A stretch of DNA of 64,000 nt. Origin: Bacteroidales bacterium (GTDB lineage: Bacteria > Bacteroidota > Bacteroidia > Bacteroidales > P3). Within the stretch, counting starts at the first letter, position 1. Every line of letters starts with the position of its first letter. Made by a program: the position numbers and the translations under genes. Positions 1-64,000 of the stretch are shown here, piece by piece. The DNA lies in NCBI GenBank assembly GCA_017429685.1, contig JAFROL010000041.1, positions 26,846 through 90,845 on the forward strand, in the 5' to 3' direction. The notes under the pieces are model-generated. The model was not told the DNA's origin. It did not search any database and saw only the letters and a list, made by a program, of their open reading frames with translations.

Positions 1-672
1 AGAGAGGGCACGCTCGATTTCGAGTGACAGCGACTCCTGCATCAGCGCGTCGTCGGTGGCCGGAGTGTCCTCGTTGGGCAGAACGTCGACAAAGTTTACA
101 TCCTCGTCGGCAACGAGAGGTGCGTCGATCGAGATGTGACGACCCGAAATATTGAGGATGTTCTTTATCTTCTCTTCGGGTATGTCAAGCAACTCGGCCA
201 GTTCCTCTTCCGATGGCGGACGTTCAAGTTTCTGTTCTAGTTTGGATATTTCTTTTTTCAGCTTGTTGAGAGCTCCAAGCTGGTTGGATGGAAGTCGCAC
301 GATGCGTGAGTTCTCGGCTATGGCCTGCAGAATGGACTGGCGTATCCACCACACAGCGTAAGAGATGAATTTGAAGCCTCGCGTCTCGTCGAATCGTTTT
401 GCGGCCTTGATGAGTCCCACGTTTCCTTCGTTGATGAGGTCGGGGAGGCTAAGGCCTTGGTTCTGATACTGCTTGGCTACCGATACGACAAAGCGCAGGT
501 TGGCCTTGGTAAGACGGTCGAGGGCTGCTTGGTCGCCGGCTTTGATGCGCTGAGCCAGCTGCACCTCCTCTTCGGGGGTGAGCAGATCCTCGCTGCAAAT
601 ATCCTGCAGATATTTGTCGAGCGATTTGATGTCGCGGTTGGTGATGGAATGGGTAATTTTTAATTGTCTCAT
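1..672 (-). CDS. rpoD: RNA polymerase primary sigma factor RpoD (partial, C-terminal part beyond the window)
   Basis: Housekeeping sigma-70 factor that directs core RNA polymerase to promoters. The 224 codons in the window give the N-terminal part; the reading frame is open to base 1 and region 4 lies outside. Region 2 is clear: [16 protein letters not shown] followed by [15 protein letters not shown], the part that contacts the -10 element. Region 3 begins near [15 protein letters not shown]. The start is the ATG at 672-670, giving [18 protein letters not shown], the short N-terminus of Bacteroidota RpoD, which lacks the long region 1.1 of enterobacterial sigma-70. It is transcribed divergently from ffh across a 266-bp AT-rich gap. 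Confidence 0.95.
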
Positions 673-778
673 ATATGAAAAATTACTTTATTATCAATGT
701 TGCTGTTCTCATTAACGATAAAAATGAAAAAAAGTTTCATCTGTTGAAAAAAAAATCTCAGAATAGCCATTTTTTTCT

Positions 779-786
779 TATCTTTG
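779..786 (+). promoter_or_regulatory. Bacteroidota-type -7 element upstream of ffh
   Basis: TATCTTTG matches the TAnnTTTG -7 consensus. No well-placed TTTG -33 box is visible, so the call rests on one half. It would give a leader of about 145 nt before the ffh ATG at 939. I see no SRP RNA motif in that leader. Confidence 0.5.
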
Positions 787-938
787 CAGTCGTTTACAGT
801 TAGTGCAAGATGGCTTGTTTTGCTGTTTTGTGCTTGCGTAACGAGTTGTAGTCCAAAATGTTCTGCGGGTGTTTCTGTTGCGTTCGCGGGCGTGATGGAC
901 GGTGCATTTTGTGAATAACAATAATAATAAATATAGAT

Positions 939-2261
939 ATGTTTGAGAATATCAGCAGCAAGATCGAAAAAGCGTTGCACACTCTGCGCGGCAAGGGGTC
1001 GATAACCGATATCAATATCGCCGAGACCGTCAAGGAGGTGCGCAAAGCCCTTCTGGATGCCGACGTGAGCTATCCCATAGCCAAGGAGTTTACCGACCGT
1101 GTGAAGCAGGAGGCCTTGGGACGCAATGTCATCCAGTCGATAGAACCGGGGCAGTTGATGGTGAAAATTGTCCACGAGGAACTTACCAAACTGATGGGCA
1201 GCGAGGCCGTGGATATCAACATCAAAGGCCGTCCGGCCATCATACTTATAGCTGGTCTGCAGGGTTCTGGTAAGACCACGTTCAGCGCAAAACTGGCCTA
1301 TTATCTCAAGACTAAGAAAAACCGTTCGGTGATGTTGGTTGCCGGCGACGTCTACCGTCCGGCAGCTATCAACCAGTTACAGGTGCTCGGCGAGCAGGTT
1401 GGCGTGCCGGTCTATGCCCAGTTGGGCGTCAACGACCCGGTCAAGATTGCACAGGATGCACTTCAGGAAGCCCGTATGAAGGGTACAGAGGTCGTGATAG
1501 TGGATACTGCCGGCCGCTTGGCTGTCGACGAGCAGATGATGGACGAGATAGCACGCCTGAAAGAGTCGCTGAAACCGCAGGAAACATTGTTCGTAGTTGA
1601 CTCGATGACAGGTCAGGATGCCGTCAATACAGCTAAAGCGTTTAATGAACGTATTGACTATGATGGTGTGGTCTTGACCAAGCTGGATGGCGACACTCGC
1701 GGTGGTGCGGCCCTTACAATACGCTATACGGTACAGAAACCTATCAAATTCGTCGGAATAGGTGAAAAGATGGATGCCCTCGACGTTTTCCATCCCGACC
1801 GTATGGCCAATAGAATCCTCGGTATGGGCGACGTTGTATCGCTGGTGGAACGTGCCCAGGAGCAATATGACGAGCAAGAGGCTCGCAAGATTCAGAAACG
1901 ACTGGTCCACAACGAGTATAACTATGAGGACTTCCTTTCGCAGATAGCCCAAATCAAGAAGATGGGAAATATGAAAGACCTGATAGGTATGATTCCCGGA
2001 ATGAGCAAGTTGACAAAGGATGTGGAAATTGGTGACGATGCTTTTGTGCCCATCGAGTCAATCATAGGCTCGATGACTCCATATGAACGCCGCAATCCCA
2101 GTTGCCTGAACGGCAGCCGCAAGCAGCGCATCGCAGCCGGCAGCGGTCGCACGATACAGGAGGTGAACCGCCTTGTCAAACAGTTTGAGGACACCCGCAA
2201 GATGATGAAGGCCGTGTCGACCAAGGGCGGCAAGATGCCTATGCCGAGGAGAAGAAGGTAG
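939..2261 (+). CDS. ffh: signal recognition particle GTPase Ffh
   Basis: SRP54-family GTPase that binds signal sequences of nascent membrane and secreted proteins together with SRP RNA and delivers ribosomes to FtsY. The 440 residues match the family length. The N domain is followed by the G domain, with the P-loop GLQGSGKTTFSAKLA near residue 105, DTAGR near 189 and TKLDGDTRGG near 247. The methionine-rich M domain from about residue 300 holds MTPYERRNPSCLNGSRKQRI, the RNA-binding signature, and ends in a basic tail (MPMPRRRR). It is the first gene of a tight plus-strand run; folD follows after 45 bp. Confidence 0.97.
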   Translation: MFENISSKIEKALHTLRGKGSITDINIAETVKEVRKALLDADVSYPIAKEFTDRVKQEALGRNVIQSIEPGQLMVKIVHEELTKLMGSEAVDINIKGRPAIILIAGLQGSGKTTFSAKLAYYLKTKKNRSVMLVAGDVYRPAAINQLQVLGEQVGVPVYAQLGVNDPVKIAQDALQEARMKGTEVVIVDTAGRLAVDEQMMDEIARLKESLKPQETLFVVDSMTGQDAVNTAKAFNERIDYDGVVLTKLDGDTRGGAALTIRYTVQKPIKFVGIGEKMDALDVFHPDRMANRILGMGDVVSLVERAQEQYDEQEARKIQKRLVHNEYNYEDFLSQIAQIKKMGNMKDLIGMIPGMSKLTKDVEIGDDAFVPIESIIGSMTPYERRNPSCLNGSRKQRIAAGSGRTIQEVNRLVKQFEDTRKMMKAVSTKGGKMPMPRRRR

Positions 2262-2306
2262 AGAACAGAAAATATTATACAAATATAATCAGCTAAAAAC
2301 AACTAT

Positions 2307-3185
2307 ATGTATCAGTTACTTGACGGAAAACAGACTTCCATTGCAATTAAAGATCAAATAGCCAACGAGGTGCGTGCGTTGACGGCCAAAGGTATGCGCC
2401 CGCCTCATCTGGCAGCCATTCTTGTTGGCGACGACGGCGCAAGCCAGACCTACGTTGCCAACAAGGAGAAATCGTCACACGAGGTGGGTTTCACCTCGTC
2501 GGTTTACCGCTATTCGGCCAACACTTCAGAAGAGGAACTGCTGAAAGCCATCGAATTCCTCAACAATGATGACGATATTGACGGATTCATAGTCCAACTT
2601 CCATTGCCAAAACAGATTGACGAGCAGAAAGTTATTAATGCTATCTCGCCGGAGAAGGATGTCGACGGATTCACGCCTATCAACATCGGACGTATGGTGC
2701 TCGGCGAGGATGCGTTCCTTCCGGCCACCCCGATGGGTATCTGCTCTATATTGAAGCATTTCAACATTGAGACCTCGGGCAAACATTGTGTCGTGTTGGG
2801 CCGCAGCAACATAGTGGGTACTCCTGTGGCCAACCTGTTGTCGCGCAAGGGCTTCGACTGCACTGTGACACTGTGCCATAGCCGTACCCAGAACCTGCCT
2901 GAACTGACCCGTCAGGCCGACATACTGGTCGTGGCCATCGGCAAACCCGAATTTGTCACTGCCGATATGGTCAAGGACGGCGCTGTGCTTGTCGATGTGG
3001 GTATCCATCGCATTCCTGACGAAACAAAGAAAAGCGGCTACCGCATCATAGGCGACGTGAAGCACGGTGAGGTTGATGCCAAGTGCAGCTGGGTGACACC
3101 GGTGCCTGGTGGCGTGGGACCCCTGACCATCGTTTCATTGCTGCAGAACACAATGAAAGCCTATAAGAAACGTTTCTCGCTGTAA
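2307..3185 (+). CDS. folD: bifunctional 5,10-methylene-THF dehydrogenase / cyclohydrolase FolD
   Basis: Cytoplasmic enzyme of one-carbon metabolism that interconverts 5,10-methylene-, 5,10-methenyl- and 10-formyl-tetrahydrofolate and so supplies formyl donors for purine synthesis. The 292 residues match the family length. The catalytic Y49-xxx-K53 pair lies in QTYVANKEKSSHEVGF, the Rossmann motif is VVLGRSNIVGTPVANLL, and the C-terminal signature is TPVPGGVGPLTIVSLLQNTM. It lies 45 bp after ffh and 40 bp before a glycosyltransferase. purL, also in purine synthesis, closes the same gene run. Confidence 0.97.
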   Translation: MYQLLDGKQTSIAIKDQIANEVRALTAKGMRPPHLAAILVGDDGASQTYVANKEKSSHEVGFTSSVYRYSANTSEEELLKAIEFLNNDDDIDGFIVQLPLPKQIDEQKVINAISPEKDVDGFTPINIGRMVLGEDAFLPATPMGICSILKHFNIETSGKHCVVLGRSNIVGTPVANLLSRKGFDCTVTLCHSRTQNLPELTRQADILVVAIGKPEFVTADMVKDGAVLVDVGIHRIPDETKKSGYRIIGDVKHGEVDAKCSWVTPVPGGVGPLTIVSLLQNTMKAYKKRFSL

Positions 3186-3225
3186 TAGGTAACGTAATAT
3201 ATCACTACATTAAATTCTTGACAGT

Positions 3226-3954
3226 ATGAAAACCATTGTTGTAGTGCCCTGCTATAATGAGTCGAGACGTCTGCGTCAAAATGATTTTTTGCGCTATGTG
3301 GAGCAGGACGAGGACGTGGCATTCCTGTTCGCCAACGATGGCAGCAGGGACAATACCCTCGACGTGCTGCAGACACTGACGGCAAAACACGAACATTTGC
3401 TGCTCCTTGACATACAGCCAAATGGTGGCAAAGCGGAAGCGGTGAGAAAGGGTATGCTATATGCTGCAGAACACTATGCACCGCAATATATAGCCTTTTG
3501 GGATGCCGATTTGGCGACGCCCCTCGACGAGATATCGCCGATGGTGGCGTGGGCCGACAAAGGATATGATGCTGTTATGGGATTGAGGCTGATGCGTTTG
3601 GGTGCTCAGGTGCATCGCAAAACTATGCGCCACTATCTGGGGCGCTGTTTTGCAACGGTAGCATCGATGATGCTGAAGTTGCCGGTCTACGACACGCAAT
3701 GCGGGGCTAAACTGTTCCGAGCCGATGTTGTGCGTGCTCTTTTTAACGAGCCGTTCATTACGCGCTGGCTGTTTGATGTAGAGATTTTGGCTCGTTATAC
3801 CCAGCACTATGGCGCGGAACGTGCTGTCAATAAAATATATGAATATCCGTTGTTCCAGTGGCAGGATGTCGACGGTTCGCAGCTGAAAAGCCGCGATTTC
3901 GTCAAGGCACCTGTCGAGCTGCTCAAAATACGTCGCAAATACAAGAAAGGCTAA
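3226..3954 (+). CDS. GT2 family glycosyltransferase, dolichyl/polyprenyl-phosphate hexose synthase type
   Basis: Probable soluble or membrane-associated enzyme that moves a sugar from a nucleotide donor to polyprenyl phosphate. The fold signatures follow in order: VVVPCYNESRRL at the N-terminus, ANDGSRDNT, NGGKAEAVRKGM, and the metal-binding DAD in AFWDADLATPLDEI. DTQCGAKLF downstream is typical of the Alg5/DPM1-like branch of GT2. At 242 residues it has the catalytic domain only, with no C-terminal membrane anchor. The next gene encodes a lipid-phosphate-sugar dependent (GT39-like) transferase, so the pair probably makes and uses a polyprenyl-phosphate sugar. The acceptor is unknown. Confidence 0.85.
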   Translation: MKTIVVVPCYNESRRLRQNDFLRYVEQDEDVAFLFANDGSRDNTLDVLQTLTAKHEHLLLLDIQPNGGKAEAVRKGMLYAAEHYAPQYIAFWDADLATPLDEISPMVAWADKGYDAVMGLRLMRLGAQVHRKTMRHYLGRCFATVASMMLKLPVYDTQCGAKLFRADVVRALFNEPFITRWLFDVEILARYTQHYGAERAVNKIYEYPLFQWQDVDGSQLKSRDFVKAPVELLKIRRKYKKG

Positions 3955-3984
3955 CATTTTAAGATTTACACATCGTATAATAAT

Positions 3985-6420
3985 ATGAAGAAATTATTTT
4001 TGGAAAACAAGCATAATCCTTGGTTCTGGCTGTTTGTCGCTTTGGCTGGCGCGCTGCTGGTGGCAATGCCGCTAATGAGCCTCGATGCAGGCAACAGCGG
4101 CGACGAGGACAAGTTCCAGATTCCCCAGGGCCGTTTCGTGATGGACTATTTCCACAGTGACGGCGCCGACACAACCTGTATGCAGGATGTGGTGACTCTG
4201 AACGGGAAGGAGCAGAGCTGGAACCTGAAATATTACGGCTGCTCGTTCGATGTGGTCACCGAATGGATCAACCAGACTTTCGGCATAGACGACATTGCCC
4301 GCACGCGTCACGTGTGCAACTCGCTTATGGGCTGGCTGATAGTCTTTTTCGGGGCAATGATAGCCTACCGTATCGGTGGCTGGCGTGCCGGATTTTTCAC
4401 AATGCTGTTGCTCTTTCTTTCGCCACGCCTGTTGGGCCATTCATTCAACAATCCCAAGGATATACCGCTGGCTGCTGGCATCATTATGTCGATATATTAT
4501 ATGATGATGTTCTTCCGTCAGGTGACTCCGCAGGTTGTTGCCGATACCGCAGCTTCGAAGGGCAAAAAAGCATTGTCGAAGGTCCAGTATCCGGAGCAGG
4601 CCTTTTCGGACAAGGTTACCCGCTGGTTAGCCATATTCCTTTTCGTTCTGGCATCGCCATTCCTCATCAAGGCGACGGGCGTCGGCTTTACGGTGCTGCT
4701 TGTAGCACTTTTCGTAGTTGTTCTGATGATAAAGGATGCCCCAAAGTTCAACCCGTTGACCCTTGCTATGCTGGCTCTTTCGCTGGCTTTGGCAGTAAGC
4801 AATCGTATCGGCGGTTTGATTGCCGTCGGATATATGGGATTATGGGGTTTGCTGTGGCTTATCCGCTACGGCAAGAGCGTCGGTGGAGCTACGATAGGCA
4901 AGACCATCGTTGCAGCGCTGATGGTGTGTGCCCTAGGTTTCTTTGGAGGTCTGCTGCTGTGGCCCTATGCCTTGCAAAGCCCCATTCACAACAGCATCGA
5001 AAGCTTCAAGCTGATGTCGCAATTTGATGTTCAGCTGCGCCAGCTGTTTGAGGGTTCTATGGTTATGTCGAGCAGTCTTCCGTGGTACTATACGCCCAAG
5101 TTTATGCTTATGACCATTCCGCTGGCTGTTATCGTCGGCTGGCTGATGTATCCTTTCTTTGGAGCCTTCAAGCGCGATCGTCGCATCGAAAGCATAATGG
5201 TTTATTTCTGTTTCCTTTTCCCTGTAATATGGATTGTGGTTACAGGAGCTAATGTCTATGGCGGCTGGCGTCATTCGCTGTTTGCTTATCCGCCAATGGC
5301 TGTTGCCGCCGGATTGGGCTTTGATGCCTTTGCCGAGTGGGCCGGCCGGAAGAGCGGAAAGCGGAAAGCGGAAAACGGAAAGCGCGGTGTTGCGTGGGTC
5401 GAACTGGTTTGTTCGCTGGTGCCTGTGTGTCTGCTGGTGCCTCCGGCATTGCACACTGTCCGTAACCACCCCTACGAATATGTCTATTTCAACAAGTTGG
5501 CTGGTGGCGTGAAGAATGCTTTCGGTCACTACGAGCTCGACTACTACTACCACTCGATGCGCGAAGCCACCGAGTGGGTCGTAGCCAATGCCGCTCCCAA
5601 GTCCGATGGCGAGAAAACAATCGTGGGCTCGTGGCACATCGAGTCGACCAAGTATTTCCTGCGCAACGACACGTCGCGCTTCGAAACGCGCTTCGTGCGA
5701 TGGGCCCAGCGCTATGAGTTCGATTGGGATTATCTCGTGTTCCCACTTACAGGTGTCAGTGGTGATTATCTGCTTGGCAACAACTTCCCGCCCAAGGACT
5801 GCGTCCACACCGTCGATGTCGACGGAATGCCTATCGCTGTGGTGCTGAAACGAGCCACCAAGGACGACTATTACGCTATGCAGCAGCTCAAAGCTGGTAA
5901 TGTCGATAGTGCCATCGTGCTGTTCGGCAAAGCCCTCGAAGTGAATCCCGTTAACGAGACGGCACTCAGTAATCTGGCAAACATCAGTCTTCAGCAAGGC
6001 AAAACCGACGAGGCTGCCGACTACTGCAACCGCATCTTGGCTGTCGATCCGTCGAATCCCCAGGCCGGACAGATGCTTGTGTATGCCTACCTTAATAGTG
6101 GACGCCAGCAAGAGGCTGCAGCATTGATTGACAAGATGAAAGCCAATCCTGTGAACGCATTCCCGTTCACTATCACGGCGCAGCTCTATGCCCAGCAAGG
6201 CAACATCAACGGCGCCATTAGTGAACTGAATGCTATGCTCGACCGCGGCTTGATGGACCAGGACGCTCTGAACCTGTATGTCCAGCTGCGTATGTCGCAG
6301 GGCAGCGACCAGAACAGTGCGTTATACGGTTTCTATGCAGCCTATGCCAACGGCCTTGAAAAGAGTGGCGACAAGAAATCAGCCGAACAGATTCGTAAAC
6401 AGATAAACGGTGGAAGATGA
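3985..6420 (+). CDS. GT39/ArnT-like multi-pass membrane glycosyltransferase with C-terminal TPR repeats
   Basis: An 811-residue inner membrane protein. The N-terminal part (about residues 10-520) has around ten hydrophobic segments and resembles phospholipid-carrier-dependent glycosyltransferases. Its first outer loop holds an acidic pair (SGDEDKF), and LSPRLLGHSFNNPKDIP is a conserved-looking motif of that group. Residues from about 627 onward form TPR units (KAGNVDSAIVLFGKALEVNP, then QGKTDEAADYCNRILAVDP). A run of heptamer repeats at 5354-5384 is read in frame as SGKRKAENGKR in a loop between membrane segments. The stop overlaps the next start (ATGA). The preceding GT2 enzyme could supply the lipid-linked sugar; substrate and acceptor are not evident. 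Confidence 0.75.
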   Translation: MKKLFLENKHNPWFWLFVALAGALLVAMPLMSLDAGNSGDEDKFQIPQGRFVMDYFHSDGADTTCMQDVVTLNGKEQSWNLKYYGCSFDVVTEWINQTFGIDDIARTRHVCNSLMGWLIVFFGAMIAYRIGGWRAGFFTMLLLFLSPRLLGHSFNNPKDIPLAAGIIMSIYYMMMFFRQVTPQVVADTAASKGKKALSKVQYPEQAFSDKVTRWLAIFLFVLASPFLIKATGVGFTVLLVALFVVVLMIKDAPKFNPLTLAMLALSLALAVSNRIGGLIAVGYMGLWGLLWLIRYGKSVGGATIGKTIVAALMVCALGFFGGLLLWPYALQSPIHNSIESFKLMSQFDVQLRQLFEGSMVMSSSLPWYYTPKFMLMTIPLAVIVGWLMYPFFGAFKRDRRIESIMVYFCFLFPVIWIVVTGANVYGGWRHSLFAYPPMAVAAGLGFDAFAEWAGRKSGKRKAENGKRGVAWVELVCSLVPVCLLVPPALHTVRNHPYEYVYFNKLAGGVKNAFGHYELDYYYHSMREATEWVVANAAPKSDGEKTIVGSWHIESTKYFLRNDTSRFETRFVRWAQRYEFDWDYLVFPLTGVSGDYLLGNNFPPKDCVHTVDVDGMPIAVVLKRATKDDYYAMQQLKAGNVDSAIVLFGKALEVNPVNETALSNLANISLQQGKTDEAADYCNRILAVDPSNPQAGQMLVYAYLNSGRQQEAAALIDKMKANPVNAFPFTITAQLYAQQGNINGAISELNAMLDRGLMDQDALNLYVQLRMSQGSDQNSALYGFYAAYANGLEKSGDKKSAEQIRKQINGGR
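5354..5384 (+). repeat. RCGGAAA heptamer array inside a coding sequence
   Basis: Four heptamer units (GCGGAAA three times, ACGGAAA once) plus GCG lie in frame within the GT39-like gene, encoding a basic loop of about ten residues (SGKRKAENGKR). The same unit fills many intergenic gaps in this window. Confidence 0.9.
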
Positions 6421-7010
6421 AAAAGCTGTGGATTGCGATAGTTAGACTCTTCGGCTGGAAGTTCGACCTTCCGCCTGCCGACGACTGGAAACGTCTGCAT
6501 CATTGTGTCCTTATCGAGGCACCGCATACCAGTATATATGACTTTTTGCTCGGCGCCGCCTGTGTGTGGCGTCTGGGACTGAACGGACGGTTCTTTATCA
6601 AGAAAGAGTTTTTTGTCTTTCCATTGCGCCACTTCCTGTACTGGAGCGGCGCATTGCCCATTGATCGCGGCAACCCCAACAACAATATGGTTGGCAATGC
6701 CGTCAAGGCATTGGCCGATAACGGCGACATATCGTTTATCATCACACCCGAGGGCACTCGCAAACGTGTCAAACGCTTCAAACGTGGTTTTTATGAAATA
6801 GCGGTGCAGGCCGGAGTGCCGGTGGCAGTGACCTATATCAACTACAAGACACGCCATATGGGCGTCGGGCCGCTCATCGAACCCACGGGCGACTTCGATG
6901 CCGATATGCTACGTATCCTGGACATCTACAGCGATGTCTCGCCACGCAACGCCAGCGGCTGGGATATCGACCTGCTTAGACAGACTTACTCCCACGAAAC
7001 GAAAAAATAA
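6417..7010 (+). CDS. PlsC-like 1-acyl-glycerol-3-phosphate O-acyltransferase family protein
   Basis: Lysophospholipid or related acyltransferase, probably membrane-associated. The catalytic HX4D box is PHTSIYD (H37, D42), and the substrate-phosphate binding motif is ITPEGTRKR near residue 108. The 197 residues match the short PlsC-domain proteins rather than the 240-residue housekeeping PlsC. The ATG overlaps the stop of the glycosyltransferase by 4 bp (ATGA), which suggests translational coupling and a shared role in acylating or building a lipid-linked glycan; this role is inference. purL starts 10 bp downstream. Confidence 0.8.
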   Translation: MKKLWIAIVRLFGWKFDLPPADDWKRLHHCVLIEAPHTSIYDFLLGAACVWRLGLNGRFFIKKEFFVFPLRHFLYWSGALPIDRGNPNNNMVGNAVKALADNGDISFIITPEGTRKRVKRFKRGFYEIAVQAGVPVAVTYINYKTRHMGVGPLIEPTGDFDADMLRILDIYSDVSPRNASGWDIDLLRQTYSHETKK

Positions 7011-7020
7011 TATCCATAAT

Positions 7021-10000
7021 ATGAATACCGTAAGACGAATTTACGTAGAAAAGAAGCCCGACTTTGCCATCAAAGCAAACGAGCTGAAGAGCGAAATGCT
7101 CAACTACCTTAATATCAATGCCGACAACGTGCGTGTGCTGATACGCTACGACATTGAGAACCTCAGCGACGAGACCTATCGCAAGGCTCTCGTCACTGTT
7201 TTTAGCGAGCCGCCTGTCGATGACGTATACGAGGAACAGTTTCCTCACGCTGGCAGCGACTTCTGCTTCTCGGTCGAATACCTGCCTGGCCAGTTCGACC
7301 AGCGTGCCGACAGCGCCGAACAGTGCTGCTGCCTGCTCAACGACAGCGAGCAGCCTATCATCAAGTCGGCCACGACCTACGTTATCAGTGGAACCCTCAC
7401 CGATGCCCAGAAGGAAGCCATACGCAAACACTGCATCAATCCCGTCGACAGCCGCCTGACCGACGAGGTCAAGCCCGAAACGCTTGTCGACCACTTCGAC
7501 GAACCTGCCGACGTCATCACGTTCGACGGATTCAAGGATATGGCCGAGCCTCAATTGCGCGAGCTCTACGACTCGTTGGGATTGGCTATGACATTCGCGG
7601 ATTTTAAGCACATACAACGCTACTTCCACGACGAGGAGCATCGCAACCCGACAATGACCGAAATTCGCGTACTCGACACCTATTGGAGCGACCACTGCCG
7701 CCACACCACCTTCGCCACCGAACTGAAGGATGTGAAGTTCGACGACGGATACTACCGTCCGCTGATTGAAGGTGCATTCAAGCAGTACCTCGCCGACCAC
7801 AAAGAGCAGTACACAGGCCGTACCGACAAGTATGTCTGCCTGATGGATATTGGCACTTTGGCAGGCAAGCGGCTCAAGAAGGCTGGCTACCTCGACGACC
7901 AGGAACCCAGCGACGAGATCAATGCCTGTTCCATCGTGGTGCCAGTCGTTATCGATGGAGTAGAGGAGGAGTGGCTTATCAATTTCAAGAACGAGACCCA
8001 CAACCACCCCACTGAGATTGAACCGTTTGGTGGTGCTGCTACCTGCCTTGGCGGATGCATTCGTGACCCGCTTTCGGGCCGTACCTACGTCTACCAGGCT
8101 ATGCGCGTCACCGGTGCAGCCGACCCCACCAAGCCGCTGAACGAAACCCTGCCGGGCAAGCTGCCGCAGCGCAAAATTGTCACCACAGCTGCACGCGGCT
8201 ATTCATCGTATGGCAACCAGATTGGCCTGGCTACCGGCCTTGTCAACGAGATATACCATCCTGGCTATGTGGCCAAGCGTATGGAGATCGGCGCCGTCAT
8301 TGCTGCCGCTCCGCGTCGTGCCGTCAAACGACTGACCTCCGACCCTGGCGACATCATCATCCTGCTGGGTGGTCGCACGGGCCGAGACGGCATCGGAGGT
8401 GCTACGGGCGCATCCAAGAGTCACACAACCAAGTCGTTGACATCGTGTGGCGCCGAGGTGCAGAAGGGCAACGCCCCCACCGAACGCAAGATTCAGCGCC
8501 TCTTCCGTCGCGAAGAGGTGTCCAGCCTTATCAAGAAATGTAACGACTTCGGCGCCGGCGGCGTCAGCGTCGCCATCGGCGAGCTGGCCGACGGCCTGCA
8601 AATCAATCTTGACAAGGTCCCCAAAAAATACGCTGGCCTCGACGGCACCGAGCTGGCTATCAGCGAAAGTCAGGAGCGTATGGCCGTCGTCGTCGACCCC
8701 AAGGATGTCGACCAGATGCTGCGGTATGCCGACGAGGAAAACCTCGAAGCCACCGTCGTGGCCACTGTCACCGAAGAACCTCGTATGGTCATCAGCTGGC
8801 GAGGCAAGGAGATTGTCAACCTCAGCCGCCGCTTCATTGACACCAACGGTGCCCATCAGGAGACCACCGTCTCTGTCACTATGCCTAACGAGTCTATAAA
8901 ATCTAATAAACCTATTGATACCGACATAAAAAGCCTTTGGCTCAACACCCTCGCCAACCTCAACGTATGCTCGCAGAAGGGCCTTATCGAGATGTTCGAT
9001 AGTTCCATCGGTGCCGGCAGCGTGGTGATGCCCTTTGGCGGTCGCTACCAGCTGACGCCCACCCAGTCGATGATTGGCAAACTGCCTCTGCTCGACGGCA
9101 AGTGCGACACGGTGACCATTATGTCCTATGGCCTCGACCCCTACAAGCTCAGCTGGAGCCCCTTCCACGGAGCCGTCTACGCCGTGCTCGACTCAGTGGC
9201 CAAGATTGCCGCCGCCGGTGGCGATGCCAGCCGCGTGCGACTCACATTCCAGGAGTATTTCAAGAAGCTCGGCAACGACCCCTATCGCTGGGGCGAGCCC
9301 TTCAGCGCCTTGCTTGGTGCCTACAACGCACAGATGGGTCTGCATCTGCCTGCCATTGGCGGCAAGGACTCGATGAGCGGAACCTTCAACGATATCGACG
9401 TGCCACCAACGTTCTGCAGCTTTGCCGTGGGCATCAGCGACTTGCAGCACGTCGTCACTCCCGAACTCAAGAAAGCCGGCAGCCGTCTGGTGCTGCTTGA
9501 CATCAAGCAGAAAGATTATGATATGCCCGACTACGACGACGCGCTAGCACAGTATGCAGCCCTGCGCAAAGGTATCGAGCAGTGTCAGGTACTCTCCACC
9601 TATTGCATCGGCCGTGGTGCCCTGATCGAGGCCGTCAGCAAGATGGCCTTCGGTAATAAACTTGGTGTAACCCTTAGCGACAGTTTGACCCTCAGCGACT
9701 TGTGCAAAATCAACTATGGCCATATCGTCGTCGAGACCTCTGCCGAGGTTGCCGACCTGCCTTTCCGCAGCCACGAAATTGGCGTTGTCACCGACAATCC
9801 CTACTTCGAATACAAGGGCGAGCGCGTCAGTATCGAGGATGCCCTCGCCGCCTGGCAAAAGCCCCTCGAAGGCGTCTTCCCCACGCGCAGTGCCAAAACG
9901 GAGAACGGAAACCAGAAAGTGGAGACCCCGCTCTTTAAAGCTCCTGCCCCACTGACACATTCGCACATTAATGCATTAACGCATTCCCCCAAGCCCCACG

Positions 10001-10788
10001 TCTTCATTCCCGCCTTCCCCGGCACCAACTGCGAGTACGACAGCGCACGCGCCTTCAACCGCGCCGGCGCCGAAAGCGAAATCATCGTCTTCCGCAACCA
10101 GAACGGCCAGCAGATCCGCGAGAGCGTTGACGCATACGTCGACGCTATCCGCCGCAGCCAGATCATTATGATTCCCGGCGGCTTCTCGGCAGGCGACGAG
10201 CCCGAAGGCAGCGCCAAGTTCATCACCAGCGTCTTCCGCAATCCGCGCATTGCCGATGCCGTGATGGAACTCCTGCAGAAGCGCGACGGCCTGATGCTTG
10301 GCATCTGCAACGGCTTCCAGGCCCTCGTCAAGCTCGGCCTTGTGCCCTACGGCGAGATTCGTCCGCAGGCTGCCGACGCACCTACGCTAACCTTCAACAC
10401 CATCGGACGCCACCAGAGCAAGATGGCCTACACGCGCGTCAGCTCCAACCTCAGCCCCTGGCTGCAGCGTGCCGAGCTGGGTGCCACCTACGTCATCCCC
10501 ATCTCGCACGGCGAAGGCCGCTTTGTGGCGCCGCAGGAGTGGATCGACCGCCTCTTCAAGAACGGACAGGTGGCAACGCAGTACGTTGACCTGCAGGGCA
10601 ATCCCACGATGGACGAGGAGTACAATATGAACGGCTCCTACTGCGCCATCGAAGGCATCACCAGCCCCGACGGCCGTGTTTTTGGCAAGATGGGCCACAG
10701 TGAGCGTCGCAGCAAAGGCAGCGCCCTCAACATCTACGGCAACGACGACCAGCAGATCTTCGAAAGCGGAGTGCAGTATTTTAAATAA
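7021..10788 (+). CDS. purL: phosphoribosylformylglycinamidine synthase, large single-chain PurL
   Basis: Fourth step of de novo purine synthesis: FGAR + glutamine + ATP to FGAM. This is the single-chain form, 1255 residues from the ATG at 7021 (MNTVRRIYVEKK). An upstream in-frame ATG at 6898 would overlap the acyltransferase and add unconserved sequence. It has a PurS-like N-terminus, the DTYWSDHCRHTTF substrate motif, two AIRS-type ATPase halves, and a C-terminal class I glutamine amidotransferase (PGTNCEYD, nucleophile Cys in MLGICNGFQ, His in SHGEGRF). Between the synthetase and amidotransferase domains (residues about 958-990) sits repeat-derived sequence (TENGNQK, then THSHINALTHS). It is the last gene of the ffh-folD run and is followed by a terminator. 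Confidence 0.97.
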   Translation: MNTVRRIYVEKKPDFAIKANELKSEMLNYLNINADNVRVLIRYDIENLSDETYRKALVTVFSEPPVDDVYEEQFPHAGSDFCFSVEYLPGQFDQRADSAEQCCCLLNDSEQPIIKSATTYVISGTLTDAQKEAIRKHCINPVDSRLTDEVKPETLVDHFDEPADVITFDGFKDMAEPQLRELYDSLGLAMTFADFKHIQRYFHDEEHRNPTMTEIRVLDTYWSDHCRHTTFATELKDVKFDDGYYRPLIEGAFKQYLADHKEQYTGRTDKYVCLMDIGTLAGKRLKKAGYLDDQEPSDEINACSIVVPVVIDGVEEEWLINFKNETHNHPTEIEPFGGAATCLGGCIRDPLSGRTYVYQAMRVTGAADPTKPLNETLPGKLPQRKIVTTAARGYSSYGNQIGLATGLVNEIYHPGYVAKRMEIGAVIAAAPRRAVKRLTSDPGDIIILLGGRTGRDGIGGATGASKSHTTKSLTSCGAEVQKGNAPTERKIQRLFRREEVSSLIKKCNDFGAGGVSVAIGELADGLQINLDKVPKKYAGLDGTELAISESQERMAVVVDPKDVDQMLRYADEENLEATVVATVTEEPRMVISWRGKEIVNLSRRFIDTNGAHQETTVSVTMPNESIKSNKPIDTDIKSLWLNTLANLNVCSQKGLIEMFDSSIGAGSVVMPFGGRYQLTPTQSMIGKLPLLDGKCDTVTIMSYGLDPYKLSWSPFHGAVYAVLDSVAKIAAAGGDASRVRLTFQEYFKKLGNDPYRWGEPFSALLGAYNAQMGLHLPAIGGKDSMSGTFNDIDVPPTFCSFAVGISDLQHVVTPELKKAGSRLVLLDIKQKDYDMPDYDDALAQYAALRKGIEQCQVLSTYCIGRGALIEAVSKMAFGNKLGVTLSDSLTLSDLCKINYGHIVVETSAEVADLPFRSHEIGVVTDNPYFEYKGERVSIEDALAAWQKPLEGVFPTRSAKTENGNQKVETPLFKAPAPLTHSHINALTHSPKPHVFIPAFPGTNCEYDSARAFNRAGAESEIIVFRNQNGQQIRESVDAYVDAIRRSQIIMIPGGFSAGDEPEGSAKFITSVFRNPRIADAVMELLQKRDGLMLGICNGFQALVKLGLVPYGEIRPQAADAPTLTFNTIGRHQSKMAYTRVSSNLSPWLQRAELGATYVIPISHGEGRFVAPQEWIDRLFKNGQVATQYVDLQGNPTMDEEYNMNGSYCAIEGITSPDGRVFGKMGHSERRSKGSALNIYGNDDQQIFESGVQYFK
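9898..9988 (+). repeat. Composite heptamer + octamer repeat inside purL
   Basis: 9898-9925 reads as four degenerate heptamers (ACGGAGA, ACGGAAA, CCAGAAA, GTGGAGA). 9950-9988 resembles the octamer arrays (CACATTAATGCATTAACGCATT). The order heptamer then octamer matches the intergenic modules of this window. All of it is translated in frame as an interdomain linker. Confidence 0.75.
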
Positions 10789-10809
10789 TGAATAATTCTT
10801 TAATGAAAG

Positions 10810-10878
10810 ACTTCGTACGAAAACGAAAGGGGAGAGATTGAATCTGGTCTTCGTCTTCGTTTTCGTCCGAAGTTTTTC
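10810..10878 (+). terminator. Large hairpin terminator after purL
   Basis: Left arm 10810-10827 (ACTTCGTACGAAAACGAA) pairs with right arm 10856-10873 (TTCGTTTTCGTCCGAAGT) with one mismatch, and is followed by TTTTTCTTG. The arms are built from the same ACGAAA hexamer found in other gaps. It ends the ffh-to-purL run only about 25 bp before the next start codon. Confidence 0.8.
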
Positions 10879-10900
10879 TTGAATTTTATTTTATAAATAA

Positions 10901-13900
10901 ATGTCGACGGTCGTTTTTATCGACACAGAAGTTGGCATTGAAAGCCAGCGAGTGCTTGACTACGGTGCAGTGCGCAACGATAATGCAGTGTTGCATACTC
11001 GGTCTACTGCAGAGTTCGTGGCATTTGTTGACGACTGTCGAGTAGTGTGCGGACATAATATCATCTGGTTCGATCTAAAATATGTATCGTTAGAACGGCC
11101 TCACATCTACATCGATACACTCTATCTTTCGCCCTTGCTATTTCCTCAGAAGCCATACCATCGCTTACTGAAGGACGACAAACTGCAAGTGGAGGAACTG
11201 AACAATCCTGTCAACGATGCCAAGAAGGCACGTGACCTGTTTGGCGATGAGTTGGCTGCTTGGCGCTTGCTTTCGGCACGCCGTCAGGCCATATATCGCA
11301 GTTTGCTTTCGCAGGTTAGGGAATTCAGCGGTTTCTTTGACTACATAGGGCAGAATTCTGTGGATTCCAACACGACACTCGCGATGTTGATTAGGGAAGA
11401 ATTTGCTGGCAAGATATGCACTAACGCTAATATCGAGGCTGTGGCGAAGCGTTACCCAGTCGAATTGGCTTACGCGTTGGCTATAATAGGTGCCGACGAT
11501 CTTCAGTCATTGACACCAGCTTGGGTGCTTCGCAACTATCCGAAGGTGAACAATGTGATGGCATTTCTTCGTAACACTCCTTGTGGCGAATGTGAATACT
11601 GCAAACACAAGTTGGATGCCCATATAGGTCTGAAGGACTATTTCGGTTATGACGAGTTCCGGCTTTTCGACGGTGAACCGATGCAGCAAAATGCTGTGGA
11701 GTCAGCCATACGCGGCGAATCTCTGCTGACCATTTTCCCTACAGGTGGTGGCAAATCATTGACATTCCAGTTGCCTGCCTTGATGGCAGGGCGTAACATT
11801 CACGGTTTGACTGTTGTCATATCGCCATTGCAGAGTCTGATGAAAGATCAGGTGGATAATCTGGCCGAGCGTGGTATAGGTGAAGCTGTTACCATCAATG
11901 GTTTGCTTGACCCGATAGAGAGAGCGGCAGCCATCGAGCAGGTGGCTGAGGGTACTGCTAATATGCTTTATATTGCTCCAGAGATGCTTCGTTCGAAAAC
12001 TATCGAACGACTATTGCTGGGTCGGAACGTTGTGCGATTTGTCGTGGATGAGGCTCATTGTTTTTCGGCGTGGGGTCAGGATTTCCGTACCGATTATCTC
12101 TACATAGGCGATTTCATTCGCGAACTGCAGGAAAAGAAGCATCTGTCACAGCCAATAGCCGTGAGTTGCTTCACGGCCACTGCCAAACAAAAGGTAATTT
12201 CCGACATTTGCGTCTATTTCAAGCAGAAACTTGGCATAGACCTGAAAGTTTTTGCTGCTAGTGCTGAGCGGCAAAACCTCCGATACAATGTTCTGCATAC
12301 AGAAACGGCTGACGAGAAGTACAGCCAACTGCGCAACCTGATTCTTGGTCACCAGTGCCCATCCATCGTATATGTAGCGCGTACACGACGCACTCGCGAA
12401 CTGGCCGAGCGGCTTCAACGCGACGGTATTGCAGCACTGCCATTCAATGGCAAGATGGATGCCTCCGAAAAAGTTGAGAACCAAAATGCCTTTATGAATG
12501 GGCAAACGCAGGTTATTGTGGCCACTTCTGCTTTCGGTATGGGGGTGGACAAGAAGGACGTCGGACTGGTTGTGCACTATGACATCAGCGACTCGCTGGA
12601 AAACTATGTGCAGGAAGCCGGACGTGCGGGCCGTGACCCACAGATGGTGGCCGACTGTTATGTGCTGTTTGACGATAATGATCTCGATAAGCATTTTATC
12701 CTACTCAATCAGACGAAGTTAAGTGTTAGTGAAATACAGCAGGTCTGGAAAGCAATTAAAGAACTGACTGCAAAGCGCGACAAAGTGAGTTGTTCGCCGC
12801 TGGAGATAGCTCGCCAGGCTGGATGGAATGACGACGATGGTGCAGATATCGAGACTCGCGTGCGAGGAACCATTACTGCGTTGGAACAAGCTGAATTTAT
12901 CAGTCGCGGTAGCAATGCGCCACAAATCTATGCCACCGGAATCAAGGTCCGTTCGATGGACGAAGCTCGTCAACGACTGAACGTCTCGACCCTTTTCGAC
13001 GACATTACACGCGAGGAGGCTATCCGTATAATTCATTCGCTTATTAGCAGTCGAGCCACAACCGACGGCAGATGTGCGGAGGCGGAAAGCCGCATTGACT
13101 ACCTCGCCGACATTCTTGGAATGAAGAAAGAGGCTGTGGTGCGTAACATTAACCTGATGCGACAAGAGGGAATTTTGGCAGACACGCAGGATATGCAGGC
13201 CTATATTGATCGCGCCAACATTGCACGCGGACTGGAAGAAATGCTGCGGTTGGAGAAGTACCTGTTGCAGCAGATTGGCACCGACACTGCCATCTTCAAT
13301 TACAAGCAGCTTAATGCAGAAGCCAATCAGGCGGGCCATATACATTGTACGGTGAAAAAACTGCGTATGCTGTTTCACTTTATGCTTGTCAAAGGCTACG
13401 TGCGCAAAGAGGAACATACGGCTTCTGATAGTGTCAGACTGCGGTTGGAAGTGGATCGCGAGGCTACTATGGCACGTTTTGGCCGTCGCGTGGATTTGAG
13501 CCGCTATGTGGTCAAGGTACTTGCAGGTGCTAACGGTGAAACAATGGTTCTCTTTTCTATAGTCGAGTTGTTGAATCAATTCAACGCTACTCGCCAGACA
13601 TCGGTGTTTGGACCTTCTGATAAGGCTACGCTTGGTGATATGGAGGAGACACTGCTATACCTGAGTAAGGCAGGACTGCTGAAAATAGAAGGTGGTTTTA
13701 TGGTCATTTACAACACGATGCAGCTGCACCGAAAGGTCGAACGCTCGCGTCGCTATGGCAAAGACCAGTACCGTCTGCTGGACGAGTTCTACCGGCAGCG
13801 TATTCAGCAGATACATATCGTAGGCGAATATGCCAATATGATGGTGCGCGACTACGATGCTGCAATGCAGTTTGTCAGCGATTATTTCCTGATGGATTAC

Positions 13901-15613
13901 CGTGCTTTCATCAACAAATACTTTAAAGGTGATCGGCGTGCCCAAATTGTAAAAAACATCACACCTGCCAAATATGAGCAAATCTTCGGTTCGTTAAGTC
14001 AGCGTCAGCGTGATATTATAGACGATAAGCAGTCAAAGTACATCGTGGTGGCAGCAGGGCCTGGTAGCGGCAAGACGCGTGTGCTTGTTCATAAACTGGC
14101 TTCGCTGCTGTTGATGGAGGATGTAAAACACGAGCAACTGCTTATGCTTACATTTTCGCGGGCAGCTGCTACGGAGTTTAAGAAGCGACTCATCGAGCTG
14201 GTGGGCAATGCTGCACACTTTGTCGATATCAAGACCTTTCATTCATACAGTTTCGACCTTATAGGTCGCAACGGATCGCTCGAAGAGGCTGATAGCGTCG
14301 TGAGACGTGCGGCAGAAATGATAGAGAATGGCGATGTGGAAGAAAGTAAGATTGCCAAAAGTGTGTTGGTGATTGACGAGGCGCAAGATATGAGCGGTGA
14401 CGACTTTAGGTTGGTGCAGGCTTTGATGCAAAAAAACGAGGAAATGCGCTTGATTGCTGTTGGCGACGACGACCAGAATATCTTTGCATTTCGAGGAAGC
14501 AGTTCGCACTATTTGCAGTCGCTGATCAACGACAAAGGTGCCACGCTCTATGAACTTGTGGACAACTATCGTAGTGACCGCGCTATTGTTGATTATGCAA
14601 ATCGCTTTGTGCAGCAAATTCACGGACGTATAAAGAAGACACCAATAGTGGCTGTTAGCCATAAAGACGGTCAGCTTGACACATCTGCCCACATTAAGGA
14701 TTCTAATTTCAATATTCAAACAGTCGGTACAACTGCTGTGCTCACCATCACTAACGAGCAAACACTGCAGGTCGCTCACTTATTACGGCAGCAGGGTAGA
14801 CGCATAAGGATAATCCAATCCACCGATGGTTTCCGTTTTGTAAACTTGGCTGAAGTACGCTTTTTTTTCAAGCAACTGGGTAACTCTGCGGATGGCCGTA
14901 TTAGTGGTGAACAATGGGAACAGGCCAAACTGCGTACCGAAAAAGCCTATGCGTCAAGTACCTGTATAGAGGCTGTGAAACAGTTCTTTGCAGATTTCGA
15001 GTCTACGCATAAGAACTATTATCGCAGTGATTTGCGAGAATTTGCCCTCGAATCGACTATTGACGACTTTATCGCCACGGACGAAGACGCTATCTTCGTC
15101 AGCACCATTCATAAGGCAAAAGGACGCGAGTTCGATACCGTCCATCTGCTGTATGGTGGCATACGCAAAATGGATGACGATATGCTTCGCGCTATCTATG
15201 TCGGTATCACTCGTGCAAAGCATAACCTTTTTATTTATAAAGATGTGTCTTTCCTTGTTAATCACCCTTCTATCGTATTGTCGCTATCGATGCACGACGT
15301 GTGGCTTGATTATTTCTATAATATGAAGGAACAAGTGCTGCGTCTGCGAAGTGGAGACAAACTTCAGTATTCTGAAGGCTATCTCATATACCAAGGTATG
15401 CGTATCGGATGTGTTTCTAATGCTATGCGAAAACGTCTTGTGACACTGGAAGGCAAAGGATATACTGTCTCGGATGCAGAGGTGAGTTTCGTGATCGCTT
15501 GGCGACCGCGCGATGAGGAAAAGGAAATCGCTGTGTGTCTTGCTAATCTTGAACTTAGCAAAAATGACTGCCAGCTTATAAGCAATAGGGATGAAGCTCA
15601 GAACAACCTCTGA
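10901..15613 (+). CDS. DEDD exonuclease - RecQ helicase - UvrD-type helicase triple fusion
   Basis: A 1570-residue DNA-processing protein. Residues 1-110 form a DnaQ-like exonuclease: D8-T-E10 (ExoI), HNIIWFD at 52-58 (ExoII), D106 (ExoIII); the usual ExoIII His, five before D106, is Asn101. CGECEYCK near 228 could bind metal. A full RecQ (SF2) module follows: FPTGGGKS near 278, VVDEAHCFSAWG near 380, and motif VI QEAGRAGRD near 571. The C-terminal third is an SF1 UvrD/PcrA-like helicase: AGPGSGKTRV near 1052, IDEAQD near 1159, VGDDDQNIFAFRG near 1188, TIHKAKGREFD near 1402, YVGITRAKHNLF near 1433. Large RecQ-family fusions occur in Bacteroidota; a role in recombination repair or anti-phage defence is plausible but unproven. 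Confidence 0.9.
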   Translation: MSTVVFIDTEVGIESQRVLDYGAVRNDNAVLHTRSTAEFVAFVDDCRVVCGHNIIWFDLKYVSLERPHIYIDTLYLSPLLFPQKPYHRLLKDDKLQVEELNNPVNDAKKARDLFGDELAAWRLLSARRQAIYRSLLSQVREFSGFFDYIGQNSVDSNTTLAMLIREEFAGKICTNANIEAVAKRYPVELAYALAIIGADDLQSLTPAWVLRNYPKVNNVMAFLRNTPCGECEYCKHKLDAHIGLKDYFGYDEFRLFDGEPMQQNAVESAIRGESLLTIFPTGGGKSLTFQLPALMAGRNIHGLTVVISPLQSLMKDQVDNLAERGIGEAVTINGLLDPIERAAAIEQVAEGTANMLYIAPEMLRSKTIERLLLGRNVVRFVVDEAHCFSAWGQDFRTDYLYIGDFIRELQEKKHLSQPIAVSCFTATAKQKVISDICVYFKQKLGIDLKVFAASAERQNLRYNVLHTETADEKYSQLRNLILGHQCPSIVYVARTRRTRELAERLQRDGIAALPFNGKMDASEKVENQNAFMNGQTQVIVATSAFGMGVDKKDVGLVVHYDISDSLENYVQEAGRAGRDPQMVADCYVLFDDNDLDKHFILLNQTKLSVSEIQQVWKAIKELTAKRDKVSCSPLEIARQAGWNDDDGADIETRVRGTITALEQAEFISRGSNAPQIYATGIKVRSMDEARQRLNVSTLFDDITREEAIRIIHSLISSRATTDGRCAEAESRIDYLADILGMKKEAVVRNINLMRQEGILADTQDMQAYIDRANIARGLEEMLRLEKYLLQQIGTDTAIFNYKQLNAEANQAGHIHCTVKKLRMLFHFMLVKGYVRKEEHTASDSVRLRLEVDREATMARFGRRVDLSRYVVKVLAGANGETMVLFSIVELLNQFNATRQTSVFGPSDKATLGDMEETLLYLSKAGLLKIEGGFMVIYNTMQLHRKVERSRRYGKDQYRLLDEFYRQRIQQIHIVGEYANMMVRDYDAAMQFVSDYFLMDYRAFINKYFKGDRRAQIVKNITPAKYEQIFGSLSQRQRDIIDDKQSKYIVVAAGPGSGKTRVLVHKLASLLLMEDVKHEQLLMLTFSRAAATEFKKRLIELVGNAAHFVDIKTFHSYSFDLIGRNGSLEEADSVVRRAAEMIENGDVEESKIAKSVLVIDEAQDMSGDDFRLVQALMQKNEEMRLIAVGDDDQNIFAFRGSSSHYLQSLINDKGATLYELVDNYRSDRAIVDYANRFVQQIHGRIKKTPIVAVSHKDGQLDTSAHIKDSNFNIQTVGTTAVLTITNEQTLQVAHLLRQQGRRIRIIQSTDGFRFVNLAEVRFFFKQLGNSADGRISGEQWEQAKLRTEKAYASSTCIEAVKQFFADFESTHKNYYRSDLREFALESTIDDFIATDEDAIFVSTIHKAKGREFDTVHLLYGGIRKMDDDMLRAIYVGITRAKHNLFIYKDVSFLVNHPSIVLSLSMHDVWLDYFYNMKEQVLRLRSGDKLQYSEGYLIYQGMRIGCVSNAMRKRLVTLEGKGYTVSDAEVSFVIAWRPRDEEKEIAVCLANLELSKNDCQLISNRDEAQNNL

Positions 15614-15702
15614 TATTCAATCAAATCGCTTGAGAGGAAGATGATAGTATTGGAGGTCACTGGATTTAATCAAACAATATTAATTTCGATCTATAGATAG
15701 CT

Positions 15703-15951
15703 ATGTCAGTAATATACAAGATTATATGTCGTGGATGCGGGTGCTCGTTCGAGCGAAGCTGTGGCATTGGATACAACGGGCAGGGAACGCTCTACTGCAA
15801 TCGGTGCGGACGGGCACGGATGGTTGACTTCAGTTGCGGTTGGGACCCCGTGCCGCAGTGCGAATGTGGCGGTACTTTTGACGCCGACGCGCTGGGCTGC
15901 TGTCCTCAATGCGGAGCGGTGCTTTCAAACGATGATGTGGCGAATAATTAG
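15703..15951 (+). CDS. small cysteine-rich zinc-ribbon protein
   Basis: An 82-residue protein with twelve cysteines (C9, C12, C14, C20, C32, C35, C45, C53, C55, C66, C67, C70), mostly as CxxC or CxC pairs, so it most likely folds around two or three zinc ions. No catalytic motif is visible. It lies 89 bp after the helicase fusion and 5 bp before ogt, in the same direction, so it is probably cotranscribed with a DNA repair gene. Its function is unknown; a nucleic-acid or protein adaptor is a guess. Confidence 0.75.
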   Translation: MSVIYKIICRGCGCSFERSCGIGYNGQGTLYCNRCGRARMVDFSCGWDPVPQCECGGTFDADALGCCPQCGAVLSNDDVANN

Positions 15952-15956
15952 ATATT

Positions 15957-16415
15957 ATGGCTGGAAGCGAAGTCTATACATATCATTCTCCATTGGGGAC
16001 GATAGCGATAAAATGCTACGGCGAGGCCGTTGCCGAGCTGCGGTTTGGCGATGGTCGGGAGGCTGGCGTCGGTGGCGATATGCCGCCGATGGTAAGGCGT
16101 TGGCTCGACATCTATTTCGCTGGCGGACAGCCTGGTTTTGTTCCGCCGCTTTGCCTTAATGGGACAATGTTTCAGAAGCATGTGTGGGACAAACTGGCAA
16201 AAATTCCTTATGGGGCGACTGTGACTTACGGCGACATTGCCCGCGGCATAGGCTGCCGTTCGGCTCGAGCTGTGGGCCAGGCCATAGGGCATAATCCGGT
16301 GGCTGTTATTGTGCCCTGCCACCGCGTGGTCGGCTCTGGCGGCAGACTGACGGGCTACGCTTTCGGAATCGAACGGAAAAAGTGGCTGATAGAATTTGAA
16401 AAACAACACGTCTGA
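15957..16415 (+). CDS. ogt: methylated-DNA--protein-cysteine S-methyltransferase
   Basis: Suicide DNA repair protein that transfers the alkyl group of O6-alkylguanine to its own cysteine. The 152 residues match Ogt/MGMT. The active site is IVPCHRV with C121. The Asn hinge and DNA-binding segment are seen in IPYGATVTYGDIARGIG (helix-turn-helix wing) and RAVGQAIGHNPVAVI. It lies 5 bp after the zinc-ribbon gene and 16 bp before the helicase-associated-domain gene. No AraC/Ada regulatory part is fused. Confidence 0.95.
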   Translation: MAGSEVYTYHSPLGTIAIKCYGEAVAELRFGDGREAGVGGDMPPMVRRWLDIYFAGGQPGFVPPLCLNGTMFQKHVWDKLAKIPYGATVTYGDIARGIGCRSARAVGQAIGHNPVAVIVPCHRVVGSGGRLTGYAFGIERKKWLIEFEKQHV

Positions 16416-16431
16416 TAAAACATAACGAACT

Positions 16432-16662
16432 ATGACACAAGATGAAATGTGGAAAGCGCGGTGCGACGAGTATGCCGCTTTCATTGAGACCAACGGACGC
16501 TGTCCGTCGAAACATTTCCCCGAAGAGCGCAATCTTCATACGTGGTGGAAACATAATCGAAAACTGATTAATGCCAATGCAATGAGGGCCGATCGTGTGG
16601 AACGCTTCAAGGAACTGGTCGCATTGGCTGAAAGCCATCGCCACGTCAACCAGTATCAGTGA
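16432..16662 (+). CDS. stand-alone helicase-associated (HA) domain protein
   Basis: A 76-residue protein with the spacing of the helicase-associated domain: W7...Y/F around residue 15-18, NGRCPSKHF, then LHTWWKHNRKLI. In known proteins this domain is repeated at the ends of large SF2 helicases; here a single copy forms the whole gene. It follows ogt by 16 bp and may belong to the helicase-zinc ribbon-ogt transcription unit. It may also be a remnant of a larger gene, although both ends look intact. Partner and function are unknown. Confidence 0.6.
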   Translation: MTQDEMWKARCDEYAAFIETNGRCPSKHFPEERNLHTWWKHNRKLINANAMRADRVERFKELVALAESHRHVNQYQ

Positions 16663-16807
16663 CTGGATTCTGCTGTAGTGTGCGACAGGGTGGGGTCTGT
16701 AATCATTCTTTTGTCGTAAGTCGTTGAGGAATAATGGTCCCAAGATTCTGTCATAAATATTATTCTCTCAAACATACCAAAACCTTTCTTTTTGCGTTAA
16801 ATCTTAA

Positions 16808-16845
16808 TTGAAAACAATAGGAATGTTTATTGTCTTGGTTTTCAA
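16808..16845. promoter_or_regulatory. Nested inverted repeat upstream of the CobW-type gene (candidate operator)
   Basis: Outer arms TTGAAAAC (16808-16815) and GTTTTCAA (16838-16845) enclose inner arms ACAATA (16814-16819) and TATTGT (16828-16833). The site is 39 bp from the ATG at 16884. A metal-responsive repressor of the Fur/Zur family is an obvious candidate reader, given that many COG0523 genes are zinc-regulated, but this sequence is not a recognised Zur box. Confidence 0.4.
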
Positions 16846-16883
16846 TACTTAATAAAGTCAATTCTTAAATCAGTCGACAAATA

Positions 16884-18134
16884 ATGAACATAAAATCTAT
16901 TCCTGTACTTCTGCTCACTGGCTATCTTGGCAGTGGCAAAACAACTTTACTGAACCGCATCCTTTCCAACCGCCGCGGCATCAAATTCGCCGTCATCGTC
17001 AACGACCTCGGCGAAGTCAACATCGACGCCGACCTCATCGAAAAAGGTGGCGTAGTGGGCAAAAAGGACGACAACCTCGTGGCCCTGCAAAACGGCTGCA
17101 TCTGCTGCACCCTCAAAATGGACCTCATCGAGCAGCTGCGCGACATCACCAGTCAGCACCGCTTCGACTACATCGTCATCGAGGCCAGCGGCATCTGCGA
17201 ACCCGAACCCATAGCCCAGACCATCTGCTCCATACCCACAATGGGGCCGGAATACGTCAAGGACGGCATTCCCGTGGTCGACAGCATCGTCACCGTGGTC
17301 GACGCGCTGCGTATGAAGGACGAGTTCGGCAGCGGCAAGAACCTGCTCAAGCCCGGCCTGGCCGAGGACGACATCGAGAACCTCGTAATCCAGCAAATCG
17401 AGTTCTGCAATATCATCCTGCTCAACAAGGCCTCGGAGGTTGAACCAGCCGAATTGGGTCGCATCCGCGAAATAATCCGCGCCATACAGCCCAAGGCCGA
17501 AATCATCGATTGCGACTATTGCGACGTCGACTTCGACAAGATTCTGAACACGCGTCTGTTCGACTTCGACCGTGTGGCCACGTCGGCTGCCTGGATCGAC
17601 GCCATCGAGGGACACCACGAGGACGAGGACGAAGAACACGAGCATCATCACCACGATGACGAAGACGAAGAAGAAGACCATCACCACGACGAGCACGATG
17701 ATGACGAGCACGAGCACCACCACCACCATCATCACCATGACCACGACGACGAGGGCGAAGCCGAGGAATACGGCATCTCGACCTTTGTCTACTATCGTCG
17801 CGAACCGATGAATATCAGCCGTTTCGACGACTTCATCGCCCGCCGTTGGCCTAAGGGCGTCATACGCGCCAAGGGCATCTGCTGGTTCCTCTCCGAGCCC
17901 GACACCTGCTACCTTTTCGAGCAGGCCGGCAAGCAAGTGTCGTTGCGCGACACAGGCCAGTGGTACGCAACGATGCCCGACGAGGAGCTGCTTGACTTTA
18001 TGCGCCGCAACCCCGACCTGATGCGCGACTGGGACGACACCTACGGCGACCGTATGCAGAAGCTCGTCTTCATCGGCCAGCACCTCGACCGCGACGCCAT
18101 CACCGCCGAACTCGACGCCTGCCTGTCGAAGTAG
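16884..18134 (+). CDS. CobW/COG0523-family metallochaperone GTPase with a long His/Asp/Glu loop
   Basis: P-loop GTPase of the G3E family that inserts or delivers metal ions (zinc or others) to client proteins. The P-loop is GYLGSGKTTLLNRI (residues 13-26). The metal-binding GCICC motif has C72, C74 and C75, and the C-terminal CobW domain follows the linker. Between the domains (about residues 246-290) is an extreme His/Asp/Glu stretch including a run of eight histidines, well suited to binding divalent metal. The 416-residue length is normal for YeiR/ZigA-like members. The TAG stop shares its last base with the first heptamer of the repeat array that follows. Confidence 0.9.
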   Translation: MNIKSIPVLLLTGYLGSGKTTLLNRILSNRRGIKFAVIVNDLGEVNIDADLIEKGGVVGKKDDNLVALQNGCICCTLKMDLIEQLRDITSQHRFDYIVIEASGICEPEPIAQTICSIPTMGPEYVKDGIPVVDSIVTVVDALRMKDEFGSGKNLLKPGLAEDDIENLVIQQIEFCNIILLNKASEVEPAELGRIREIIRAIQPKAEIIDCDYCDVDFDKILNTRLFDFDRVATSAAWIDAIEGHHEDEDEEHEHHHHDDEDEEEDHHHDEHDDDEHEHHHHHHHHDHDDEGEAEEYGISTFVYYRREPMNISRFDDFIARRWPKGVIRAKGICWFLSEPDTCYLFEQAGKQVSLRDTGQWYATMPDEELLDFMRRNPDLMRDWDDTYGDRMQKLVFIGQHLDRDAITAELDACLSK

Positions 18135-18256
18135 CGGAAAGCGGAAAACGGAAAGCGGAAAGCGGAGAACGGAAAACGGAAAGCGGAAAACGGAAAACGG
18201 AAAGCGAGGCAGACGCGCCAGCCACTAACAAATTAACACATTAACGAATTAACTCA
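18134..18256 (+). repeat. Composite repeat module: heptamers, GC-rich linker, octamers
   Basis: 18134-18210 is about ten RCGGAAA heptamers with single-base variants. 18207-18224 is the linker GAGGCAGACGCGCCAGCC. 18223-18256 is four TAACnnAT octamers ending 6 bp before the rsmG ATG. The module fills the entire gap between the CobW-type gene and rsmG. Confidence 0.95.
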
Positions 18257-18262
18257 TTCGAA

Positions 18263-18889
18263 ATGGATCTCATACTCAAATATTTCCCCAACCTCACCGA
18301 GCGCCAGAAGGAGCAGTTCGCAGCCTTGCCGGACCTGTACAACGATTGGAACTCGAAGATCAACGTCATCAGCCGCAAGGATATGGACAACTTTGTCGAA
18401 CACCACGTGCTGCATTCGCTGGCCATTGCCAAAGTGGTGCAGTTCAAGACGATGTGCGACATTATGGACCTCGGCACCGGTGGCGGCTTCCCGGGCATCC
18501 CGTTGGCGATAATGTTCCCCGATTCCAACTTCTATCTTGTCGATTCTATCGGCAAGAAAATCAAGGTGGTAAAGGATGTCGCCGAACAGCTGCAGCTGAA
18601 GAACGTCACCGCCGAGCAGATCCGTGCTGAGCAGGTGCAGCGCGACTTCGACTTCGTCGTCTCGCGTGCCGTCACCGACCTCAGCCAGTTTGCCGGTTGG
18701 GTGCGTGGCAAAATATCTGATATCCATTATCATAAACTTCGCAACGGCATTATCTACCTCAAAGGCGGCGACCTCACCGACGAAATTGCCCCCTTCCGCA
18801 AAAAAGTGCGCACCTGGGACATCGCAGATTTCTTCGAAGAACCCTATTTCGAAACCAAAAAGGTAATTTATATGCCGATGGGTAAATGA
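18263..18889 (+). CDS. rsmG: 16S rRNA (guanine527-N7)-methyltransferase RsmG
   Basis: SAM-dependent methyltransferase that modifies G527 of 16S rRNA. The 208 residues match the family. The SAM-binding motif is DLGTGGGFPGIPLAI, followed by FYLVDSIGKKIKVV, and the conserved SRAVTDL lies near residue 135. The start is the ATG directly after an octamer repeat array, and no Shine-Dalgarno site is visible. In some bacteria loss of this methylation gives low-level streptomycin resistance. Confidence 0.95.
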   Translation: MDLILKYFPNLTERQKEQFAALPDLYNDWNSKINVISRKDMDNFVEHHVLHSLAIAKVVQFKTMCDIMDLGTGGGFPGIPLAIMFPDSNFYLVDSIGKKIKVVKDVAEQLQLKNVTAEQIRAEQVQRDFDFVVSRAVTDLSQFAGWVRGKISDIHYHKLRNGIIYLKGGDLTDEIAPFRKKVRTWDIADFFEEPYFETKKVIYMPMGK

Positions 18890-18908
18890 TCATTGTCTCG
18901 TATTGACG

Positions 18909-18970
18909 TACTAACGCCTTTGAGGCCGCGTCAGCCTCTAACGCATTAACACAATAACGCACTAATGCAT
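18909..18970 (+). repeat. Repeat module: linker and octamers only
   Basis: GAGGCCGCGTCAGCC (about 18922-18936) is followed by TAACGCAT/TAACACAA/TAACGCAC octamer-like units up to 18970. The heptamer part seen in the other modules is missing here. It lies between rsmG and the Sel1-repeat gene. Confidence 0.8.
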
Positions 18971-18984
18971 TTAAATATATAAGT

Positions 18985-21900
18985 ATGAAGACATTCGCTA
19001 ATTCGTTGCTCGGCGTGGCCTGCTGCTTAATGCTGCTCTTTCAATGCTCGACGGCCAATGCCCAAGCCGACCAGAAACTGATTGACAAAGCCAATGCTGG
19101 CGACATTAAGGCTATGCGTCTGCTTGCCTTCTGCTACGAGCGCGGGGCTGGTGTGGCTCACGATTCGGCTATGGCCCTGCAGTGGTACCAGCGTGCTGCC
19201 GACAAGGGCGATGGCGAGGCGTGGCTTTGCATTTCGCGCTACTATAGGGAAGGCCGGCTGCTGCCTGCCGACACGGCCCGCTTCCTGGCCATCCGTAAGG
19301 AATGGGCCGACAAGGGTCTGCCTAACGGCATTGCCGCTTTGGGGTATGCATATCTCCTTGGATGCGGAGTGGAGGCCGACACGGCAAAGGCTATGAAACT
19401 TATCGAAGAAGCTGCCCGAAAAGGTTCAGGATGGGCGCTTGGCTCGATTGGCGACAACTATACCTACGGAGTTTTCGGCTATCCGCGTAACAACAAACTG
19501 GCGGAGCAGTATTATAAAAAAGCGCTAAAGGCTGGCGATTTGGTGAACTATGCCCGCCTTGCCTATCTTTATTCAATAATGGGTGATGCCAAGAATACTT
19601 GGAAATACATCCAGGAGGCAAAGAAGTGGAACGATCCCGCCGTAAGGATTCTCGAGGCCGGATGCTACTTCATCGGCACCGCTGAGGTCGCCGCCGATCA
19701 GCGCAAAGCTCTGCAGATAATCTCCGATGTCGTCAGCCAGAACAATATGGCCTTCGATGAGGCTGGGCAAATGTTTATGGACGCCACCGACCCCGCTTTG
19801 CGCGACAGCCTGAAGGCCCTGTCGTACTGGCAAAAAGGTGCCGCGCAGGGCGATGCAGAATGCCGCCTGAACCTGGCGCGCTATTATCTGAACAATCAGC
19901 AATTTGACAAGTCGATACGTTACCTTAAGGATGTCATCAACGACCCCGCTGGCAACGAACAGCAGGGCGCAACGTGTGCGTCGATGGCGCGTATCTGCTT
20001 CGGCGGATTGGTGAAGGAGCAAGGCAGCGACTCGGCGTTGTACTGGCTGAATATGGGTGTGGACCGTTTCAAAAGTGCCGAATGTGCCACGATGCTGGGC
20101 GATTTTTATGCCGAGCAGCAAAACGATGTGACAAAGGCTATTGCCTTCTACGACAAGGCATTCACGCTTGGCGACACCGATGCCATTGTCGGCATTGGAC
20201 GTATGTATGCATACACAGGACAAACGTCCGAAGCCATCAGCACCTTCAACCGATACATATCCTATGGCCGCCCCGACGGATACTATTGGCTGGCAATGGT
20301 ATACGACAATATCCCCGATACCGGCAAGGAGCTTGAGGCCCTCAACAATGGCGACAAGGCCGGCAGCGCCCTTTGCCAGCAGGTGTTGGGCAATATCTAC
20401 GAAGCTGGGGCCATCGGTGAAAAGCCCGACTATAAGAAGGCCGAAAAATATTACCTCAAATCGTCCACTTCCGCCTCGCTGGATAAACTGGGTGTCCTCT
20501 ATCTCAATGGTTCGCTGGGCAAGCAGAGCCCGAAAGACATCGAGAAGGGACTGGCATACGTGCAGAAAGCGGCCGATATGGGCAATATCGATGCTATCTA
20601 CCGTTTGGGTTATATGTATGAGACTGGCGACTTCGTTGGCGAAGCCGACCAGGAAAAGGCGTTGTCGTACTTCAAGCTGCTGGCCGACAACGATATTCCG
20701 GCCGGTTATTTCAAAATGGGACTTTATTACGAACTTGGCGACGGAGGCTTGGAGCAGGATATGACCAAGGCCGTCGAATACTACAACCGTGCTGCCGATA
20801 TGGGCTACGGGCCGGCAATGCGCTATCTTGGCGACTTCTACCGCATCGGCCAGAATGTTCCGCTCGACAAGAAGAAGGCTTTCGAGTATTACAACAATGC
20901 CGCTTCGCAAGGCGATGCATCGGCCGTATACTACATCGGCCGTTCCTACCTCGAAGGGTGCGGCGTCGACATCGACACGTCGGCGGCAATACCCTACCTC
21001 AGGTCGGCAGCGACGCAGGATGTCGGTCAGGCAGCCTTCCTTTTGGCCGAATTCTACAACTACGCCAAAGGCGGTTTCCCTGCCAACGTCGACTCGGCTA
21101 TATACTATTATATGTTGGCCCACAACAACGGCAGTGGCGATGCAAGCTACGCTATTGGCCGTCAGCTTATAAACGAAAACTACCCGAAAGAAGCTGTCGA
21201 ATATCTCAACACCGGAGCCCAGCGAGGCAACTACGATGCAATGGTGCTCTTTGCCGTCTGCCTGCAGGAGGGCTACGGCATCGAGGCCAATCCCGAAGAG
21301 GCCTACCGCATATTCGAGAATGTAGCATCGCGCGTCAACAACTCGTCGGCCTACTATTATATGGGCACAGCCCGACTCAACGGCCGCGGATGCCAGCAGA
21401 GCGAACGGCTCGGAAAACTCTATCTCGACACGGCCGCGTCCCTGGGCAACATCGGCGCAATGACGGCCCTGGCCCAGTGCTACCTGAACGGATACGGCTG
21501 CGAACCCGACACGGCGGCCGCCATAAAGTACTACCGGCAGGCCATCGACGGTGGCTCGCTAACAGCCTGCAACCGTTTGGGTTATCTCTACGAAGCGCGC
21601 GAAGAGTACGAGAAAGCCGTCGCTTGCTATCAGCAATCGGCCGATGGCGGCAATTACGAGGGTATGTGCAGCCTTGGACTCTGCTACGAGAAGGGGCACG
21701 GCGTCGTGCTGAGCTACCGCAAGGCCTACGACCTCTACAAGCGTGCCGCCGACGCTGGATATCATCGTGGTTATCTGATGATTGCGTTCTGCTACCTCGA
21801 AGGCATTTTCGTCGAGGAAGACAACGCCAAGGCCCTGCAATGGTTCGAAAAGGGGGCCGAAGCCGGTAATCTGCTGGCGATGTACAATGCCGCCACGATG

Positions 21901-22017
21901 TACGAGGAGGGCGAAGAGGGCGTCAAGCGCGACCTCAAGCGTGCTAAATACTGGTACCAGAAGGCCGCCGCCGAAGGCTATGAACCGGCCGTAAACGCCC
22001 TGAAACGAATGAAATAA
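18985..22017 (+). CDS. large secreted Sel1-repeat (TPR-like) protein
   Basis: A 1010-residue solenoid protein. The N-terminus (MKTFANSLLGVACCLMLLFQ, then CSTANAQA) is a signal peptide, either lipoprotein-type at LLFQC or cleaved after NAQA. The rest is around 25 Sel1 units of about 36 residues, recognisable by phrases such as AMALQWYQRAADKGDGEAW, CYLNGYGCEPDTAAAIKYY and YLMIAFCYLEGIFVEEDNA. Sel1 proteins are protein-interaction scaffolds; no enzymatic domain is present. Calcium- or disulfide-type motifs are not evident. The gene is alone between rsmG and a strong terminator, so its partners are unknown. Confidence 0.85.
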   Translation: MKTFANSLLGVACCLMLLFQCSTANAQADQKLIDKANAGDIKAMRLLAFCYERGAGVAHDSAMALQWYQRAADKGDGEAWLCISRYYREGRLLPADTARFLAIRKEWADKGLPNGIAALGYAYLLGCGVEADTAKAMKLIEEAARKGSGWALGSIGDNYTYGVFGYPRNNKLAEQYYKKALKAGDLVNYARLAYLYSIMGDAKNTWKYIQEAKKWNDPAVRILEAGCYFIGTAEVAADQRKALQIISDVVSQNNMAFDEAGQMFMDATDPALRDSLKALSYWQKGAAQGDAECRLNLARYYLNNQQFDKSIRYLKDVINDPAGNEQQGATCASMARICFGGLVKEQGSDSALYWLNMGVDRFKSAECATMLGDFYAEQQNDVTKAIAFYDKAFTLGDTDAIVGIGRMYAYTGQTSEAISTFNRYISYGRPDGYYWLAMVYDNIPDTGKELEALNNGDKAGSALCQQVLGNIYEAGAIGEKPDYKKAEKYYLKSSTSASLDKLGVLYLNGSLGKQSPKDIEKGLAYVQKAADMGNIDAIYRLGYMYETGDFVGEADQEKALSYFKLLADNDIPAGYFKMGLYYELGDGGLEQDMTKAVEYYNRAADMGYGPAMRYLGDFYRIGQNVPLDKKKAFEYYNNAASQGDASAVYYIGRSYLEGCGVDIDTSAAIPYLRSAATQDVGQAAFLLAEFYNYAKGGFPANVDSAIYYYMLAHNNGSGDASYAIGRQLINENYPKEAVEYLNTGAQRGNYDAMVLFAVCLQEGYGIEANPEEAYRIFENVASRVNNSSAYYYMGTARLNGRGCQQSERLGKLYLDTAASLGNIGAMTALAQCYLNGYGCEPDTAAAIKYYRQAIDGGSLTACNRLGYLYEAREEYEKAVACYQQSADGGNYEGMCSLGLCYEKGHGVVLSYRKAYDLYKRAADAGYHRGYLMIAFCYLEGIFVEEDNAKALQWFEKGAEAGNLLAMYNAATMYEEGEEGVKRDLKRAKYWYQKAAAEGYEPAVNALKRMK

Positions 22018-22090
22018 GCCAGTTGCGACTGCATATTCCTAAAGCCTGATGGCAGGGCGCTGAAGGTTTGAAAAAAACTGGAGGCTTGAA

Positions 22091-22128
22091 AAAAGAGCTG
22101 CGAAACTAATCGCAGCTCTTTTATTTTT
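22091..22128 (+). terminator. Rho-independent terminator after the Sel1-repeat gene
   Basis: Stem AAAAGAGCTGCGA (22091-22103) pairs with TCGCAGCTCTTTT (22110-22122) across a 6-nt loop, with a T-rich tail TTTTATTTTT. The A-rich left arm could also let it act on minus-strand transcripts. Confidence 0.9.
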
Positions 22129-22360
22129 CCCTTCCAGTCCCGATGGTTTCGGTAGGAATTCCGCCTGCAAGGCGACCTGACAAAATGTCAGTCGCACGAA
22201 ATCCTAACCAAAGCCCTATCATCTTCTACCGTGGTAAAAGGAGGTAAGAATTTGATAAGAATTTGGGTAGAATTTGATAAGAAGATGGTCCTGTTTTTGT
22301 GGCGGTTATGAAAGGCGATTTTTGGCCCTTTTTCCCGTTTTTGAAACTTTTTTTGCACAA

Positions 22361-22387
22361 AAAACCTGACATTTTGTCAGGCTTTTT
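22361..22387. terminator. Bidirectional hairpin with A- and T-rich flanks
   Basis: CCTGACA (22365-22371) pairs with TGTCAGG (22375-22381), preceded by AAAAA and followed by CTTTTTG. It is placed to end minus-strand transcription of the GH2 gene and residual plus-strand read-through. Confidence 0.7.
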
Positions 22388-22435
22388 GTTTTTGTTTTTG
22401 TTTTTGCAGGCGAGGCGCCTGCGTACCAGTTTATC

Positions 22436-22530
22436 GCTTTTCCGCTTTCCGTTTTCCGCTTTTCGTTTTCCGTTTTCCGTTTTCCGCTTTCCGTTTTCCG
22501 CTTTCCGTTTTCCGCTTTCCGTTTTCCGCT
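22436..22530 (-). repeat. Heptamer array directly after the GH2 stop codon
   Basis: About thirteen units of the RCGGAAA heptamer read on the minus strand. The array begins at the TAA stop of the GH2 gene (TAA-GCGGAAA). Confidence 0.95.
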
Positions 22531-24632
22531 TATTTGTTGTACAGGTCGTTCAGGGTGCGGACGACGACGGTTGTTGGGGTGGCGGTGGCGTCTTGGGGGA
22601 TGCCGTAACCCAGTGTGTTGCCCATCTCGACGGGGGCGGGGATGAAGCGGACGGTGACTTGTTGCCCTTTCTTGAGGTCGAAGAAGTTGCGGTTGAAGTG
22701 GCCGTGACGGAAGGGGCGGGGCTCGATGCAGACGTCGTAGAGGTCGCTCAGGGCGCGGATGGTTACTGTCAGTACGCCGTCTTCAACGCGCTGGTTAAAA
22801 GTGTATTGCGCCTTGTCATAGTGGCGGTCTTTGGGGTATGTGGCATAGTACTGCTGCCATTCGTCCAAACTCCGTTCCAGACTTTCCGCTTTCCGCTTTC
22901 CGCTTTCCGCTTCAAAAAGCGCTTTTGCGCGGTAGTGGAGCGCCTTCCAGTTGCCGTAGTAGTCGATTGAGGACCAGCTGGCTACGGGCCAGCTGTCGTT
23001 AAGCTGCCAGTAGAGTGTGCCGGCGCAGCGCGGGTCGGCGATATGGCAGAGGATGCCGTAGCCGGTGCCCCAGGCCTGGAGCAGCTGGCTGACGTAGGCG
23101 TAGTCCGTGAGCGACAGGGTGCGGCTGTCTAAACCGTAGTAGCGTTGCATCGCCTTGTCGATGATTTCGCGGCCGCGAGCGTGCTTCTGGTGGTTGCGCA
23201 GGGTGGGGGAGTCGATGTCGAGCTGGTCGGCGGATGTGAACTGTCGGATGCTGGAAATCAGAGGATAGCTTTGGAATCCGTATTCCGACATAAAGCGGCC
23301 GGTTTTTTCCTTGTACATTTCGAATGGCTGCTCGCCCCACCATACGCCCCAATAGTGGCTGTCGCCGTGGGTGGTGCATTCGGGATGGCCCCAGCCATAG
23401 AGCGGCGAGGTGGTGATGTAGGGGCGATGCATTGGATCGCAGTCTCTTACGGCTTGCGCAAGGATGCTGGTCGAGCTGGTGTTGCTGGTGGTGCCGGGGT
23501 AGCCGAAGATGGTGTCCATCGCCTTCTCCAGCCGGGCGCGCTGCTCTGGCGTCCAGTTGAATTGTCCTTGCCAGCCCCAGTCTTCCCATCCGTTCTTGAC
23601 CTCGTTGTTGCCGCACCAGAGGACGATGCAGGGGTGGCGTGCAATGCGGCTGACGTTCTCGTAGGCCTCGCGTTTGATTGATTCGAGCATCTCGGGGTCG
23701 TCGGGATAGAGCATAGTGGAGAAGTTGAAGTCCTGCCACACCATCAGCCCCAGCGAGTCGCATAGGTCGTAGAACAGGTCGTGCTCGTATATGCCGCCGC
23801 CCCAAATGCGTATCATATTGAATCCTGCCTCCTTGGCGGAGCAGAGCAGGTAGCGGTAGCGGGCCGCCAGCTGGGGCGACGTTGCCGGGAAGGTGTGCGC
23901 CGGAATCCAGTTGGCGCCTTTGATGAAGAGGGGTTTGCCGTCGCGGTAGAAGGCAAAGCTTTGGCCGATGGAGTCGGGCTGCTGGCGGAACTCGACGGGG
24001 CTGCTCGTAGGACTAGCATTTTTAGTAAGACTAGTACTACTAGAAGTACTAGTATCATTAGTTATATACACCTCTTTCCATATTCCGCAGGTTGGCAGCT
24101 TGGCTCCCCAGTCCCAGCCTTGCTGGTAGGGGGCTATGCGCGTGAAAGCGCGCCGGTCGGGCAGGGTGATGCCGTAAATGGATTGATTGTATTCGTCTTG
24201 GAGAGGGAAAAAGGTTATCTGTATGCGGTCGCAGTCCTCGGGCAACTCCATCGTGTTTTGAACGAACATATTGTTCTCTGTCAGCACGTGTGACTCCTCG
24301 CCGTGATAGAGGTTGATAAGGCAATCGCCCGCAAGTCCTTCGAAAACAATCCAATGCTTTTTGCCTTTGGGCAGATTCAGGCTGCTGATGTCTACCTGAT
24401 AGGTCCACATCTCGTCGGCAATCCAGCGGACGCTGTCCTCGTTGGTGGCGAGGTATGGGTCGGGAATGAGTCCGTTGGCCGTCAGGTCGGTGTGGATGAA
24501 TCCCGGCACGGAGGCGGGATACCATTTGTCCTGATACTTGAATTGCCAGTCGGTCAGGTATATACGGTCGGCCTTCTGCGTCGAGCAGGCGGCAAACAAC
24601 AGTGTGGCGACGATAAATAATAATTTCTTCAT
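22530..24632 (-). CDS. GH2 beta-mannosidase-like lipoprotein lacking a normal second domain
   Basis: Exo-acting glycoside hydrolase family 2 enzyme expected to release mannose from beta-mannosides. The signal peptide ends in LLFAACS, a lipobox. The N-terminal jelly-roll runs to GIWKEVYI near residue 189. The TIM barrel begins at PLFIKGANWIPAHTF and keeps the acid/base Glu in LWCGNNEVKNG (about 344) and the nucleophile Glu in RFMSEYGFQ (about 448). The Ig-like domain normally between them is missing, replaced by about 25 Ser/Thr-rich residues coded by 9-bp repeats. At 700 residues it is about 150 short for the family. A heptamer insertion (about residues 573-583) adds AESGKRKAES. Activity is uncertain. 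Confidence 0.85.
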   Translation of the reverse strand: MKKLLFIVATLLFAACSTQKADRIYLTDWQFKYQDKWYPASVPGFIHTDLTANGLIPDPYLATNEDSVRWIADEMWTYQVDISSLNLPKGKKHWIVFEGLAGDCLINLYHGEESHVLTENNMFVQNTMELPEDCDRIQITFFPLQDEYNQSIYGITLPDRRAFTRIAPYQQGWDWGAKLPTCGIWKEVYITNDTSTSSSTSLTKNASPTSSPVEFRQQPDSIGQSFAFYRDGKPLFIKGANWIPAHTFPATSPQLAARYRYLLCSAKEAGFNMIRIWGGGIYEHDLFYDLCDSLGLMVWQDFNFSTMLYPDDPEMLESIKREAYENVSRIARHPCIVLWCGNNEVKNGWEDWGWQGQFNWTPEQRARLEKAMDTIFGYPGTTSNTSSTSILAQAVRDCDPMHRPYITTSPLYGWGHPECTTHGDSHYWGVWWGEQPFEMYKEKTGRFMSEYGFQSYPLISSIRQFTSADQLDIDSPTLRNHQKHARGREIIDKAMQRYYGLDSRTLSLTDYAYVSQLLQAWGTGYGILCHIADPRCAGTLYWQLNDSWPVASWSSIDYYGNWKALHYRAKALFEAESGKRKAESLERSLDEWQQYYATYPKDRHYDKAQYTFNQRVEDGVLTVTIRALSDLYDVCIEPRPFRHGHFNRNFFDLKKGQQVTVRFIPAPVEMGNTLGYGIPQDATATPTTVVVRTLNDLYNK
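22882..22912 (-). repeat. Heptamer array inside the GH2 gene
   Basis: Four heptamers on the minus strand are read in frame as EAESGKRKAES, between the barrel and the C-terminal beta domain. Confidence 0.9.
24000..24063 (-). repeat. 9-bp NCTAGTNNT repeats inside the GH2 gene
   Basis: Read on the minus strand, six or seven 9-bp units (ACTAGTACT, TCTAGTAGT, ACTAGTCTT, GCTAGTCCT and variants) encode TSx tripeptides (TSTSSSTSLTKNASPTSS). They sit where the Ig-like domain of GH2 enzymes should be. This unit is not seen elsewhere in the window. Confidence 0.8.
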
Positions 24633-24644
24633 AATTTTTGAAAT

Positions 24645-24734
24645 TAATACGTTATTGCGTTAGTGGCTGACGCAGTTTTCCGCTTTCCGCTTTCCGTTTT
24701 CCGCTTTCCGTTTTCCGCTTTCCGCTTTCCGCTT
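24645..24734 (-). repeat. Composite repeat module (minus orientation)
   Basis: In the direction of transcription: heptamers (24734-24676), linker ACTGCGTCAGCCAC (about 24676-24663), then octamer-like TAACGCAA units (to 24645). It fills the gap between the DUF486 gene and the GH2 start, the same order as the plus-strand modules. Confidence 0.9.
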
Positions 24735-24741
24735 AGTAGGT

Positions 24742-25119
24742 CTATTCATTTTTCCAGAAGGCGAAGATGACGGCGAGCAGGATGAAGGCGAAGCTGACGA
24801 GGTGGTTCCAGCGGATGGGCTCGCTTTTGAAGACGGTGGCGACGATGATGGTGAAGACCGTCAGCGAGATGCACTCGGCCAGGATTTTGAGCTGCATCAG
24901 TGAGAAGGGACCGCCGTTGATCTGGCTGCCGATGCGGTTGGCGGGAATCATAAAGCTGTACTCGAAGAAGGCTACGCCCCACGACGACAGGATGATGAGT
25001 ATCAGAGGCCAAGAGGTGTTGATTTTCATTTCGGTCAGCTTCAGGTTGCCGTACCAGGCAAAGGTCATAAAGACGTTGCTGACGATGAGCAGGAGTATGG
25101 TAGATAGAGCTTTGGGCAT
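24742..25119 (-). CDS. DMT-superfamily DUF486 membrane protein
   Basis: A 125-residue inner membrane protein with four hydrophobic segments (about residues 5-22, 37-55, 80-97, 105-121) typical of the DUF486 family, a four-helix relative of small drug/metabolite transporters. Recognisable family sequence includes FMTFAWYGNLK, WGVAFFEYSFMIPANRIG and LKILAECISLTVF. No substrate is known for the family. It lies on the minus strand between cinA (64 bp upstream, across an AGTTGAA repeat) and the GH2 gene. Confidence 0.85.
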   Translation of the reverse strand: MPKALSTILLLIVSNVFMTFAWYGNLKLTEMKINTSWPLILIILSSWGVAFFEYSFMIPANRIGSQINGGPFSLMQLKILAECISLTVFTIIVATVFKSEPIRWNHLVSFAFILLAVIFAFWKNE

Positions 25120-25124
25120 TTTTT

Positions 25125-25152
25125 AGTTGAAAGTTGAGAGTTGAAAGTTGAA
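25125..25152. repeat. AGTTGAA heptamer array
   Basis: Four 7-bp units (AGTTGAA, AGTTGAG, AGTTGAA, AGTTGAA) lie between cinA and the DUF486 gene. The unit recurs, in reverse, at about 58735-58766 and 61890-61908. Confidence 0.85.
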
Positions 25153-25182
25153 ATTTTGTGGCAGTTGTGGTTTTAGTCTTCG

Positions 25183-26427
25183 TTAGTTTGCAATGGCTTT
25201 AATGAGCATTGCGAGTGCTTGGTTGACAGAACGTTCGATGTTTTGCTGGCGTCGGCGTCCGGGGAAGTTGAGCAGCGCGGCTTCGGTATGTGTGCGGCTG
25301 GCTACGGCAATCCACACTGTTCCAACCGGTTTGGTCGGTGTGCCTCCGTCTGGACCGGCGATGCCAGTGGTGGCGATGGCATAGTCGCTGTCGAAGCGCT
25401 CGCGCACCCCTTCGGCCATCTCGCGGACTGTCTGTTCGCTGACGGCTCCGTATTGTTCCAATGTGCTGTGTTGCACGCCCAATGCGCACTCTTTCACTTC
25501 GTTGCTATAGGCTACTACGCCTCCGCGGAAATAGCGCGATGCACCTGCCAGGGCCGTCAGTTGGCTGGCTATGGTGCCTCCGGTGCAGCTTTCGGCAGTG
25601 GCAAGGGTTTTGCCTTTGGAGGTCAGCAGTTTGTGTGCCAATTCGGCCAGCGTCTCGCAGTCTTCGCCTGCGATGTACTGTCCGGCGATGGGGTAGAGCT
25701 GTTCGACGGCTTTGTCGATGGCGTTTTGTAGTGCCTGGCGGTCGTTGCCGCGTGCCGTCAGGCGCAGTTTCAGCATTCCGGCTTGCGGCAGGTAGGCCAG
25801 TCGGATGCACTTGGGCAGCGCCAGCTCCCACGGCTCGACAAGGTCGCTGAAGAAGGATTCGCCGATGCCTTGAACCAATAGGTTCTTGTTGATTATGTGG
25901 TCGGTATGGAAATGCTCCTGCAGTTGCGGCACGACGCGGTTCTGCATCAGCCATTCCATCTCGAACGGCACGCCGGGCATCGAAACAACGACTTTCCCGT
26001 TGTCGGCATCGAACCACATACACGGGGCTGTGCCCAGGTCGTTGTTGAGCACCTGACAGCATTCGGGCACAAGGGCTTGCGCGCGGTTGACGGGTGTCAG
26101 TTCGAAGCCTCGTATGGCGAAGAGCCTTTTGACGTTTTCGAGAGCCGTCTGGTTTTCGACAAGGTGGCTGTGGAAAAAGTTGCACAGTATTGTCTTTGTA
26201 ATGTCGTCCTTGGTGGGGCCAAGACCGCCTGTGATGAGGACGGCGTCGGTGGCTGCCAGACAGCGGCATAGGGTGTTGCGTATTGCATCGCCATCGTCGC
26301 CAATTACAGCCACTTCTTTTACGTCCATTCCTGCCGCGATAAGCATCCGCGACATCGTCGAGGCGTTGCTGTTGACCACTTGGCCTATCAGCAGTTCGTC
26401 TCCTATATTTATTATGCTAACATTCAT
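25183..26427 (-). CDS. cinA: CinA family protein (NMN deamidase / competence-damage inducible)
   Basis: Two-domain protein. The N-terminal MoCF-like domain holds IGDELLIGQVVNSNA and ITGGLGPTKDDITK and often has ADP-ribose pyrophosphatase activity. The C-terminal CinA domain deamidates nicotinamide mononucleotide, with the catalytic Ser in ATAESCTGG and GGVVAYSNEVK. The 414 residues are the full two-domain length. It is transcribed divergently from nadC, which makes nicotinate mononucleotide. Both enzymes act in pyridine nucleotide metabolism, and shared control through the 170-bp gap is possible. Confidence 0.95.
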   Translation of the reverse strand: MNVSIINIGDELLIGQVVNSNASTMSRMLIAAGMDVKEVAVIGDDGDAIRNTLCRCLAATDAVLITGGLGPTKDDITKTILCNFFHSHLVENQTALENVKRLFAIRGFELTPVNRAQALVPECCQVLNNDLGTAPCMWFDADNGKVVVSMPGVPFEMEWLMQNRVVPQLQEHFHTDHIINKNLLVQGIGESFFSDLVEPWELALPKCIRLAYLPQAGMLKLRLTARGNDRQALQNAIDKAVEQLYPIAGQYIAGEDCETLAELAHKLLTSKGKTLATAESCTGGTIASQLTALAGASRYFRGGVVAYSNEVKECALGVQHSTLEQYGAVSEQTVREMAEGVRERFDSDYAIATTGIAGPDGGTPTKPVGTVWIAVASRTHTEAALLNFPGRRRQQNIERSVNQALAMLIKAIAN

Positions 26428-26507
26428 ATTTTGTGTGTTTTGTGGCGAAAAGTATGGTCGCCATTTTTGTGCAAAAATACAAAACTTGCATCAGATATGA
26501 AAATTTT

Positions 26508-26540
26508 TTTGCTCCGTAAAGGATTTTATTCGTATTTTTG
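26508..26540 (+). promoter_or_regulatory. Bacteroidota promoter for nadC
   Basis: The -33 box TTTG (26508-26511) and the -7 box TATTTTTG (26533-26540) are separated by 21 bp. Both the boxes and the spacing match the consensus. Transcription would begin about 50 nt before the nadC ATG. Confidence 0.8.
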
Positions 26541-26597
26541 CAAATTATTTCAGGACTTTGACTTGAAAATTTTAACAACGTAAATCAATATCTGACT

Positions 26598-27443
26598 ATG
26601 ACCGATATTCCCAATTTAGACGAGCTCATTCGGATGGCTCTTCGCGAAGATGTAGGCGATGGCGACCACAGCACGCTGGCCTGCATACCCCCCGAAGCTG
26701 TGGGCACTGCCAAGATGGTTGCCAAACAGGACGGCGTACTCTGCGGCGCCGAAGTGGGCAAACGCGTTTTCCTGCAGGTCGATCCGACCCTCAAGGTCAC
26801 CCTGCTTAAGAACGACGGCGAAAGTGTCGCAAAAGGCGACGTTGTGATGTTGGTCAAAGGTCATTCAGGCAGCATCCTTACGGCCGAGCGTACGGCACTC
26901 AACTTTATGCAGCGTCTCAGCGGCATCGCCACCGAGACACGGCGTATGGTATCTATGCTCAAAGGCTTGAATACCAAACTGCTCGATACCCGCAAGACGA
27001 CGCCTAATATGCGTCTGCTTGAGAAATATGCTGTGGCTTGCGGCGGCGGCACCAACCACCGTATCGGTCTCTATGATATGGTGATGCTGAAAGACAATCA
27101 TATAGACTTTGCCGGAGGCATCGAAGCAGCCATCGACCGCACTCGCAACTACCTGCAATCCAAGGGCAAGAACCTTAAGATAGAAATCGAGGTTCGCAAC
27201 CTTGACGAGCTGCAGCGTGTGCTTGACCACGGTGGCGTGGACCGCATTATGCTCGACAATTTCGACATTCCTACTTTGCGCGAAGCCGTAAAACGTATAG
27301 ACCATCGTTTTGAAACCGAAGCCAGTGGCGGCATCACCGACCAGACGCTGCGTCCGTACGCCGAAACGGGAGTCGATTTTATTTCGGTAGGAGCCTTAAC
27401 GCACCATATCAAAAGTTTGGACCTCAGTTTGGTGAAGAAATAA
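26598..27443 (+). CDS. nadC: nicotinate-nucleotide pyrophosphorylase (carboxylating) NadC
   Basis: Quinolinate phosphoribosyltransferase: quinolinate + PRPP to nicotinate mononucleotide, CO2 and PPi, in de novo NAD synthesis. The 281 residues match the family. Key motifs are RTALNFMQRLSGIAT, LDTRKTTPNMRLLEKYAV, GGGTNHRIGLYDMVMLKDNH and the C-terminal EASGGI. nadA and nadB are not in the window. It is divergent from cinA and has a well-formed promoter of its own. Confidence 0.97.
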   Translation: MTDIPNLDELIRMALREDVGDGDHSTLACIPPEAVGTAKMVAKQDGVLCGAEVGKRVFLQVDPTLKVTLLKNDGESVAKGDVVMLVKGHSGSILTAERTALNFMQRLSGIATETRRMVSMLKGLNTKLLDTRKTTPNMRLLEKYAVACGGGTNHRIGLYDMVMLKDNHIDFAGGIEAAIDRTRNYLQSKGKNLKIEIEVRNLDELQRVLDHGGVDRIMLDNFDIPTLREAVKRIDHRFETEASGGITDQTLRPYAETGVDFISVGALTHHIKSLDLSLVKK

Positions 27444-27446
27444 AAC

Positions 27447-27506
27447 TAACGAAAACCAAAACGAAAACGAAAACAAAGCTTCGCACGAAAACCAAAACGA
27501 AAAATG
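27447..27506 (+). repeat. ACGAAA/ACCAAA hexamer array
   Basis: Hexamer-like units (ACGAAA, ACCAAA, ACAAAG) in two blocks separated by GCTTCGCACGAAAACC. The CTTCGCACGAAAACCAAAA core resembles the arm of the post-purL hairpin and the sequence near 61865-61890. Confidence 0.8.
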
Positions 27507-27562
27507 GTTTGCTGAAAGCATTCTGAAGTTAAAGTTAAGGTTGAAAAGGTTAAAGTAGTAAA

Positions 27563-28681
27563 ATGCGATTCTACGAGAAACTAAAAGACAGCCGGGCGGG
27601 CGTGTGGACCTATCGCCGTTACGAAGACGTAATGCGCTTCTGGTCGCTGCGTGTTGTGCCTTTCGCCAACAAGCTGATACTGCCCGGATGCGCCGGTGTT
27701 CCGCTGGTGCAGATTCTGGCTCATTTCTCGAACCGCGACCTGTGGCAGAGCGCCAAGGCGCTTGCGTTCTCGTTCCTTATGGCCTTGCCTCCGCTGCTCA
27801 TTTTCTTCTTCACCCTTATCCCTTATCTGCCTATCGAAGGTATTCAGAACGAACTTCTTACGCAGCTGGCTGTCATATTGCCCGGTGGAATCTACGACCG
27901 CATAGCACCGACCATCAACGACGTTATGGGCCACAAACACAGCAGTTTGCTGTCAATTGGTTTCATCGGCTCCATTATCCTTGCGGCAAACGGCATCCAC
28001 GGCCTGCTGCAATCGTTCAATTCGGTGAGTCACAGCATTGAATGGCGTTCGCTTGTGCATCGCTACATTTTGTGTCTTCTGCTTGTGATAATCCTTTATG
28101 TGCTTGTTGTTGCCATCCTGTCGCTCCTTATCGGTTATAAGTTCTTCATCCAGTTTATGATAAGCCGCAACTTTATGGCCGAAACCAAGCTCAGCCTTTT
28201 TGCTTTCAGCCTTGGCCGCTGGTTCCTGCTGGTTTTCCTTACCCTGCTGACTCTCAGCCTGCTCTACTATTTGGCACCGGTCAAAAAACAGCGCATCAAT
28301 TTCCTATCTATCGGCTCGGTGCTTTCCACACTGATGATATTCGGCCTTTCGTGGGCTTTCCAGATTTATATCAACAACTTCAACAATTACAACATCCTTT
28401 ATGGTTCAATCGGAACGCTGCTGATACTGATGCTTTGGATCTACGCCAACTGCATCGTTATCCTTGCAGGCTATGCGGTCAACATCGCTATTGCTGACAG
28501 TCGCGAAGTTGGCTACAAGCCGTCGCGCAGCCGCAAAAAAGAGCGTCAACGCCGCCTCAAGGAGCGTCCGCACTATGCCCTCAGAACCGACAACCCCAAC
28601 TGCCGCCAGCCTCGCGGCTCCAACATCTACCACAGCCCGTCGGGAATAGGCAAAATGAAAAGCACACCGCAGGCAGACTGA
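27563..28681 (+). CDS. YihY/virulence factor BrkB family membrane protein
   Basis: A 372-residue inner membrane protein with about six hydrophobic segments, starting with AFSFLMALPPLLIFFFTLIP. Family features include NGIHGLLQSFNSVSH, ILYGSIGTLLILMLWIYA and NCIVILAGYAVNIA. Earlier annotations as RNase BN are not supported for this family. The C-terminal tail from about residue 315 is long and basic (SRSRKKERQRRLKERP) and probably cytoplasmic. The biochemical function is unknown. It follows nadC by 119 bp of hexamer repeats. Confidence 0.85.
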   Translation: MRFYEKLKDSRAGVWTYRRYEDVMRFWSLRVVPFANKLILPGCAGVPLVQILAHFSNRDLWQSAKALAFSFLMALPPLLIFFFTLIPYLPIEGIQNELLTQLAVILPGGIYDRIAPTINDVMGHKHSSLLSIGFIGSIILAANGIHGLLQSFNSVSHSIEWRSLVHRYILCLLLVIILYVLVVAILSLLIGYKFFIQFMISRNFMAETKLSLFAFSLGRWFLLVFLTLLTLSLLYYLAPVKKQRINFLSIGSVLSTLMIFGLSWAFQIYINNFNNYNILYGSIGTLLILMLWIYANCIVILAGYAVNIAIADSREVGYKPSRSRKKERQRRLKERPHYALRTDNPNCRQPRGSNIYHSPSGIGKMKSTPQAD

Positions 28682-28725
28682 AAAATCTACACATTCAAGA
28701 ATTGACAAATTAACTCATTATAAAT

Positions 28726-29943
28726 ATGATTATCCAGAAGTCACACGGCAAAACAGTACCCACCGAGCAGCGTCCGCGCGCGGAATTCAAAATGATAGCC
28801 AAAACAATGTTCGGCCTCGAAGAAATCCTGGCCGACGAACTGCGCCAATGTGGCGCAAAGGACATCGAACCCCTCACGCGCGCCGTCGCTTTCACGGGTG
28901 ATATGCGTGTCCTTTACCGCGCCAACTACACCTGCCGTACGGCGCTGGCAATCCTCAAGCCCTTTGCCGAGTTTGAGGCCAACGATGAGCAGGAGCTCTA
29001 CGACAACGTGGCCAAAATCAAGTGGGAAAAGATTATCGACGTCGATGGAACCTTTATGATCGACTCCACCACCTCGGGCGAAATCTTCACCCATTCCTAC
29101 TATGCCGCCCTCAAGACAAAGGACGCTATCGTCGACCGGCTGCGCCGCCTGTTCAACCACCGTCCCAATATCGATACTGAAAACGCTGATTTCAAGATTA
29201 ATTTGCATATAGCCGACACCCACGTCACGCTGCTGCTCAACTCGTCGGGCGAGTCGCTCCATAAGCGCGGCTACCGTCAAGGCGTGGGTTTGGCACCGCT
29301 CAACGAGGTGCTCGCCGCCGGTATGATCAAGCTGGCCGGATGGAAGTGCGACTGCAACTTCTACGACCCGATGTGCGGTAGCGGCACACTGCTTATCGAG
29401 GCCGCAATGCTTGCCAACAATATCCCAGCCCAGTACTACCGTCGTGAAAACTTCGCCTTCAAGCGCTGGCGCGACTTCAATATCGGCGAATGGAAAAGTG
29501 TCAAAGAGCAGGAAGACCGCAAGATAGGTGCCGGCGACTTCGAGTGCGAGATTTGGGGCAACGACATCGACCTCGACGTGCTGCAGCAGGCCGAGCAGAA
29601 CCTGCAGTACGCCAAGTTGCACAAGGATGTGATGCTCTATCACGGCTCGTTCGAAAACCAGGAGCCGCCCGAAGGCAAAACGCTGATTGTTACCAATCCA
29701 CCCTACGGCGAGCGCATCAAGGTCGAAGACCTCAACGCCCTCTACACCAAGCTTGGCGACACCTTCAAGAACCTCTATGGCGAACGCTGCGAGGTTTGGC
29801 TCATTACCTCCGACTTCGAGGCTATGAAGCACATTGGTCTGCATCCGTCGAAGAAAATCCAGCTCTTCAACGGCGCGCTCGACTGCCGCCTGCTCAAGTT
29901 CGAACTCTACAGCGGCAGCAAAAAGACGAAAACGGAGGATTGA
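28726..29943 (+). CDS. THUMP-domain class I SAM-dependent rRNA methyltransferase (RlmL/YcbY N-terminal type)
   Basis: Probable 23S rRNA guanine-N2 methyltransferase. The THUMP RNA-binding domain occupies about residues 50-165. The methyltransferase domain shows DPMCGSGTLLIEAAM and the catalytic VTNPPYGERIK, and the RGYRQGVGLAPLNEVLAAGM link is typical. The 405 residues correspond to the RlmL half only, without the RlmK half found in E. coli. The first ATG at 28726 is used; an internal ATG (MIAKTMFGLEEILADEL, residue 23) starts at the conserved region and could be the real start. It is preceded by octamer-like repeats. Confidence 0.9.
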   Translation: MIIQKSHGKTVPTEQRPRAEFKMIAKTMFGLEEILADELRQCGAKDIEPLTRAVAFTGDMRVLYRANYTCRTALAILKPFAEFEANDEQELYDNVAKIKWEKIIDVDGTFMIDSTTSGEIFTHSYYAALKTKDAIVDRLRRLFNHRPNIDTENADFKINLHIADTHVTLLLNSSGESLHKRGYRQGVGLAPLNEVLAAGMIKLAGWKCDCNFYDPMCGSGTLLIEAAMLANNIPAQYYRRENFAFKRWRDFNIGEWKSVKEQEDRKIGAGDFECEIWGNDIDLDVLQQAEQNLQYAKLHKDVMLYHGSFENQEPPEGKTLIVTNPPYGERIKVEDLNALYTKLGDTFKNLYGERCEVWLITSDFEAMKHIGLHPSKKIQLFNGALDCRLLKFELYSGSKKTKTED

Positions 29944-29946
29944 GAA

Positions 29947-30330
29947 ATGAAGTTCCTGAAAAATATATTGCTTACAGCAACTGCGTTGACGCTTTTTTCG
30001 TGTACTGATACCAAGTTGTACGAAATACGCGGAACGCTGTATTCCGACAGCACTTTGACGGTGCCGTTGTCGGGGCAGCAACTGTTTTTCACAATGGACG
30101 GTTCCGATACTCTGGGCTCGGTGTCCACCGACAGTCAGGGCCGTTTCGGGTTTGCATACAATATTGGTGTCGGCAATTTGGTCGACAACAGCAAGTTCCA
30201 GTTCGAATACAACAGGCTTTACATATTGTACAAAGGCGACACTCTTTATGGTGGTGAATACCCTTGTATTCGCGACACTCTGAATCTGTATCCCGGTAGC
30301 TGGAAAGGACGGTGGCATTATGGTATGTAA
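29947..30330 (+). CDS. small lipoprotein of unknown function
   Basis: 127 residues. The N-terminus is a lipoprotein signal (LLTATALTLFSC, Cys at 19), so the mature protein is expected to be anchored in the envelope. The remainder (ETDG-like beta strands such as YEIRGTLYSDST and QFEYNRLYILYKGDTLYGG) suggests a small beta-sandwich. It is 3 bp after the methyltransferase gene, and its end overlaps the next gene by 11 bp, implying coupled expression with a second envelope protein. No family recognised. Confidence 0.65.
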   Translation: MKFLKNILLTATALTLFSCTDTKLYEIRGTLYSDSTLTVPLSGQQLFFTMDGSDTLGSVSTDSQGRFGFAYNIGVGNLVDNSKFQFEYNRLYILYKGDTLYGGEYPCIRDTLNLYPGSWKGRWHYGM

Positions 30331-30955
30331 GTCAAGAATCGTGTTGCTGCTGTCCTTGTTGGTTTTGATGATGGCGGCATTGGGAGGCTCCGCAAAAGCG
30401 CAAGAAGTGGAAGCCGTTGTGCCAAAACCTGTTACCGTATGGGATACGCTCTACAAGCATACCGTCAAAATCAACCCTTTTGCCTGGTTTCATCCGACAG
30501 TGTTCTATGAATACAACATCCACCGTCGCCATTCGGCCGAAGTCTCGCTTGGCGGTGCGCCGCAGATGGATTTGATGGCCGGTGTGCATCACGTGGGGGT
30601 GGCTATGGGGACTGTACACTATCGTTTCTATTTTGCAAAGCTTTGGGGAATGTTGTTCTTCCTTCAGGCTGGAGGCAATTTGCTTTATGCATCAGGCAAA
30701 TATGACGTTTTTGATGGCAGCGACGGCTGGGACATCCGCACACGCCAGTTCCACTACCGCCGAATGCTGGCATCACCTGATTTTGGATTTGGAATCAGGT
30801 TCCTATCAAAAAAACACTTTACAGCCGAATTTGTTGAATATACCCCTCTTAGCAGAAAATGGCATCAGGACGATGGCGACAAACTGATGGACGATGCTCA
30901 GCTTATATTTGGACTAACCCAAATGATAAGCTTTAAAATCGGATGGTCGTTCTGA
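30320..30955 (+). CDS. outer-membrane beta-barrel-like protein of unknown function
   Basis: 211 residues with a cleavable signal peptide (LLSLLVLMMAALGGSAKAQ). The mature part has alternating hydrophobic strands rich in aromatic residues (INPFAWFHPTVFYEYNIHRR, VHYRFYFAKLWGMLFF) and ends in SFKIGWSF, a terminal aromatic as in barrel proteins of the outer membrane. It overlaps the upstream lipoprotein gene by 11 bp, so the two probably act together. No family name can be given. Confidence 0.65.
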   Translation: MVCKSRIVLLLSLLVLMMAALGGSAKAQEVEAVVPKPVTVWDTLYKHTVKINPFAWFHPTVFYEYNIHRRHSAEVSLGGAPQMDLMAGVHHVGVAMGTVHYRFYFAKLWGMLFFLQAGGNLLYASGKYDVFDGSDGWDIRTRQFHYRRMLASPDFGFGIRFLSKKHFTAEFVEYTPLSRKWHQDDGDKLMDDAQLIFGLTQMISFKIGWSF

Positions 30956-30985
30956 GAATGAGAAACAAATAATCTATCGTATCTG

Positions 30986-31912
30986 GTGATAAATAGTGCG
31001 TTAATCAAACATCTGGCTGCCGCTGAGGGCTTTTCCGACTGTGGCATTGCGCGTGCCGAGCGGCTCGGCGAAGAGGAATACCCTCTCGACGAATGGCTCA
31101 ATGCTGGCTGTCAGGCCGATATGCACTATATGGAACGCAACGCTGAAATGCGTCGCGATCCGCGGCTGCTTGTTGACGGGGCGCAGACGGTAATATCGCT
31201 CGTATTGGCCTACAAGCCCGACAGTCAAATGGATGGTTGTTGCAGGATATCACAATATGCCTATGGCGAAGACTACCATACGCGCCTCAAACGGATGATG
31301 TTCAGCCTTATGGCGGCAATTAAAGAAAAATATCCCAACTTTGAAGGTCGTCCTTTTGTTGACACCGCACCCATCAGCGACCGCCATTGGGCTGTCCGTG
31401 CCGGTCTGGGCTGGATAGGGCGCAACACGCTTTTTGTCCATCCTCGCTATGGTTCCTATTGTTTTCTGGGCGAGATAGTCACCAGTGCCGTTGCTAACAA
31501 TTACGATAAGATGTATTCTGTTAGTCAATGTGGTGAATGCAATCGCTGTGTTCAGGCCTGCCCGAATAATGCTATAGTGACCTCGAGGTTCGGGGTCGCA
31601 ATGGTTGATGCACGACGCTGTACATCATACAATACTATAGAAAACCGCGCCGAAACCTTGCCGGACGAGCTCGACACACGCGGTTATGCTTTTGGTTGCG
31701 ACATCTGCCAAAGTGTCTGCCCGTTCAATATTCAGGCACCGGCATCGTTCCATCTTGACAATGAGCGCCAACGTCAGCTCGAAGACCTAGCCGATGCCGA
31801 CGAAGAGAAGTTCCGCACCTTCTCGAAACGCAGTGCTCTGTCTCGCATCAAATACACGCAATGGCAACGCAACATCGATAAGGCAAAGACAAAAAAAACG
31901 GGAATCGATTGA
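30986..31912 (+). CDS. queG: epoxyqueuosine reductase QueG
   Basis: Last step of queuosine biosynthesis: reduction of epoxyqueuosine to queuosine in tRNA, with cobalamin and two [4Fe-4S] clusters. The 308 residues match the shorter Bacteroidota form lacking the C-terminal HEAT part. Motifs are GFSDCGIARAERL, MHYMERNAEMRRDPRLLV, AGLGWIGRNTL, cluster motif CGECNRCVQACPNNAI, RRCTSYNTIE and CDICQSVCPFN. The start is GTG at 30986; no ATG in frame precedes the conserved region. The TGA stop lies inside the terminator hairpin. Confidence 0.95.
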   Translation: MINSALIKHLAAAEGFSDCGIARAERLGEEEYPLDEWLNAGCQADMHYMERNAEMRRDPRLLVDGAQTVISLVLAYKPDSQMDGCCRISQYAYGEDYHTRLKRMMFSLMAAIKEKYPNFEGRPFVDTAPISDRHWAVRAGLGWIGRNTLFVHPRYGSYCFLGEIVTSAVANNYDKMYSVSQCGECNRCVQACPNNAIVTSRFGVAMVDARRCTSYNTIENRAETLPDELDTRGYAFGCDICQSVCPFNIQAPASFHLDNERQRQLEDLADADEEKFRTFSKRSALSRIKYTQWQRNIDKAKTKKTGID

Positions 31913-31928
31913 TTCCCGTTACTTTTTT
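31897..31928. terminator. Terminator overlapping the queG stop codon
   Basis: AACGGGAATC (31897-31906) pairs with GATTCCCGTT (31911-31920) across a 4-nt loop, followed by ACTTTTTTTA. The A8 run before it makes it bidirectional, so it would also end the minus-strand lipoprotein gene at 31942. The stop codon at 31910-31912 is part of the hairpin. Confidence 0.9.
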
Positions 31929-31941
31929 TATGTTGACTCTG

Positions 31942-32373
31942 TTATTTTAGAGCGCCAAGCAGTTGCAAAATGGTGCCAACGGTCTGTGCTTTCTGGGCAA
32001 TGTTGTTGGTGTTCACACCGTCGAGGCCGGTAGCGTTCAGCAGGTTGTTGGTGATAGTGGTAGCCGTGGCCTGGTTGATGAGGTTGTTGCCTCCAGTGAC
32101 CATACCTGTGGTGAATGATTTCTTGTAGTTGGCGTTCTCTTTGTTGGCCTTCAAACCGTTATAGGCGTTGATGACGATGAGCATATTGCTGAGGTCGGTA
32201 GGGTTGGTGATGGCCAGAGTGCCAGCCTTCTTGCTGTTGTTGAGGGCGATGAGAGCGCGTCCGCAGGCTGCACCCGAGGTGGCGGCAGCAGTATCGGTTG
32301 CTGCGCCCAAGGTTCCGCAGGCGGTGACGCCGAGCAGGGCGGCAAACATCATAATGATTCCAAATTTTTTCAT
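31942..32373 (-). CDS. small lipoprotein of unknown function
   Basis: 143 residues with a lipobox (FAALLGVTACG, Cys at about 19). The mature part is Ala/Thr/Asn-rich, lacks cysteines other than one at about residue 37, and is probably helical (KAQTVGTILQLLGALK at the end). Its closest look is to abundant small lipoproteins of Bacteroidota, but no named family is recognised. A minus-strand -7 like TATCTTTG (32419-32412) lies 38 bp upstream, so it probably has its own promoter. Confidence 0.6.
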   Translation of the reverse strand: MKKFGIIMMFAALLGVTACGTLGAATDTAAATSGAACGRALIALNNSKKAGTLAITNPTDLSNMLIVINAYNGLKANKENANYKKSFTTGMVTGGNNLINQATATTITNNLLNATGLDGVNTNNIAQKAQTVGTILQLLGALK

Positions 32374-32467
32374 TTTTTGATTATTTTTTTATGTTTTTTA
32401 TTGTTGATATTCAAAGATATGGGCGTTGAATGTTCATTTCTTGACGCCGCGCAAAGTTACATTTTTT

Positions 32468-32497
32468 TTTGAATTTGAGAAAATAAATGTATTTTTG
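32468..32497 (+). promoter_or_regulatory. Bacteroidota promoter for pruA
   Basis: TTTG (32468-32471) and TATTTTTG (32490-32497) are separated by 18 bp, one short of the usual 19-21. It is about 80 bp before the pruA start. Confidence 0.65.
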
Positions 32498-32576
32498 CAT
32501 CTGTTTTTGTGGACAACAAAACGATTAATTATTGGCAATAGACTATAAAACAATCAAATAATAAAATTCAAATCAA

Positions 32577-34361
32577 ATGAACAACACACTTTTTTCTTTC
32601 CCCAAGCCTGAGAATGAACCTGTACTTGGCTATGCTCCAGGCAGCCCCGAACGCAAAAAAATCCGCGAAGCTCTTAACGAACTTTACAAGAAAGAGTACG
32701 AGATTTGCCCTGTCATCGGCGGCAAAAAGATCAAAACCAAGGAGACAGGCACCATTGTGATGCCCACCGAGAACAAGCACGTCTTGGCCAAATACTACAA
32801 GGTCACCGAAAAAGAGGTCAAGATGGCCATCGACGCAGCAATGAAAGCCCACGAGGAATGGGCCAACACCCCTTGGATTGAGCGCGCCAGCGTGATGCTG
32901 AAAATTGCAACCCTCATCAGCGGCAAATACCGTTGGCTTATCAACGCCGCCACTATGCTGGGTCAGGGCAAGACCACGATGCAGGCCGAAATCGACTCGG
33001 CTTGCGAATTGGTCGATTTCCTGCGCTACAATGCCTACTATGCAAGCCAGATTTACAGCGACCAGCCCTGCAGCGACAAGGGCACGCTGAACTATATGAC
33101 CTACCGTCCGCTGGAAGGTTTCGTCTTTGCTATCACTCCGTTCAATTTCACTTCGATCGCCAGCAACCTGTGCCTCAGCCCTGTGCTGATGGGCAACACC
33201 TGCATCTGGAAACCCTCGACGACGGCTATGCTCTCCAACTATATCCTTATGGACATCTATAAGGAAGCCGGTCTGCCCGACGGCGTTGTCAACTTCCTGC
33301 CCGGCAGCGGCTCGCTCATCGGCAAGGTGGCTTTCGCCAACGAGAACCTGGCTGGTGTCCACTTCACCGGCGGTACCAAGACCTTCAACGGATTCTGGAA
33401 GAGCATCGGCGACAACATCGCCAACTATCGCACCTATCCCAAGATTGTCGGCGAGACCGGCGGCAAGGACTTCATCTTCGCCCACAGCAGCGCCAACGCA
33501 GCCCAAGTGGCTACGGCCATCGTCCGCGGTGCCTTCGAGTTCCAGGGCCAGAAGTGCTCGGCAGCCAGCCGCGCATACGTCCCCAAGTCGATGTGGCCTG
33601 AGGTCAAGGAAATTGTCGGCAAGATGCTGAAAGAAATCAAGGTCGGCGATGTGCGCGACTTCAGCGCATTCGTCAATGCCGTCATCGACGAGGCTTCGTT
33701 TGACAACTGTATGAACTACATCAACCACGCCAAGAAGAGCAAAGACGCCGAGATCGTTTTCGGTGGCGAAGGCGACAAGAGCGTTGGTTGGTTCATCCAG
33801 CCCACTGTTATTCTGGCCAAGAAACCCGATTACAAGTCGATGTGCGAGGAAATCTTCGGACCTATCATCACCATCTATGTCTATGACGACAAGGACTATG
33901 AGAAGACGCTGCACCTCTGCGACGAGACTTCGCCCTACGCTCTGACGGGAGCCATCTTCGCTACCGACCGCAAGGCCCTGCGCCTCGGTGCCGAAATCCT
34001 CAAATATGCTGCCGGCAATATCTACTACAACGACAAGCCCACCGGAGCCGTCGTCGGTCAGCAGCCCTTCGGCGGTGCCCGCGCCAGCGGCACCAACGAC
34101 AAGGCCGGCTCGTACCTCAACCTTATCCGCTGGACCTCGCCGCAGGCCATCAAGGAGACCTTCGATCCCGCCAGCAACTACAGCTATCCCTTTGTCAGCA
34201 ACGAGGACAACCCCTACGTTGTCGAGAAAGCTGTGAAGACTGTTGCCAAAGCTGCCGACAAGGCCGTAGCAAAGGCTAAAGCCACGGTTAAGGCCGCTGC
34301 CAAAACGGCTAAGGCCAAAACCGCCGCAGCAAAGAAAGCTGCATCCAAAGCCAAAAAATAA
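32577..34361 (+). CDS. pruA: L-glutamate gamma-semialdehyde (P5C) dehydrogenase with Lys/Ala-rich tail
   Basis: Oxidises glutamate-5-semialdehyde (P5C) to glutamate with NAD+, the second step of proline breakdown. The aldehyde dehydrogenase core carries the Glu motif in VGETGGKDFIF and the nucleophile Cys in GQKCSAASRAYVP. EEIFGPIITIYVY and GGARASGTNDKAGS are typical of this subfamily. The core ends near residue 547. Residues 548-594 are a highly basic tail of repeated Ala-Lys steps (KAAAKTAKAKTAAAKKAASK), much like a histone H1 tail and not part of the enzyme family. No proline dehydrogenase gene is adjacent. A strong terminator follows. Confidence 0.93.
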   Translation: MNNTLFSFPKPENEPVLGYAPGSPERKKIREALNELYKKEYEICPVIGGKKIKTKETGTIVMPTENKHVLAKYYKVTEKEVKMAIDAAMKAHEEWANTPWIERASVMLKIATLISGKYRWLINAATMLGQGKTTMQAEIDSACELVDFLRYNAYYASQIYSDQPCSDKGTLNYMTYRPLEGFVFAITPFNFTSIASNLCLSPVLMGNTCIWKPSTTAMLSNYILMDIYKEAGLPDGVVNFLPGSGSLIGKVAFANENLAGVHFTGGTKTFNGFWKSIGDNIANYRTYPKIVGETGGKDFIFAHSSANAAQVATAIVRGAFEFQGQKCSAASRAYVPKSMWPEVKEIVGKMLKEIKVGDVRDFSAFVNAVIDEASFDNCMNYINHAKKSKDAEIVFGGEGDKSVGWFIQPTVILAKKPDYKSMCEEIFGPIITIYVYDDKDYEKTLHLCDETSPYALTGAIFATDRKALRLGAEILKYAAGNIYYNDKPTGAVVGQQPFGGARASGTNDKAGSYLNLIRWTSPQAIKETFDPASNYSYPFVSNEDNPYVVEKAVKTVAKAADKAVAKAKATVKAAAKTAKAKTAAAKKAASKAKK

Positions 34362-34378
34362 ATAATTGTTTCATAGAG

Positions 34379-34412
34379 AGGGACGCCCTCGCGAGGGCGT
34401 CCCTGTTTTTTT
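34379..34412 (+). terminator. Perfect 26-bp palindromic terminator
   Basis: AGGGACGCCCTCG (34379-34391) is followed directly by its exact reverse complement (34392-34404), then GTTTTTTTG. It ends pruA, and the T-run stops only about 10 nt before the ATG of the next gene. Confidence 0.93.
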
Positions 34413-34421
34413 GTTTTCTGA

Positions 34422-35153
34422 ATGACAAAGCGTCTTTTTTTGTTCATCCTGATGGTCGGTAGCGTGTGCGTCGGCAAAGCCCAAAACGACGGCACTTTCC
34501 GCGGTACCCTTTTGCCCGACACGGCAGTTTCGCGCTGGTCGGTTGGAGTTTTTGGTGGAATTACGAGCAACCACCACGTCATCGATGTGCTCTATGCCAC
34601 CGATATGAAATATACAGACCTTGGCGGCTATAGTGCTGGCGCCACGGTGTCCTGTCATCCCAAGGGGTGGCTGTCGCTGCGCGCCGATGTCGCTATGGTA
34701 CAGAAAAACTATCGTATGGATCGCGACAACCGCTATTTGCCGTTTGTCTATACCGAGTCGTCCAATACCTACCTTTCGCTCCCCGTGACGGCGGTTTTGT
34801 CGTTGGGACGCACATTCCGCGTCTGCGGCGTGGTTGGCGGATATGTCGGCTATTGGCTTTCGGGCCGTCGGGAAGGGCAGAGCCTCTCGGTGACATACCT
34901 CACCACGGGTAATCAAGACGATACGTTTTTCGACGAGGAATATGTGTTCAACGATGTCCGCGACAACCGTTTCGATGCCGGTATCGTCTTTGGTGCCGCA
35001 TTGCGCTGCACGGTGGCCAAAAAGCTTGATCTCAGTGCCGAACTGCGCTGGTATTATGGTTTGACCGACGTCCAGAAAAACTATCAGCAGAATCTTAATC
35101 CACGTTACAACACCACGCGTACCCTGCAGTTCGGGGTTTCGTATTGGCTGTAA
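34422..35153 (+). CDS. outer-membrane beta-barrel protein (porin/PorT-like family)
   Basis: 243 residues. The signal peptide is MTKRLFLFILMVGSVCVGKA. The mature part has the alternating strand pattern of an eight-stranded barrel (SVGVFGGITSNHHV, GYSAGATVSCHPKGWLSLRA, AALRCTVAKKLDLSAELRW) and ends in TLQFGVSYWL, a barrel-type terminus. The N-terminal signal supports this start, although it lies straight after the pruA terminator with no room for a promoter. It is followed by an S41 peptidase-like lipoprotein after 14 bp. Function beyond outer-membrane location is unknown. Confidence 0.75.
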   Translation: MTKRLFLFILMVGSVCVGKAQNDGTFRGTLLPDTAVSRWSVGVFGGITSNHHVIDVLYATDMKYTDLGGYSAGATVSCHPKGWLSLRADVAMVQKNYRMDRDNRYLPFVYTESSNTYLSLPVTAVLSLGRTFRVCGVVGGYVGYWLSGRREGQSLSVTYLTTGNQDDTFFDEEYVFNDVRDNRFDAGIVFGAALRCTVAKKLDLSAELRWYYGLTDVQKNYQQNLNPRYNTTRTLQFGVSYWL

Positions 35154-35167
35154 GCTAAATAATTGAT

Positions 35168-36379
35168 ATGGTTATGAAGAGATTGTTTTTTGCAATTTGG
35201 GTTGTTGCTTTATTGTTTACCTCCTGTCGGAAGGAGGCTATGGAACTGGTCGATCCTGACCGCCATTATTGCTACGACTATGTGTCCCAGTTCGAAACAG
35301 TGTGGACGGGTATAGACCAGGGCTATTTGTTTTGGGAGCGCGACACCGTCGATTGGGATGCCGTCTACGAGCGTATGCTGCCGGTTTTTCAGGGTTTCGA
35401 TGCCCGCGGTTCGGCCACCGATGCCGAGCTGACCGAAGCCTATCAGTCGATGGTGCGTGGATTGTTGGATCATCATATGTATGTGCAAATCAAGAACCTT
35501 AAGACTGGTCACGCCATATATGCCGACCCGGCGTGGGATGAAGTGCCTTACCGCGACTACTACCACTATACGCCTTTCGACCAGCAGGTTGCCCTGCTAA
35601 GCTCGATGGAAGGTGTCAGCAATTACAAAGAGGGAGGCAGTGCTTTCCCTTGCTATTTCGCGCTTTTCCCAGGCAACAACGGCAAGAAGATAGCCTATCT
35701 GCGATTCCGTTCATTCAATGTTAGTTCTATGGTCAATTATCTTTCGGCCGATGATTTGGCTCCGTTGCGTTCATTCTATGGCAGCGGCATCGTTGACGGC
35801 GTCACCAACGGATGGGCGGGCAGCGACAACGTTGAGGCTGTCATCATCGATGTGCGCGGAAACGGTGGTGGCCAGCTTACCGACCTCAAGCCTGTCGTTG
35901 CCAGCCTTTCGCACGCAGATATCGACTTGGGCTATTCGCGCACCAAAGAGGGGTTGGGCCGACTGGACTATAGCGCCTGGACGCCCTTCCGCATCGAACG
36001 GCCGGACAATTACCTGCGTTGGGACCGCAAGGTTGTCGTCCTTACCGATGTCAATTCAGTCAGTTGTTCAGAAATCACGGCCTTGATGGTTCAGTCGATG
36101 TCCAACGGAACGGTCATCGGCGAACGTACCTATGGCGCCACCTGTCCGCTTATCAGTGGCGGCCACGATATGCTCTACAGCGGAGTCTTCGGCGACTATG
36201 ACCGCTATGGCTACTATGTGTATACCAGCAACTTCGATGTTGTCGACAAAGAATATAAGTCGCTCGAAGGAATAGGTGTTACGCCCGATATCGAGTGCCT
36301 GCTCGATTTCAATGCGCTTCAGAACGGTCACGACAACCAGCTGGAGCGAGCCCTCGAATTCGTCAGAACGGGGAAGTGA
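35168..36379 (+). CDS. S41 family peptidase-like lipoprotein
   Basis: 403 residues with a lipobox (VVALLFTSCRK). The C-terminal half is an S41 (C-terminal-processing/tail-specific protease) catalytic domain: AVIIDVRGNGGGQL, then VVLTDVNSVSCSEITALMV with the likely nucleophile Ser near 298, then NGTVIGERTYGAT. No PDZ domain is obvious; the N-terminal 130 residues form a helical region before it. Such lipoproteins are common in Bacteroidota, and their substrates are mostly unknown. It is 14 bp after the barrel gene, so the pair may act together at the outer membrane. Confidence 0.8.
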   Translation: MVMKRLFFAIWVVALLFTSCRKEAMELVDPDRHYCYDYVSQFETVWTGIDQGYLFWERDTVDWDAVYERMLPVFQGFDARGSATDAELTEAYQSMVRGLLDHHMYVQIKNLKTGHAIYADPAWDEVPYRDYYHYTPFDQQVALLSSMEGVSNYKEGGSAFPCYFALFPGNNGKKIAYLRFRSFNVSSMVNYLSADDLAPLRSFYGSGIVDGVTNGWAGSDNVEAVIIDVRGNGGGQLTDLKPVVASLSHADIDLGYSRTKEGLGRLDYSAWTPFRIERPDNYLRWDRKVVVLTDVNSVSCSEITALMVQSMSNGTVIGERTYGATCPLISGGHDMLYSGVFGDYDRYGYYVYTSNFDVVDKEYKSLEGIGVTPDIECLLDFNALQNGHDNQLERALEFVRTGK

Positions 36380-36538
36380 AATATTATTCTTCTTCTGATT
36401 CTATTTGAATTATAGGCTGTTATACATTTGTTTGGCTGCTGTTTAACCATTGGTGGTGAAATTTTTTTTAATTTTGTTGTAAAAAAGCGGGACAAATTGA
36501 TACGTATAGGGTGTAGTTGAATTTGAAAATAAGTTTAT

Positions 36539-39500
36539 ATGAAAAAAGTTTTTTCTTTATTGTTTTTGTCTGCAGGGCTTTTCTCTGCTGTTAATGCCCA
36601 AAACTGTATTGTCTCGCTGCCTTACGATGTCTATACAACAGCGACGAATGTCGACAGCTGTTGGACATTGTACAATGCTACGGTTAACAATTATTGTGTG
36701 CAGTCGTCCAACGACAGCGTGAAAAGTTATGCTGTGTTGCCTTTGTTCGATGCGCCGTTGTCGTCGATACATATACAATTCAGGTATTCTGTTCCTGACA
36801 GCATTCCTGTAGAGATAGGGGTGATGACGGATGCTGCCGACACGAACACATTCGAGCCATACGACACGGTATATGGCGGTGAGTCCAATATCATTGAAAA
36901 TTTGGATTTCGGTCGCTGGACGGGAACCGACGGTCATATTGCTATCCGCTGGCGCCAGGGTTATCTGCGCCGCGTGACTCTCGACACGGTCTATGGTTGC
37001 TACACACCCTACGATGTGACGCTCACGAACATTACCGCCACCTCGGTAACGGTCGGCTGGCGCAACCGCACATTGGGAGCTGCGGGCTATGAGGTGGGTG
37101 TGTCGCGGTATAGAGAGTATAACTATACAACCCATTATACAACAGAAAACACTTTGGTTATCGACAGCCTACGGCCAGGTACTTATTATCAGGTGAATGT
37201 ACGTACGGTTTGCGATAGTGGTAACAGATATTCGCAAAACAGCAATGTGGTCTTTTGCACCGATTGCCAACCGGTTTCAGCATTGCCCTATCGCCTGTTG
37301 GCCAACGACCTTGGCCCTGCGGTTAACGCAGTTCCCTATATGAATGTTCCCTGCTGGACCTACATCGAGCAACCTGAAAGCGGCTACTGCTATTGGGTGT
37401 CGCCCGAATTCGACACGACAGAGATCCGTATGGACCAGATGAAGATGACTGCAGCTCTGCGATATACCAACGATATGGGCGCCACACTTGAGTTCGGGAC
37501 AATGAACAACGATATGCAGATTGGCAGTTTCAGGCAGGTTGACGGCATCGGCCTGCAGAACAATGTGACAAATGCCAGCACGGGTGCGCTGACTTTCTAC
37601 TGCAACGACCGCTCGGCGGGACGTCTGGCCTTCCGTGCACTGGTTGGGAAAATAAGAAACCTCGACTCGATCGTCATAGAACAGGAGGTTTGCCATCCGG
37701 TGAAGAACATCGTGGTCGCAAACCGCACGGACCGTTCGTTGACCATCGACTGGACAGAACAGGGCACCGCGACCCGCTGGATTGTGGATTGTGCAGCGCG
37801 AGACGACTCTTACGGCCAGTCGCTTGTTGCAACAGCAAAACCGTTCGCCATCAATGGACTTGCCAGTCATACGATATACAATGTCACTGTCCGCGCCATC
37901 GACGAAGGCGACACGAGCCTGCCTTGTTCGAAACAGATAACCACCGCTGTCGACGCAGGGCACGCACTTGTCACGGTCCAGATAGGCAACCCAGGCGGTT
38001 CCTATTCCGCCCACTATCCTATAGAAAGATCCTTTAAACACTCTCTGACCCAGACAATCTACCCGCTGACGCAATATTCGGCCGCTGGTTGGATAGACAC
38101 CGTTTGGTTCTATTGCAATACATCTTTCAACGGAACTGGACGGCTTGACACCTCGTTGACGCTCTATCTGGCCCATTTCGACACCACTGTGGCCCGCAGC
38201 AACAGGGATTGGGTGGAATTGGACTCACTTGTAGAGGTCTTCCACGCCAATACCTGGCTTGCGCCAGGCGGCAACCGCTGGGTGCCAATACCTCTCGAAA
38301 CGCCGTTCTTTTACAATGGCGTAGACGAGTTGGCTGTGGTATTTCTTCACAGCAACAGTACTTCAAGGTACAGTGGCGACTATTTCTCTTATACTTCTGC
38401 CGGTAATGGGAGCCTTATGTATAAAGGTGACGCTACTCCCTTCGCGCTGCAGCAGATTGCGTCCGACGATTTCCTTGGATCAAGAGTCACAAACAGGCCG
38501 GTAGTGCGCTTTTCGATGGTCACAAGCAGTTGTCTGAATGTCAGCAATGTCCATATTGCGAGTGCGGACGGCAACGGGGTCCGTTTGCAATGGAACGAAA
38601 CGGGCAGCGCCTCTCAATGGCAGGTGTCGTACACCGCCAACGACGGCAGTCACAGCGGCACCCTCTTCGCAAACGACTCGACGGTATGCACTATCGGTGG
38701 CTTGCGCGGCAACCGCACCTATAGTTTCTCTGTCCGCCCCATTTGCGGCGAAGGTGACACTGGCTACTATTTTGGCAACGTGAGTGCCTACATCGAAACC
38801 TGTCCCGTCCCCGACAGTGTCACTGTCAGCCTTTTTGACGATCCAATGCTGTCCGACCAGGCAGTTGTCGGTTGGCGCGAGAATGGCAGTGGGATGCATT
38901 GGGAGGTTGCCTTTACGGAAGTGACGGGTTCGGATTCAGCAGTCGAACATTCCGGTGTGGTCAGCACAACGACCAACCCTGTAACACTTACAGGCCTCAG
39001 CACCAACACCCGCTACAATATTAAAGTACGTGCAGTGTGCGGCGACGATGACAGCAGCCTGTGGTCGCAGCCCGTGCAGATTATCACCAACCGAGGCACT
39101 TTCTCGCACGACATCGTGCAATTCGGAGAAGTGGGCTCTGAATACGGATATAATACTCCTATCAATGGGTATTTCAGACACACTTGGACTCAGATGATTT
39201 ATCCTGCCGACTCGTTGAGAGCGCCCTGTTATATTGATACCATTTGGTTCAGTGCCGCAGCGGTGGGCAACACACAGCCGCAAGATACAAGTGTCACAGT
39301 CTATATGGGCCACACCCCGTGGAGAGTCCATCCCGCCAATACCAGCTGGTTCGCTGCCGATTCGCTTATGGCTGTTGCTCACTCAACCGTTATGCAGCCC
39401 CAAAGTGCAGGCTGGTTTGCCATACCGCTCACGATACCTTTTTACTACAACGGTGTGGACAACCTTGCCATTGCGGTGTCGTATCACGGCGCACAATACT

Positions 39501-42178
39501 CGACACTATGGAATTATCATTACAACCCTGTCGACAGTGCTGTACTGCTTCGCTTTGACGATAACGACGTAAGCTACGGAAATCATCCCGGCATCACCAC
39601 TTCAGGCAACCACGCCTCGTTGTCGGCAAAATTGCCTGTGATGCGTATGTCTATCTCTAACAATGCCACCCACTGCATCTTGCCTGCCTCTTTCAGAGCC
39701 GACGAAGTCCATTCCGACAGCGTCGCTTTGCATTGGAGCCGCCGCGTCAGTGACTCTCTCTATCTTGTCAGCTACAACTCTTTGGACAGTCTTGAGTCGG
39801 GCTCTGTCGTCACCACCGACACTACGATAACCATTACAGGACTTAACCAGTTGACATCCTATCTGTTCAAGCTGCGCACAATTTGCACCAATGGCGACAC
39901 ATCTTTGGCAAGTATCTTTAATGTCAACACTCCTGAACGGTGTCTCTCGCCATCCGATATGCATATAGTCAATCCTAACTCTGCCGATGCCGCAACGGTT
40001 TGCTGGCGTGCAGCCGTGGGCACTTCGCAGTGGCAGGTCTCCTACGGCGCAGGCCTGACCAATCCCGATGCCGGTGCGCATGCCATAACCAACGACACGG
40101 CTTATATGCTGCCATCTCTCGTCGCAGGGCAGAACTACAGCGTCTTTGTCCGCACCGTCTGCGGCGTTGACGACACAGGCTTCTGGAGCGGCCCTGTATC
40201 GTTCAAGGCAGGAGTGTGGACGATGCTTCCGGGCCGCACCGATACTATCGTCACTTGCAACACTATGATTAAGGACTCCAACTTCTTCGCCGACGATACC
40301 TTGGTAATATTCCCGTCAACGCCCAACTCGTTGGCAGCCGTTCAGGGCACCGTGAGCTTGCAACCCTACAACAACTGGGTGCTGGAGGTCAACGTGTACG
40401 ACGGCGTCGGTACCGACGGCACTCTCCTGGGAACGTATACGGGTGATACGGTTATGCCTACCCACATCTCTACCCAGGGTCCTCTGACTCTTGTCTTCAA
40501 TTGCCACGACTTCTACGACGGCGGGTTCCTGCTCTATGCCTCGTGCCTGCCCGACAACGGCTGCCACGCTTCGCCGCGGGTAGTGGCTCACCATCCGCTC
40601 GACACGTCGGTGTCGCTCAATTGGCTCTACCTCGACGAGATGCCTGCCAGCTTCACCGTCGCCTATGCTCCTGTTGATCTCTTCGACACAAGCGACGCCT
40701 CTACCTATCAGGTTGTCAGTGGCATAACCGACACGGCTTTCGTTCTTGGCGGTCTGCTCGCCGGAACACACTATAAGGTGGCTGTACGTGCCGAATGTGG
40801 CAATGGCGTGCATAGCCGTTGGACGCTTTCCAACGACTTCTACACATCGTGTATGGCCATCACTCGCGACAATCTGCCTTTCAGCGAAGATTTCTCGTCG
40901 TGGGGAACAACGGTGATTGGAAATCTGACAAGTGTCATCGATCCTTGCTGGTACTTCAACAGCACAGGTTCTATCACGGCCCGCGTCTATCATAACAGCC
41001 CTAACAACACGGATCTGAACCATTACGTCAATATGAGCCACTACGGTAACAGCTATTCGGCCTTGGTGCTGTCCCTCTTTGCCGACAGCATTGCCGACCT
41101 TACCGTCACGTATGCAGCCCAGAACGACTACACGGGCGTTTATGACCAGTATGTGGAGGTTGTAGAAATCGGAGTGCTTGACGACCCGCGCGACTTCAGC
41201 ACCTATACCGCTGTTTCGCGCGACTCGCTGGTTGGCGGATCCGTCCAGCATTTCACCAAACGTCTTGACAGCTATACCGGCAGCGGACGCTACATCGCAA
41301 TTGTGGCTCCGCTGATGTCCGACTATCACAGCGGTTACGGCCTTAATGTGGCACAGATTCAGGTAACTATGGATCTGCCTTGTATGCCTCCGCTGAATAT
41401 CAATGTTGACTCTGTCTCGCAGTGTGAAGCGACGCTTGCCATCGTCGACACCACACAGCCCGACAACCGCACCATTGTCTATGGCACTTCGCCGTCGTTC
41501 TCACAATCCGACAGCACCTTCACGTCCGACCTCAATCCTGTGACCATCAGCGGCCTGCGGTCGGGTAAGAGGTATTATGTCTGGGTACGCAACAATATCA
41601 CAATCGATCGCAACAATTACAGCAGCCCTTGGACAGGCCCTGTCTCGTTCGAAACCCTCTCTGAACCGCAGCCAGTCTATTACCAAGCTACAGCCTTCTC
41701 AAACGATTCTTCCATAGGCAGTGTCGGTATCGCTGTCGAGAGCGGAACGCAGAACGTCTCAAGCTCTAATATGTACTCTGAAGGCTCGAGACTCGTCTTC
41801 ACTGCTACGCCTATAGGCTCCGCTTCGCGTTTCCTCTATTGGACCGACGGTGACACAACCAATCCCCGCATCCTGACGCTGACTCAGGACACATCGTTGA
41901 CTGCCTTCTTCGCGACAGACACCGCGACAGAGGGCATCTATGCACCGCACTTCACGTTCACAATGGCACCCAACCCAGCCAGAACCGAGGTGAAACTGAC
42001 GGCTACGCAAAACATTCTCAATGTGGATTGCTACGATCTTCAGGGACGCTGCGTTGCAAGCCTCAAGCCTTCGTCACCGCAATGCACTCTCAATGTCACC
42101 GACTGGCCGCGCGGCATCTATATGGTCAATGTTCGCAGTGGCAACGCAGTTGCCGTAAGGAAATTGATAGTGAAATAG
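36539..42178 (+). CDS. giant multi-FN3 cell-surface protein with type IX sorting domain
   Basis: 1879 residues, secreted. The signal peptide is MKKVFSLLFLSAGLFSAVNA. About eight fibronectin type III-like units are marked by pairs such as VTVGWRN...YYQVNVRTVC, VRLQWNE...FSVRPIC and VALHWSR...FKLRTIC. Two related modules of about 150 residues start near residues 477 and 857; both contain W-D-T-(I/V)-W-F and FFYNGVD/FYYNGVD. Near residue 1720 is an InlB B-repeat-like stretch (SRLVFTATPIG, FLYWTDGDT). The last 75 residues are a type IX CTD (MAPNPARTEVKLTA, CYDLQGR, GIYMVNV, VRKLIVK). It probably works as an adhesin or carbohydrate-binding surface protein; no enzyme domain is seen. Confidence 0.85.
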   Translation: MKKVFSLLFLSAGLFSAVNAQNCIVSLPYDVYTTATNVDSCWTLYNATVNNYCVQSSNDSVKSYAVLPLFDAPLSSIHIQFRYSVPDSIPVEIGVMTDAADTNTFEPYDTVYGGESNIIENLDFGRWTGTDGHIAIRWRQGYLRRVTLDTVYGCYTPYDVTLTNITATSVTVGWRNRTLGAAGYEVGVSRYREYNYTTHYTTENTLVIDSLRPGTYYQVNVRTVCDSGNRYSQNSNVVFCTDCQPVSALPYRLLANDLGPAVNAVPYMNVPCWTYIEQPESGYCYWVSPEFDTTEIRMDQMKMTAALRYTNDMGATLEFGTMNNDMQIGSFRQVDGIGLQNNVTNASTGALTFYCNDRSAGRLAFRALVGKIRNLDSIVIEQEVCHPVKNIVVANRTDRSLTIDWTEQGTATRWIVDCAARDDSYGQSLVATAKPFAINGLASHTIYNVTVRAIDEGDTSLPCSKQITTAVDAGHALVTVQIGNPGGSYSAHYPIERSFKHSLTQTIYPLTQYSAAGWIDTVWFYCNTSFNGTGRLDTSLTLYLAHFDTTVARSNRDWVELDSLVEVFHANTWLAPGGNRWVPIPLETPFFYNGVDELAVVFLHSNSTSRYSGDYFSYTSAGNGSLMYKGDATPFALQQIASDDFLGSRVTNRPVVRFSMVTSSCLNVSNVHIASADGNGVRLQWNETGSASQWQVSYTANDGSHSGTLFANDSTVCTIGGLRGNRTYSFSVRPICGEGDTGYYFGNVSAYIETCPVPDSVTVSLFDDPMLSDQAVVGWRENGSGMHWEVAFTEVTGSDSAVEHSGVVSTTTNPVTLTGLSTNTRYNIKVRAVCGDDDSSLWSQPVQIITNRGTFSHDIVQFGEVGSEYGYNTPINGYFRHTWTQMIYPADSLRAPCYIDTIWFSAAAVGNTQPQDTSVTVYMGHTPWRVHPANTSWFAADSLMAVAHSTVMQPQSAGWFAIPLTIPFYYNGVDNLAIAVSYHGAQYSTLWNYHYNPVDSAVLLRFDDNDVSYGNHPGITTSGNHASLSAKLPVMRMSISNNATHCILPASFRADEVHSDSVALHWSRRVSDSLYLVSYNSLDSLESGSVVTTDTTITITGLNQLTSYLFKLRTICTNGDTSLASIFNVNTPERCLSPSDMHIVNPNSADAATVCWRAAVGTSQWQVSYGAGLTNPDAGAHAITNDTAYMLPSLVAGQNYSVFVRTVCGVDDTGFWSGPVSFKAGVWTMLPGRTDTIVTCNTMIKDSNFFADDTLVIFPSTPNSLAAVQGTVSLQPYNNWVLEVNVYDGVGTDGTLLGTYTGDTVMPTHISTQGPLTLVFNCHDFYDGGFLLYASCLPDNGCHASPRVVAHHPLDTSVSLNWLYLDEMPASFTVAYAPVDLFDTSDASTYQVVSGITDTAFVLGGLLAGTHYKVAVRAECGNGVHSRWTLSNDFYTSCMAITRDNLPFSEDFSSWGTTVIGNLTSVIDPCWYFNSTGSITARVYHNSPNNTDLNHYVNMSHYGNSYSALVLSLFADSIADLTVTYAAQNDYTGVYDQYVEVVEIGVLDDPRDFSTYTAVSRDSLVGGSVQHFTKRLDSYTGSGRYIAIVAPLMSDYHSGYGLNVAQIQVTMDLPCMPPLNINVDSVSQCEATLAIVDTTQPDNRTIVYGTSPSFSQSDSTFTSDLNPVTISGLRSGKRYYVWVRNNITIDRNNYSSPWTGPVSFETLSEPQPVYYQATAFSNDSSIGSVGIAVESGTQNVSSSNMYSEGSRLVFTATPIGSASRFLYWTDGDTTNPRILTLTQDTSLTAFFATDTATEGIYAPHFTFTMAPNPARTEVKLTATQNILNVDCYDLQGRCVASLKPSSPQCTLNVTDWPRGIYMVNVRSGNAVAVRKLIVK

Positions 42179-42190
42179 GGTAGGGAAGGG

Positions 42191-43084
42191 CTACTTCGTA
42201 GCAAAACGGTCTTTCAGACGCTTTATCACCTCGATATTGCGAGGCACCTGCAGGTCGAGGATGCCGTCCTCGAGCGAGATCAGATTTCCATTTTTTACTG
42301 CGCTTAGATTGCTGTAAGGTGCTGTCTGGCAGAAGCGTGCACTGTCTTCGCGACGTATCAGGACAAAGTCGGGGTCGGTGTTCATCAGTGCTTCGACGCT
42401 GAATGTCCATCCTTCGCTGTCGGCGGCGATGTTGCGACCTCCGGCCATTTGGATTATTTCGTTGATGAAGGTATTGCCGCCGGCGGTGAAGTTGCCGCCG
42501 CTGCCGAAGCCCACCACGTAATAGCACGAAGGCCTGTCGATGTCGGCATTAATACCAACGGGTTGTGCATCTGCCAGTTGTATTACCAGTTCCTTGTTCA
42601 GGCTGTCGGCCTGCGACCTGTATCCCGTGAGGTGTCCAATCTTGCTAATATTCTCGAAAAGGCCGGCAAACTTCTGTTTCTCGATGACGCACACCAGCGG
42701 TACGCCCATCTTGTTGAACTGTTCGACAACCTTTTGCGGCACCATCGAGCCGCTGATAATCAGGTCGGGCTGGCACGACAGCACCTTCTCGATGTTCAGG
42801 TTGCTGATGCCGCCGATGTTCTCTATTGCCGCTGCTTCGGGCGGATAGGCGCAGAATTCGGTGCGACCCACCAACAGGCTGTCGGCACCGATGGCAAACA
42901 TAATCTCCGTCACCGCAGGCGACAGGCTCACGATGCGCCCGGGATGCGCCGGTACCATAACCTTGGTGCCGTAGTCGTCAGTATATTCGTATGTTTGGCT
43001 TTTGTCAGCAGTTGTGGTGTGGTGGCAGGATGCTGCAAAGAATCCTACAAAAAACAGTGCAAGAATTAAATATTTTGTTTTCAT
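42191..43084 (-). CDS. BtuF/FhuD-like ABC substrate-binding lipoprotein
   Basis: Periplasm-facing binding protein for a cobalamin, siderophore or haem-type ABC importer. The signal is FFVGFFAASC (lipobox). The two-lobed fold shows VPAHPGRIVSLSPAVTEIMF, LLVGRTEFCAYPPEAAAIEN, LSCQPDLIISGSMVP and NTFINEIIQMAGGRNIA. The 297 residues match the family. No permease or ATPase gene is adjacent and no cobalamin riboswitch is visible in the short upstream gap, so the ligand cannot be assigned. It converges on the giant FN3 gene with 12 bp between stops. Confidence 0.85.
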   Translation of the reverse strand: MKTKYLILALFFVGFFAASCHHTTTADKSQTYEYTDDYGTKVMVPAHPGRIVSLSPAVTEIMFAIGADSLLVGRTEFCAYPPEAAAIENIGGISNLNIEKVLSCQPDLIISGSMVPQKVVEQFNKMGVPLVCVIEKQKFAGLFENISKIGHLTGYRSQADSLNKELVIQLADAQPVGINADIDRPSCYYVVGFGSGGNFTAGGNTFINEIIQMAGGRNIAADSEGWTFSVEALMNTDPDFVLIRREDSARFCQTAPYSNLSAVKNGNLISLEDGILDLQVPRNIEVIKRLKDRFATK

Positions 43085-43150
43085 ATCACAGATTAGCGAC
43101 CAGTGATGAGCGACCGGTGATACGAGCGCATTCGTGTCACAGGTCTAATA
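43085..43150. repeat. GTGACC-type dyad element, copy 1
   Basis: Read on the minus strand it contains GACCTGTGACACGAATGCG and CGTATCACCGGTCGCTC, matching the copy at 44359-44430. It sits between the BtuF-like start and the gapA terminator. Confidence 0.75.
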
Positions 43151-43153
43151 AAT

Positions 43154-43193
43154 ACGGTAAATCAAAAGAAGAGGATGCCGTAAGGCATCCTCT
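43154..43193 (-). terminator. gapA terminator
   Basis: AGAGGATGCC (43170-43179) and GGCATCCTCT (43184-43193) form a 10-bp stem with a GTAA/TTAC loop. On the minus strand it is followed by TCTTTTGATTT, a moderate T-tract, 27 bp after the gapA stop. Confidence 0.85.
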
Positions 43194-43219
43194 ATCTGTA
43201 TTGGTTCTGTATGAGTCGA

Positions 43220-44227
43220 TTAGAGAAGTTTGGCCAGCTTGGCGGCGAGGTCGCCGACGCGGGTGCTGTAGCCCTTCTCGTTGTCGTACCAGCTGACGAC
43301 CTTGACGAAGTTGCCGTCCATAACCTGAGTCAGCAGGCTGTCGAAAATCGAGCTGTGGGTGTTGTCGATGATGTCGACGCTGACGATAGGTTCGTCAACA
43401 TACTGCAGGACGCCTTTCATCTTGCCTTCGGCGGCTTCCTTGATGGCGGCGTTGATTTCTTCCTTGGTGACGTTGCGGTTCAGCTCGGCGGTCAGGTCAA
43501 CGACGCTGCCGTCAGGAGTGGGGACGCGCATAGCGAAGCCGTCCAGCTTGCCTTTCAGTTCGGGGATTACCAGACCCACAGCCTTGGCGGCACCCGACGA
43601 AGTGGGGATGATGCTGACGGCGGCAGCACGGGCACGGCGCAGGTCGCTGTGCGGCTGGTCGAGGATCTTCTGGTCGTTGGTGTAGCTGTGGACGGTGTTC
43701 ATCAGACCGCGCTTGATGCCGAATTTGTCGTTCAGCACCTTGGCCACGGGAGCCAGGCAGTTGGTGGTGCAGCTGGCGTTGCTGACGAGCTGCATCTCCT
43801 TGGTCAGAACGTTGTCGTTCACGCCCATAACCACGGTGGCGTCGACGTCGTCGGCCTTGCCTGCGGGAACGGTGAGGATAACCTTCTTGGCACCAGCGTT
43901 GATGTGCTTCATCATCTGCTCGCGTTTCTTGAACAGACCCGTCGATTCGACGACGATGTCAACGCCCAGTTCGCCCCAAGGCAGGTTCTGCGGGTCGCGC
44001 TCGGCATAGATGCGCACCTTCTTGCCGTTGACAACCAGGTATTCGCCTTCGGCGTGAACTTCGCCGTCAAAGTTGTCGTGTACGGAGTCGTATTTGAACA
44101 GGTATGCCAGCGTGTCGGCGCTGGTGAGGTCGTTGATTGCCACGATTTCAAGCTCGGGATGAGCCAGCATAGCGCGGAAGGACATTCTTCCGATTCGGCC
44201 GAAGCCATTGATTGCTACTTTTGCCAT
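43220..44227 (-). CDS. gapA: type I glyceraldehyde-3-phosphate dehydrogenase
   Basis: Glycolytic enzyme: glyceraldehyde-3-phosphate + NAD+ + Pi to 1,3-bisphosphoglycerate. The 335 residues match the family. The NAD-binding start is AINGFGRIGRMSFRAM with VAINDLT, where the Asp after the second strand indicates NAD preference. The catalytic Cys is in SNASCTTNCLAPV, and the DNTHSSIFDS and SWYDNEKGYS regions are typical. It has its own promoter (44281-44311) and terminator and so is a single-gene unit. Confidence 0.97.
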   Translation of the reverse strand: MAKVAINGFGRIGRMSFRAMLAHPELEIVAINDLTSADTLAYLFKYDSVHDNFDGEVHAEGEYLVVNGKKVRIYAERDPQNLPWGELGVDIVVESTGLFKKREQMMKHINAGAKKVILTVPAGKADDVDATVVMGVNDNVLTKEMQLVSNASCTTNCLAPVAKVLNDKFGIKRGLMNTVHSYTNDQKILDQPHSDLRRARAAAVSIIPTSSGAAKAVGLVIPELKGKLDGFAMRVPTPDGSVVDLTAELNRNVTKEEINAAIKEAAEGKMKGVLQYVDEPIVSVDIIDNTHSSIFDSLLTQVMDGNFVKVVSWYDNEKGYSTRVGDLAAKLAKLL

Positions 44228-44280
44228 AATTTATTGTTGTTTAATTGTTTATGATATATTCTTTCGCTAAAATGCGTTTA

Positions 44281-44311
44281 CAAATATACACATTATTTTT
44301 AACCCTGCAAA
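44281..44311 (-). promoter_or_regulatory. Bacteroidota promoter for gapA
   Basis: On the minus strand, TTTG (44311-44308) and TATATTTG (44288-44281) are separated by 19 bp, a full consensus match. It is about 54 bp before the gapA ATG. Confidence 0.85.
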
Positions 44312-44358
44312 ATATTCTTAAAAAAATAAAAAATAAATATATTGTGGATGCGTTATTG

Positions 44359-44446
44359 TGAATAGTGACCTGTGACCTGCGACACGAATGCGTCCGTATC
44401 ACTCGTCACCGGTCACTCGTCACTAATGAATTGACAAATAAACAAA
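44359..44446. repeat. GTGACC-type dyad element, copy 2, with octamer-like tail
   Basis: AATAGTGACCTGTGACCTG (from 44361) and CACTCGTCACCGGTCACTCG (about 44400-44420) form an imperfect dyad. It is followed by CACTAATGAATTGACAAATA, which resembles the octamer arrays and runs directly into the TTG start of xerD. Confidence 0.8.
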
Positions 44447-45391
44447 TTGAATCTCGTCCAGTCCATAACCGATCCCGAATGGCGGCGTGCCCTCAATGCG
44501 CTGCGCACCTATCTGAAGCTCGAGAAACAGCTGTCGGACAACTCGATAGAGGCCTATCTGCGCGATGTGTCGCATTTGGCACAGTTTGCGGTGGAGCGGG
44601 GCAAAAGCCCGTCGCAAATCACTCTCGACGACTTGCGCCAGCTTGTTGCACAGCTCAGCGACATCGGCGTTGCGCTCACCACCCAGAGCCGCATCGTCAG
44701 CGGGTTGCGCACCTTCTACAAGATGATGGTCGTCGAGGACGCCGTCAGCGACAATCCCGCCACGTTGCTCGAAATGCCGCGCACCGCACGCCATCTGCCC
44801 GACGTGCTCAGCAACGACGAGATAGACGCCATCATTGCCACCTTCGACCTCAGCCTGCCCGACCAGGCGCGCAACCGCGTCATCGTCGAAGTGCTGTATG
44901 GCTGCGGTCTGCGTGTCAGCGAACTGGTAAACCTCCATCTGTCAAACATTTACCCCGACGACGAATGCCTGCTCGTCACAGGCAAAGGCGACAAGCAGCG
45001 ATGGGTGCCCATCAACCATATAGCCCTGCACCTGATGCTGCAATACATCTCCACCATCCGTTGCCACCAGAGAATCAGGCCCGGCGAGGAAAAGTATGTG
45101 TTTATCAATCGCTTGGGAACCCACCTCTCACGCAATTACGTGTTTATGTTCCTCAAGCAGGCCGTGGCAGATGCCGGCATCAAAAAGCATATTTCGCCGC
45201 ACAGCCTGCGCCACAGTTTCGCCACCGAGCTGGTCACCGGAGGTGCCGACCTGCGTGCCGTGCAGGAGATGCTCGGCCACGAAAAAATCAATACCACAGA
45301 GATTTACACCCACCTTTCGCACCAGTACCTTCGCGACACCATCACACTTTACCATCCGCACTATAGGGGAAAGTTGGGTGTTGAAAGTTAA
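44447..45391 (+). CDS. xerD: XerD-type tyrosine recombinase
   Basis: Site-specific recombinase that resolves chromosome dimers at dif together with XerC. 314 residues. The N-terminal SAM-like core-binding domain (YLKLEKQLSDNSIEAYLRDV) precedes a catalytic domain with Arg in LYGCGLRVSELV, Lys in LVTGKGDKQRWVP, HxxR in SPHSLRHSFATEL, His in LGHEKINTTEIYTH and the Tyr of that same segment. The start is TTG at 44447; the only nearby ATG (44426) runs straight into a stop. This TTG belongs to the repeat sequence in front of the gene. No integron or phage context is present, so a housekeeping role is most likely. Confidence 0.92.
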   Translation: MNLVQSITDPEWRRALNALRTYLKLEKQLSDNSIEAYLRDVSHLAQFAVERGKSPSQITLDDLRQLVAQLSDIGVALTTQSRIVSGLRTFYKMMVVEDAVSDNPATLLEMPRTARHLPDVLSNDEIDAIIATFDLSLPDQARNRVIVEVLYGCGLRVSELVNLHLSNIYPDDECLLVTGKGDKQRWVPINHIALHLMLQYISTIRCHQRIRPGEEKYVFINRLGTHLSRNYVFMFLKQAVADAGIKKHISPHSLRHSFATELVTGGADLRAVQEMLGHEKINTTEIYTHLSHQYLRDTITLYHPHYRGKLGVES

Positions 45392-45490
45392 AATTTTTAA
45401 GTTAAAAGCGTAAGTAGCTGTAATTCACAATTATTGCTCCTTTTTGCCTGTGTTTGGGCAATAGGCTGGCAACAAGCACCTTGTCCGCCA

Positions 45491-45534
45491 GTTCTTATAT
45501 CGTTCTTATATTGTTCTTATATCGTTCTTATATT
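45491..45534. repeat. Four tandem 11-mers GTTCTTATAT(C/T)
   Basis: Units at 45491, 45502, 45513 and 45524 alternate in the last base (C, T, C, T). The following GAGGTATGGGAAC looks like a decayed inverted copy. The same unit forms a near-perfect hairpin at 57053-57105. Confidence 0.9.
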
Positions 45535-45739
45535 CGAGGTATGGGAACGGCATATTTTTGCCGTGCCTTCGCTATGCGAAATGGCGGTGCGGCTCGGGGG
45601 CAAATGGCGTTCAGCCTGCAGAGCAAAACACCAATACGCATCCCGCATCGTCCTTCGCCCAAAAACACTTTGGAAACTTCCGGATAAAGAAAGTAGAGCC
45701 GAAAACGTTTTTTGCTGTATGCATTTAGCAAAAAAATCG

Positions 45740-45747
45740 TATCTTTG
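45740..45747 (+). promoter_or_regulatory. Bacteroidota-type -7 element upstream of sufB
   Basis: TATCTTTG lies 29 bp before the sufB ATG. The nearest TTTG (45711-45714) is 25 bp upstream, farther than usual, so the -33 half is uncertain. Confidence 0.5.
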
Positions 45748-45775
45748 CATCGGCAATTTATATGCATTTTAGACG

Positions 45776-47239
<1,464 letters not shown>

Positions 47240-47242
47240 GAA

Positions 47243-47418
47243 ATTAAGGGGAGCTAAGGGAAGTTAAAGGAAGTTAGAGGGAAGTTAAGGGACAAATGCA
47301 CTTGCTGGTCACTATTGTCCTTTAACTTCCCTTAACTTCCCTTAACTTCCCTCTAACTTCCTTAATATCCCTCTAACTTCCCTTAATATCCCTCTATCTT
47401 CCCCCTTAACTCCCCTTA
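47243..47418. repeat. Inverted decamer arrays (GGAAGTTAAG ... CTTAACTTCC) between convergent genes
   Basis: The left arm (about 47248-47293) has GGAAGTTAAG-type units. The right arm (about 47328-47418) has ten or more CTTAACTTCC-type units on the same strand. A 35-nt spacer with GGGACAAATGC and ACTATTGTCC separates them. The whole could fold into a long hairpin between the sufB and mltG stops and may act as the terminator for both. Confidence 0.85.
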
Positions 47419-47419
47419 A

Positions 47420-48502
47420 TCATTTGTATATCTTCCGGCGGTTCATTTCGGCGTGGAAAGCGGCGGCGTTGGCGTTGTGTTGTGCCAGCGTGCTGGCAAA
47501 GTTGTGGCGTCCGCTGAAGTCGGCGCGTGCGCAGAAATAAAGGTAGTCGGTCTGCTTGTTGGCCAAGACGGCGTCGATCGAGGCTGCCGACGGTATGCAT
47601 ATCGGGCCGGGAGGCAGTCCGCGGTGTTTGTAGGTGTTGTACGGACTTTCGGCCTCGATGTGCACGTTGAGCAGGCGGCGCAGGCTGAAGTCGCCCACGG
47701 CATATTTCAGAGTGGGGTCGGCTTGCAGCAGCATCCCTTTGCGGATGCGGTTGAGGTAGACGCTTGCAATGTCGGCCTTCTCGTCGTTCTTGTTGGTCTC
47801 CTCTTCGACAATCGATGCCAGCGTTGTCACCTCGTCGGTGGTGAGGTTCAGCGCTTTGCACTTGTTGCGCCGCTCGTTGTTCCAGAAACGGTCGCTTTCT
47901 TTCTGCATCCTGTCGAGCAGCTTGCGGGGTGTGGTGTTCCAATAGATTTCGTAGGTGTTTTGCGGGAAGATGGCGATGATGGTCTGCGGGGTGTGGCCGT
48001 AGGCGGCGCATAGGCTGTCGTCTGACAGCAGTTGCAGCAGCGTGTCGCCCTCCATTTCAAGCCGTTGGCCTAAGTATTCGCATAGCTGCTGTTTGGTGCG
48101 GTGCTTGCCGATGGTGAGTTTCAGGGCGTCCTGGTTGCCGTAGTAGAGCTTGGTGAGGGTGCGCCAGGTGTTGGCGTGCGGCTCTATGATGTAGCGTCCG
48201 CCCTTGACGTTGTCGCGGTAGTGGCGCAGACGGGCCAGGGTGTTGAAAACGGCACCGTTGCCGATGCACGAGTGGGCGTCGAGCGAATCGACTACGGCCG
48301 CATAGTCCGATCCTGTGGGGATGAGGATTGTCTCGGTTTCGCTGTTGCCCATCTTCTGTCCGCGCAGGACGAGCAGTGCGGCGATTGCACCTGCCAGCAG
48401 CACTGCGGCGACAATAGCTATGGTGATGTGCTTTCCGCCAGTGGTTTGTTTGTCTCCTTTTTTCGTTGTCTTCGTCTTTGTTTTCGTTTTAGTTTTCGTC
48501 AT
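47420..48502 (-). CDS. mltG: endolytic transglycosylase MltG (YceG-like)
   Basis: Inner-membrane lytic transglycosylase that cleaves nascent peptidoglycan strands and sets glycan length. The membrane helix is at about residues 26-46 (HITIAIVAAVLLAGAIAAL). The YceG domain holds the catalytic Glu in LASIVEEETNKNDEK and ASVYLNRIRKGMLLQADPT. The ATG at 48502 overlaps the upstream GNAT stop (ATGA), which decides the start and gives 360 residues. The cytoplasmic N-terminus is a Lys-Thr run (MTKTKTKTKTKTTKKG) encoded by ACGAAA-type hexamers. Confidence 0.92.
   Translation of the reverse strand: MTKTKTKTKTKTTKKGDKQTTGGKHITIAIVAAVLLAGAIAALLVLRGQKMGNSETETILIPTGSDYAAVVDSLDAHSCIGNGAVFNTLARLRHYRDNVKGGRYIIEPHANTWRTLTKLYYGNQDALKLTIGKHRTKQQLCEYLGQRLEMEGDTLLQLLSDDSLCAAYGHTPQTIIAIFPQNTYEIYWNTTPRKLLDRMQKESDRFWNNERRNKCKALNLTTDEVTTLASIVEEETNKNDEKADIASVYLNRIRKGMLLQADPTLKYAVGDFSLRRLLNVHIEAESPYNTYKHRGLPPGPICIPSAASIDAVLANKQTDYLYFCARADFSGRHNFASTLAQHNANAAAFHAEMNRRKIYK
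48460..48502 (-). repeat. ACGAAA/ACTAAA hexamer array forming the mltG N-terminus
   Basis: On the minus strand: ACGAAA, ACTAAA, ACGAAA, ACAAAG, ACGAAG and ACAACG follow the ATG and encode alternating Thr-Lys. The same units lie in the nadC-yihY gap and in the post-purL hairpin. Confidence 0.8.
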
Positions 48503-49011
48503 CGTTCTAATAGCTTTTGGAAGATTATGGCATCGGTCCATTGGCGGCCGTCAAGAATCCATTCTTTGATGGTGCCGCACTCGGTATAGCCTGCTTTTTG
48601 GAACAGTCGGAGGCTGCGCGTGTTGTCGGTGGCGACGATGCAGTGCAGCTGGTGCAGGTCCAGGTGGCGGACGGCGAAATCCTCGACGGCGAGAAGCATA
48701 GCGGCGCCGTAGCCTTTGTGGCGCAGACTGCTGTCGACGATGATGCCGATGGCGCTGCGACGGTGGAACGGGTCGAAGTCGTATAGGTCGACGCAGCCCA
48801 CGGCGGCACCTGTTGTGTCGACGGCCATCAGGCGCAGCTGCCGCGAGGTGTAGATGTCGCAGCCGCTGCTTTCGTCGATGAAACGCTGCAGCGTGTGGCG
48901 CGAAAAAGGCTGGTGCGCCGCGCTGACGGTCCACGTCGAGGGGTCGTTTTCCCAGCGGTAGATGGCATCGATGTCGGCGGGTTCCATAGCCCGCAAAGTG
49001 ACAGTTTGCAT
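48499..49011 (-). CDS. GNAT family N-acetyltransferase (RimJ/RimL-like)
   Basis: 170 residues with the acetyl-CoA binding pattern SAIGIIVDSSLRHKGYGAAM, followed by QLHCIVATDNTRSLRLFQKAGY and GTIKEWILDG. It resembles the SpeG/RimL branch that acetylates small amines or protein N-termini, but the substrate cannot be assigned. The stop overlaps the mltG start by 4 bp, so the two are translationally coupled; the reason for pairing with a cell wall enzyme is not evident. Confidence 0.88.
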   Translation of the reverse strand: MQTVTLRAMEPADIDAIYRWENDPSTWTVSAAHQPFSRHTLQRFIDESSGCDIYTSRQLRLMAVDTTGAAVGCVDLYDFDPFHRRSAIGIIVDSSLRHKGYGAAMLLAVEDFAVRHLDLHQLHCIVATDNTRSLRLFQKAGYTECGTIKEWILDGRQWTDAIIFQKLLER

Positions 49012-49202
49012 AGGTCGGTTGATGTGCGTTGTTTTGGTGGTAGTAACGGCAGGCTCTTTTTTTTATTGTATCCTATAAAATAAAAAGGCACTTTTGGCGT
49101 TGTAATATAGTTCAAGATTTGCGGGCAATGAGGCCGATAGGCTTGAACATTAGGGATTCTGTGTTTGCCTGTCGATTTTGGATTTTGTATAAAGAGAAGA
49201 AT

Positions 49203-50027
49203 ATGAACGATATAGAGCTTTGTGAAGAGGTTTGTCTGCTGGCACGCGAGACGGGACAATTCCTTGTCGGCGAGCGCATCAAGACGGACGACGTGGTCGA
49301 TTCGCAGTCGAAGGGACCGCACGACTACGTGACGCGTTTCGACCGCGAGTCGGAGCGCCGCATCGTCGAGCGGTTGCGACAGCTGTTGCCCGAAGGCGAT
49401 TTTATTGCCGAGGAAAACACGGCACAGCGCAGTGCCGGAAGCCGATACACCTGGATAGTCGATCCGATAGACGGCACGACGAATTTTATGCACGGACTGG
49501 CCCCGACCTGCATCAGCATTGCGCTGCAGGACAGTCAGTTGTCAGCCGAACAGGGCCGCCCGTCGATGGTTTTGGGCGTGGTCTACGAACTGTGGGGCGA
49601 CGAATGTTTCGCCGCTTGCTGTTCGCAGCAGGGGGCTACGCTCAATGGAAAGGCCATAGGTGTGTCGCGTGCTGCAAAGCTTGACGACTCGCTGATTGCC
49701 ACGGGGTTTCCATATAGTGATTTCGGTCGTATGGAGCAATATATGCGTATGCTGGAATGGACTATGCGCCACAGCCACGGGGTGCGTCGCCTCGGGTCGG
49801 CGGCGGCCGACCTGGTCTATACCGCCTGTGGACGCTGCGATGCATTCTACGAGTACGGTTTGAAGCCCTACGACGTTGCTGCAGGTGCCTTCATCGTCGA
49901 GAAGGCCGGCGGGCGCATCGGCGATTTCGGTGGCGGCGGCAACTGGCTTACTGGCGGCGAAATGGTGGCCGCCAATCCATTTGTCTTCGACGAGATGGTC
50001 TCACAATTACAATATTTCGGATTATGA
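49203..50027 (+). CDS. inositol monophosphatase family protein
   Basis: Mg2+-dependent phosphatase of the IMPase/FIG superfamily (substrates can be inositol phosphates, PAP or fructose bisphosphate). 274 residues from the ATG at 49203, preceded by AAAGAGAAG. An upstream in-frame ATG (49119) adds unconserved sequence. Metal site motifs are EENT near residue 67, WIVDPIDGTTNF near 85 and KPYDVAAGAFIVEKAGG near the C-terminus; LGSAAADL is also typical. The stop overlaps the nfeD start by 3 bp (ATGA). Confidence 0.92.
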   Translation: MNDIELCEEVCLLARETGQFLVGERIKTDDVVDSQSKGPHDYVTRFDRESERRIVERLRQLLPEGDFIAEENTAQRSAGSRYTWIVDPIDGTTNFMHGLAPTCISIALQDSQLSAEQGRPSMVLGVVYELWGDECFAACCSQQGATLNGKAIGVSRAAKLDDSLIATGFPYSDFGRMEQYMRMLEWTMRHSHGVRRLGSAAADLVYTACGRCDAFYEYGLKPYDVAAGAFIVEKAGGRIGDFGGGGNWLTGGEMVAANPFVFDEMVSQLQYFGL

Positions 50028-51358
50028 AAAAGTTACTGTCTTTGATGGTCTTGGCCCTGTTGCCGCTTGTGATGTCGGCACAGGCAACGAAAAAGACCGT
50101 TTATCGTTTCGACATCGACGAGGAAATCGCCCCTCCGGCGTCGCTGCGGGTCGAAAAGGCTATGGAGGAGGCCGCCAAGCTTGAGGCCGACATTATCGTG
50201 GTGCGTATCAACACCTTCGGAGGCAGCCTCGACGATGCCGACAAAATCCGTACCGCCTTCCTGCAGGCCGGTCGTCCAATCTATGCCTATATCGACAACA
50301 ACGCCGCATCGGCAGGGGCACTGATCAGCATCGCCTGCGACTCGATTTATATGCACAGCGGCTCGTCGATAGGTGCCGCCACCGTGGTGGACCAGACTGG
50401 TGCTGTGCAGCCCGACAAGTATCAGAGCTATATGCGTTCGCTGATGCGCACCACCGCCGAAGCGCGCGGACGCCGTCCCGACATAGCGCAGGCTATGGTG
50501 GACCCAGATATCTATGTGGAAGGCATCAGCGACAGTGGCAAGGTGCTGACGTTCACCACACAGGAGGCCATAAAGTATGGCTATTGCGAGGCAGAGACGG
50601 AAAGTGTGGCGCAACTGCTTGAGCACGCTGGAGTTACGGACTACGTCATCCGCGAACAGCGCTACTCGTTCCTCGACAAGCTTATCGGTTTCCTTGTCTC
50701 GCCCGTCGTTTCAGGCATACTTATTATGTTGATTATAGGCGGCATATACTTCGAACTGCAACAACCTGGCATCGGTTTTCCGCTGATTCTGGCTCTCTCG
50801 GCGGCGGCGCTCTATTTCGCTCCGCTCTATCTCGAAGGGCTTGCCACGTATTGGGAAATCATCGTCTTTATAATAGGTATAGTGCTGATAGCGTTGGAAT
50901 TGTTTGTAATACCCGGATTTGGCGTGGCTGGCGTGATGGGTATTATCTGTCTGGTGGCAGGTCTGATGTTCAGTATGGTAGGTAATGTGGGTTTCGACTT
51001 CTCGGCCGTCCCAGGAGCGCTGATTGCCAACAGGCTGATGATAGTGCTGGTGTCGGTGGCGGTAGCGTTGCCTGTCAGTATATGGCTTGGTAAAAAGCTG
51101 TTTGAGAGCACGTTGTTTGGCGGATTGGCCCTCAATACCGAGGAGAAAACCGATGAGGGCTACACTGTGGCCGGCGAACGTGAGCTGTCGTTGATTGGTG
51201 CCGACGGTGTGGCCGCCACGATTCTGCGACCGGCGGGCAAAGTGACTGTCGATGGACGGCTCTATGACGCTGTGGCTCAGATTGGTTATATTGACAAAGG
51301 CGAGTCGGTAACGGTTGTCGACTATGTCAACGGCAGCCTGGTGGTAATTAAAAAATAA
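50024..51358 (+). CDS. NfeD family membrane serine protease-like protein
   Basis: 444 residues starting MKKLLSLMVLALLPLVMSAQ (signal peptide). The N-terminal ClpP-like domain has RINTFGGSLDDADKIRTA, NNAASAGALISIACD with the catalytic Ser, and SSIGAATVV. It is followed by four to five membrane helices (about residues 230-350) and a C-terminal OB-fold NfeD domain (LIGADGVAATILRPAGKVTV). This is the long NfeD1b type that works with SPFH/stomatin proteins at membranes; no SPFH gene is adjacent. The ATG at 50024 overlaps the IMPase stop, which fixes the start. Confidence 0.92.
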   Translation: MKKLLSLMVLALLPLVMSAQATKKTVYRFDIDEEIAPPASLRVEKAMEEAAKLEADIIVVRINTFGGSLDDADKIRTAFLQAGRPIYAYIDNNAASAGALISIACDSIYMHSGSSIGAATVVDQTGAVQPDKYQSYMRSLMRTTAEARGRRPDIAQAMVDPDIYVEGISDSGKVLTFTTQEAIKYGYCEAETESVAQLLEHAGVTDYVIREQRYSFLDKLIGFLVSPVVSGILIMLIIGGIYFELQQPGIGFPLILALSAAALYFAPLYLEGLATYWEIIVFIIGIVLIALELFVIPGFGVAGVMGIICLVAGLMFSMVGNVGFDFSAVPGALIANRLMIVLVSVAVALPVSIWLGKKLFESTLFGGLALNTEEKTDEGYTVAGERELSLIGADGVAATILRPAGKVTVDGRLYDAVAQIGYIDKGESVTVVDYVNGSLVVIKK

Positions 51359-51373
51359 TAATTAAAGATTAAT

Positions 51374-53038
51374 ATGCGTCAGGCTTTCAGACTTATATGG
51401 CAATGCGATAAGCGGGGATTCGTCCTCAAGCTTCTCTACACCGTGTGCAACAGCCTTTTGCCGCTGATTAACCTGTACGTGCTCAAGCTGTTGGTCGACG
51501 CCATAACGACAGCTGTCGAATCGAAGCCTGTCGACGCTATGCTTTGGGGTGCACCCCTTGCGGGATATATTGCAGCCTTTTGCGGCATTATGCTGCTCAA
51601 CCGCTGGATCGGGGTGCTCAACACCGTCAACAACGACATTCTTACCCAGCGACTTACCGACTACATCAACAACATCATCCAGACCCAGTCGGTCAGGCTC
51701 GATATGGCCTATTACGACAACCCCGACTATCACGACACGTTCCACCGCGCCCAGCAGGAAGCCGCCTTCCGCCCCATCCGCATACTGGAAAATACGGTCA
51801 CCGTTGTCGGCTCGGTAGCAGCGCTGGCTGGCATTGCCGCTATGCTGCTGGCATCCTCGTGGCAGGTTGTGGCGGTGATGCTTGTCGCCGTGCTGCCATC
51901 GTTCGCAGTGCGCCTCTACAAGTCGCGACGCATCTACCGTTTCCGCCGTGAGACAACGCAGGATATGCGTCGCACGAACTATTATGGTCAATTGCTCACC
52001 AACCGCATCTTTGCCAAAGAGGTGCGCGCCTTCGGCCTGGCCGACCACTTCCGCCGCCTCTATGTCGACATCCGCGCACGACTGGTGCAGCAACTCCTGG
52101 CCATATCGCGACGTCTGGCACTTTTCGACGCCATCACGGCTATCTTGGAAACCGCTGCAATGGCATTGGTAATCATATTCTTGATACGTCCCGCCATCAG
52201 TGGCGCAATGACCATCGGCTCGTTCGTGATGCTCTTCGAGGCCTTTCGTCGTGGACAGGGCCACCTCAGCAGCCTGGTGAGTGGAGTTAGTGGTTTGTAT
52301 GAACATAAATTGTTTATAAACAACTTGTTTGATTTTCTTTCTTTAACTCCCTCTATTGTTTCGCCAGCCGATCCCGTTCCATTTCCGGAGAGGGTGGAGG
52401 AGGTCTGTTTCGACGACGTAACGTTCTTATATCCTGATATGAAGCAACCTGTATTGTCACACTTTTCGCTCACCGCACGGCGTGGCGAGGTGACCCTCAT
52501 CGAAGGCGAAAACGGACGTGGTAAGACGACGATGCTCAAGCTTTTGTTGCGTCTCTACGACCCGCAGCAGGGCAGTGTCCGCATCAACGGCATTGATATA
52601 CGCCGTTTCGACGTTGCCGAGTTGCGTCGCAATCTTAGCGTCATTTTTCAGGATTATGTGCAGTTCTGTTTCACGGCGCGTGAAAATATAGTCTTCGGCG
52701 ACATCGGCAATGCCGACGATGCTCAACGGCTGGCGCAGTCCATTCGCGCCGCTGGTGCCGATGCCGTTGTGGATGGTTTGGACCACGGATTGGACACCCC
52801 TTTGGGTCGACAATTCGATGGTGGTGAGGAACTTAGTATGGGACAGTGGCAGCGCATTGCCCTTGCCCGTCAGCTTTATTCCAAGGCTCAGGTGCTGCTT
52901 TTCGACGAGCCTACGGCTTGGATGGATGCAGAGGCTCGTGCCAATTTCCGGCAAACCCTTGAGGCTCTGCGTGCCGACCACGTCATTCTCCTTGTCCAAC
53001 ACCAGACGGTGGAAGCGGAAAGCGGAAAGCGAGGCTGA
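51374..53038 (+). CDS. ABC transporter, fused permease and ATPase
   Basis: 554-residue half-transporter of the exporter type. The membrane domain (residues 1-310) has about six helices (KLLYTVCNSLLPLINLYVL onward). The ATPase domain has Walker A GENGRGKTTMLKLLL, signature ELSMGQWQRIALARQ, Walker B VLLFDEPTAWMDAEA and H-loop VQHQT. Substrate unknown; it may work as a homodimer, since no partner is adjacent. The last residues (VEAESGKRG) are encoded by the heptamer array, and the TGA stop lies in the GACGCG linker of the repeat module. Confidence 0.88.
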   Translation: MRQAFRLIWQCDKRGFVLKLLYTVCNSLLPLINLYVLKLLVDAITTAVESKPVDAMLWGAPLAGYIAAFCGIMLLNRWIGVLNTVNNDILTQRLTDYINNIIQTQSVRLDMAYYDNPDYHDTFHRAQQEAAFRPIRILENTVTVVGSVAALAGIAAMLLASSWQVVAVMLVAVLPSFAVRLYKSRRIYRFRRETTQDMRRTNYYGQLLTNRIFAKEVRAFGLADHFRRLYVDIRARLVQQLLAISRRLALFDAITAILETAAMALVIIFLIRPAISGAMTIGSFVMLFEAFRRGQGHLSSLVSGVSGLYEHKLFINNLFDFLSLTPSIVSPADPVPFPERVEEVCFDDVTFLYPDMKQPVLSHFSLTARRGEVTLIEGENGRGKTTMLKLLLRLYDPQQGSVRINGIDIRRFDVAELRRNLSVIFQDYVQFCFTARENIVFGDIGNADDAQRLAQSIRAAGADAVVDGLDHGLDTPLGRQFDGGEELSMGQWQRIALARQLYSKAQVLLFDEPTAWMDAEARANFRQTLEALRADHVILLVQHQTVEAESGKRG

Positions 53039-53105
53039 CGCGTCAGCACTAACACACTAACACACTAACACACTAACACAATAACACAATAACACAATAA
53101 CTAGT
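53015..53105 (+). repeat. Composite repeat module overlapping the ABC transporter 3' end
   Basis: Heptamers 53015-53034 (coding), linker GAGGCTGACGCGTCAGC with the perfect palindrome CTGACGCGTCAG (53035-53046), and about seven octamers (CACTAACA, then CAATAACA) to 53100. It ends at the TrmH-type ATG at 53107. Confidence 0.95.
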
Positions 53106-53106
53106 T

Positions 53107-53646
53107 ATGTCCTACAAACTTACAACTCAGGAAATGAATCGTCTGACGGTAGACGAGTTCCGTGCCAGCCAGAAGATTCCGCTGACGGTTGTGCTCGATA
53201 ACGTACGCAGTCAGAATAATATAGGCTCCGTGTTCCGTACTGCCGATGCATTACGCGTCGGCCGGATTGTGCTTTGTGGCATTTGTTCCACTCCGCCGCA
53301 TCGCGAGATTCACAAGACGGCGCTGGGTGCGGAGGAAAGCGTGGACTGGAGCTATTGCGAGGATACGGTGGATTGCGTGCGAGCGCTTAAGGAGCAGGGG
53401 TATAGGATATATGCCGTCGAGCTGGCCCACAACAGCCTGAAACTGGGCACCGATCCTATCGCTGCCGACGGTCCCGTGGCTCTTGTCCTGGGCAACGAAA
53501 TTGACGGGGTGCAGGAGGAGGTTATGGAACTTTGCGACGGAGCGATAGAGATTCCGCAATACGGCACAAAGCATTCGTTGAATGTTAGTTGCGCTGCCGC
53601 GATAGTGATGTGGGAAATGACAAAAATTATGAGAGCGGAGAACTGA
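53107..53646 (+). CDS. TrmH/SpoU family RNA 2'-O-methyltransferase
   Basis: SPOUT-class methyltransferase that methylates a ribose 2'-OH in tRNA or rRNA. 179 residues, the catalytic domain only. Motif 1 is LDNVRSQNNIGSVFRTADAL, motif 2 LVLGNEIDGVQEEVM and motif 3 IPQYGTKHSLNVSCAAAI. Without an N-terminal RNA-binding domain the exact target is open. The gene is flanked on both sides by repeat modules; its last codons (RAEN then TGA) lie at the edge of the following heptamer array. Confidence 0.9.
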   Translation: MSYKLTTQEMNRLTVDEFRASQKIPLTVVLDNVRSQNNIGSVFRTADALRVGRIVLCGICSTPPHREIHKTALGAEESVDWSYCEDTVDCVRALKEQGYRIYAVELAHNSLKLGTDPIAADGPVALVLGNEIDGVQEEVMELCDGAIEIPQYGTKHSLNVSCAAAIVMWEMTKIMRAEN

Positions 53647-53648
53647 AA

Positions 53649-53849
53649 GCGGAAAGCGGAAAGCGGAGAACGGAAAGCGGAAAACGGAAAGCGGAGAACG
53701 GAAAGCGGAAAGCGGAAAGCGGAAAGATGATTCGTATTGTCCCTTAACTTCCTTTAACTTCCCTTAACTTCCCTTAACTTCCAATCATAACTTCCCTTAA
53801 CTTCCTTTAACTCCCCTTATTAACGAATTAACAAATTAACGATTTGACA
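53649..53849 (+). repeat. Composite repeat module with decamers
   Basis: Heptamers 53649-53726, linker GATGATTCGTATTGTCC (about 53725-53741), CTTAACTTCC decamers with an internal AATCATAACTTCC (to 53818), and TAACnnAT octamers to 53849. The same order, inverted, is found at 58503-58700. Confidence 0.95.
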
Positions 53850-54203
53850 ATGACAAAAGAAGAAGCAATAGAACGAGCAAAAGCGTTGCACAAACAGGGG
53901 TGCAACTGCTGTCAGTCGGTGGTGATGGCATTCGCCGAGAAGCTGCCCATCGACGCTGAGAATTTAATGAATGTTGCGGCTCCCTTTGGCCGCGGAATTG
54001 CCGGATGTCGCGAGGTGTGCGGCTGCGTCAGCGGAATGGCTATGGTATGCGGCCTGACGGGACATACTGGCGAAGTGCGGACGCTGATAGAGAAGTTCCG
54101 TGCCGAAGAGGGCGACATCGTCTGTGGCCGCCTGCTGCAGATGGGCAAGCGTCCCTGCAACGAGATGGTCGGCGACGCCGCCGGTATGCTGGCGGAAATG
54201 TGA
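53850..54203 (+). CDS. C_GCAxxG_C_C family redox-type protein
   Basis: 117 residues from the ATG at 53850. It has the family's cysteine pattern: GCNCCQSVVMAF near residue 16-27, AAPFGRGIAGCREVCGCVSG near 48-67 (the G-C-x-x-x-C-G-C core), and a late Cys in KRPCNEM. Members are found in many anaerobes, some near redox or metal enzymes, but biochemical function is not established. It lies between repeat modules with no operon partner. Confidence 0.88.
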   Translation: MTKEEAIERAKALHKQGCNCCQSVVMAFAEKLPIDAENLMNVAAPFGRGIAGCREVCGCVSGMAMVCGLTGHTGEVRTLIEKFRAEEGDIVCGRLLQMGKRPCNEMVGDAAGMLAEM

Positions 54204-54206
54204 AAA

Positions 54207-54334
54207 GCGGAAAGCGGAAAGCGGAAAGCGAAGAACGAAAAACGGAGAACTGAGAACGGAGAACGGAGAGCGGAAAGCGAAACAGACGCGCCAGCCACTA
54301 ACACATTAACATATTAACGAATTAACAAATTAAC
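54207..54334 (+). repeat. Composite repeat module
   Basis: Heptamers 54207-54281 including ACTGAGA and ACGGAGA variants, linker AACAGACGCGCCAGCCAC (about 54281-54298), octamers to 54334. It ends 2 bp before the ATG of the CoA-transferase gene. Confidence 0.95.
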
Positions 54335-54335
54335 T

Positions 54336-55610
54336 ATGATACAATATACAACTGCAGAAGAGGCTGTGAAGGTTGTTCGGTCGGGCGACCATATACATTG
54401 GCCGTGTGTGAGCGGTGCTCCGGAGCATCTGATCGAGGCTTTGGTGAGGCGTGCCGGCCAGCTGCGCGACGTGACGATAAGTCATTTTTACACCGAAGGT
54501 TATGCCGACTATACGCTGCCGGAATATGAGGGTGTTTTCCATCTCGACTCGTTTTTCGTTGGTGGCAATGTGCGGTCGGCGACGCAGGCTGGACGTGCCG
54601 ACTACATACCCTGTTCGCTCAGCGAGACACCGCGTATGATAAGCAGTGGCGCTGTGGGCTGCGATGTTGTCTTTCTGATGGTCAGTGAGCCCGACGCCGA
54701 GGGTTATGTGTCGCTGGGCACGTCGGTGGACTATATGCCCGAGGCCATCGAGCGGGCGCGTGTGGTGGTGGCGCAGGTGAACGGATATGTGCCTTATACA
54801 TATGGCGATAGCCGCATTGCGGTGAGCAAGATAGATGCCTTTGTGCGTCACGATGCCCCGTTGCGTCCGGCGGCTCCGTTGCCGCTGAGCGATGTGGACC
54901 TCGCCATAGGTCGCTACTGTGCGGAGCTTATCCCCGACGGTGCGACGCTTCAGATAGGCATCGGCAACATACCCACGGCGGTGCTGAGCCAGCTGGGCGA
55001 CCACAAGGACCTTGGCGTTCACTCGGAGATGTTCTCGGACAGCGTGATACCGCTTGTCGAGAAGGGAGTGATCAACGGCAGGTGCAAAACGACGGACTGC
55101 GGCAAGCTGGTGGCGATGTTCCTAAAGGGGTCGCAGAAGCTGTATGATTTTGTGGACCACAACGATGCGGTTCTGATGCGCGATGTGGGGTATACGAACA
55201 ATCCGGCCGTCATTGCAAGCAATCCGCGTGTGGTGGCGCTGAATTCGGCGATAGAGATTGACCTGAGCGGCCAGGTCTGTTCCGACTCGATTGGGAGCAG
55301 GATTTTCAGCGGCAGCGGCGGCCAGCTTGATTTTATGCTCGGTGCCACGTATAGTGATGGTGGTGTGCCGATTATTGCGATGCCTTCGATTACGTCGAAG
55401 GGTGTGAGCAAGATCGTGCCGACGCTGACGCCAGGTGCCGGTGTGGTGACTCCGCGCACGCTGGTGCGATGGGTAGTGACCGAGCAGGGAGCCGTCGACC
55501 TCTATGGGCTGAATCTGGAACAGCGGGCCAAAGCGCTGATAAGCATCGCCCATCCGTCGGTGAGGGAGGAGTTGGAAGCGGAAAGCGGAGAGCGGAAAGC
55601 GAAAAACTGA
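54336..55610 (+). CDS. acetyl-CoA hydrolase/transferase family protein
   Basis: Class I CoA transferase of the 4-hydroxybutyrate/acetate CoA-transferase group, which moves CoA between short acids or hydrolyses acetyl-CoA. 424 residues. Motifs are LQIGIGNIPTAVL, HSEMFSDSVIP with the likely catalytic Glu, and IFSGSGGQLDFMLGA. The C-terminus (AHPSVREEL, then EAESGERKAKN) is extended by about eleven residues coded by heptamer repeats. In gut-type anaerobes this enzyme often serves short-chain fatty acid production; no pathway neighbours are present to specify the acid. Confidence 0.9.
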   Translation: MIQYTTAEEAVKVVRSGDHIHWPCVSGAPEHLIEALVRRAGQLRDVTISHFYTEGYADYTLPEYEGVFHLDSFFVGGNVRSATQAGRADYIPCSLSETPRMISSGAVGCDVVFLMVSEPDAEGYVSLGTSVDYMPEAIERARVVVAQVNGYVPYTYGDSRIAVSKIDAFVRHDAPLRPAAPLPLSDVDLAIGRYCAELIPDGATLQIGIGNIPTAVLSQLGDHKDLGVHSEMFSDSVIPLVEKGVINGRCKTTDCGKLVAMFLKGSQKLYDFVDHNDAVLMRDVGYTNNPAVIASNPRVVALNSAIEIDLSGQVCSDSIGSRIFSGSGGQLDFMLGATYSDGGVPIIAMPSITSKGVSKIVPTLTPGAGVVTPRTLVRWVVTEQGAVDLYGLNLEQRAKALISIAHPSVREELEAESGERKAKN

Positions 55611-55771
55611 GAAGTGAGAAGTGAGAAGTGAGAACGGAGAGCGGAGAACTAAGAACTGAGAACTGAGAGCGGAGAACTGAGAACTGAGAACTGAGAGCGG
55701 AAAGCGGAAAACCGCGTCAGCCACTAACGAATTAACTAATTAACGAATTAACAAATTAACAAGTTAACACT
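55578..55771 (+). repeat. Composite repeat module, longest heptamer part
   Basis: Heptamers 55578-55712 include GCGGAAA, GCGGAGA, AACTGAG and AAGTGAG types; the linker is CCGCGTCAGCCAC (about 55712-55724), and octamers run to 55771. The first units code the CoA-transferase C-terminus; the last octamer-like unit runs into the TTG start of the HD-domain gene. Confidence 0.95.
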
Positions 55772-56995
55772 TTGACAAACAAGCGCAAAATAATTAACGA
55801 CCCGGTGTATGGGTTTCTGAGTATCGACGATGACTTGATATACGACGTCATCGAGCACCCTTATTTCCAGCGGCAGCGTGCCGTGAAGCAGCTGGGTTTC
55901 ACCTATCTCGTCTACCCTGGTGCCGTGCATAGCCGTTTCAGCCATATGCTTGGTGCGCTGAACCTGATGAAACGCGCCATTGCCGTGTTGCGCACCAAGG
56001 GTGTGCCGATAAGCGACGACGAGGCGCTGGCCGTCCAGCTCGCCATCCTGCTTCACGATGTTGGTCACGGGCCTTTCTCGCACACCTCCGAGAAGGTGCT
56101 GTGCAACGTGCACCACGAGTACCTGACCTCGCTCTTTATGCAGCGGATGAACGCCCAATTCGGAGGCCGTCTGCAGATGGCGATCGAGATTTTCGCCGAC
56201 AGCTATCCGCGTCATTTCCTGCATCAGCTTGTCTCATCGCAGCTTGATATGGACCGTCTCGACTACCTTGCGCGCGACAGTTTTTTCACTGGCGTCAGCG
56301 AGGGCGTTGTGGGCACCGAGCGCATCATCAATATGCTCAATGTCAAGGACGACGCGCTGGTGGTCGACGAGAAGGGCATCTATTCCATTGAGAAGTTCAT
56401 CATATCGCGCCGTCTGATGTACTGGCAGGTGTATCTTCACAAGACCGTGATAGCGGCTGACAATCTGTTCTACAGCATTTTGGCGCGAGCCCGCAAGCTT
56501 TTGCGCGAGGGTGTGCCGCTTGAGGGCTACGAGCCCTTGCTGTACTTCTTGCGGGGTCAGTACGATGCCGACCATTTTGCGAGCGATGCTGCCCTCTTGG
56601 ACGTCTATGCCTCGATCGACGACGGTGACGTGATGTCGACCGTCAAGGTGTGGTGCCGCTGTGGCGACGCGGTGCTGTCCGAGTTGTGCCGTCGTCTTGT
56701 GTGGCGTCGCCTGCCGAAGGTCGAGGAGTCGTCGCAGCCCTTTGGTGCCGAAGAGCTGGAGCGCCACATAGAGCGGGTGATGCGTCAGTGCGCGCTGAGT
56801 CGGGAAGAGTCGATGTATTTTGTTGGGACGGGGAGTTTGGTGAATCGCAGTTATTCGTTCTCAGACAGTGAGATCCGGATACTGTATAAGGACGGCAGCT
56901 GCAGGGGCATCAGCGAGTCGAGCGACCAGCTGGACCGCCATTTTTTGGAGAAGGCGGTGCGGAAATACTATATCTACTATCCGAAGAGTGAGTGA
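55772..56995 (+). CDS. HD domain phosphohydrolase (dNTPase-like)
   Basis: 407 residues related to SAMHD1/dGTPase-like HD proteins. The conserved start is KIINDPVYGFLSI, followed by HPYFQRQRAVKQLGF, HSRFSHMLGALNLM and the metal-binding ILLHDVGHGPFSHTSE, then QLDMDRLDYLARDS. It probably hydrolyses nucleotides. The start is TTG at 55772 (TTGACAAACAAGCGC); the frame is closed by a TAA 15 bp upstream and no ATG lies before the conserved region. The TTG is within sequence that looks like the end of the octamer array. Confidence 0.9.
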   Translation: MTNKRKIINDPVYGFLSIDDDLIYDVIEHPYFQRQRAVKQLGFTYLVYPGAVHSRFSHMLGALNLMKRAIAVLRTKGVPISDDEALAVQLAILLHDVGHGPFSHTSEKVLCNVHHEYLTSLFMQRMNAQFGGRLQMAIEIFADSYPRHFLHQLVSSQLDMDRLDYLARDSFFTGVSEGVVGTERIINMLNVKDDALVVDEKGIYSIEKFIISRRLMYWQVYLHKTVIAADNLFYSILARARKLLREGVPLEGYEPLLYFLRGQYDADHFASDAALLDVYASIDDGDVMSTVKVWCRCGDAVLSELCRRLVWRRLPKVEESSQPFGAEELERHIERVMRQCALSREESMYFVGTGSLVNRSYSFSDSEIRILYKDGSCRGISESSDQLDRHFLEKAVRKYYIYYPKSE

Positions 56996-57052
56996 GGGTG
57001 GATGGCTGGGGGAGATGGCGTGTTGGGTTGCCTTTTCGCATAGTTTTTTTAT

Positions 57053-57105
57053 GCAGTTCTTATATAGTTCTTATATTCGCGATATAAGAACGATATAAGA
57101 ACTGC
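57053..57105. repeat. Near-perfect hairpin made of GTTCTTATAT units
   Basis: The left arm (57053-57076) and right arm (57082-57105) pair over 24 bp with one mismatch around a TCGCG loop. Each arm holds two GTTCTTATAT units. It is related to the four tandem units at 45491-45534. Confidence 0.9.
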
Positions 57106-57437
57106 GAGAGGAGGGTGAAGGAAAAGGCGAAAGAGAGGTTAGGGGGGGGCTTTGTTTGGCAGAAAGCCTTTGGGAGTTGAAATTGGTTGATGCGTTGTTG
57201 TGTGTTTTTTCGCGGGCTGGTTGTTCTTTTGCTTCGCTGCTGGAACTCCAAAAGCTTTACTGGAGCTTCGGATCCTGGTGGCTGTTTTGATAGCCTGTGT
57301 ACGGGATTTGCGCTTTGCGTTTTTCGGCCAATTGCTTTTTATAGTTTTATCAATTATTATTATATTTGCATTTCGACGGTGTGTGACGGTTGTTGTGGAG
57401 GGTGCTGATTATCAATTTGCTATAGTGCTTTATGTTT

Positions 57438-57596
57438 ATGACGGGAGGTAAGAAAACAGATGTTTTGAGTGGCGGATGCCGTTTTTTGCTGCTGGTGTTG
57501 AGTTTTGTGCTGTTGCCGAGTGTGGCTTTGTGCCAGACTTCTTCCGCTTCGACGCGCAGGGCGATTTCGGTTTCATCCAGCATAACGGCGCAATAG
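57438..57596 (+). other. Short ORF resembling a signal peptide (possible gene remnant)
   Basis: 52 codons. After MTGGKKTDVLSGGCR comes a hydrophobic core FLLLVLSFVLLPSVAL and a CQTSSAS cleavage-like region, then 20 residues to a stop. It looks like the 5' end of a secreted protein gene whose body is gone, or a small secreted peptide. The following bases are repeat-like. Confidence 0.3.
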
Positions 57597-57730
57597 AAGT
57601 CGTCAGATAACGTTAACTTTAACTTCAGATACATAATGGATGGTGACAAGTGATTCCAATTTTCAATTTTTTCAACTTAGCAAGCGACAAGTGATTTCAA
57701 TTTTCAATTCTCAATTTTCAATTTAAAAGT

Positions 57731-58504
57731 ATGTCCCACAACAGCCAACTTGAGGAAATAGATAACCTCCAACGTCAGCAAGAAGCCGATAACCAGCTCC
57801 GCGAGAACACGGAAGCCTTTGCAAAACCTATTGTCGAAGCCCTCGACACAACCCACGGACGCACCACAGCACCGCTCCTGGAACAGGAAGAGATTGAAGA
57901 CGAGGAACCTCCTCGCATCAACCTCACCGCCGTCATATGCACTGCCATCGTGGCATTCTGCGCCACCGTCATCCTGCTCGTCGCTCATCCCTGGTCCAAC
58001 GACCGCAACAGGTCTGATGCACAGCCGGTCCTTGTGGTGGAGAACACCGCTGAAAAAGCCCCAACTCCATCAGAACAAAAGGCTGCGACGGACGAGGCCA
58101 AACCCAACCAGGAAAAGCCTGTACCCCAAAAAGCCACAAATGTTGAAGCAGAGCAAAAGAAGGTTCCCGACAGCGAAAACATAAAGCCTGCAGCCTCTAC
58201 GCTCCCCGTCGTAAAAACCACAAAAACAGGCACCGGCAATATCTATAACAACATACGGCTTATCGACGCCTCCAGCCGCCCACTCTCGAAAAGCGAAGTG
58301 GAGCAGATGTCCAAAGAAGAGCTCGCACTTGCACGCAACGCCATCTATGCACGGCACGGATACAAGTTCAATAACCCCGACCTCAAAGAGTTCTTTGCCA
58401 AACAGTCCTGGTTTAAACCTTCCGATGTCAAAATCGACGCCATCCCCTTCACCGACATCGAACTCGACAACATACGACTTATCAAAGCCCAAGAAACCAA
58501 GTAA
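57731..58504 (+). CDS. membrane-anchored YARHG domain protein
   Basis: 257 residues. An acidic cytoplasmic N-terminus of about 65 residues is followed by one membrane helix (LTAVICTAIVAFCATVILLV, about residues 65-85). A Pro/Lys/Glu-rich linker spans the periplasm to a C-terminal YARHG domain with the defining LARNAIYARHGYKFNNPDL and a Trp-containing end (FFAKQSWFKP). YARHG domains are extracytoplasmic and probably bind cell-wall or other ligands; the exact role is unknown. The gene is flanked by repeats on both sides. Confidence 0.85.
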   Translation: MSHNSQLEEIDNLQRQQEADNQLRENTEAFAKPIVEALDTTHGRTTAPLLEQEEIEDEEPPRINLTAVICTAIVAFCATVILLVAHPWSNDRNRSDAQPVLVVENTAEKAPTPSEQKAATDEAKPNQEKPVPQKATNVEAEQKKVPDSENIKPAASTLPVVKTTKTGTGNIYNNIRLIDASSRPLSKSEVEQMSKEELALARNAIYARHGYKFNNPDLKEFFAKQSWFKPSDVKIDAIPFTDIELDNIRLIKAQETK

Positions 58505-58768
58505 CATTGTTAATTTGTTAATTCGTTAATAGGGGGGAAGTAAAAAAGGAAGTTAAATGGAAGTTAAGGGAAGTTAAAGGGGAAGTTATGATTGGAAGTT
58601 AAGGGAAGTTAAAGGAAGTTAAGAGAAGTTAAGGAACAATACGAATTATCTTTCCGTTTTCCGCTTTCCGCTCTCCGTTCTCCGTTCTCAGTTCTCCGTT
58701 CTCAGTTCTCCGTTTTCAGTTTTCCGTTTTTCGCTCTCAACTTTCAACTCTCAACTTTCAACTTCAAA
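58503..58768 (-). repeat. Composite repeat module in inverted orientation
   Basis: On the plus strand: ATTTGTTA octamers (58508-58531), GGAAGTTAAG decamers with GGAAGTTATGATTGG (58540-58637), the linker AACAATACGAATTATC (58636-58651), TTTCCGC heptamers with TTCTCAG variants (58651-58735), and TTTCAAC/TCTCAAC units (58736-58766). Apart from the last part this is the reverse complement of the 53649-53849 module. Confidence 0.93.
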
Positions 58769-59476
58769 ATGGCTTGTCTTTTCCTTTTTCCAGTCCCAAT
58801 TGGCAACGACGATGTGTCTTTCTCGCTGCCACAGGCCAATCTGGCATTGTTGGCCCAATGCCATACATTCATAGTCGAAGAACTCCGTTCCGCCCGACGT
58901 TTCCTCAAGCGTGCCGGTTATCCTCATCCTATCGACGACACGACTTTCCTGCTTCTCAACGAACACACGTCGCCAGAAGAAATAACGCATTATCTTGACC
59001 CTTTGGACAGGGGTGAGGATATAGGCCTGCTGAGCGAAGCCGGTTTGCCCTGTGTGGCCGACCCCGGGGCACTTGTGACCTCTATGGCTCAAGCTCGCGG
59101 CGCCTCAATCGTCCCGCTTGTCGGTCCTTCGTCGCTGATGCTTGCCTTGATGGCTTCGGGCCTGAATGGACAGCAGTTCGCCTTCCACGGCTATCTCCCC
59201 GTAGATCGCTCACAGCGCATTGCAGCCATCCGCTCACTTGAACAGAACGCCCTCAGAAACGGGCAGACACAAATTTTTATCGAAGCTCCATATCGCAACA
59301 ACCAGATGCTGCAGGCTCTTGCCGACACCTGCCACCCCGACACACGCATCTGCGTCGCCTGCGACATCACACTGCCTACGCAGACAATACGCACCCTCAG
59401 CGCCTATCGTTGGCGCAATGAGCGCGAAAAAATCAATCTGCACAAGCGCAACACAGTGTTTCTTATCGGCAGGTGA
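58769..59476 (+). CDS. SAM-dependent tetrapyrrole-methylase family protein, RsmI-like
   Basis: 235 residues. The fold is that of RsmI (16S rRNA C1402 2'-O-methyltransferase): an N-terminal FLFPVPIGND, then FIVEELRSARRFLKRAGY, GLLSEAGLPCVADPGALV and GPSSLMLALMASGLNGQQFAFHGYLP. It is shorter than canonical RsmI (about 280) and lacks the usual TPIGN start, so it may be the second, divergent RsmI-like paralogue common in Bacteroidota; the target is uncertain. Confidence 0.82.
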   Translation: MACLFLFPVPIGNDDVSFSLPQANLALLAQCHTFIVEELRSARRFLKRAGYPHPIDDTTFLLLNEHTSPEEITHYLDPLDRGEDIGLLSEAGLPCVADPGALVTSMAQARGASIVPLVGPSSLMLALMASGLNGQQFAFHGYLPVDRSQRIAAIRSLEQNALRNGQTQIFIEAPYRNNQMLQALADTCHPDTRICVACDITLPTQTIRTLSAYRWRNEREKINLHKRNTVFLIGR

Positions 59477-59489
59477 GGAGAGTTGAGAG

Positions 59490-59744
59490 TTGAGAAGTTT
59501 GGAGAAGTTAAAAAGGGAGTTAAAGGGAAATAAAAGGGGAAGTTATGATTGGGAGTTAAGGGAAGTTAAGGAATGTTATGATTGGGAGTTAAGGGAAGTT
59601 AAGAGAAGTTAAGAGAAGTTAAAGGACAATACATAGTGAATTGTGAATAGACCGCGGCAGCCTCGCTTTCCGCTTTCCGCTCTCCGCTTTCCGTTTTCCG
59701 CTCTCCGCTTTCAGTTTTCCGCTTTCCGCTTTCCGCTTTCCGCT
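59490..59744 (-). repeat. Repeat module between convergent genes (decamers and heptamers)
   Basis: On the plus strand: AGTTGAG/AAGTTAAG decamer-type units with two GTTATGATTGGGAGTTAAGG blocks (59500-59625), GACAATACATAGTGAATTG, the linker CCGCGGCAGCCTCG (about 59652-59665), and TTTCCGC heptamers to 59744. The heptamers start directly at the elbB TAA. Confidence 0.9.
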
Positions 59745-60427
59745 TATCCAATCCATTCTGCCAGACGGTTTACCATATTGGCGGCTCCGTCGAAAATCTG
59801 GCTTATATGTGTTGCCACCATATAGGCCGGCGTCGTGATGATGCGGTGCTCGTCGTCGACGCAGATGTCCGTAGGACCGCATTCCACAACGTTGCATCCG
59901 AAGCCTTGGGCAACCTTGGCTGCAGGATTGTCAACACTTCCCAATGTTAGGCTTATGCCTTGTTTGCCAAACACTTTAGCCAAAACAGTCGGAGCAATGC
60001 ACATCGCTACAATAGGCTTTTTGGCACGATTGGTCTCCAGCAGTGCATCCATCACGCTGTCAATAACCGTCATCTGAGGACCGTCGAAAGCAAAAGTGCT
60101 CAGATTGCGGGCAGCTCCCATTCCGCCAGGCATCGCCAGCGCGTCGTAGTCGGCGGCACGGTATTCGCTGAGGGGTTTGATATTGCCGCGGGCAATTCGG
60201 GCGCTCTCGACAAAGATGTCCCTCTGTTCGATGTCGACAACATTGCCCATATCCTCTTCGTCGTCAACAACGTCGACGTGGGGGACAACCTCGAAAAAAC
60301 CTTCAGGGGCAAAACATTGATACTGCCACCCCTTGCGATCAATGGCCAACAGCAGGCCCAGGGTCTCCTGCAGCTCGCTGCCGTCGCGGTTGCCGCAACC
60401 AGAAAGAATTACTGCTATCTTCTTCAT
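59744..60427 (-). CDS. elbB: isoprenoid biosynthesis glyoxalase ElbB
   Basis: DJ-1/PfpI-superfamily protein with glyoxalase activity reported for the E. coli homologue; linked historically to isoprenoid levels. 227 residues. Motifs are KKIAVILSGCGNRDGSELQE, ADYDALAMPGGMGAARNLS and the nucleophile elbow IVAMCIAPTVLAK with its Cys. The C-terminal VATHISQIFDGAANMVNRL is typical. The TAA stop is immediately followed by heptamer repeats. The gene upstream on the same strand is a PLP lyase, 93 bp away across a dyad repeat element. Confidence 0.93.
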   Translation of the reverse strand: MKKIAVILSGCGNRDGSELQETLGLLLAIDRKGWQYQCFAPEGFFEVVPHVDVVDDEEDMGNVVDIEQRDIFVESARIARGNIKPLSEYRAADYDALAMPGGMGAARNLSTFAFDGPQMTVIDSVMDALLETNRAKKPIVAMCIAPTVLAKVFGKQGISLTLGSVDNPAAKVAQGFGCNVVECGPTDICVDDEHRIITTPAYMVATHISQIFDGAANMVNRLAEWIG

Positions 60428-60446
60428 TGTTATGATGGTTTAAAAT

Positions 60447-60515
60447 GAATAGTGACCTGTGACCCGTAAATCGAGCGCGTTCGTGTCACGATTCACAGGT
60501 CACAGGTCACAATTC
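60447..60515. repeat. GTGACC-type dyad element, copy 3
   Basis: AGTGACCTGTGAC (about 60451-60463) and GTCACAGGTCAC (about 60498-60510) are inverted around CGAGCGCGTTCGTGTCAC. GAATAGTGACCTGTGACC is shared with copy 2. Confidence 0.85.
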
Positions 60516-60520
60516 TCTAT

Positions 60521-61726
60521 TTACTTGCCGGCGTTGTATTCGTCAACCGACTCTTTGATAAGCTGGAAGGTGGCTTCGATGTCGTTGTCCAGACCCATCG
60601 AGAAGCGGATAAGGCCTTCGCTCATACCCATTTCCTTCTGGATGTCCTCCGGCACTTCGCTCGAAGTCGACTTGCCGCTGTTGCTGAACAGAGTCTTGAA
60701 GTAGCCCAGCGAAACGGCCAGGTAGCCAACACCTTTCTTCTGCATAATCTCCATAATGCGGCTGGCAGCCTCGGCTGTGCCCATATCGATGCTGATCATA
60801 CCGCCAAAGCCGTAGCCCTTGTTCATCATACTGCAGAACAGTTCGTAGTCGGGATGCTCAGGCAGACCGGGGTAGTTGTATTTGAATCCCACTTCCTTGA
60901 AGCGTTTGGCCAGGTACATAGCGTTCTCGCCGTGCTTCTGCATACGGATGTGCAGGGTGTGCAGGTTCTTCAGGATGCTGCTGCTGCGCATAGGATCCAG
61001 TACGGGACCCAGAAGCATACAGGTACCGTTGTTCACGTCGATCAGGCTGCCGATGTATTCGGCGCTGCCGCAGATGGCACCGGCCACGCAGTCGTTCTTG
61101 CCGTTGATGAACTTCGTCATCGAATAGACGACGACGTCGGCACCCAGACGGTAGGGGCTGAAAATCATCGGGGTGAAGGTGTTGTCAACAATCAATTTGG
61201 CACCGTGGGCGTGGGCTATCTTGCTCAGCTCGGGAATGTTGGCAATGCGGAGCAGAGGGTTGTTCATCGTTTCCGTGTAGAGCACCTTCGTGTTCGGACG
61301 GATGGCTTTCTTAACGGCCTCGAGGTCCTGGAAGTTGACAAAAGTCGTCTCCACATTGAACTTCTTCATATAGTTGGCCATAAAGGCAAAGGTACCGCCG
61401 TAGGTCGTCATCGAGCTGACAATGTGGTCACCGCTCTTCACCTCGTGCAGCAGGGCGCAGGTGATGGCAGCAAGACCAGAACCCGTGCACCAGGCAGCCT
61501 CGGTGCCTTCCATTGCTGCCAGTGCTTGGCAGAGGGCGAGGTTCGACGGATTCCAGTGGCGGCTGTAGAGGAAGTAGCCCTCAGTTTCGCCGTGGAAAGT
61601 CTCGGTCATCAGGTGTGCTTCGGGGAAGGTGAAAGTAGCGCTGTCGCTGATTGCGGGGTTCACGCCGCGGTTGGCGTCGCGTCCATCAAGACGCTGGATT
61701 GCTGTTGCAGGATCAAATTTTTGCAT
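60521..61726 (-). CDS. Cys/Met metabolism PLP-dependent enzyme (methionine gamma-lyase or O-acetylhomoserine sulfhydrylase type)
   Basis: 401 residues of the trans-sulfuration enzyme family. Motifs are YSRHWNPSNLALCQALAAME, AWCTGSGLAAITCALL, TMNNPLLRIANI, DNTFTPMIFSPYRLGADVVV and the PLP-binding Lys in VVYSMTKFINGKND. The C-terminal LIRFSMGLDND is typical. The family includes methionine gamma-lyase, cystathionine enzymes and sulfhydrylases; sequence alone does not separate them safely. It has its own candidate promoter with a hairpin at the transcript start. Confidence 0.85.
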   Translation of the reverse strand: MQKFDPATAIQRLDGRDANRGVNPAISDSATFTFPEAHLMTETFHGETEGYFLYSRHWNPSNLALCQALAAMEGTEAAWCTGSGLAAITCALLHEVKSGDHIVSSMTTYGGTFAFMANYMKKFNVETTFVNFQDLEAVKKAIRPNTKVLYTETMNNPLLRIANIPELSKIAHAHGAKLIVDNTFTPMIFSPYRLGADVVVYSMTKFINGKNDCVAGAICGSAEYIGSLIDVNNGTCMLLGPVLDPMRSSSILKNLHTLHIRMQKHGENAMYLAKRFKEVGFKYNYPGLPEHPDYELFCSMMNKGYGFGGMISIDMGTAEAASRIMEIMQKKGVGYLAVSLGYFKTLFSNSGKSTSSEVPEDIQKEMGMSEGLIRFSMGLDNDIEATFQLIKESVDEYNAGK

Positions 61727-61762
61727 AATCTTTTATTTTACATTAATATATATCAATTTTAC

Positions 61763-61798
61763 ACGCCGTTTCGTATGCCGAAACAGCGTGCAAATATA
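61763..61798 (-). promoter_or_regulatory. Promoter -7 and adjacent hairpin upstream of the PLP lyase
   Basis: Minus-strand TATATTTG (61798-61791) is followed by an inverted repeat ACGC-GTTTCG / CGAAAC-GCGT (61763-61789) that would form at or near the transcript 5' end. The -33 candidate TTTG (61825-61822) is 23 bp upstream, slightly too far. The hairpin could be an operator or a 5' stabilising stem. Confidence 0.5.
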
Positions 61799-61826
61799 CG
61801 AATTTTTTCTGAAATGTCAGACAAAT

Positions 61827-61946
61827 GTTAATTTGTTAATTTGTTAGTCTGATTCGCTTTCCGTTTTCGTTTTGGTTTTCGTAAGAAGTTTTCAACTTTC
61901 AACTCTCGACCGCTTCAGCCCACTAACGAATTGACAAATTAACAAA
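61827..61946. repeat. Mixed repeat block upstream of the PLP lyase and after the T9SS protein gene
   Basis: In plus-strand order: TTAATTTG octamers (61828-61846), a single TTTCCG heptamer, TTTTCGTTTTGGTTTTCG hexamers (61863-61882), TTTCAAC/TCTCGAC units, CGCTTCAGCCCACTAACG linker (about 61909-61926), and octamers AATTGACAAATTAAC up to the stop of the secreted protein gene. Confidence 0.9.
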
Positions 61947-63383
61947 TTAACGAACGACAAGTTTCTTCGTGAAGTTGCCTGCACTGGTCCGCACAACGGC
62001 GACATACATTCCTTTGGGCCAATTCTCGACGTCGAAGGCGGCCGAGTGGCCCTCGCACGGAATGCTCAGCAGTGTTCGTCCCTGCAGGTCGTAGACCTCG
62101 ATGCCGCGCAGCTCGAACGACGACATCACCTGCACCTGGTCGGTGGCAGGCGAGGGGAACAGCTGAATGTATTGTCCCATTCCGCCTTCAATCGACTCCG
62201 TTTCGCCGCTTCCGCCCGTGGTGTCGCAGATGTTGATGGTGAGGGGCTCGCTCCATTCGCTGAAGACGATGCTGTCGTGGTTGCACACGGCGCGGATATA
62301 GGCCACATAGTCGGTGCAGGTGTCCAGTCCCATAATCTGTCCCACCTGTATCGGGCAGTTGATGATGGTGCCGCCGTCGGGCTCCGTCCCGGCAGGTCCG
62401 TAGCTTATCTGCCACGACTGGTGGTCGCCGTGGGTGTCCCACAGCATTACGGCCTGTCCCTCTTCGGCATACGAGATGCGGAAATTCTGCACCTGCGGGC
62501 ACACATACTGCGGCGGCCCGTCATAGAACGACGAGTCGATTTCGATTATGGGGAATTCGATAAATAACATCGGCCAGGAAAAATAATACCAAAAGCTACT
62601 GTCATATAAACCATCGGAAAAGTCATCCTGTTTCATTTTGTATAGCTGATATGGTATCTCTTCACACACCAGCGTGGTGGGAGGGCATTCTGGTCCCGGA
62701 TGTACGCTCTGTAACGTCCAGCAGGCAATTTCGAAATCCCAAGGCGTTGTACGTTCAGGGTCTGGCCAGGGATTACTGTTTGTTGTATGTCCCACATAGA
62801 ACGAATCTCTTACGGTGATTGGCTTGTCGAAATAGAATTCCCTTATTTTGATTAAACTGTGATTGTCTGTTGCTGTGGTGCAGCAGGAACTGCCATAATT
62901 CCATCTTGAAACAACATCCATATAGCGTGCGGGCTTGCTGTAGTCGAAAGGTATTCGTCCCACTTCGTAGAACGGCGTTCTTGAAGTGTCGGCCTCATAA
63001 AGCAGGACGTATTCCTGCTTTGCCGGAGGAATGTCGCAGGGGACACCGTGAGGTATACCGAGTTCTCGTGAAGCAGAGTAGCTGGAACAGAAATTGTAAA
63101 TAGATGTTGCTATGCCGACAATATTAAGCGGCTGTTCTGTATAGTTGTAGCGTAGCAGTCGTCCGTGATTAATCTGTAACGCCCCCGATCTATAAGACCC
63201 TAAACACAATCTGTTCATCGGGTCGCTTGCCAGCCACTGTTCGCTCCACCATTGGTAGTGGTACGTTGTGTCGCGTCCGTATATCGTGTCGCCTTCGTTG
63301 AAATAGAGCTGGCCTTGTGCCCGGCTTGTGTAGCCACCCGCAATAAAGGCATATGCCGCCAAAAATAAAATTATTTTTTTCAT
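61947..63383 (-). CDS. secreted protein with FN3-like segment and type IX sorting domain
   Basis: 478 residues from the ATG at 63383 (MKKIILFLAAYAFIAGGYTS, signal peptide). A longer frame upstream overlaps the preceding gene and is not used. The first 300 residues have no recognised domain (aromatic-rich, DTTYHYQWWSEQWLASDP). An FN3-like unit follows (AVMLWDTHGDHQSWQISYGP ... YVAYIRAVCNHDS). The last 75 residues are a type IX CTD (FPSPATDQVQVM, VYDLQGRTLL, GMYVAVV, TKKLVVR). It is expected on the cell surface or outside. It lies 11 bp downstream of another envelope-type gene. Confidence 0.8.
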   Translation of the reverse strand: MKKIILFLAAYAFIAGGYTSRAQGQLYFNEGDTIYGRDTTYHYQWWSEQWLASDPMNRLCLGSYRSGALQINHGRLLRYNYTEQPLNIVGIATSIYNFCSSYSASRELGIPHGVPCDIPPAKQEYVLLYEADTSRTPFYEVGRIPFDYSKPARYMDVVSRWNYGSSCCTTATDNHSLIKIREFYFDKPITVRDSFYVGHTTNSNPWPDPERTTPWDFEIACWTLQSVHPGPECPPTTLVCEEIPYQLYKMKQDDFSDGLYDSSFWYYFSWPMLFIEFPIIEIDSSFYDGPPQYVCPQVQNFRISYAEEGQAVMLWDTHGDHQSWQISYGPAGTEPDGGTIINCPIQVGQIMGLDTCTDYVAYIRAVCNHDSIVFSEWSEPLTINICDTTGGSGETESIEGGMGQYIQLFPSPATDQVQVMSSFELRGIEVYDLQGRTLLSIPCEGHSAAFDVENWPKGMYVAVVRTSAGNFTKKLVVR

Positions 63384-63394
63384 ACCGAGATGTT

Positions 63395-64000
63395 TTAAGG
63401 TTCTATGCATATCGTGTCGATATCTTTCTTGAGAGCCTTGCTGTTTGCCTGTACGCACTTGAAAGCCCCGGAACATACGGTATATGGGCAGATGCTCGAT
63501 TTTGCAGCAAGAAATGGGTCATTAATATTTGTAGATGAATTGTTGGCACATTTTGGCAACATTTGTAGTGGCTGAGTGAAGAATGTTGCATATGATGGAT
63601 TGCTGATGTCGTATCCCATAGCGAGAAAATTGTTGTCGCTGTTGTATCCGTCAAGAGAAGATAACGAGTAGGAACTTGTATAAGTGACATCGATTGGCAC
63701 GACATAAGACGGTGGTATTGGCAGTTCGGCAATAATACTGCCATTACCCAAAGAGGTAATTTCGCTCAGAAGCAGGACCAACTCTGATTTTGTGCGGCTG
63801 AATACCAGGTCTTTGATGCGGAAGGTTAGACTTGGCACTTGTGCCTGCATCGTATATGTGGGTATTGTCCCGAATGGAGTTGCAGCAAGGTTGGCCGCAT
63901 CAAACACATTGACGATGACATCATCTAAGGTACTGGTATTGTTGTACCAGTATGTGGCAGATGCCACATTGTCGTTGTCGATGTGTGCCAGAGCCATATC
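63395..64000 (-). CDS. hypothetical protein (partial, N-terminus outside the window)
   Basis: 201 codons to the TAA/TAG-type stop are visible and the frame stays open to the end of the window. The sequence (IDNDNVASATYWYNNTSTLD, PSYVVPIDVTYTSSYSLSSL) is Ser/Thr/Asn-rich with beta character, as in secreted or outer-membrane proteins. There are four cysteines near the C-terminus. No family recognised. It is 11 bp upstream of the T9SS protein gene on the same strand, so the two are probably cotranscribed. Confidence 0.7.
   Translation of the reverse strand, partial: DMALAHIDNDNVASATYWYNNTSTLDDVIVNVFDAANLAATPFGTIPTYTMQAQVPSLTFRIKDLVFSRTKSELVLLLSEITSLGNGSIIAELPIPPSYVVPIDVTYTSSYSLSSLDGYNSDNNFLAMGYDISNPSYATFFTQPLQMLPKCANNSSTNINDPFLAAKSSICPYTVCSGAFKCVQANSKALKKDIDTICIEP

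Follow-up and report, generated by a model that had tools for sequence, protein, structure and literature searches.

Cyanobacterial STRR are intergenic heptanucleotide arrays that occur in many copies, each array made of one kind of unit. Direct repeats of the heptamer TAACTGA are found in Beggiatoaceae, Cyanobacteria and five Bacteroidetes; in the part of the account cited here, most sets lie just upstream of a start codon and are read forward, and a translational role was proposed for those of Beggiatoaceae (MacGregor 2015, PMC4679880). Rickettsia palindromic elements (RPEs) are described, in the portion of the source used, as elements of about 150 bp (PMC10969869). The Borg repeats, as excerpted, have in-gene units that are in every case divisible by three in length and almost never shared between sites (PMC9879509). 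The arrays analyzed here were found in a window of 64,000 nt, by which the whole stretch of DNA is meant. The preliminary description knew of no account of their composite arrangement in Bacteroidota. None was found for the composite or for in-frame heptamers in this group by a literature search that was thin on subscription journals, but start-proximal TAACTGA heptamers are known from the five Bacteroidetes mentioned above.

Repeat Families and the Hinge

The families are designated H (AGCGGAA-type heptamers, RCGGAAA), O (TAACnnAT octamers), T (GTGACCA-type heptamers, including GTGACCT), D (GGAAGTTAAG decamers) and S (GTTGAAA units). A prime (H′, O′, T′) denotes a reversed array and G000 the genome to which the window belongs. 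The modules are collected in Table 1. Counts of 13, 8, 4, and 5 were obtained in the window for H (at least three units), O (three units), linker plus CTAAC, and D pairs, respectively, and the mean for the same four patterns in 20 dinucleotide shuffles was 0.0. H, linker and TAAC octamers are present, as previously described, in the four gaps of 53015–55771 and at 18134–18256 and 24645–24734. The reported D variant is real, and related D modules lie at 58505–58767 and 59538–59745.

Table 1. Repeat modules of the 64,000-nt window
Module	Position	Strand	Composition and context
H-hinge-O	53013..53105	+	H 53013-53031, the last codons of an ABC transporter gene; hinge GGCTGACGCGTCAGC 53033-53047; octamers CACTAACA 53050-53105; TrmH start 53107
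H-D-O	53634..53850	+	H 53634-53724, an AACTGA unit supplying the TrmH stop; D hinge GATTCGTATTGTCCC; decamers 53740-53819; octamers 53819-53850
H-hinge-O	54205..54335	+	H 54205-54275; hinge ACGCGCCAGCC (GCGCCAGCC at 54288-54296); octamers 54299-54334
H-linker-O	55577..55771	+	H with AACTGAG units 55577-55709; linker GCGTCAGCC 55714-55722; octamers 55725-55769
H-hinge-O	18133..18257	+	between genes 16884-18134 and 18263-18889
Hinge GAGGCCGCGTCAGCCTC and octamers	18922..18962	+	GTGACCT-type repeats in the same gap of G042
H-hinge-O	24645..24734	-	G042 ortholog exactly one heptamer shorter, plus two substitutions in the stretch shown
H array	22440..22530	-	directly 3′ of the stop of gene 22530-24632
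H array, 4 units, in frame	22884..22911	-	inside gene 22530-24632 (glycosyl hydrolase 2-type domains)
H array, 4 units, in frame	5353..5380	+	inside ORF 3985-6420 (811 aa)
S, H, D hinge, decamers, octamers	58505..58767	-	
H, half hinge GAGGCTGCCGCG, TTCACAATTCACTA stretch, D hinge, decamers	59538..59745	-	
D decamers in both orientations	47240..47419	.	around GGGACAAATG...CTATTGTCC; left out of the array-script pair count
T-T′	60445..60513	-	GTGACCT units, CACGAACGCGCTCG hinge, reversed units

The GC-rich linker between H and the TAAC octamers reads GCGTCAGCC or GCGCCAGCC (GCGTCAGCA in the copy at 53015) and is one half of a near-palindrome, GGCTGNCGCGNCAGCC, termed the hinge. The hinge core is CGCG for H and O, and also for T where it meets O, and GGACAATAC for D. 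CGCG appears in 28 of 30 H-O spacers and 13 of 15 O-T spacers, compared with 11.6% of random 30-mers, and the D hinge in 13 of 15 D-containing spacers. Exact CGCG is present in only 3 of 12 T-T′ spacers, a point against the half-element reading given below.

The orientation of neighboring arrays was determined in a sample of G000 comprising 40 stretches (541 kb) picked around pattern matches, with genes called by our own script. The arrays run inward to the hinge, with 91 convergent, 46 tandem, and 0 divergent neighbors. The corresponding values in samples of nine other genomes are 16, 10, and 0, respectively, and G042 contributes 13 of these 16 convergent cases. The family orientation for mixed pairs was set from examples; equal pairs are independent of that choice except for one sign per family, and 31 convergent and 0 divergent equal pairs were obtained from the G000 and nine-genome samples together.

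Copies in Gene Junctions and Reading Frames

Overlapping pattern matches were counted in the 2.65 Mb of the G000 genome. An H 20-mer gave 90 matches (reversed control, 0), linker plus CTAAC with at most one mismatch 92 (reversed control, 3), the octamer triplet 142, and the decamer pair 61. The 15-nt linker-octamer junction, linker plus CTAAC, recurs as an exact match 64 times at unrelated sites (reversed control, 0), in agreement with the earlier claims of many copies, of a conserved linker, and of something other than independent simple repeats.

An array occupies 124 of 290 codirectional gene junctions in the G000 sample, a share that overstates the genome average because the stretches were chosen around matches, and 11 of 33 in the unselected window. 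Within 300 nt of a gene, 71 of 78 H arrays face a gene 3′ end and 72 of 104 O arrays face a gene start. H lies nearly always on the coding strand, with a median start 1–2 nt past the gene end. The order stop-H-linker-O-start is found in all 21 H-O pairs of one-way gaps in the G000 sample and its reverse in none, which bears out the fixed order relative to transcription. The octamers had been said to end at the next start codon; in the described H-O gaps of the window they finish near it, about 0 to 16 nt upstream, but do not always reach it. The CoA-transferase start at 54336 follows directly after the octamers of the 54205 module. The H arrays of the 53013 and 55577 modules begin inside the upstream reading frame, the latter within the last CoA-transferase codons, and supply the C-terminus of the upstream protein.

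The modules are not confined to intergenic DNA, as had been proposed, since 39 of the 107 H arrays in the G000 sample overlap called genes in frame, including those for NqrF, RsgA, Mfd, and biotin ligase (again an overestimate of the genome average, through the choice of stretches). Some of these copies are complete H-hinge-O or H-hinge-H′ modules. In the G042 stretches, 17 of 26 H arrays are internal to genes. The G042 counterpart of the in-frame array at 22884 retains the array and carries an additional 30-nt hexamer module, and the frame is still open. Gene-internal positions account for 40 of 124 H arrays and for 6 of 212 O, T, and D arrays. The number of units equals 1 modulo 3 in 23 of 32 internal arrays versus 24 of 68 intergenic arrays, and 21 of the 32 internal arrays have exactly four units.

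The usual H unit contains no stop codon in any of the six frames and encodes the same heptapeptide whatever the frame, KAESGKR forward and SAFRFPL in reverse; H may be able to reside in genes for this reason. Such a filter for stop codons is in part circular, since any called gene is free of stops by definition. It is also incomplete: T has no antisense stop, yet none of 65 T arrays is internal to a gene. The coding-strand bias of H and its position just past gene ends are unexplained by the filter and could reflect a function at the RNA level.

The in-gene stretches break the alignments to solved homologues (NqrF, RsgA, Mfd, BirA, MiaB of G042). The H-derived stretch of dihydroorotase aligns to 2gwn without gaps and that of MnmA with four gapped residues; both cases count against the half-element reading. 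In-gene octamers carry TCAC at all 6 places (five arrays, phases assigned by hand) where TAA would fall in frame. They show that arrays which are otherwise regular are read through; since the frame can stay open only if something is changed at these places, they provide no independent test.

Orthologous Sites and Distribution among Genomes

Operon gap lengths were taken as distances between protein matches. The gap of the 53634 module is 206 nt in G000 and 2 nt in five of eight relatives (G069, G045, G005, G053, G049). The gap of the 54205 module is 135 nt in G000 and 18–24 nt in four of the six relatives with both genes matched (G069, G045, G005, G053), and that of the 55577 module is 182 nt in G000 and 41–129 nt in four of six (G045, G005, G053, G082). 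In 55 kb aligned between G000 and its close relative G042, 20 of 45 G000 arrays are kept, a rough value in that identity in the L141/L047 block is just 76% and two-unit matches make up some of the absent arrays. This count used 10 of 15 stretch pairs as 11 blocks, and the pairs L138/L067 and L139/L058 (partly bad alignment), L142/L045 (short), and L150/L068 and L150/window (divergent) were left out.

At the NqrF loop, the second half of the module differs between species: H-hinge-O is present in G000, H-hinge-H′ in G045, and H plus another repeat in G060. The G000 gene also has an O′-hinge-O module before its start codon. In G042 the 5′ junction is short and there is no loop module, and the loop is short in a species that is 98% identical over residues 1–293. 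The near-empty and filled versions of the NqrF upstream site, taken as a pair, show at most a 4-nt ATGA repeat as a possible target-site duplication. Native sequence is also lost at the loop, and the apparent insertion may therefore be a replacement. The native charged loops in this comparison look like H.

Exact patterns were searched in a genus set of 99 genomes, G000 included, drawn from a larger group. H was found in 12 genomes, the linker in 18, O in 49, and D in 5. G045 has 91 H matches and zero O or linker matches; O matches number 51 in G021 and 77 in G094, both of which lack H. In a search reaching beyond the genus, G000 alone matched the H 20-mer among 295 genomes of the order, where the reversed control gave 10 matches in three other genomes. 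The palindromic hinge occurs in 5 of 393 genomes (11 sites in G000, one in each of the other four), and its reversed control in three. A scan of genome contigs for H, linker, and CTAAC in succession, possibly without G000 in its scope, returned 9 stretches, all in the Bacteroidales MAGs RGIG6188 (sheep rectum) and UBA3724.

Origin of the Modules and Relation to Known Systems

We consider it somewhat probable that these are modular, probably non-autonomous dispersed repeats made of half-elements and kept where both neighboring genes or the reading frame survive. Confidence in this reading was lowered slightly because the stop filter is partly circular and incomplete. A half-element would be a tandem array of one family (O read backward) ending in half a hinge, and two halves would be joined head to head as equal pairs, which are palindromes, or as mixed pairs such as H-hinge-O. 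Copies may arrive by a process of little sequence specificity, and selection would retain those at stop-start junctions, where both genes survive, or those that leave a frame open. As a guess, mixed pairs might arise through a template switch during copying of a strand, at the palindromic hinge that the halves have in common, with arrays afterward lengthening and shortening by slippage. No mobilizing gene was found. With regard to MITE traits, no clear target-site duplication was found, the outer ends vary, and the symmetry is central. Only tentatively do we propose a novel type of dispersed element in bacteria, a set of tandem-repeat halves. Each half, bearing half a palindromic hinge, would be copied, would pair with another at that hinge, and would spread to junctions and frames, and H, kept stop-free in six frames, would be able to live in proteins and remodel loops of conserved enzymes.

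The modules could instead be regulatory intercistronic elements, in which H, downstream of the stop, and O, upstream of the start, act in mRNA, for example, by uncoupling translation of formerly abutting genes, in a way similar to the role proposed for the TAACTGA repeats of Beggiatoaceae. The strict H-O order, the 71 to 7 orientation of H, and octamers finishing near start codons favor this explanation, as do two H-O modules that, when folded as RNA, gave no long hairpin and no structure beyond chance (z of +0.57 and +0.65). It is unlikely, however, given that the same modules lie within protein genes, that the corresponding junctions of relatives contain almost nothing or different repeats, and that fewer than half of the arrays persist between close species.

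One fixed composite mobile element, H-linker-O, copying as a whole was the view of the preliminary description. H-O is indeed the commonest combination, with 30 of the 91 convergent pairs of the G000 sample; 28 of these 30 have the CGCG core and four lie inside genes, and orthologous H-linker-O is conserved in G042. The order and the linker are conserved as claimed, but the single element is improbable: the other 61 pairs are different pairings, which include H-H′, O-O′, T-T′, T-O, and H-D, the families occur apart in G045, G021, and G094, and three different second halves follow H at the one NqrF site. The fixed order is the most frequent among several pairings of interchangeable halves.

REPIN-like elements, two inverted repeats and a spacer moved by a Y1 (RAYT) transposase, share the inverted-pair architecture, and three equal pairs were folded into hairpins of -51 to -57 kcal/mol. 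REP heterodimers are known from the part of the literature cited (PMC3733652), and G000 and G045 have 2 and 3 Y1 matches, respectively. This origin is nevertheless very improbable, as the units are tandem arrays and not single hairpins, and G042 has 57 H and no Y1, G082 has 32 H and one weak Y1, and G001 has 7 Y1 and no H. The Y1 transposase (PF01797) was rejected as the driver on the basis of these unrelated counts, although G042 is 89% complete and a gene may be missed. Reverse transcriptase (PF00078) was also rejected, with 0 matches in the four main carriers G000, G042, G045, and G082; four of the 11 genomes searched do have it (G060, G069, G021, G049).

Local slippage of simple sequence, arising independently at each site, has scarcely any probability as a general account; the 64 exact linker junctions and the 91 to 0 polarity rule it out as the origin of the hinged modules. 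It is likely for length changes such as the one heptamer at 24645 and the 21 nt in two genes, and native charged loops are similar to H.

Under the half-element reading, the use of a 7-nt unit both between and within genes has a simple basis, namely, that this unit is stop-free in any frame and always gives the same peptide. The NqrF loop, with different modules within one genus and a short form in one species, makes the rate and route of loop replacement measurable, and a search for the copying machinery has a precise target in the hinge grammar, with its inward polarity and its mixed pairs meeting at a common core.

The arrays resemble cyanobacterial STRR in being many-copy intergenic heptamers and differ in that STRR are described as arrays of one kind of unit. 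Like the TAACTGA repeats, they are short tandem units, patchy among related genomes and in places beside other heptamers, and O arrays often stand just before starts; the units here are AGCGGAA-type, TAACnnAT, GTGACCA-type, and GGAAGTTAAG-type, and several hinged families are present, whereas the cited part of that account treats one family with no hinge, paired halves, or systematic in-frame use (PMC4679880). RPEs likewise comprise several families with in-frame copies in unrelated conserved genes, and H-hinge-H′ is palindromic. Unlike RPEs, both arms here are tandem arrays, halves are exchanged, lengths vary, most sampled copies are intergenic, and the commonest pair, H-O, is not a palindrome of about 150 bp. 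REP dimers and REPINs, as far as the excerpted source goes, share inverted pairs, equal and mixed dimers, and hairpins for equal pairs (PMC3733652), whereas the units here are heptamer, octamer, or decamer arrays with no relation to Y1 counts. Of the GTAG/CGTC tag that stands beside a single REP palindrome, CGTC is contained in the hinge GACGCGTCAGCC and is absent from the T and D hinges. Borg tandem repeats, in the passages cited, are also both intergenic and in-gene, with rapid turnover and charged peptides (PMC9879509); here the unit is 7 nt, not divisible by three, reused genome-wide, and gives one peptide in all frames. The 25-residue protein repeats in ORFs of unknown function are similar as genome-spread repeat-coding DNA with dyad symmetry, and the portion of that account drawn on describes no intergenic modules. 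The present modules connect intergenic heptamer arrays with in-frame selfish elements, which have so far been treated apart.

Array families, hinge and gene order

The repeats follow a modular grammar, turn over between relatives and are tolerated in frame within genes. The preliminary description had placed heptamers, a linker and octamers in named gaps of the window, and all three were present there when the sequence was read: heptamer family H with unit A(A/G)C(G/T)GA(A/G), linker GCG(T/C/G)CAGCC and octamer family O with unit TAACnnAT. None of the stringent patterns for H, O, the linker and decamer family D turned up when the window was dinucleotide-shuffled 20 times; the GTGA triplet turned up once. 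Overlapping pattern matches in the own genome (G000) number 90 for H 20-mers, 142 for octamer triplets, 61 for decamer pairs and 64 for the exact linker-CTAAC junction (92 with at most one mismatch; reversed control, 3), and these copy numbers may be lower bounds because several contigs end beside repeats, which may break the assembly. Proportions were taken from a 541-kb sample consisting of the window and 40 stretches picked around matches, and thus describe enriched sequence.

Many spacers are halves of the near-palindrome GGCTGNCGCGNCAGCC. To its left lies H, reversed O or T (GTGACCA/GTGAATA heptamers), and to its right H, O or T again in opposite orientation; the linker is this hinge. Arrays were oriented toward the hinge, and neighbors at most 60 nt apart were counted. 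The counts for convergent, tandem and divergent neighbors are 91, 46 and 0 in G000 and 16, 10 and 0 in samples of nine other genomes, mostly from the close relative G042. The pairings in G000 are H-O (30), O-T (15), T-T (12), D-H (11) and H-H (8), with O-O (5), D-T (4), O-S (3, S being GTTGAAA units), H-T (2) and S-T (1) rarer. CGCG appears within 28/30 H-O, 13/15 O-T, 5/8 H-H, 4/5 O-O and 3/12 T-T spacers, and D pairs carry a D-specific hinge in 13/15. The GTTCTTATATC pair at window 57049 looks like another array pair with a CGCG-centered hinge. The AATTCGTTGAAATTCGCGTTCCGC..GCGGAAC repeats form a further right-half family, left out of the array tables.

Of the equal pairs, one example each of T-T', H-H' and O-O' gave a nearly perfect hairpin on folding, with energies of -51.2, -54.1 and -57 kcal/mol and z of -9.35, -8.43 and -11.23, respectively. 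No structure beyond chance was obtained for two H-O modules (z +0.57 and +0.65), one T-O module (z -1.41) or the H stretch of RsgA (z -0.58).

In codirectional gaps, H lies on the stop side and O on the start side in 21/21 H-O pairs, and the fixed order claimed earlier is therefore real. T takes the stop side and O the start side by 11 to 3, and H the stop side and D the start side by 8 to 1. Among H arrays within 300 nt of a gene, 71/78 face the 3' end, at a median distance of 2 nt. The fixed order thus follows from the side that each half prefers.

Coordinates of individual repeats and of sites compared with G042 (L, sampled stretches; C, contigs)
Feature	Location	Observation
AACGAA/AACCAA hexamer arrays	window 27448-27503, 48466-48500; L151 (G082); L130 (G042)	GCTTCGCACG linker accompanies them at window 27448 and in G042
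36-nt repeat, unrelated to H	window 17613-17744, gene 16884-18134	if in frame, it has many CAC, GAC and GAA codons
GTTCTTATATC 11-mers	window 57049-57102, 45491-45534	at 57049, inverted pair flanking TTCGCGA
AATTCGTTGAAATTCGCGTTCCGC..GCGGAAC	L045:3032, L057:14030 (minus strand)	follows hinge
TESGKRRAESGG stretch in NqrF	L040:3700-3713; eight congeners	
Start codon after H-linker-O	window 24630-24745, against L130	ATG in G000, ACG in G042
H-linker-O gap	window 24645	G000/G042 length difference of exactly one heptamer
Gene	window 22530-24632	30 nt longer in G042, in frame
Intergenic gap	window 18900	O in G000, T-type repeats in G042
G000 contig ends lying a few hundred bases or less from a matched repeat	C1:167; C11:138567-138626; C17:10260; C18:281; C35:180276	

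Spread and turnover among relatives

Of 99 genomes in the genus, counting the own one, 12 have H, 18 the linker, 49 O and 5 D. H was not found beyond the own genome in 295 genomes of the order, a sample without congeners. In 11 blocks of G000-G042 alignment totaling 55 kb, 20/45 arrays of G000 have a counterpart of the same family, and 25 are absent or changed. The SpoU methylase gene of G042 is longer by 165 nt, reading H-hinge-filler-H-hinge with the frame still open. A G042 gene for a glycosyl hydrolase carries an in-frame hexamer and GCTTCGCACG module.

For the operon of TrmH, C_GCAxxG_C_C, CoA-transferase and HD genes, the spacing of protein matches was measured in eight congeners. The first gap is 2 nt in G069, G045, G005, G053 and G049, 8 in G082, 115 in G060, 160 in G042 (with its own hinge and octamers) and 206 in G000. 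The second is 18-24 nt in G069, G045, G005 and G053, 68 nt of AACGAA-type hexamers in G082, 135 in G000 and about 1 kb in G060. The third is 41-129 nt in G045, G005, G053 and G082, 144 in G060, 182 in G000 and about 1.5 kb in G069. The CoA-transferase has no match in the operon stretches of G042 and G049; in G045 and G053 it includes H-like sequence that is absent from G000, and in G060 and G005 it has other, longer loops at this position. The G042 operon (L150, C178) is about 73% identical to that of G000, against 84-97% at most other shared loci (L141, 76%; L150/L068, 82%); either a foreign contig in the MAG or a replacement would give this low identity.

Arrays within genes

Gene calls came from a dicodon-based caller that had been trained on the sampled sequence. 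Among 107 H arrays with at least 3 units, 39 have half or more of their length within a called gene, and 32 of these are internal (at least 45 nt from either gene end). At a threshold of at least 2 units, 40/124 H arrays are internal, versus 6/212 for O, T and D together. Usual H units hold no stop in any of six frames. Sense stops do occur in the AACTGAG variant, which accounts for 5/164 units inside genes versus 46/520 (p 0.016), a rarity that is partly built in because called genes hold no stop. In-gene octamers read TCAC at all 6 stop-phase positions (five arrays); C occupies the TCAC-type position in 35/415 intergenic units. T is stop-free in antisense, yet 0/65 arrays are internal, and a stop-codon filter does not explain this absence. 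Unit number is 1 mod 3 in 23/32 internal versus 24/68 intergenic arrays, and exactly 4 in 21/32 internal arrays. Sense H arrays outnumber antisense 31 to 9; the H peptide is hydrophilic in sense and hydrophobic in antisense, so the excess may be tolerance.

H-bearing genes were named through solved homologues (NqrF, dihydroorotase, MnmA, RsgA, Mfd and a biotin ligase) and through Pfam (GH3, SpoU methylase, 4Fe-4S ferredoxin-like, rhamnosidase and others). The NqrF halves that adjoin in 8a1t are split by 34 residues (291-324), and a second, shorter gapped stretch lies near residue 245. A 21-residue H stretch interrupts the RsgA alignment; Mfd has 42 residues, reading H-hinge-H', versus 11 in 6x26; the biotin ligase has 12 extra versus 3efs, and MiaB of G042 about 15 versus 7mjv. 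The dihydroorotase stretch aligns to 2gwn without a gap and that of MnmA with four gapped residues; these are therefore replacements or short inserts. The reading frame crosses entire H-hinge-O modules in NqrF, in a rhamnosidase and in one protein that has no Pfam match.

Among 87 genomes that matched NqrF, the comparison took the 29 congeners with the highest scores, plus the own genome. Before NEMIW, the loop of G000 consists of H-hinge-O and that of G045 of H-hinge-H'; G060 has H with TCTCACA-type repeats there, and G034 and G049 have TCAATTT-type repeats. The remaining 25 of 30 have other loops, most of them short, although those of G037 and G050 are long; the G042 protein, at 98% identity over residues 1-293, is among those with a short loop. 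The H-like TESGKRRAESGG stretch, shorter and about 40 residues before the loop, is present in 9/30 genomes, partly eroded, and looks like an older H copy.

Proposed mechanism and known systems

Copies would arrive by a copying process and be filtered by selection, and array length would change by slippage; template switching might perhaps occur at the hinge palindrome. This scheme leaves the H strand bias and stop-codon proximity unaccounted for. REP heterodimers have been suggested to be protected from clearance (PMC3733652). An H-O excess over H-H and O-O would fit such protection; a T-T excess over H-T would not.

The nearest kinds are start-proximal TAACTGA heptamers (PMC4679880), in-frame Rickettsia palindromic elements (PMC10969869), REP dimers (PMC3733652), PARCELs (PMC2996958) and Borg tandem repeats, whose units within genes are always a multiple of three (PMC9879509). 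The available portions of these papers describe tandem-array halves joined at a shared hinge for none of the five kinds.
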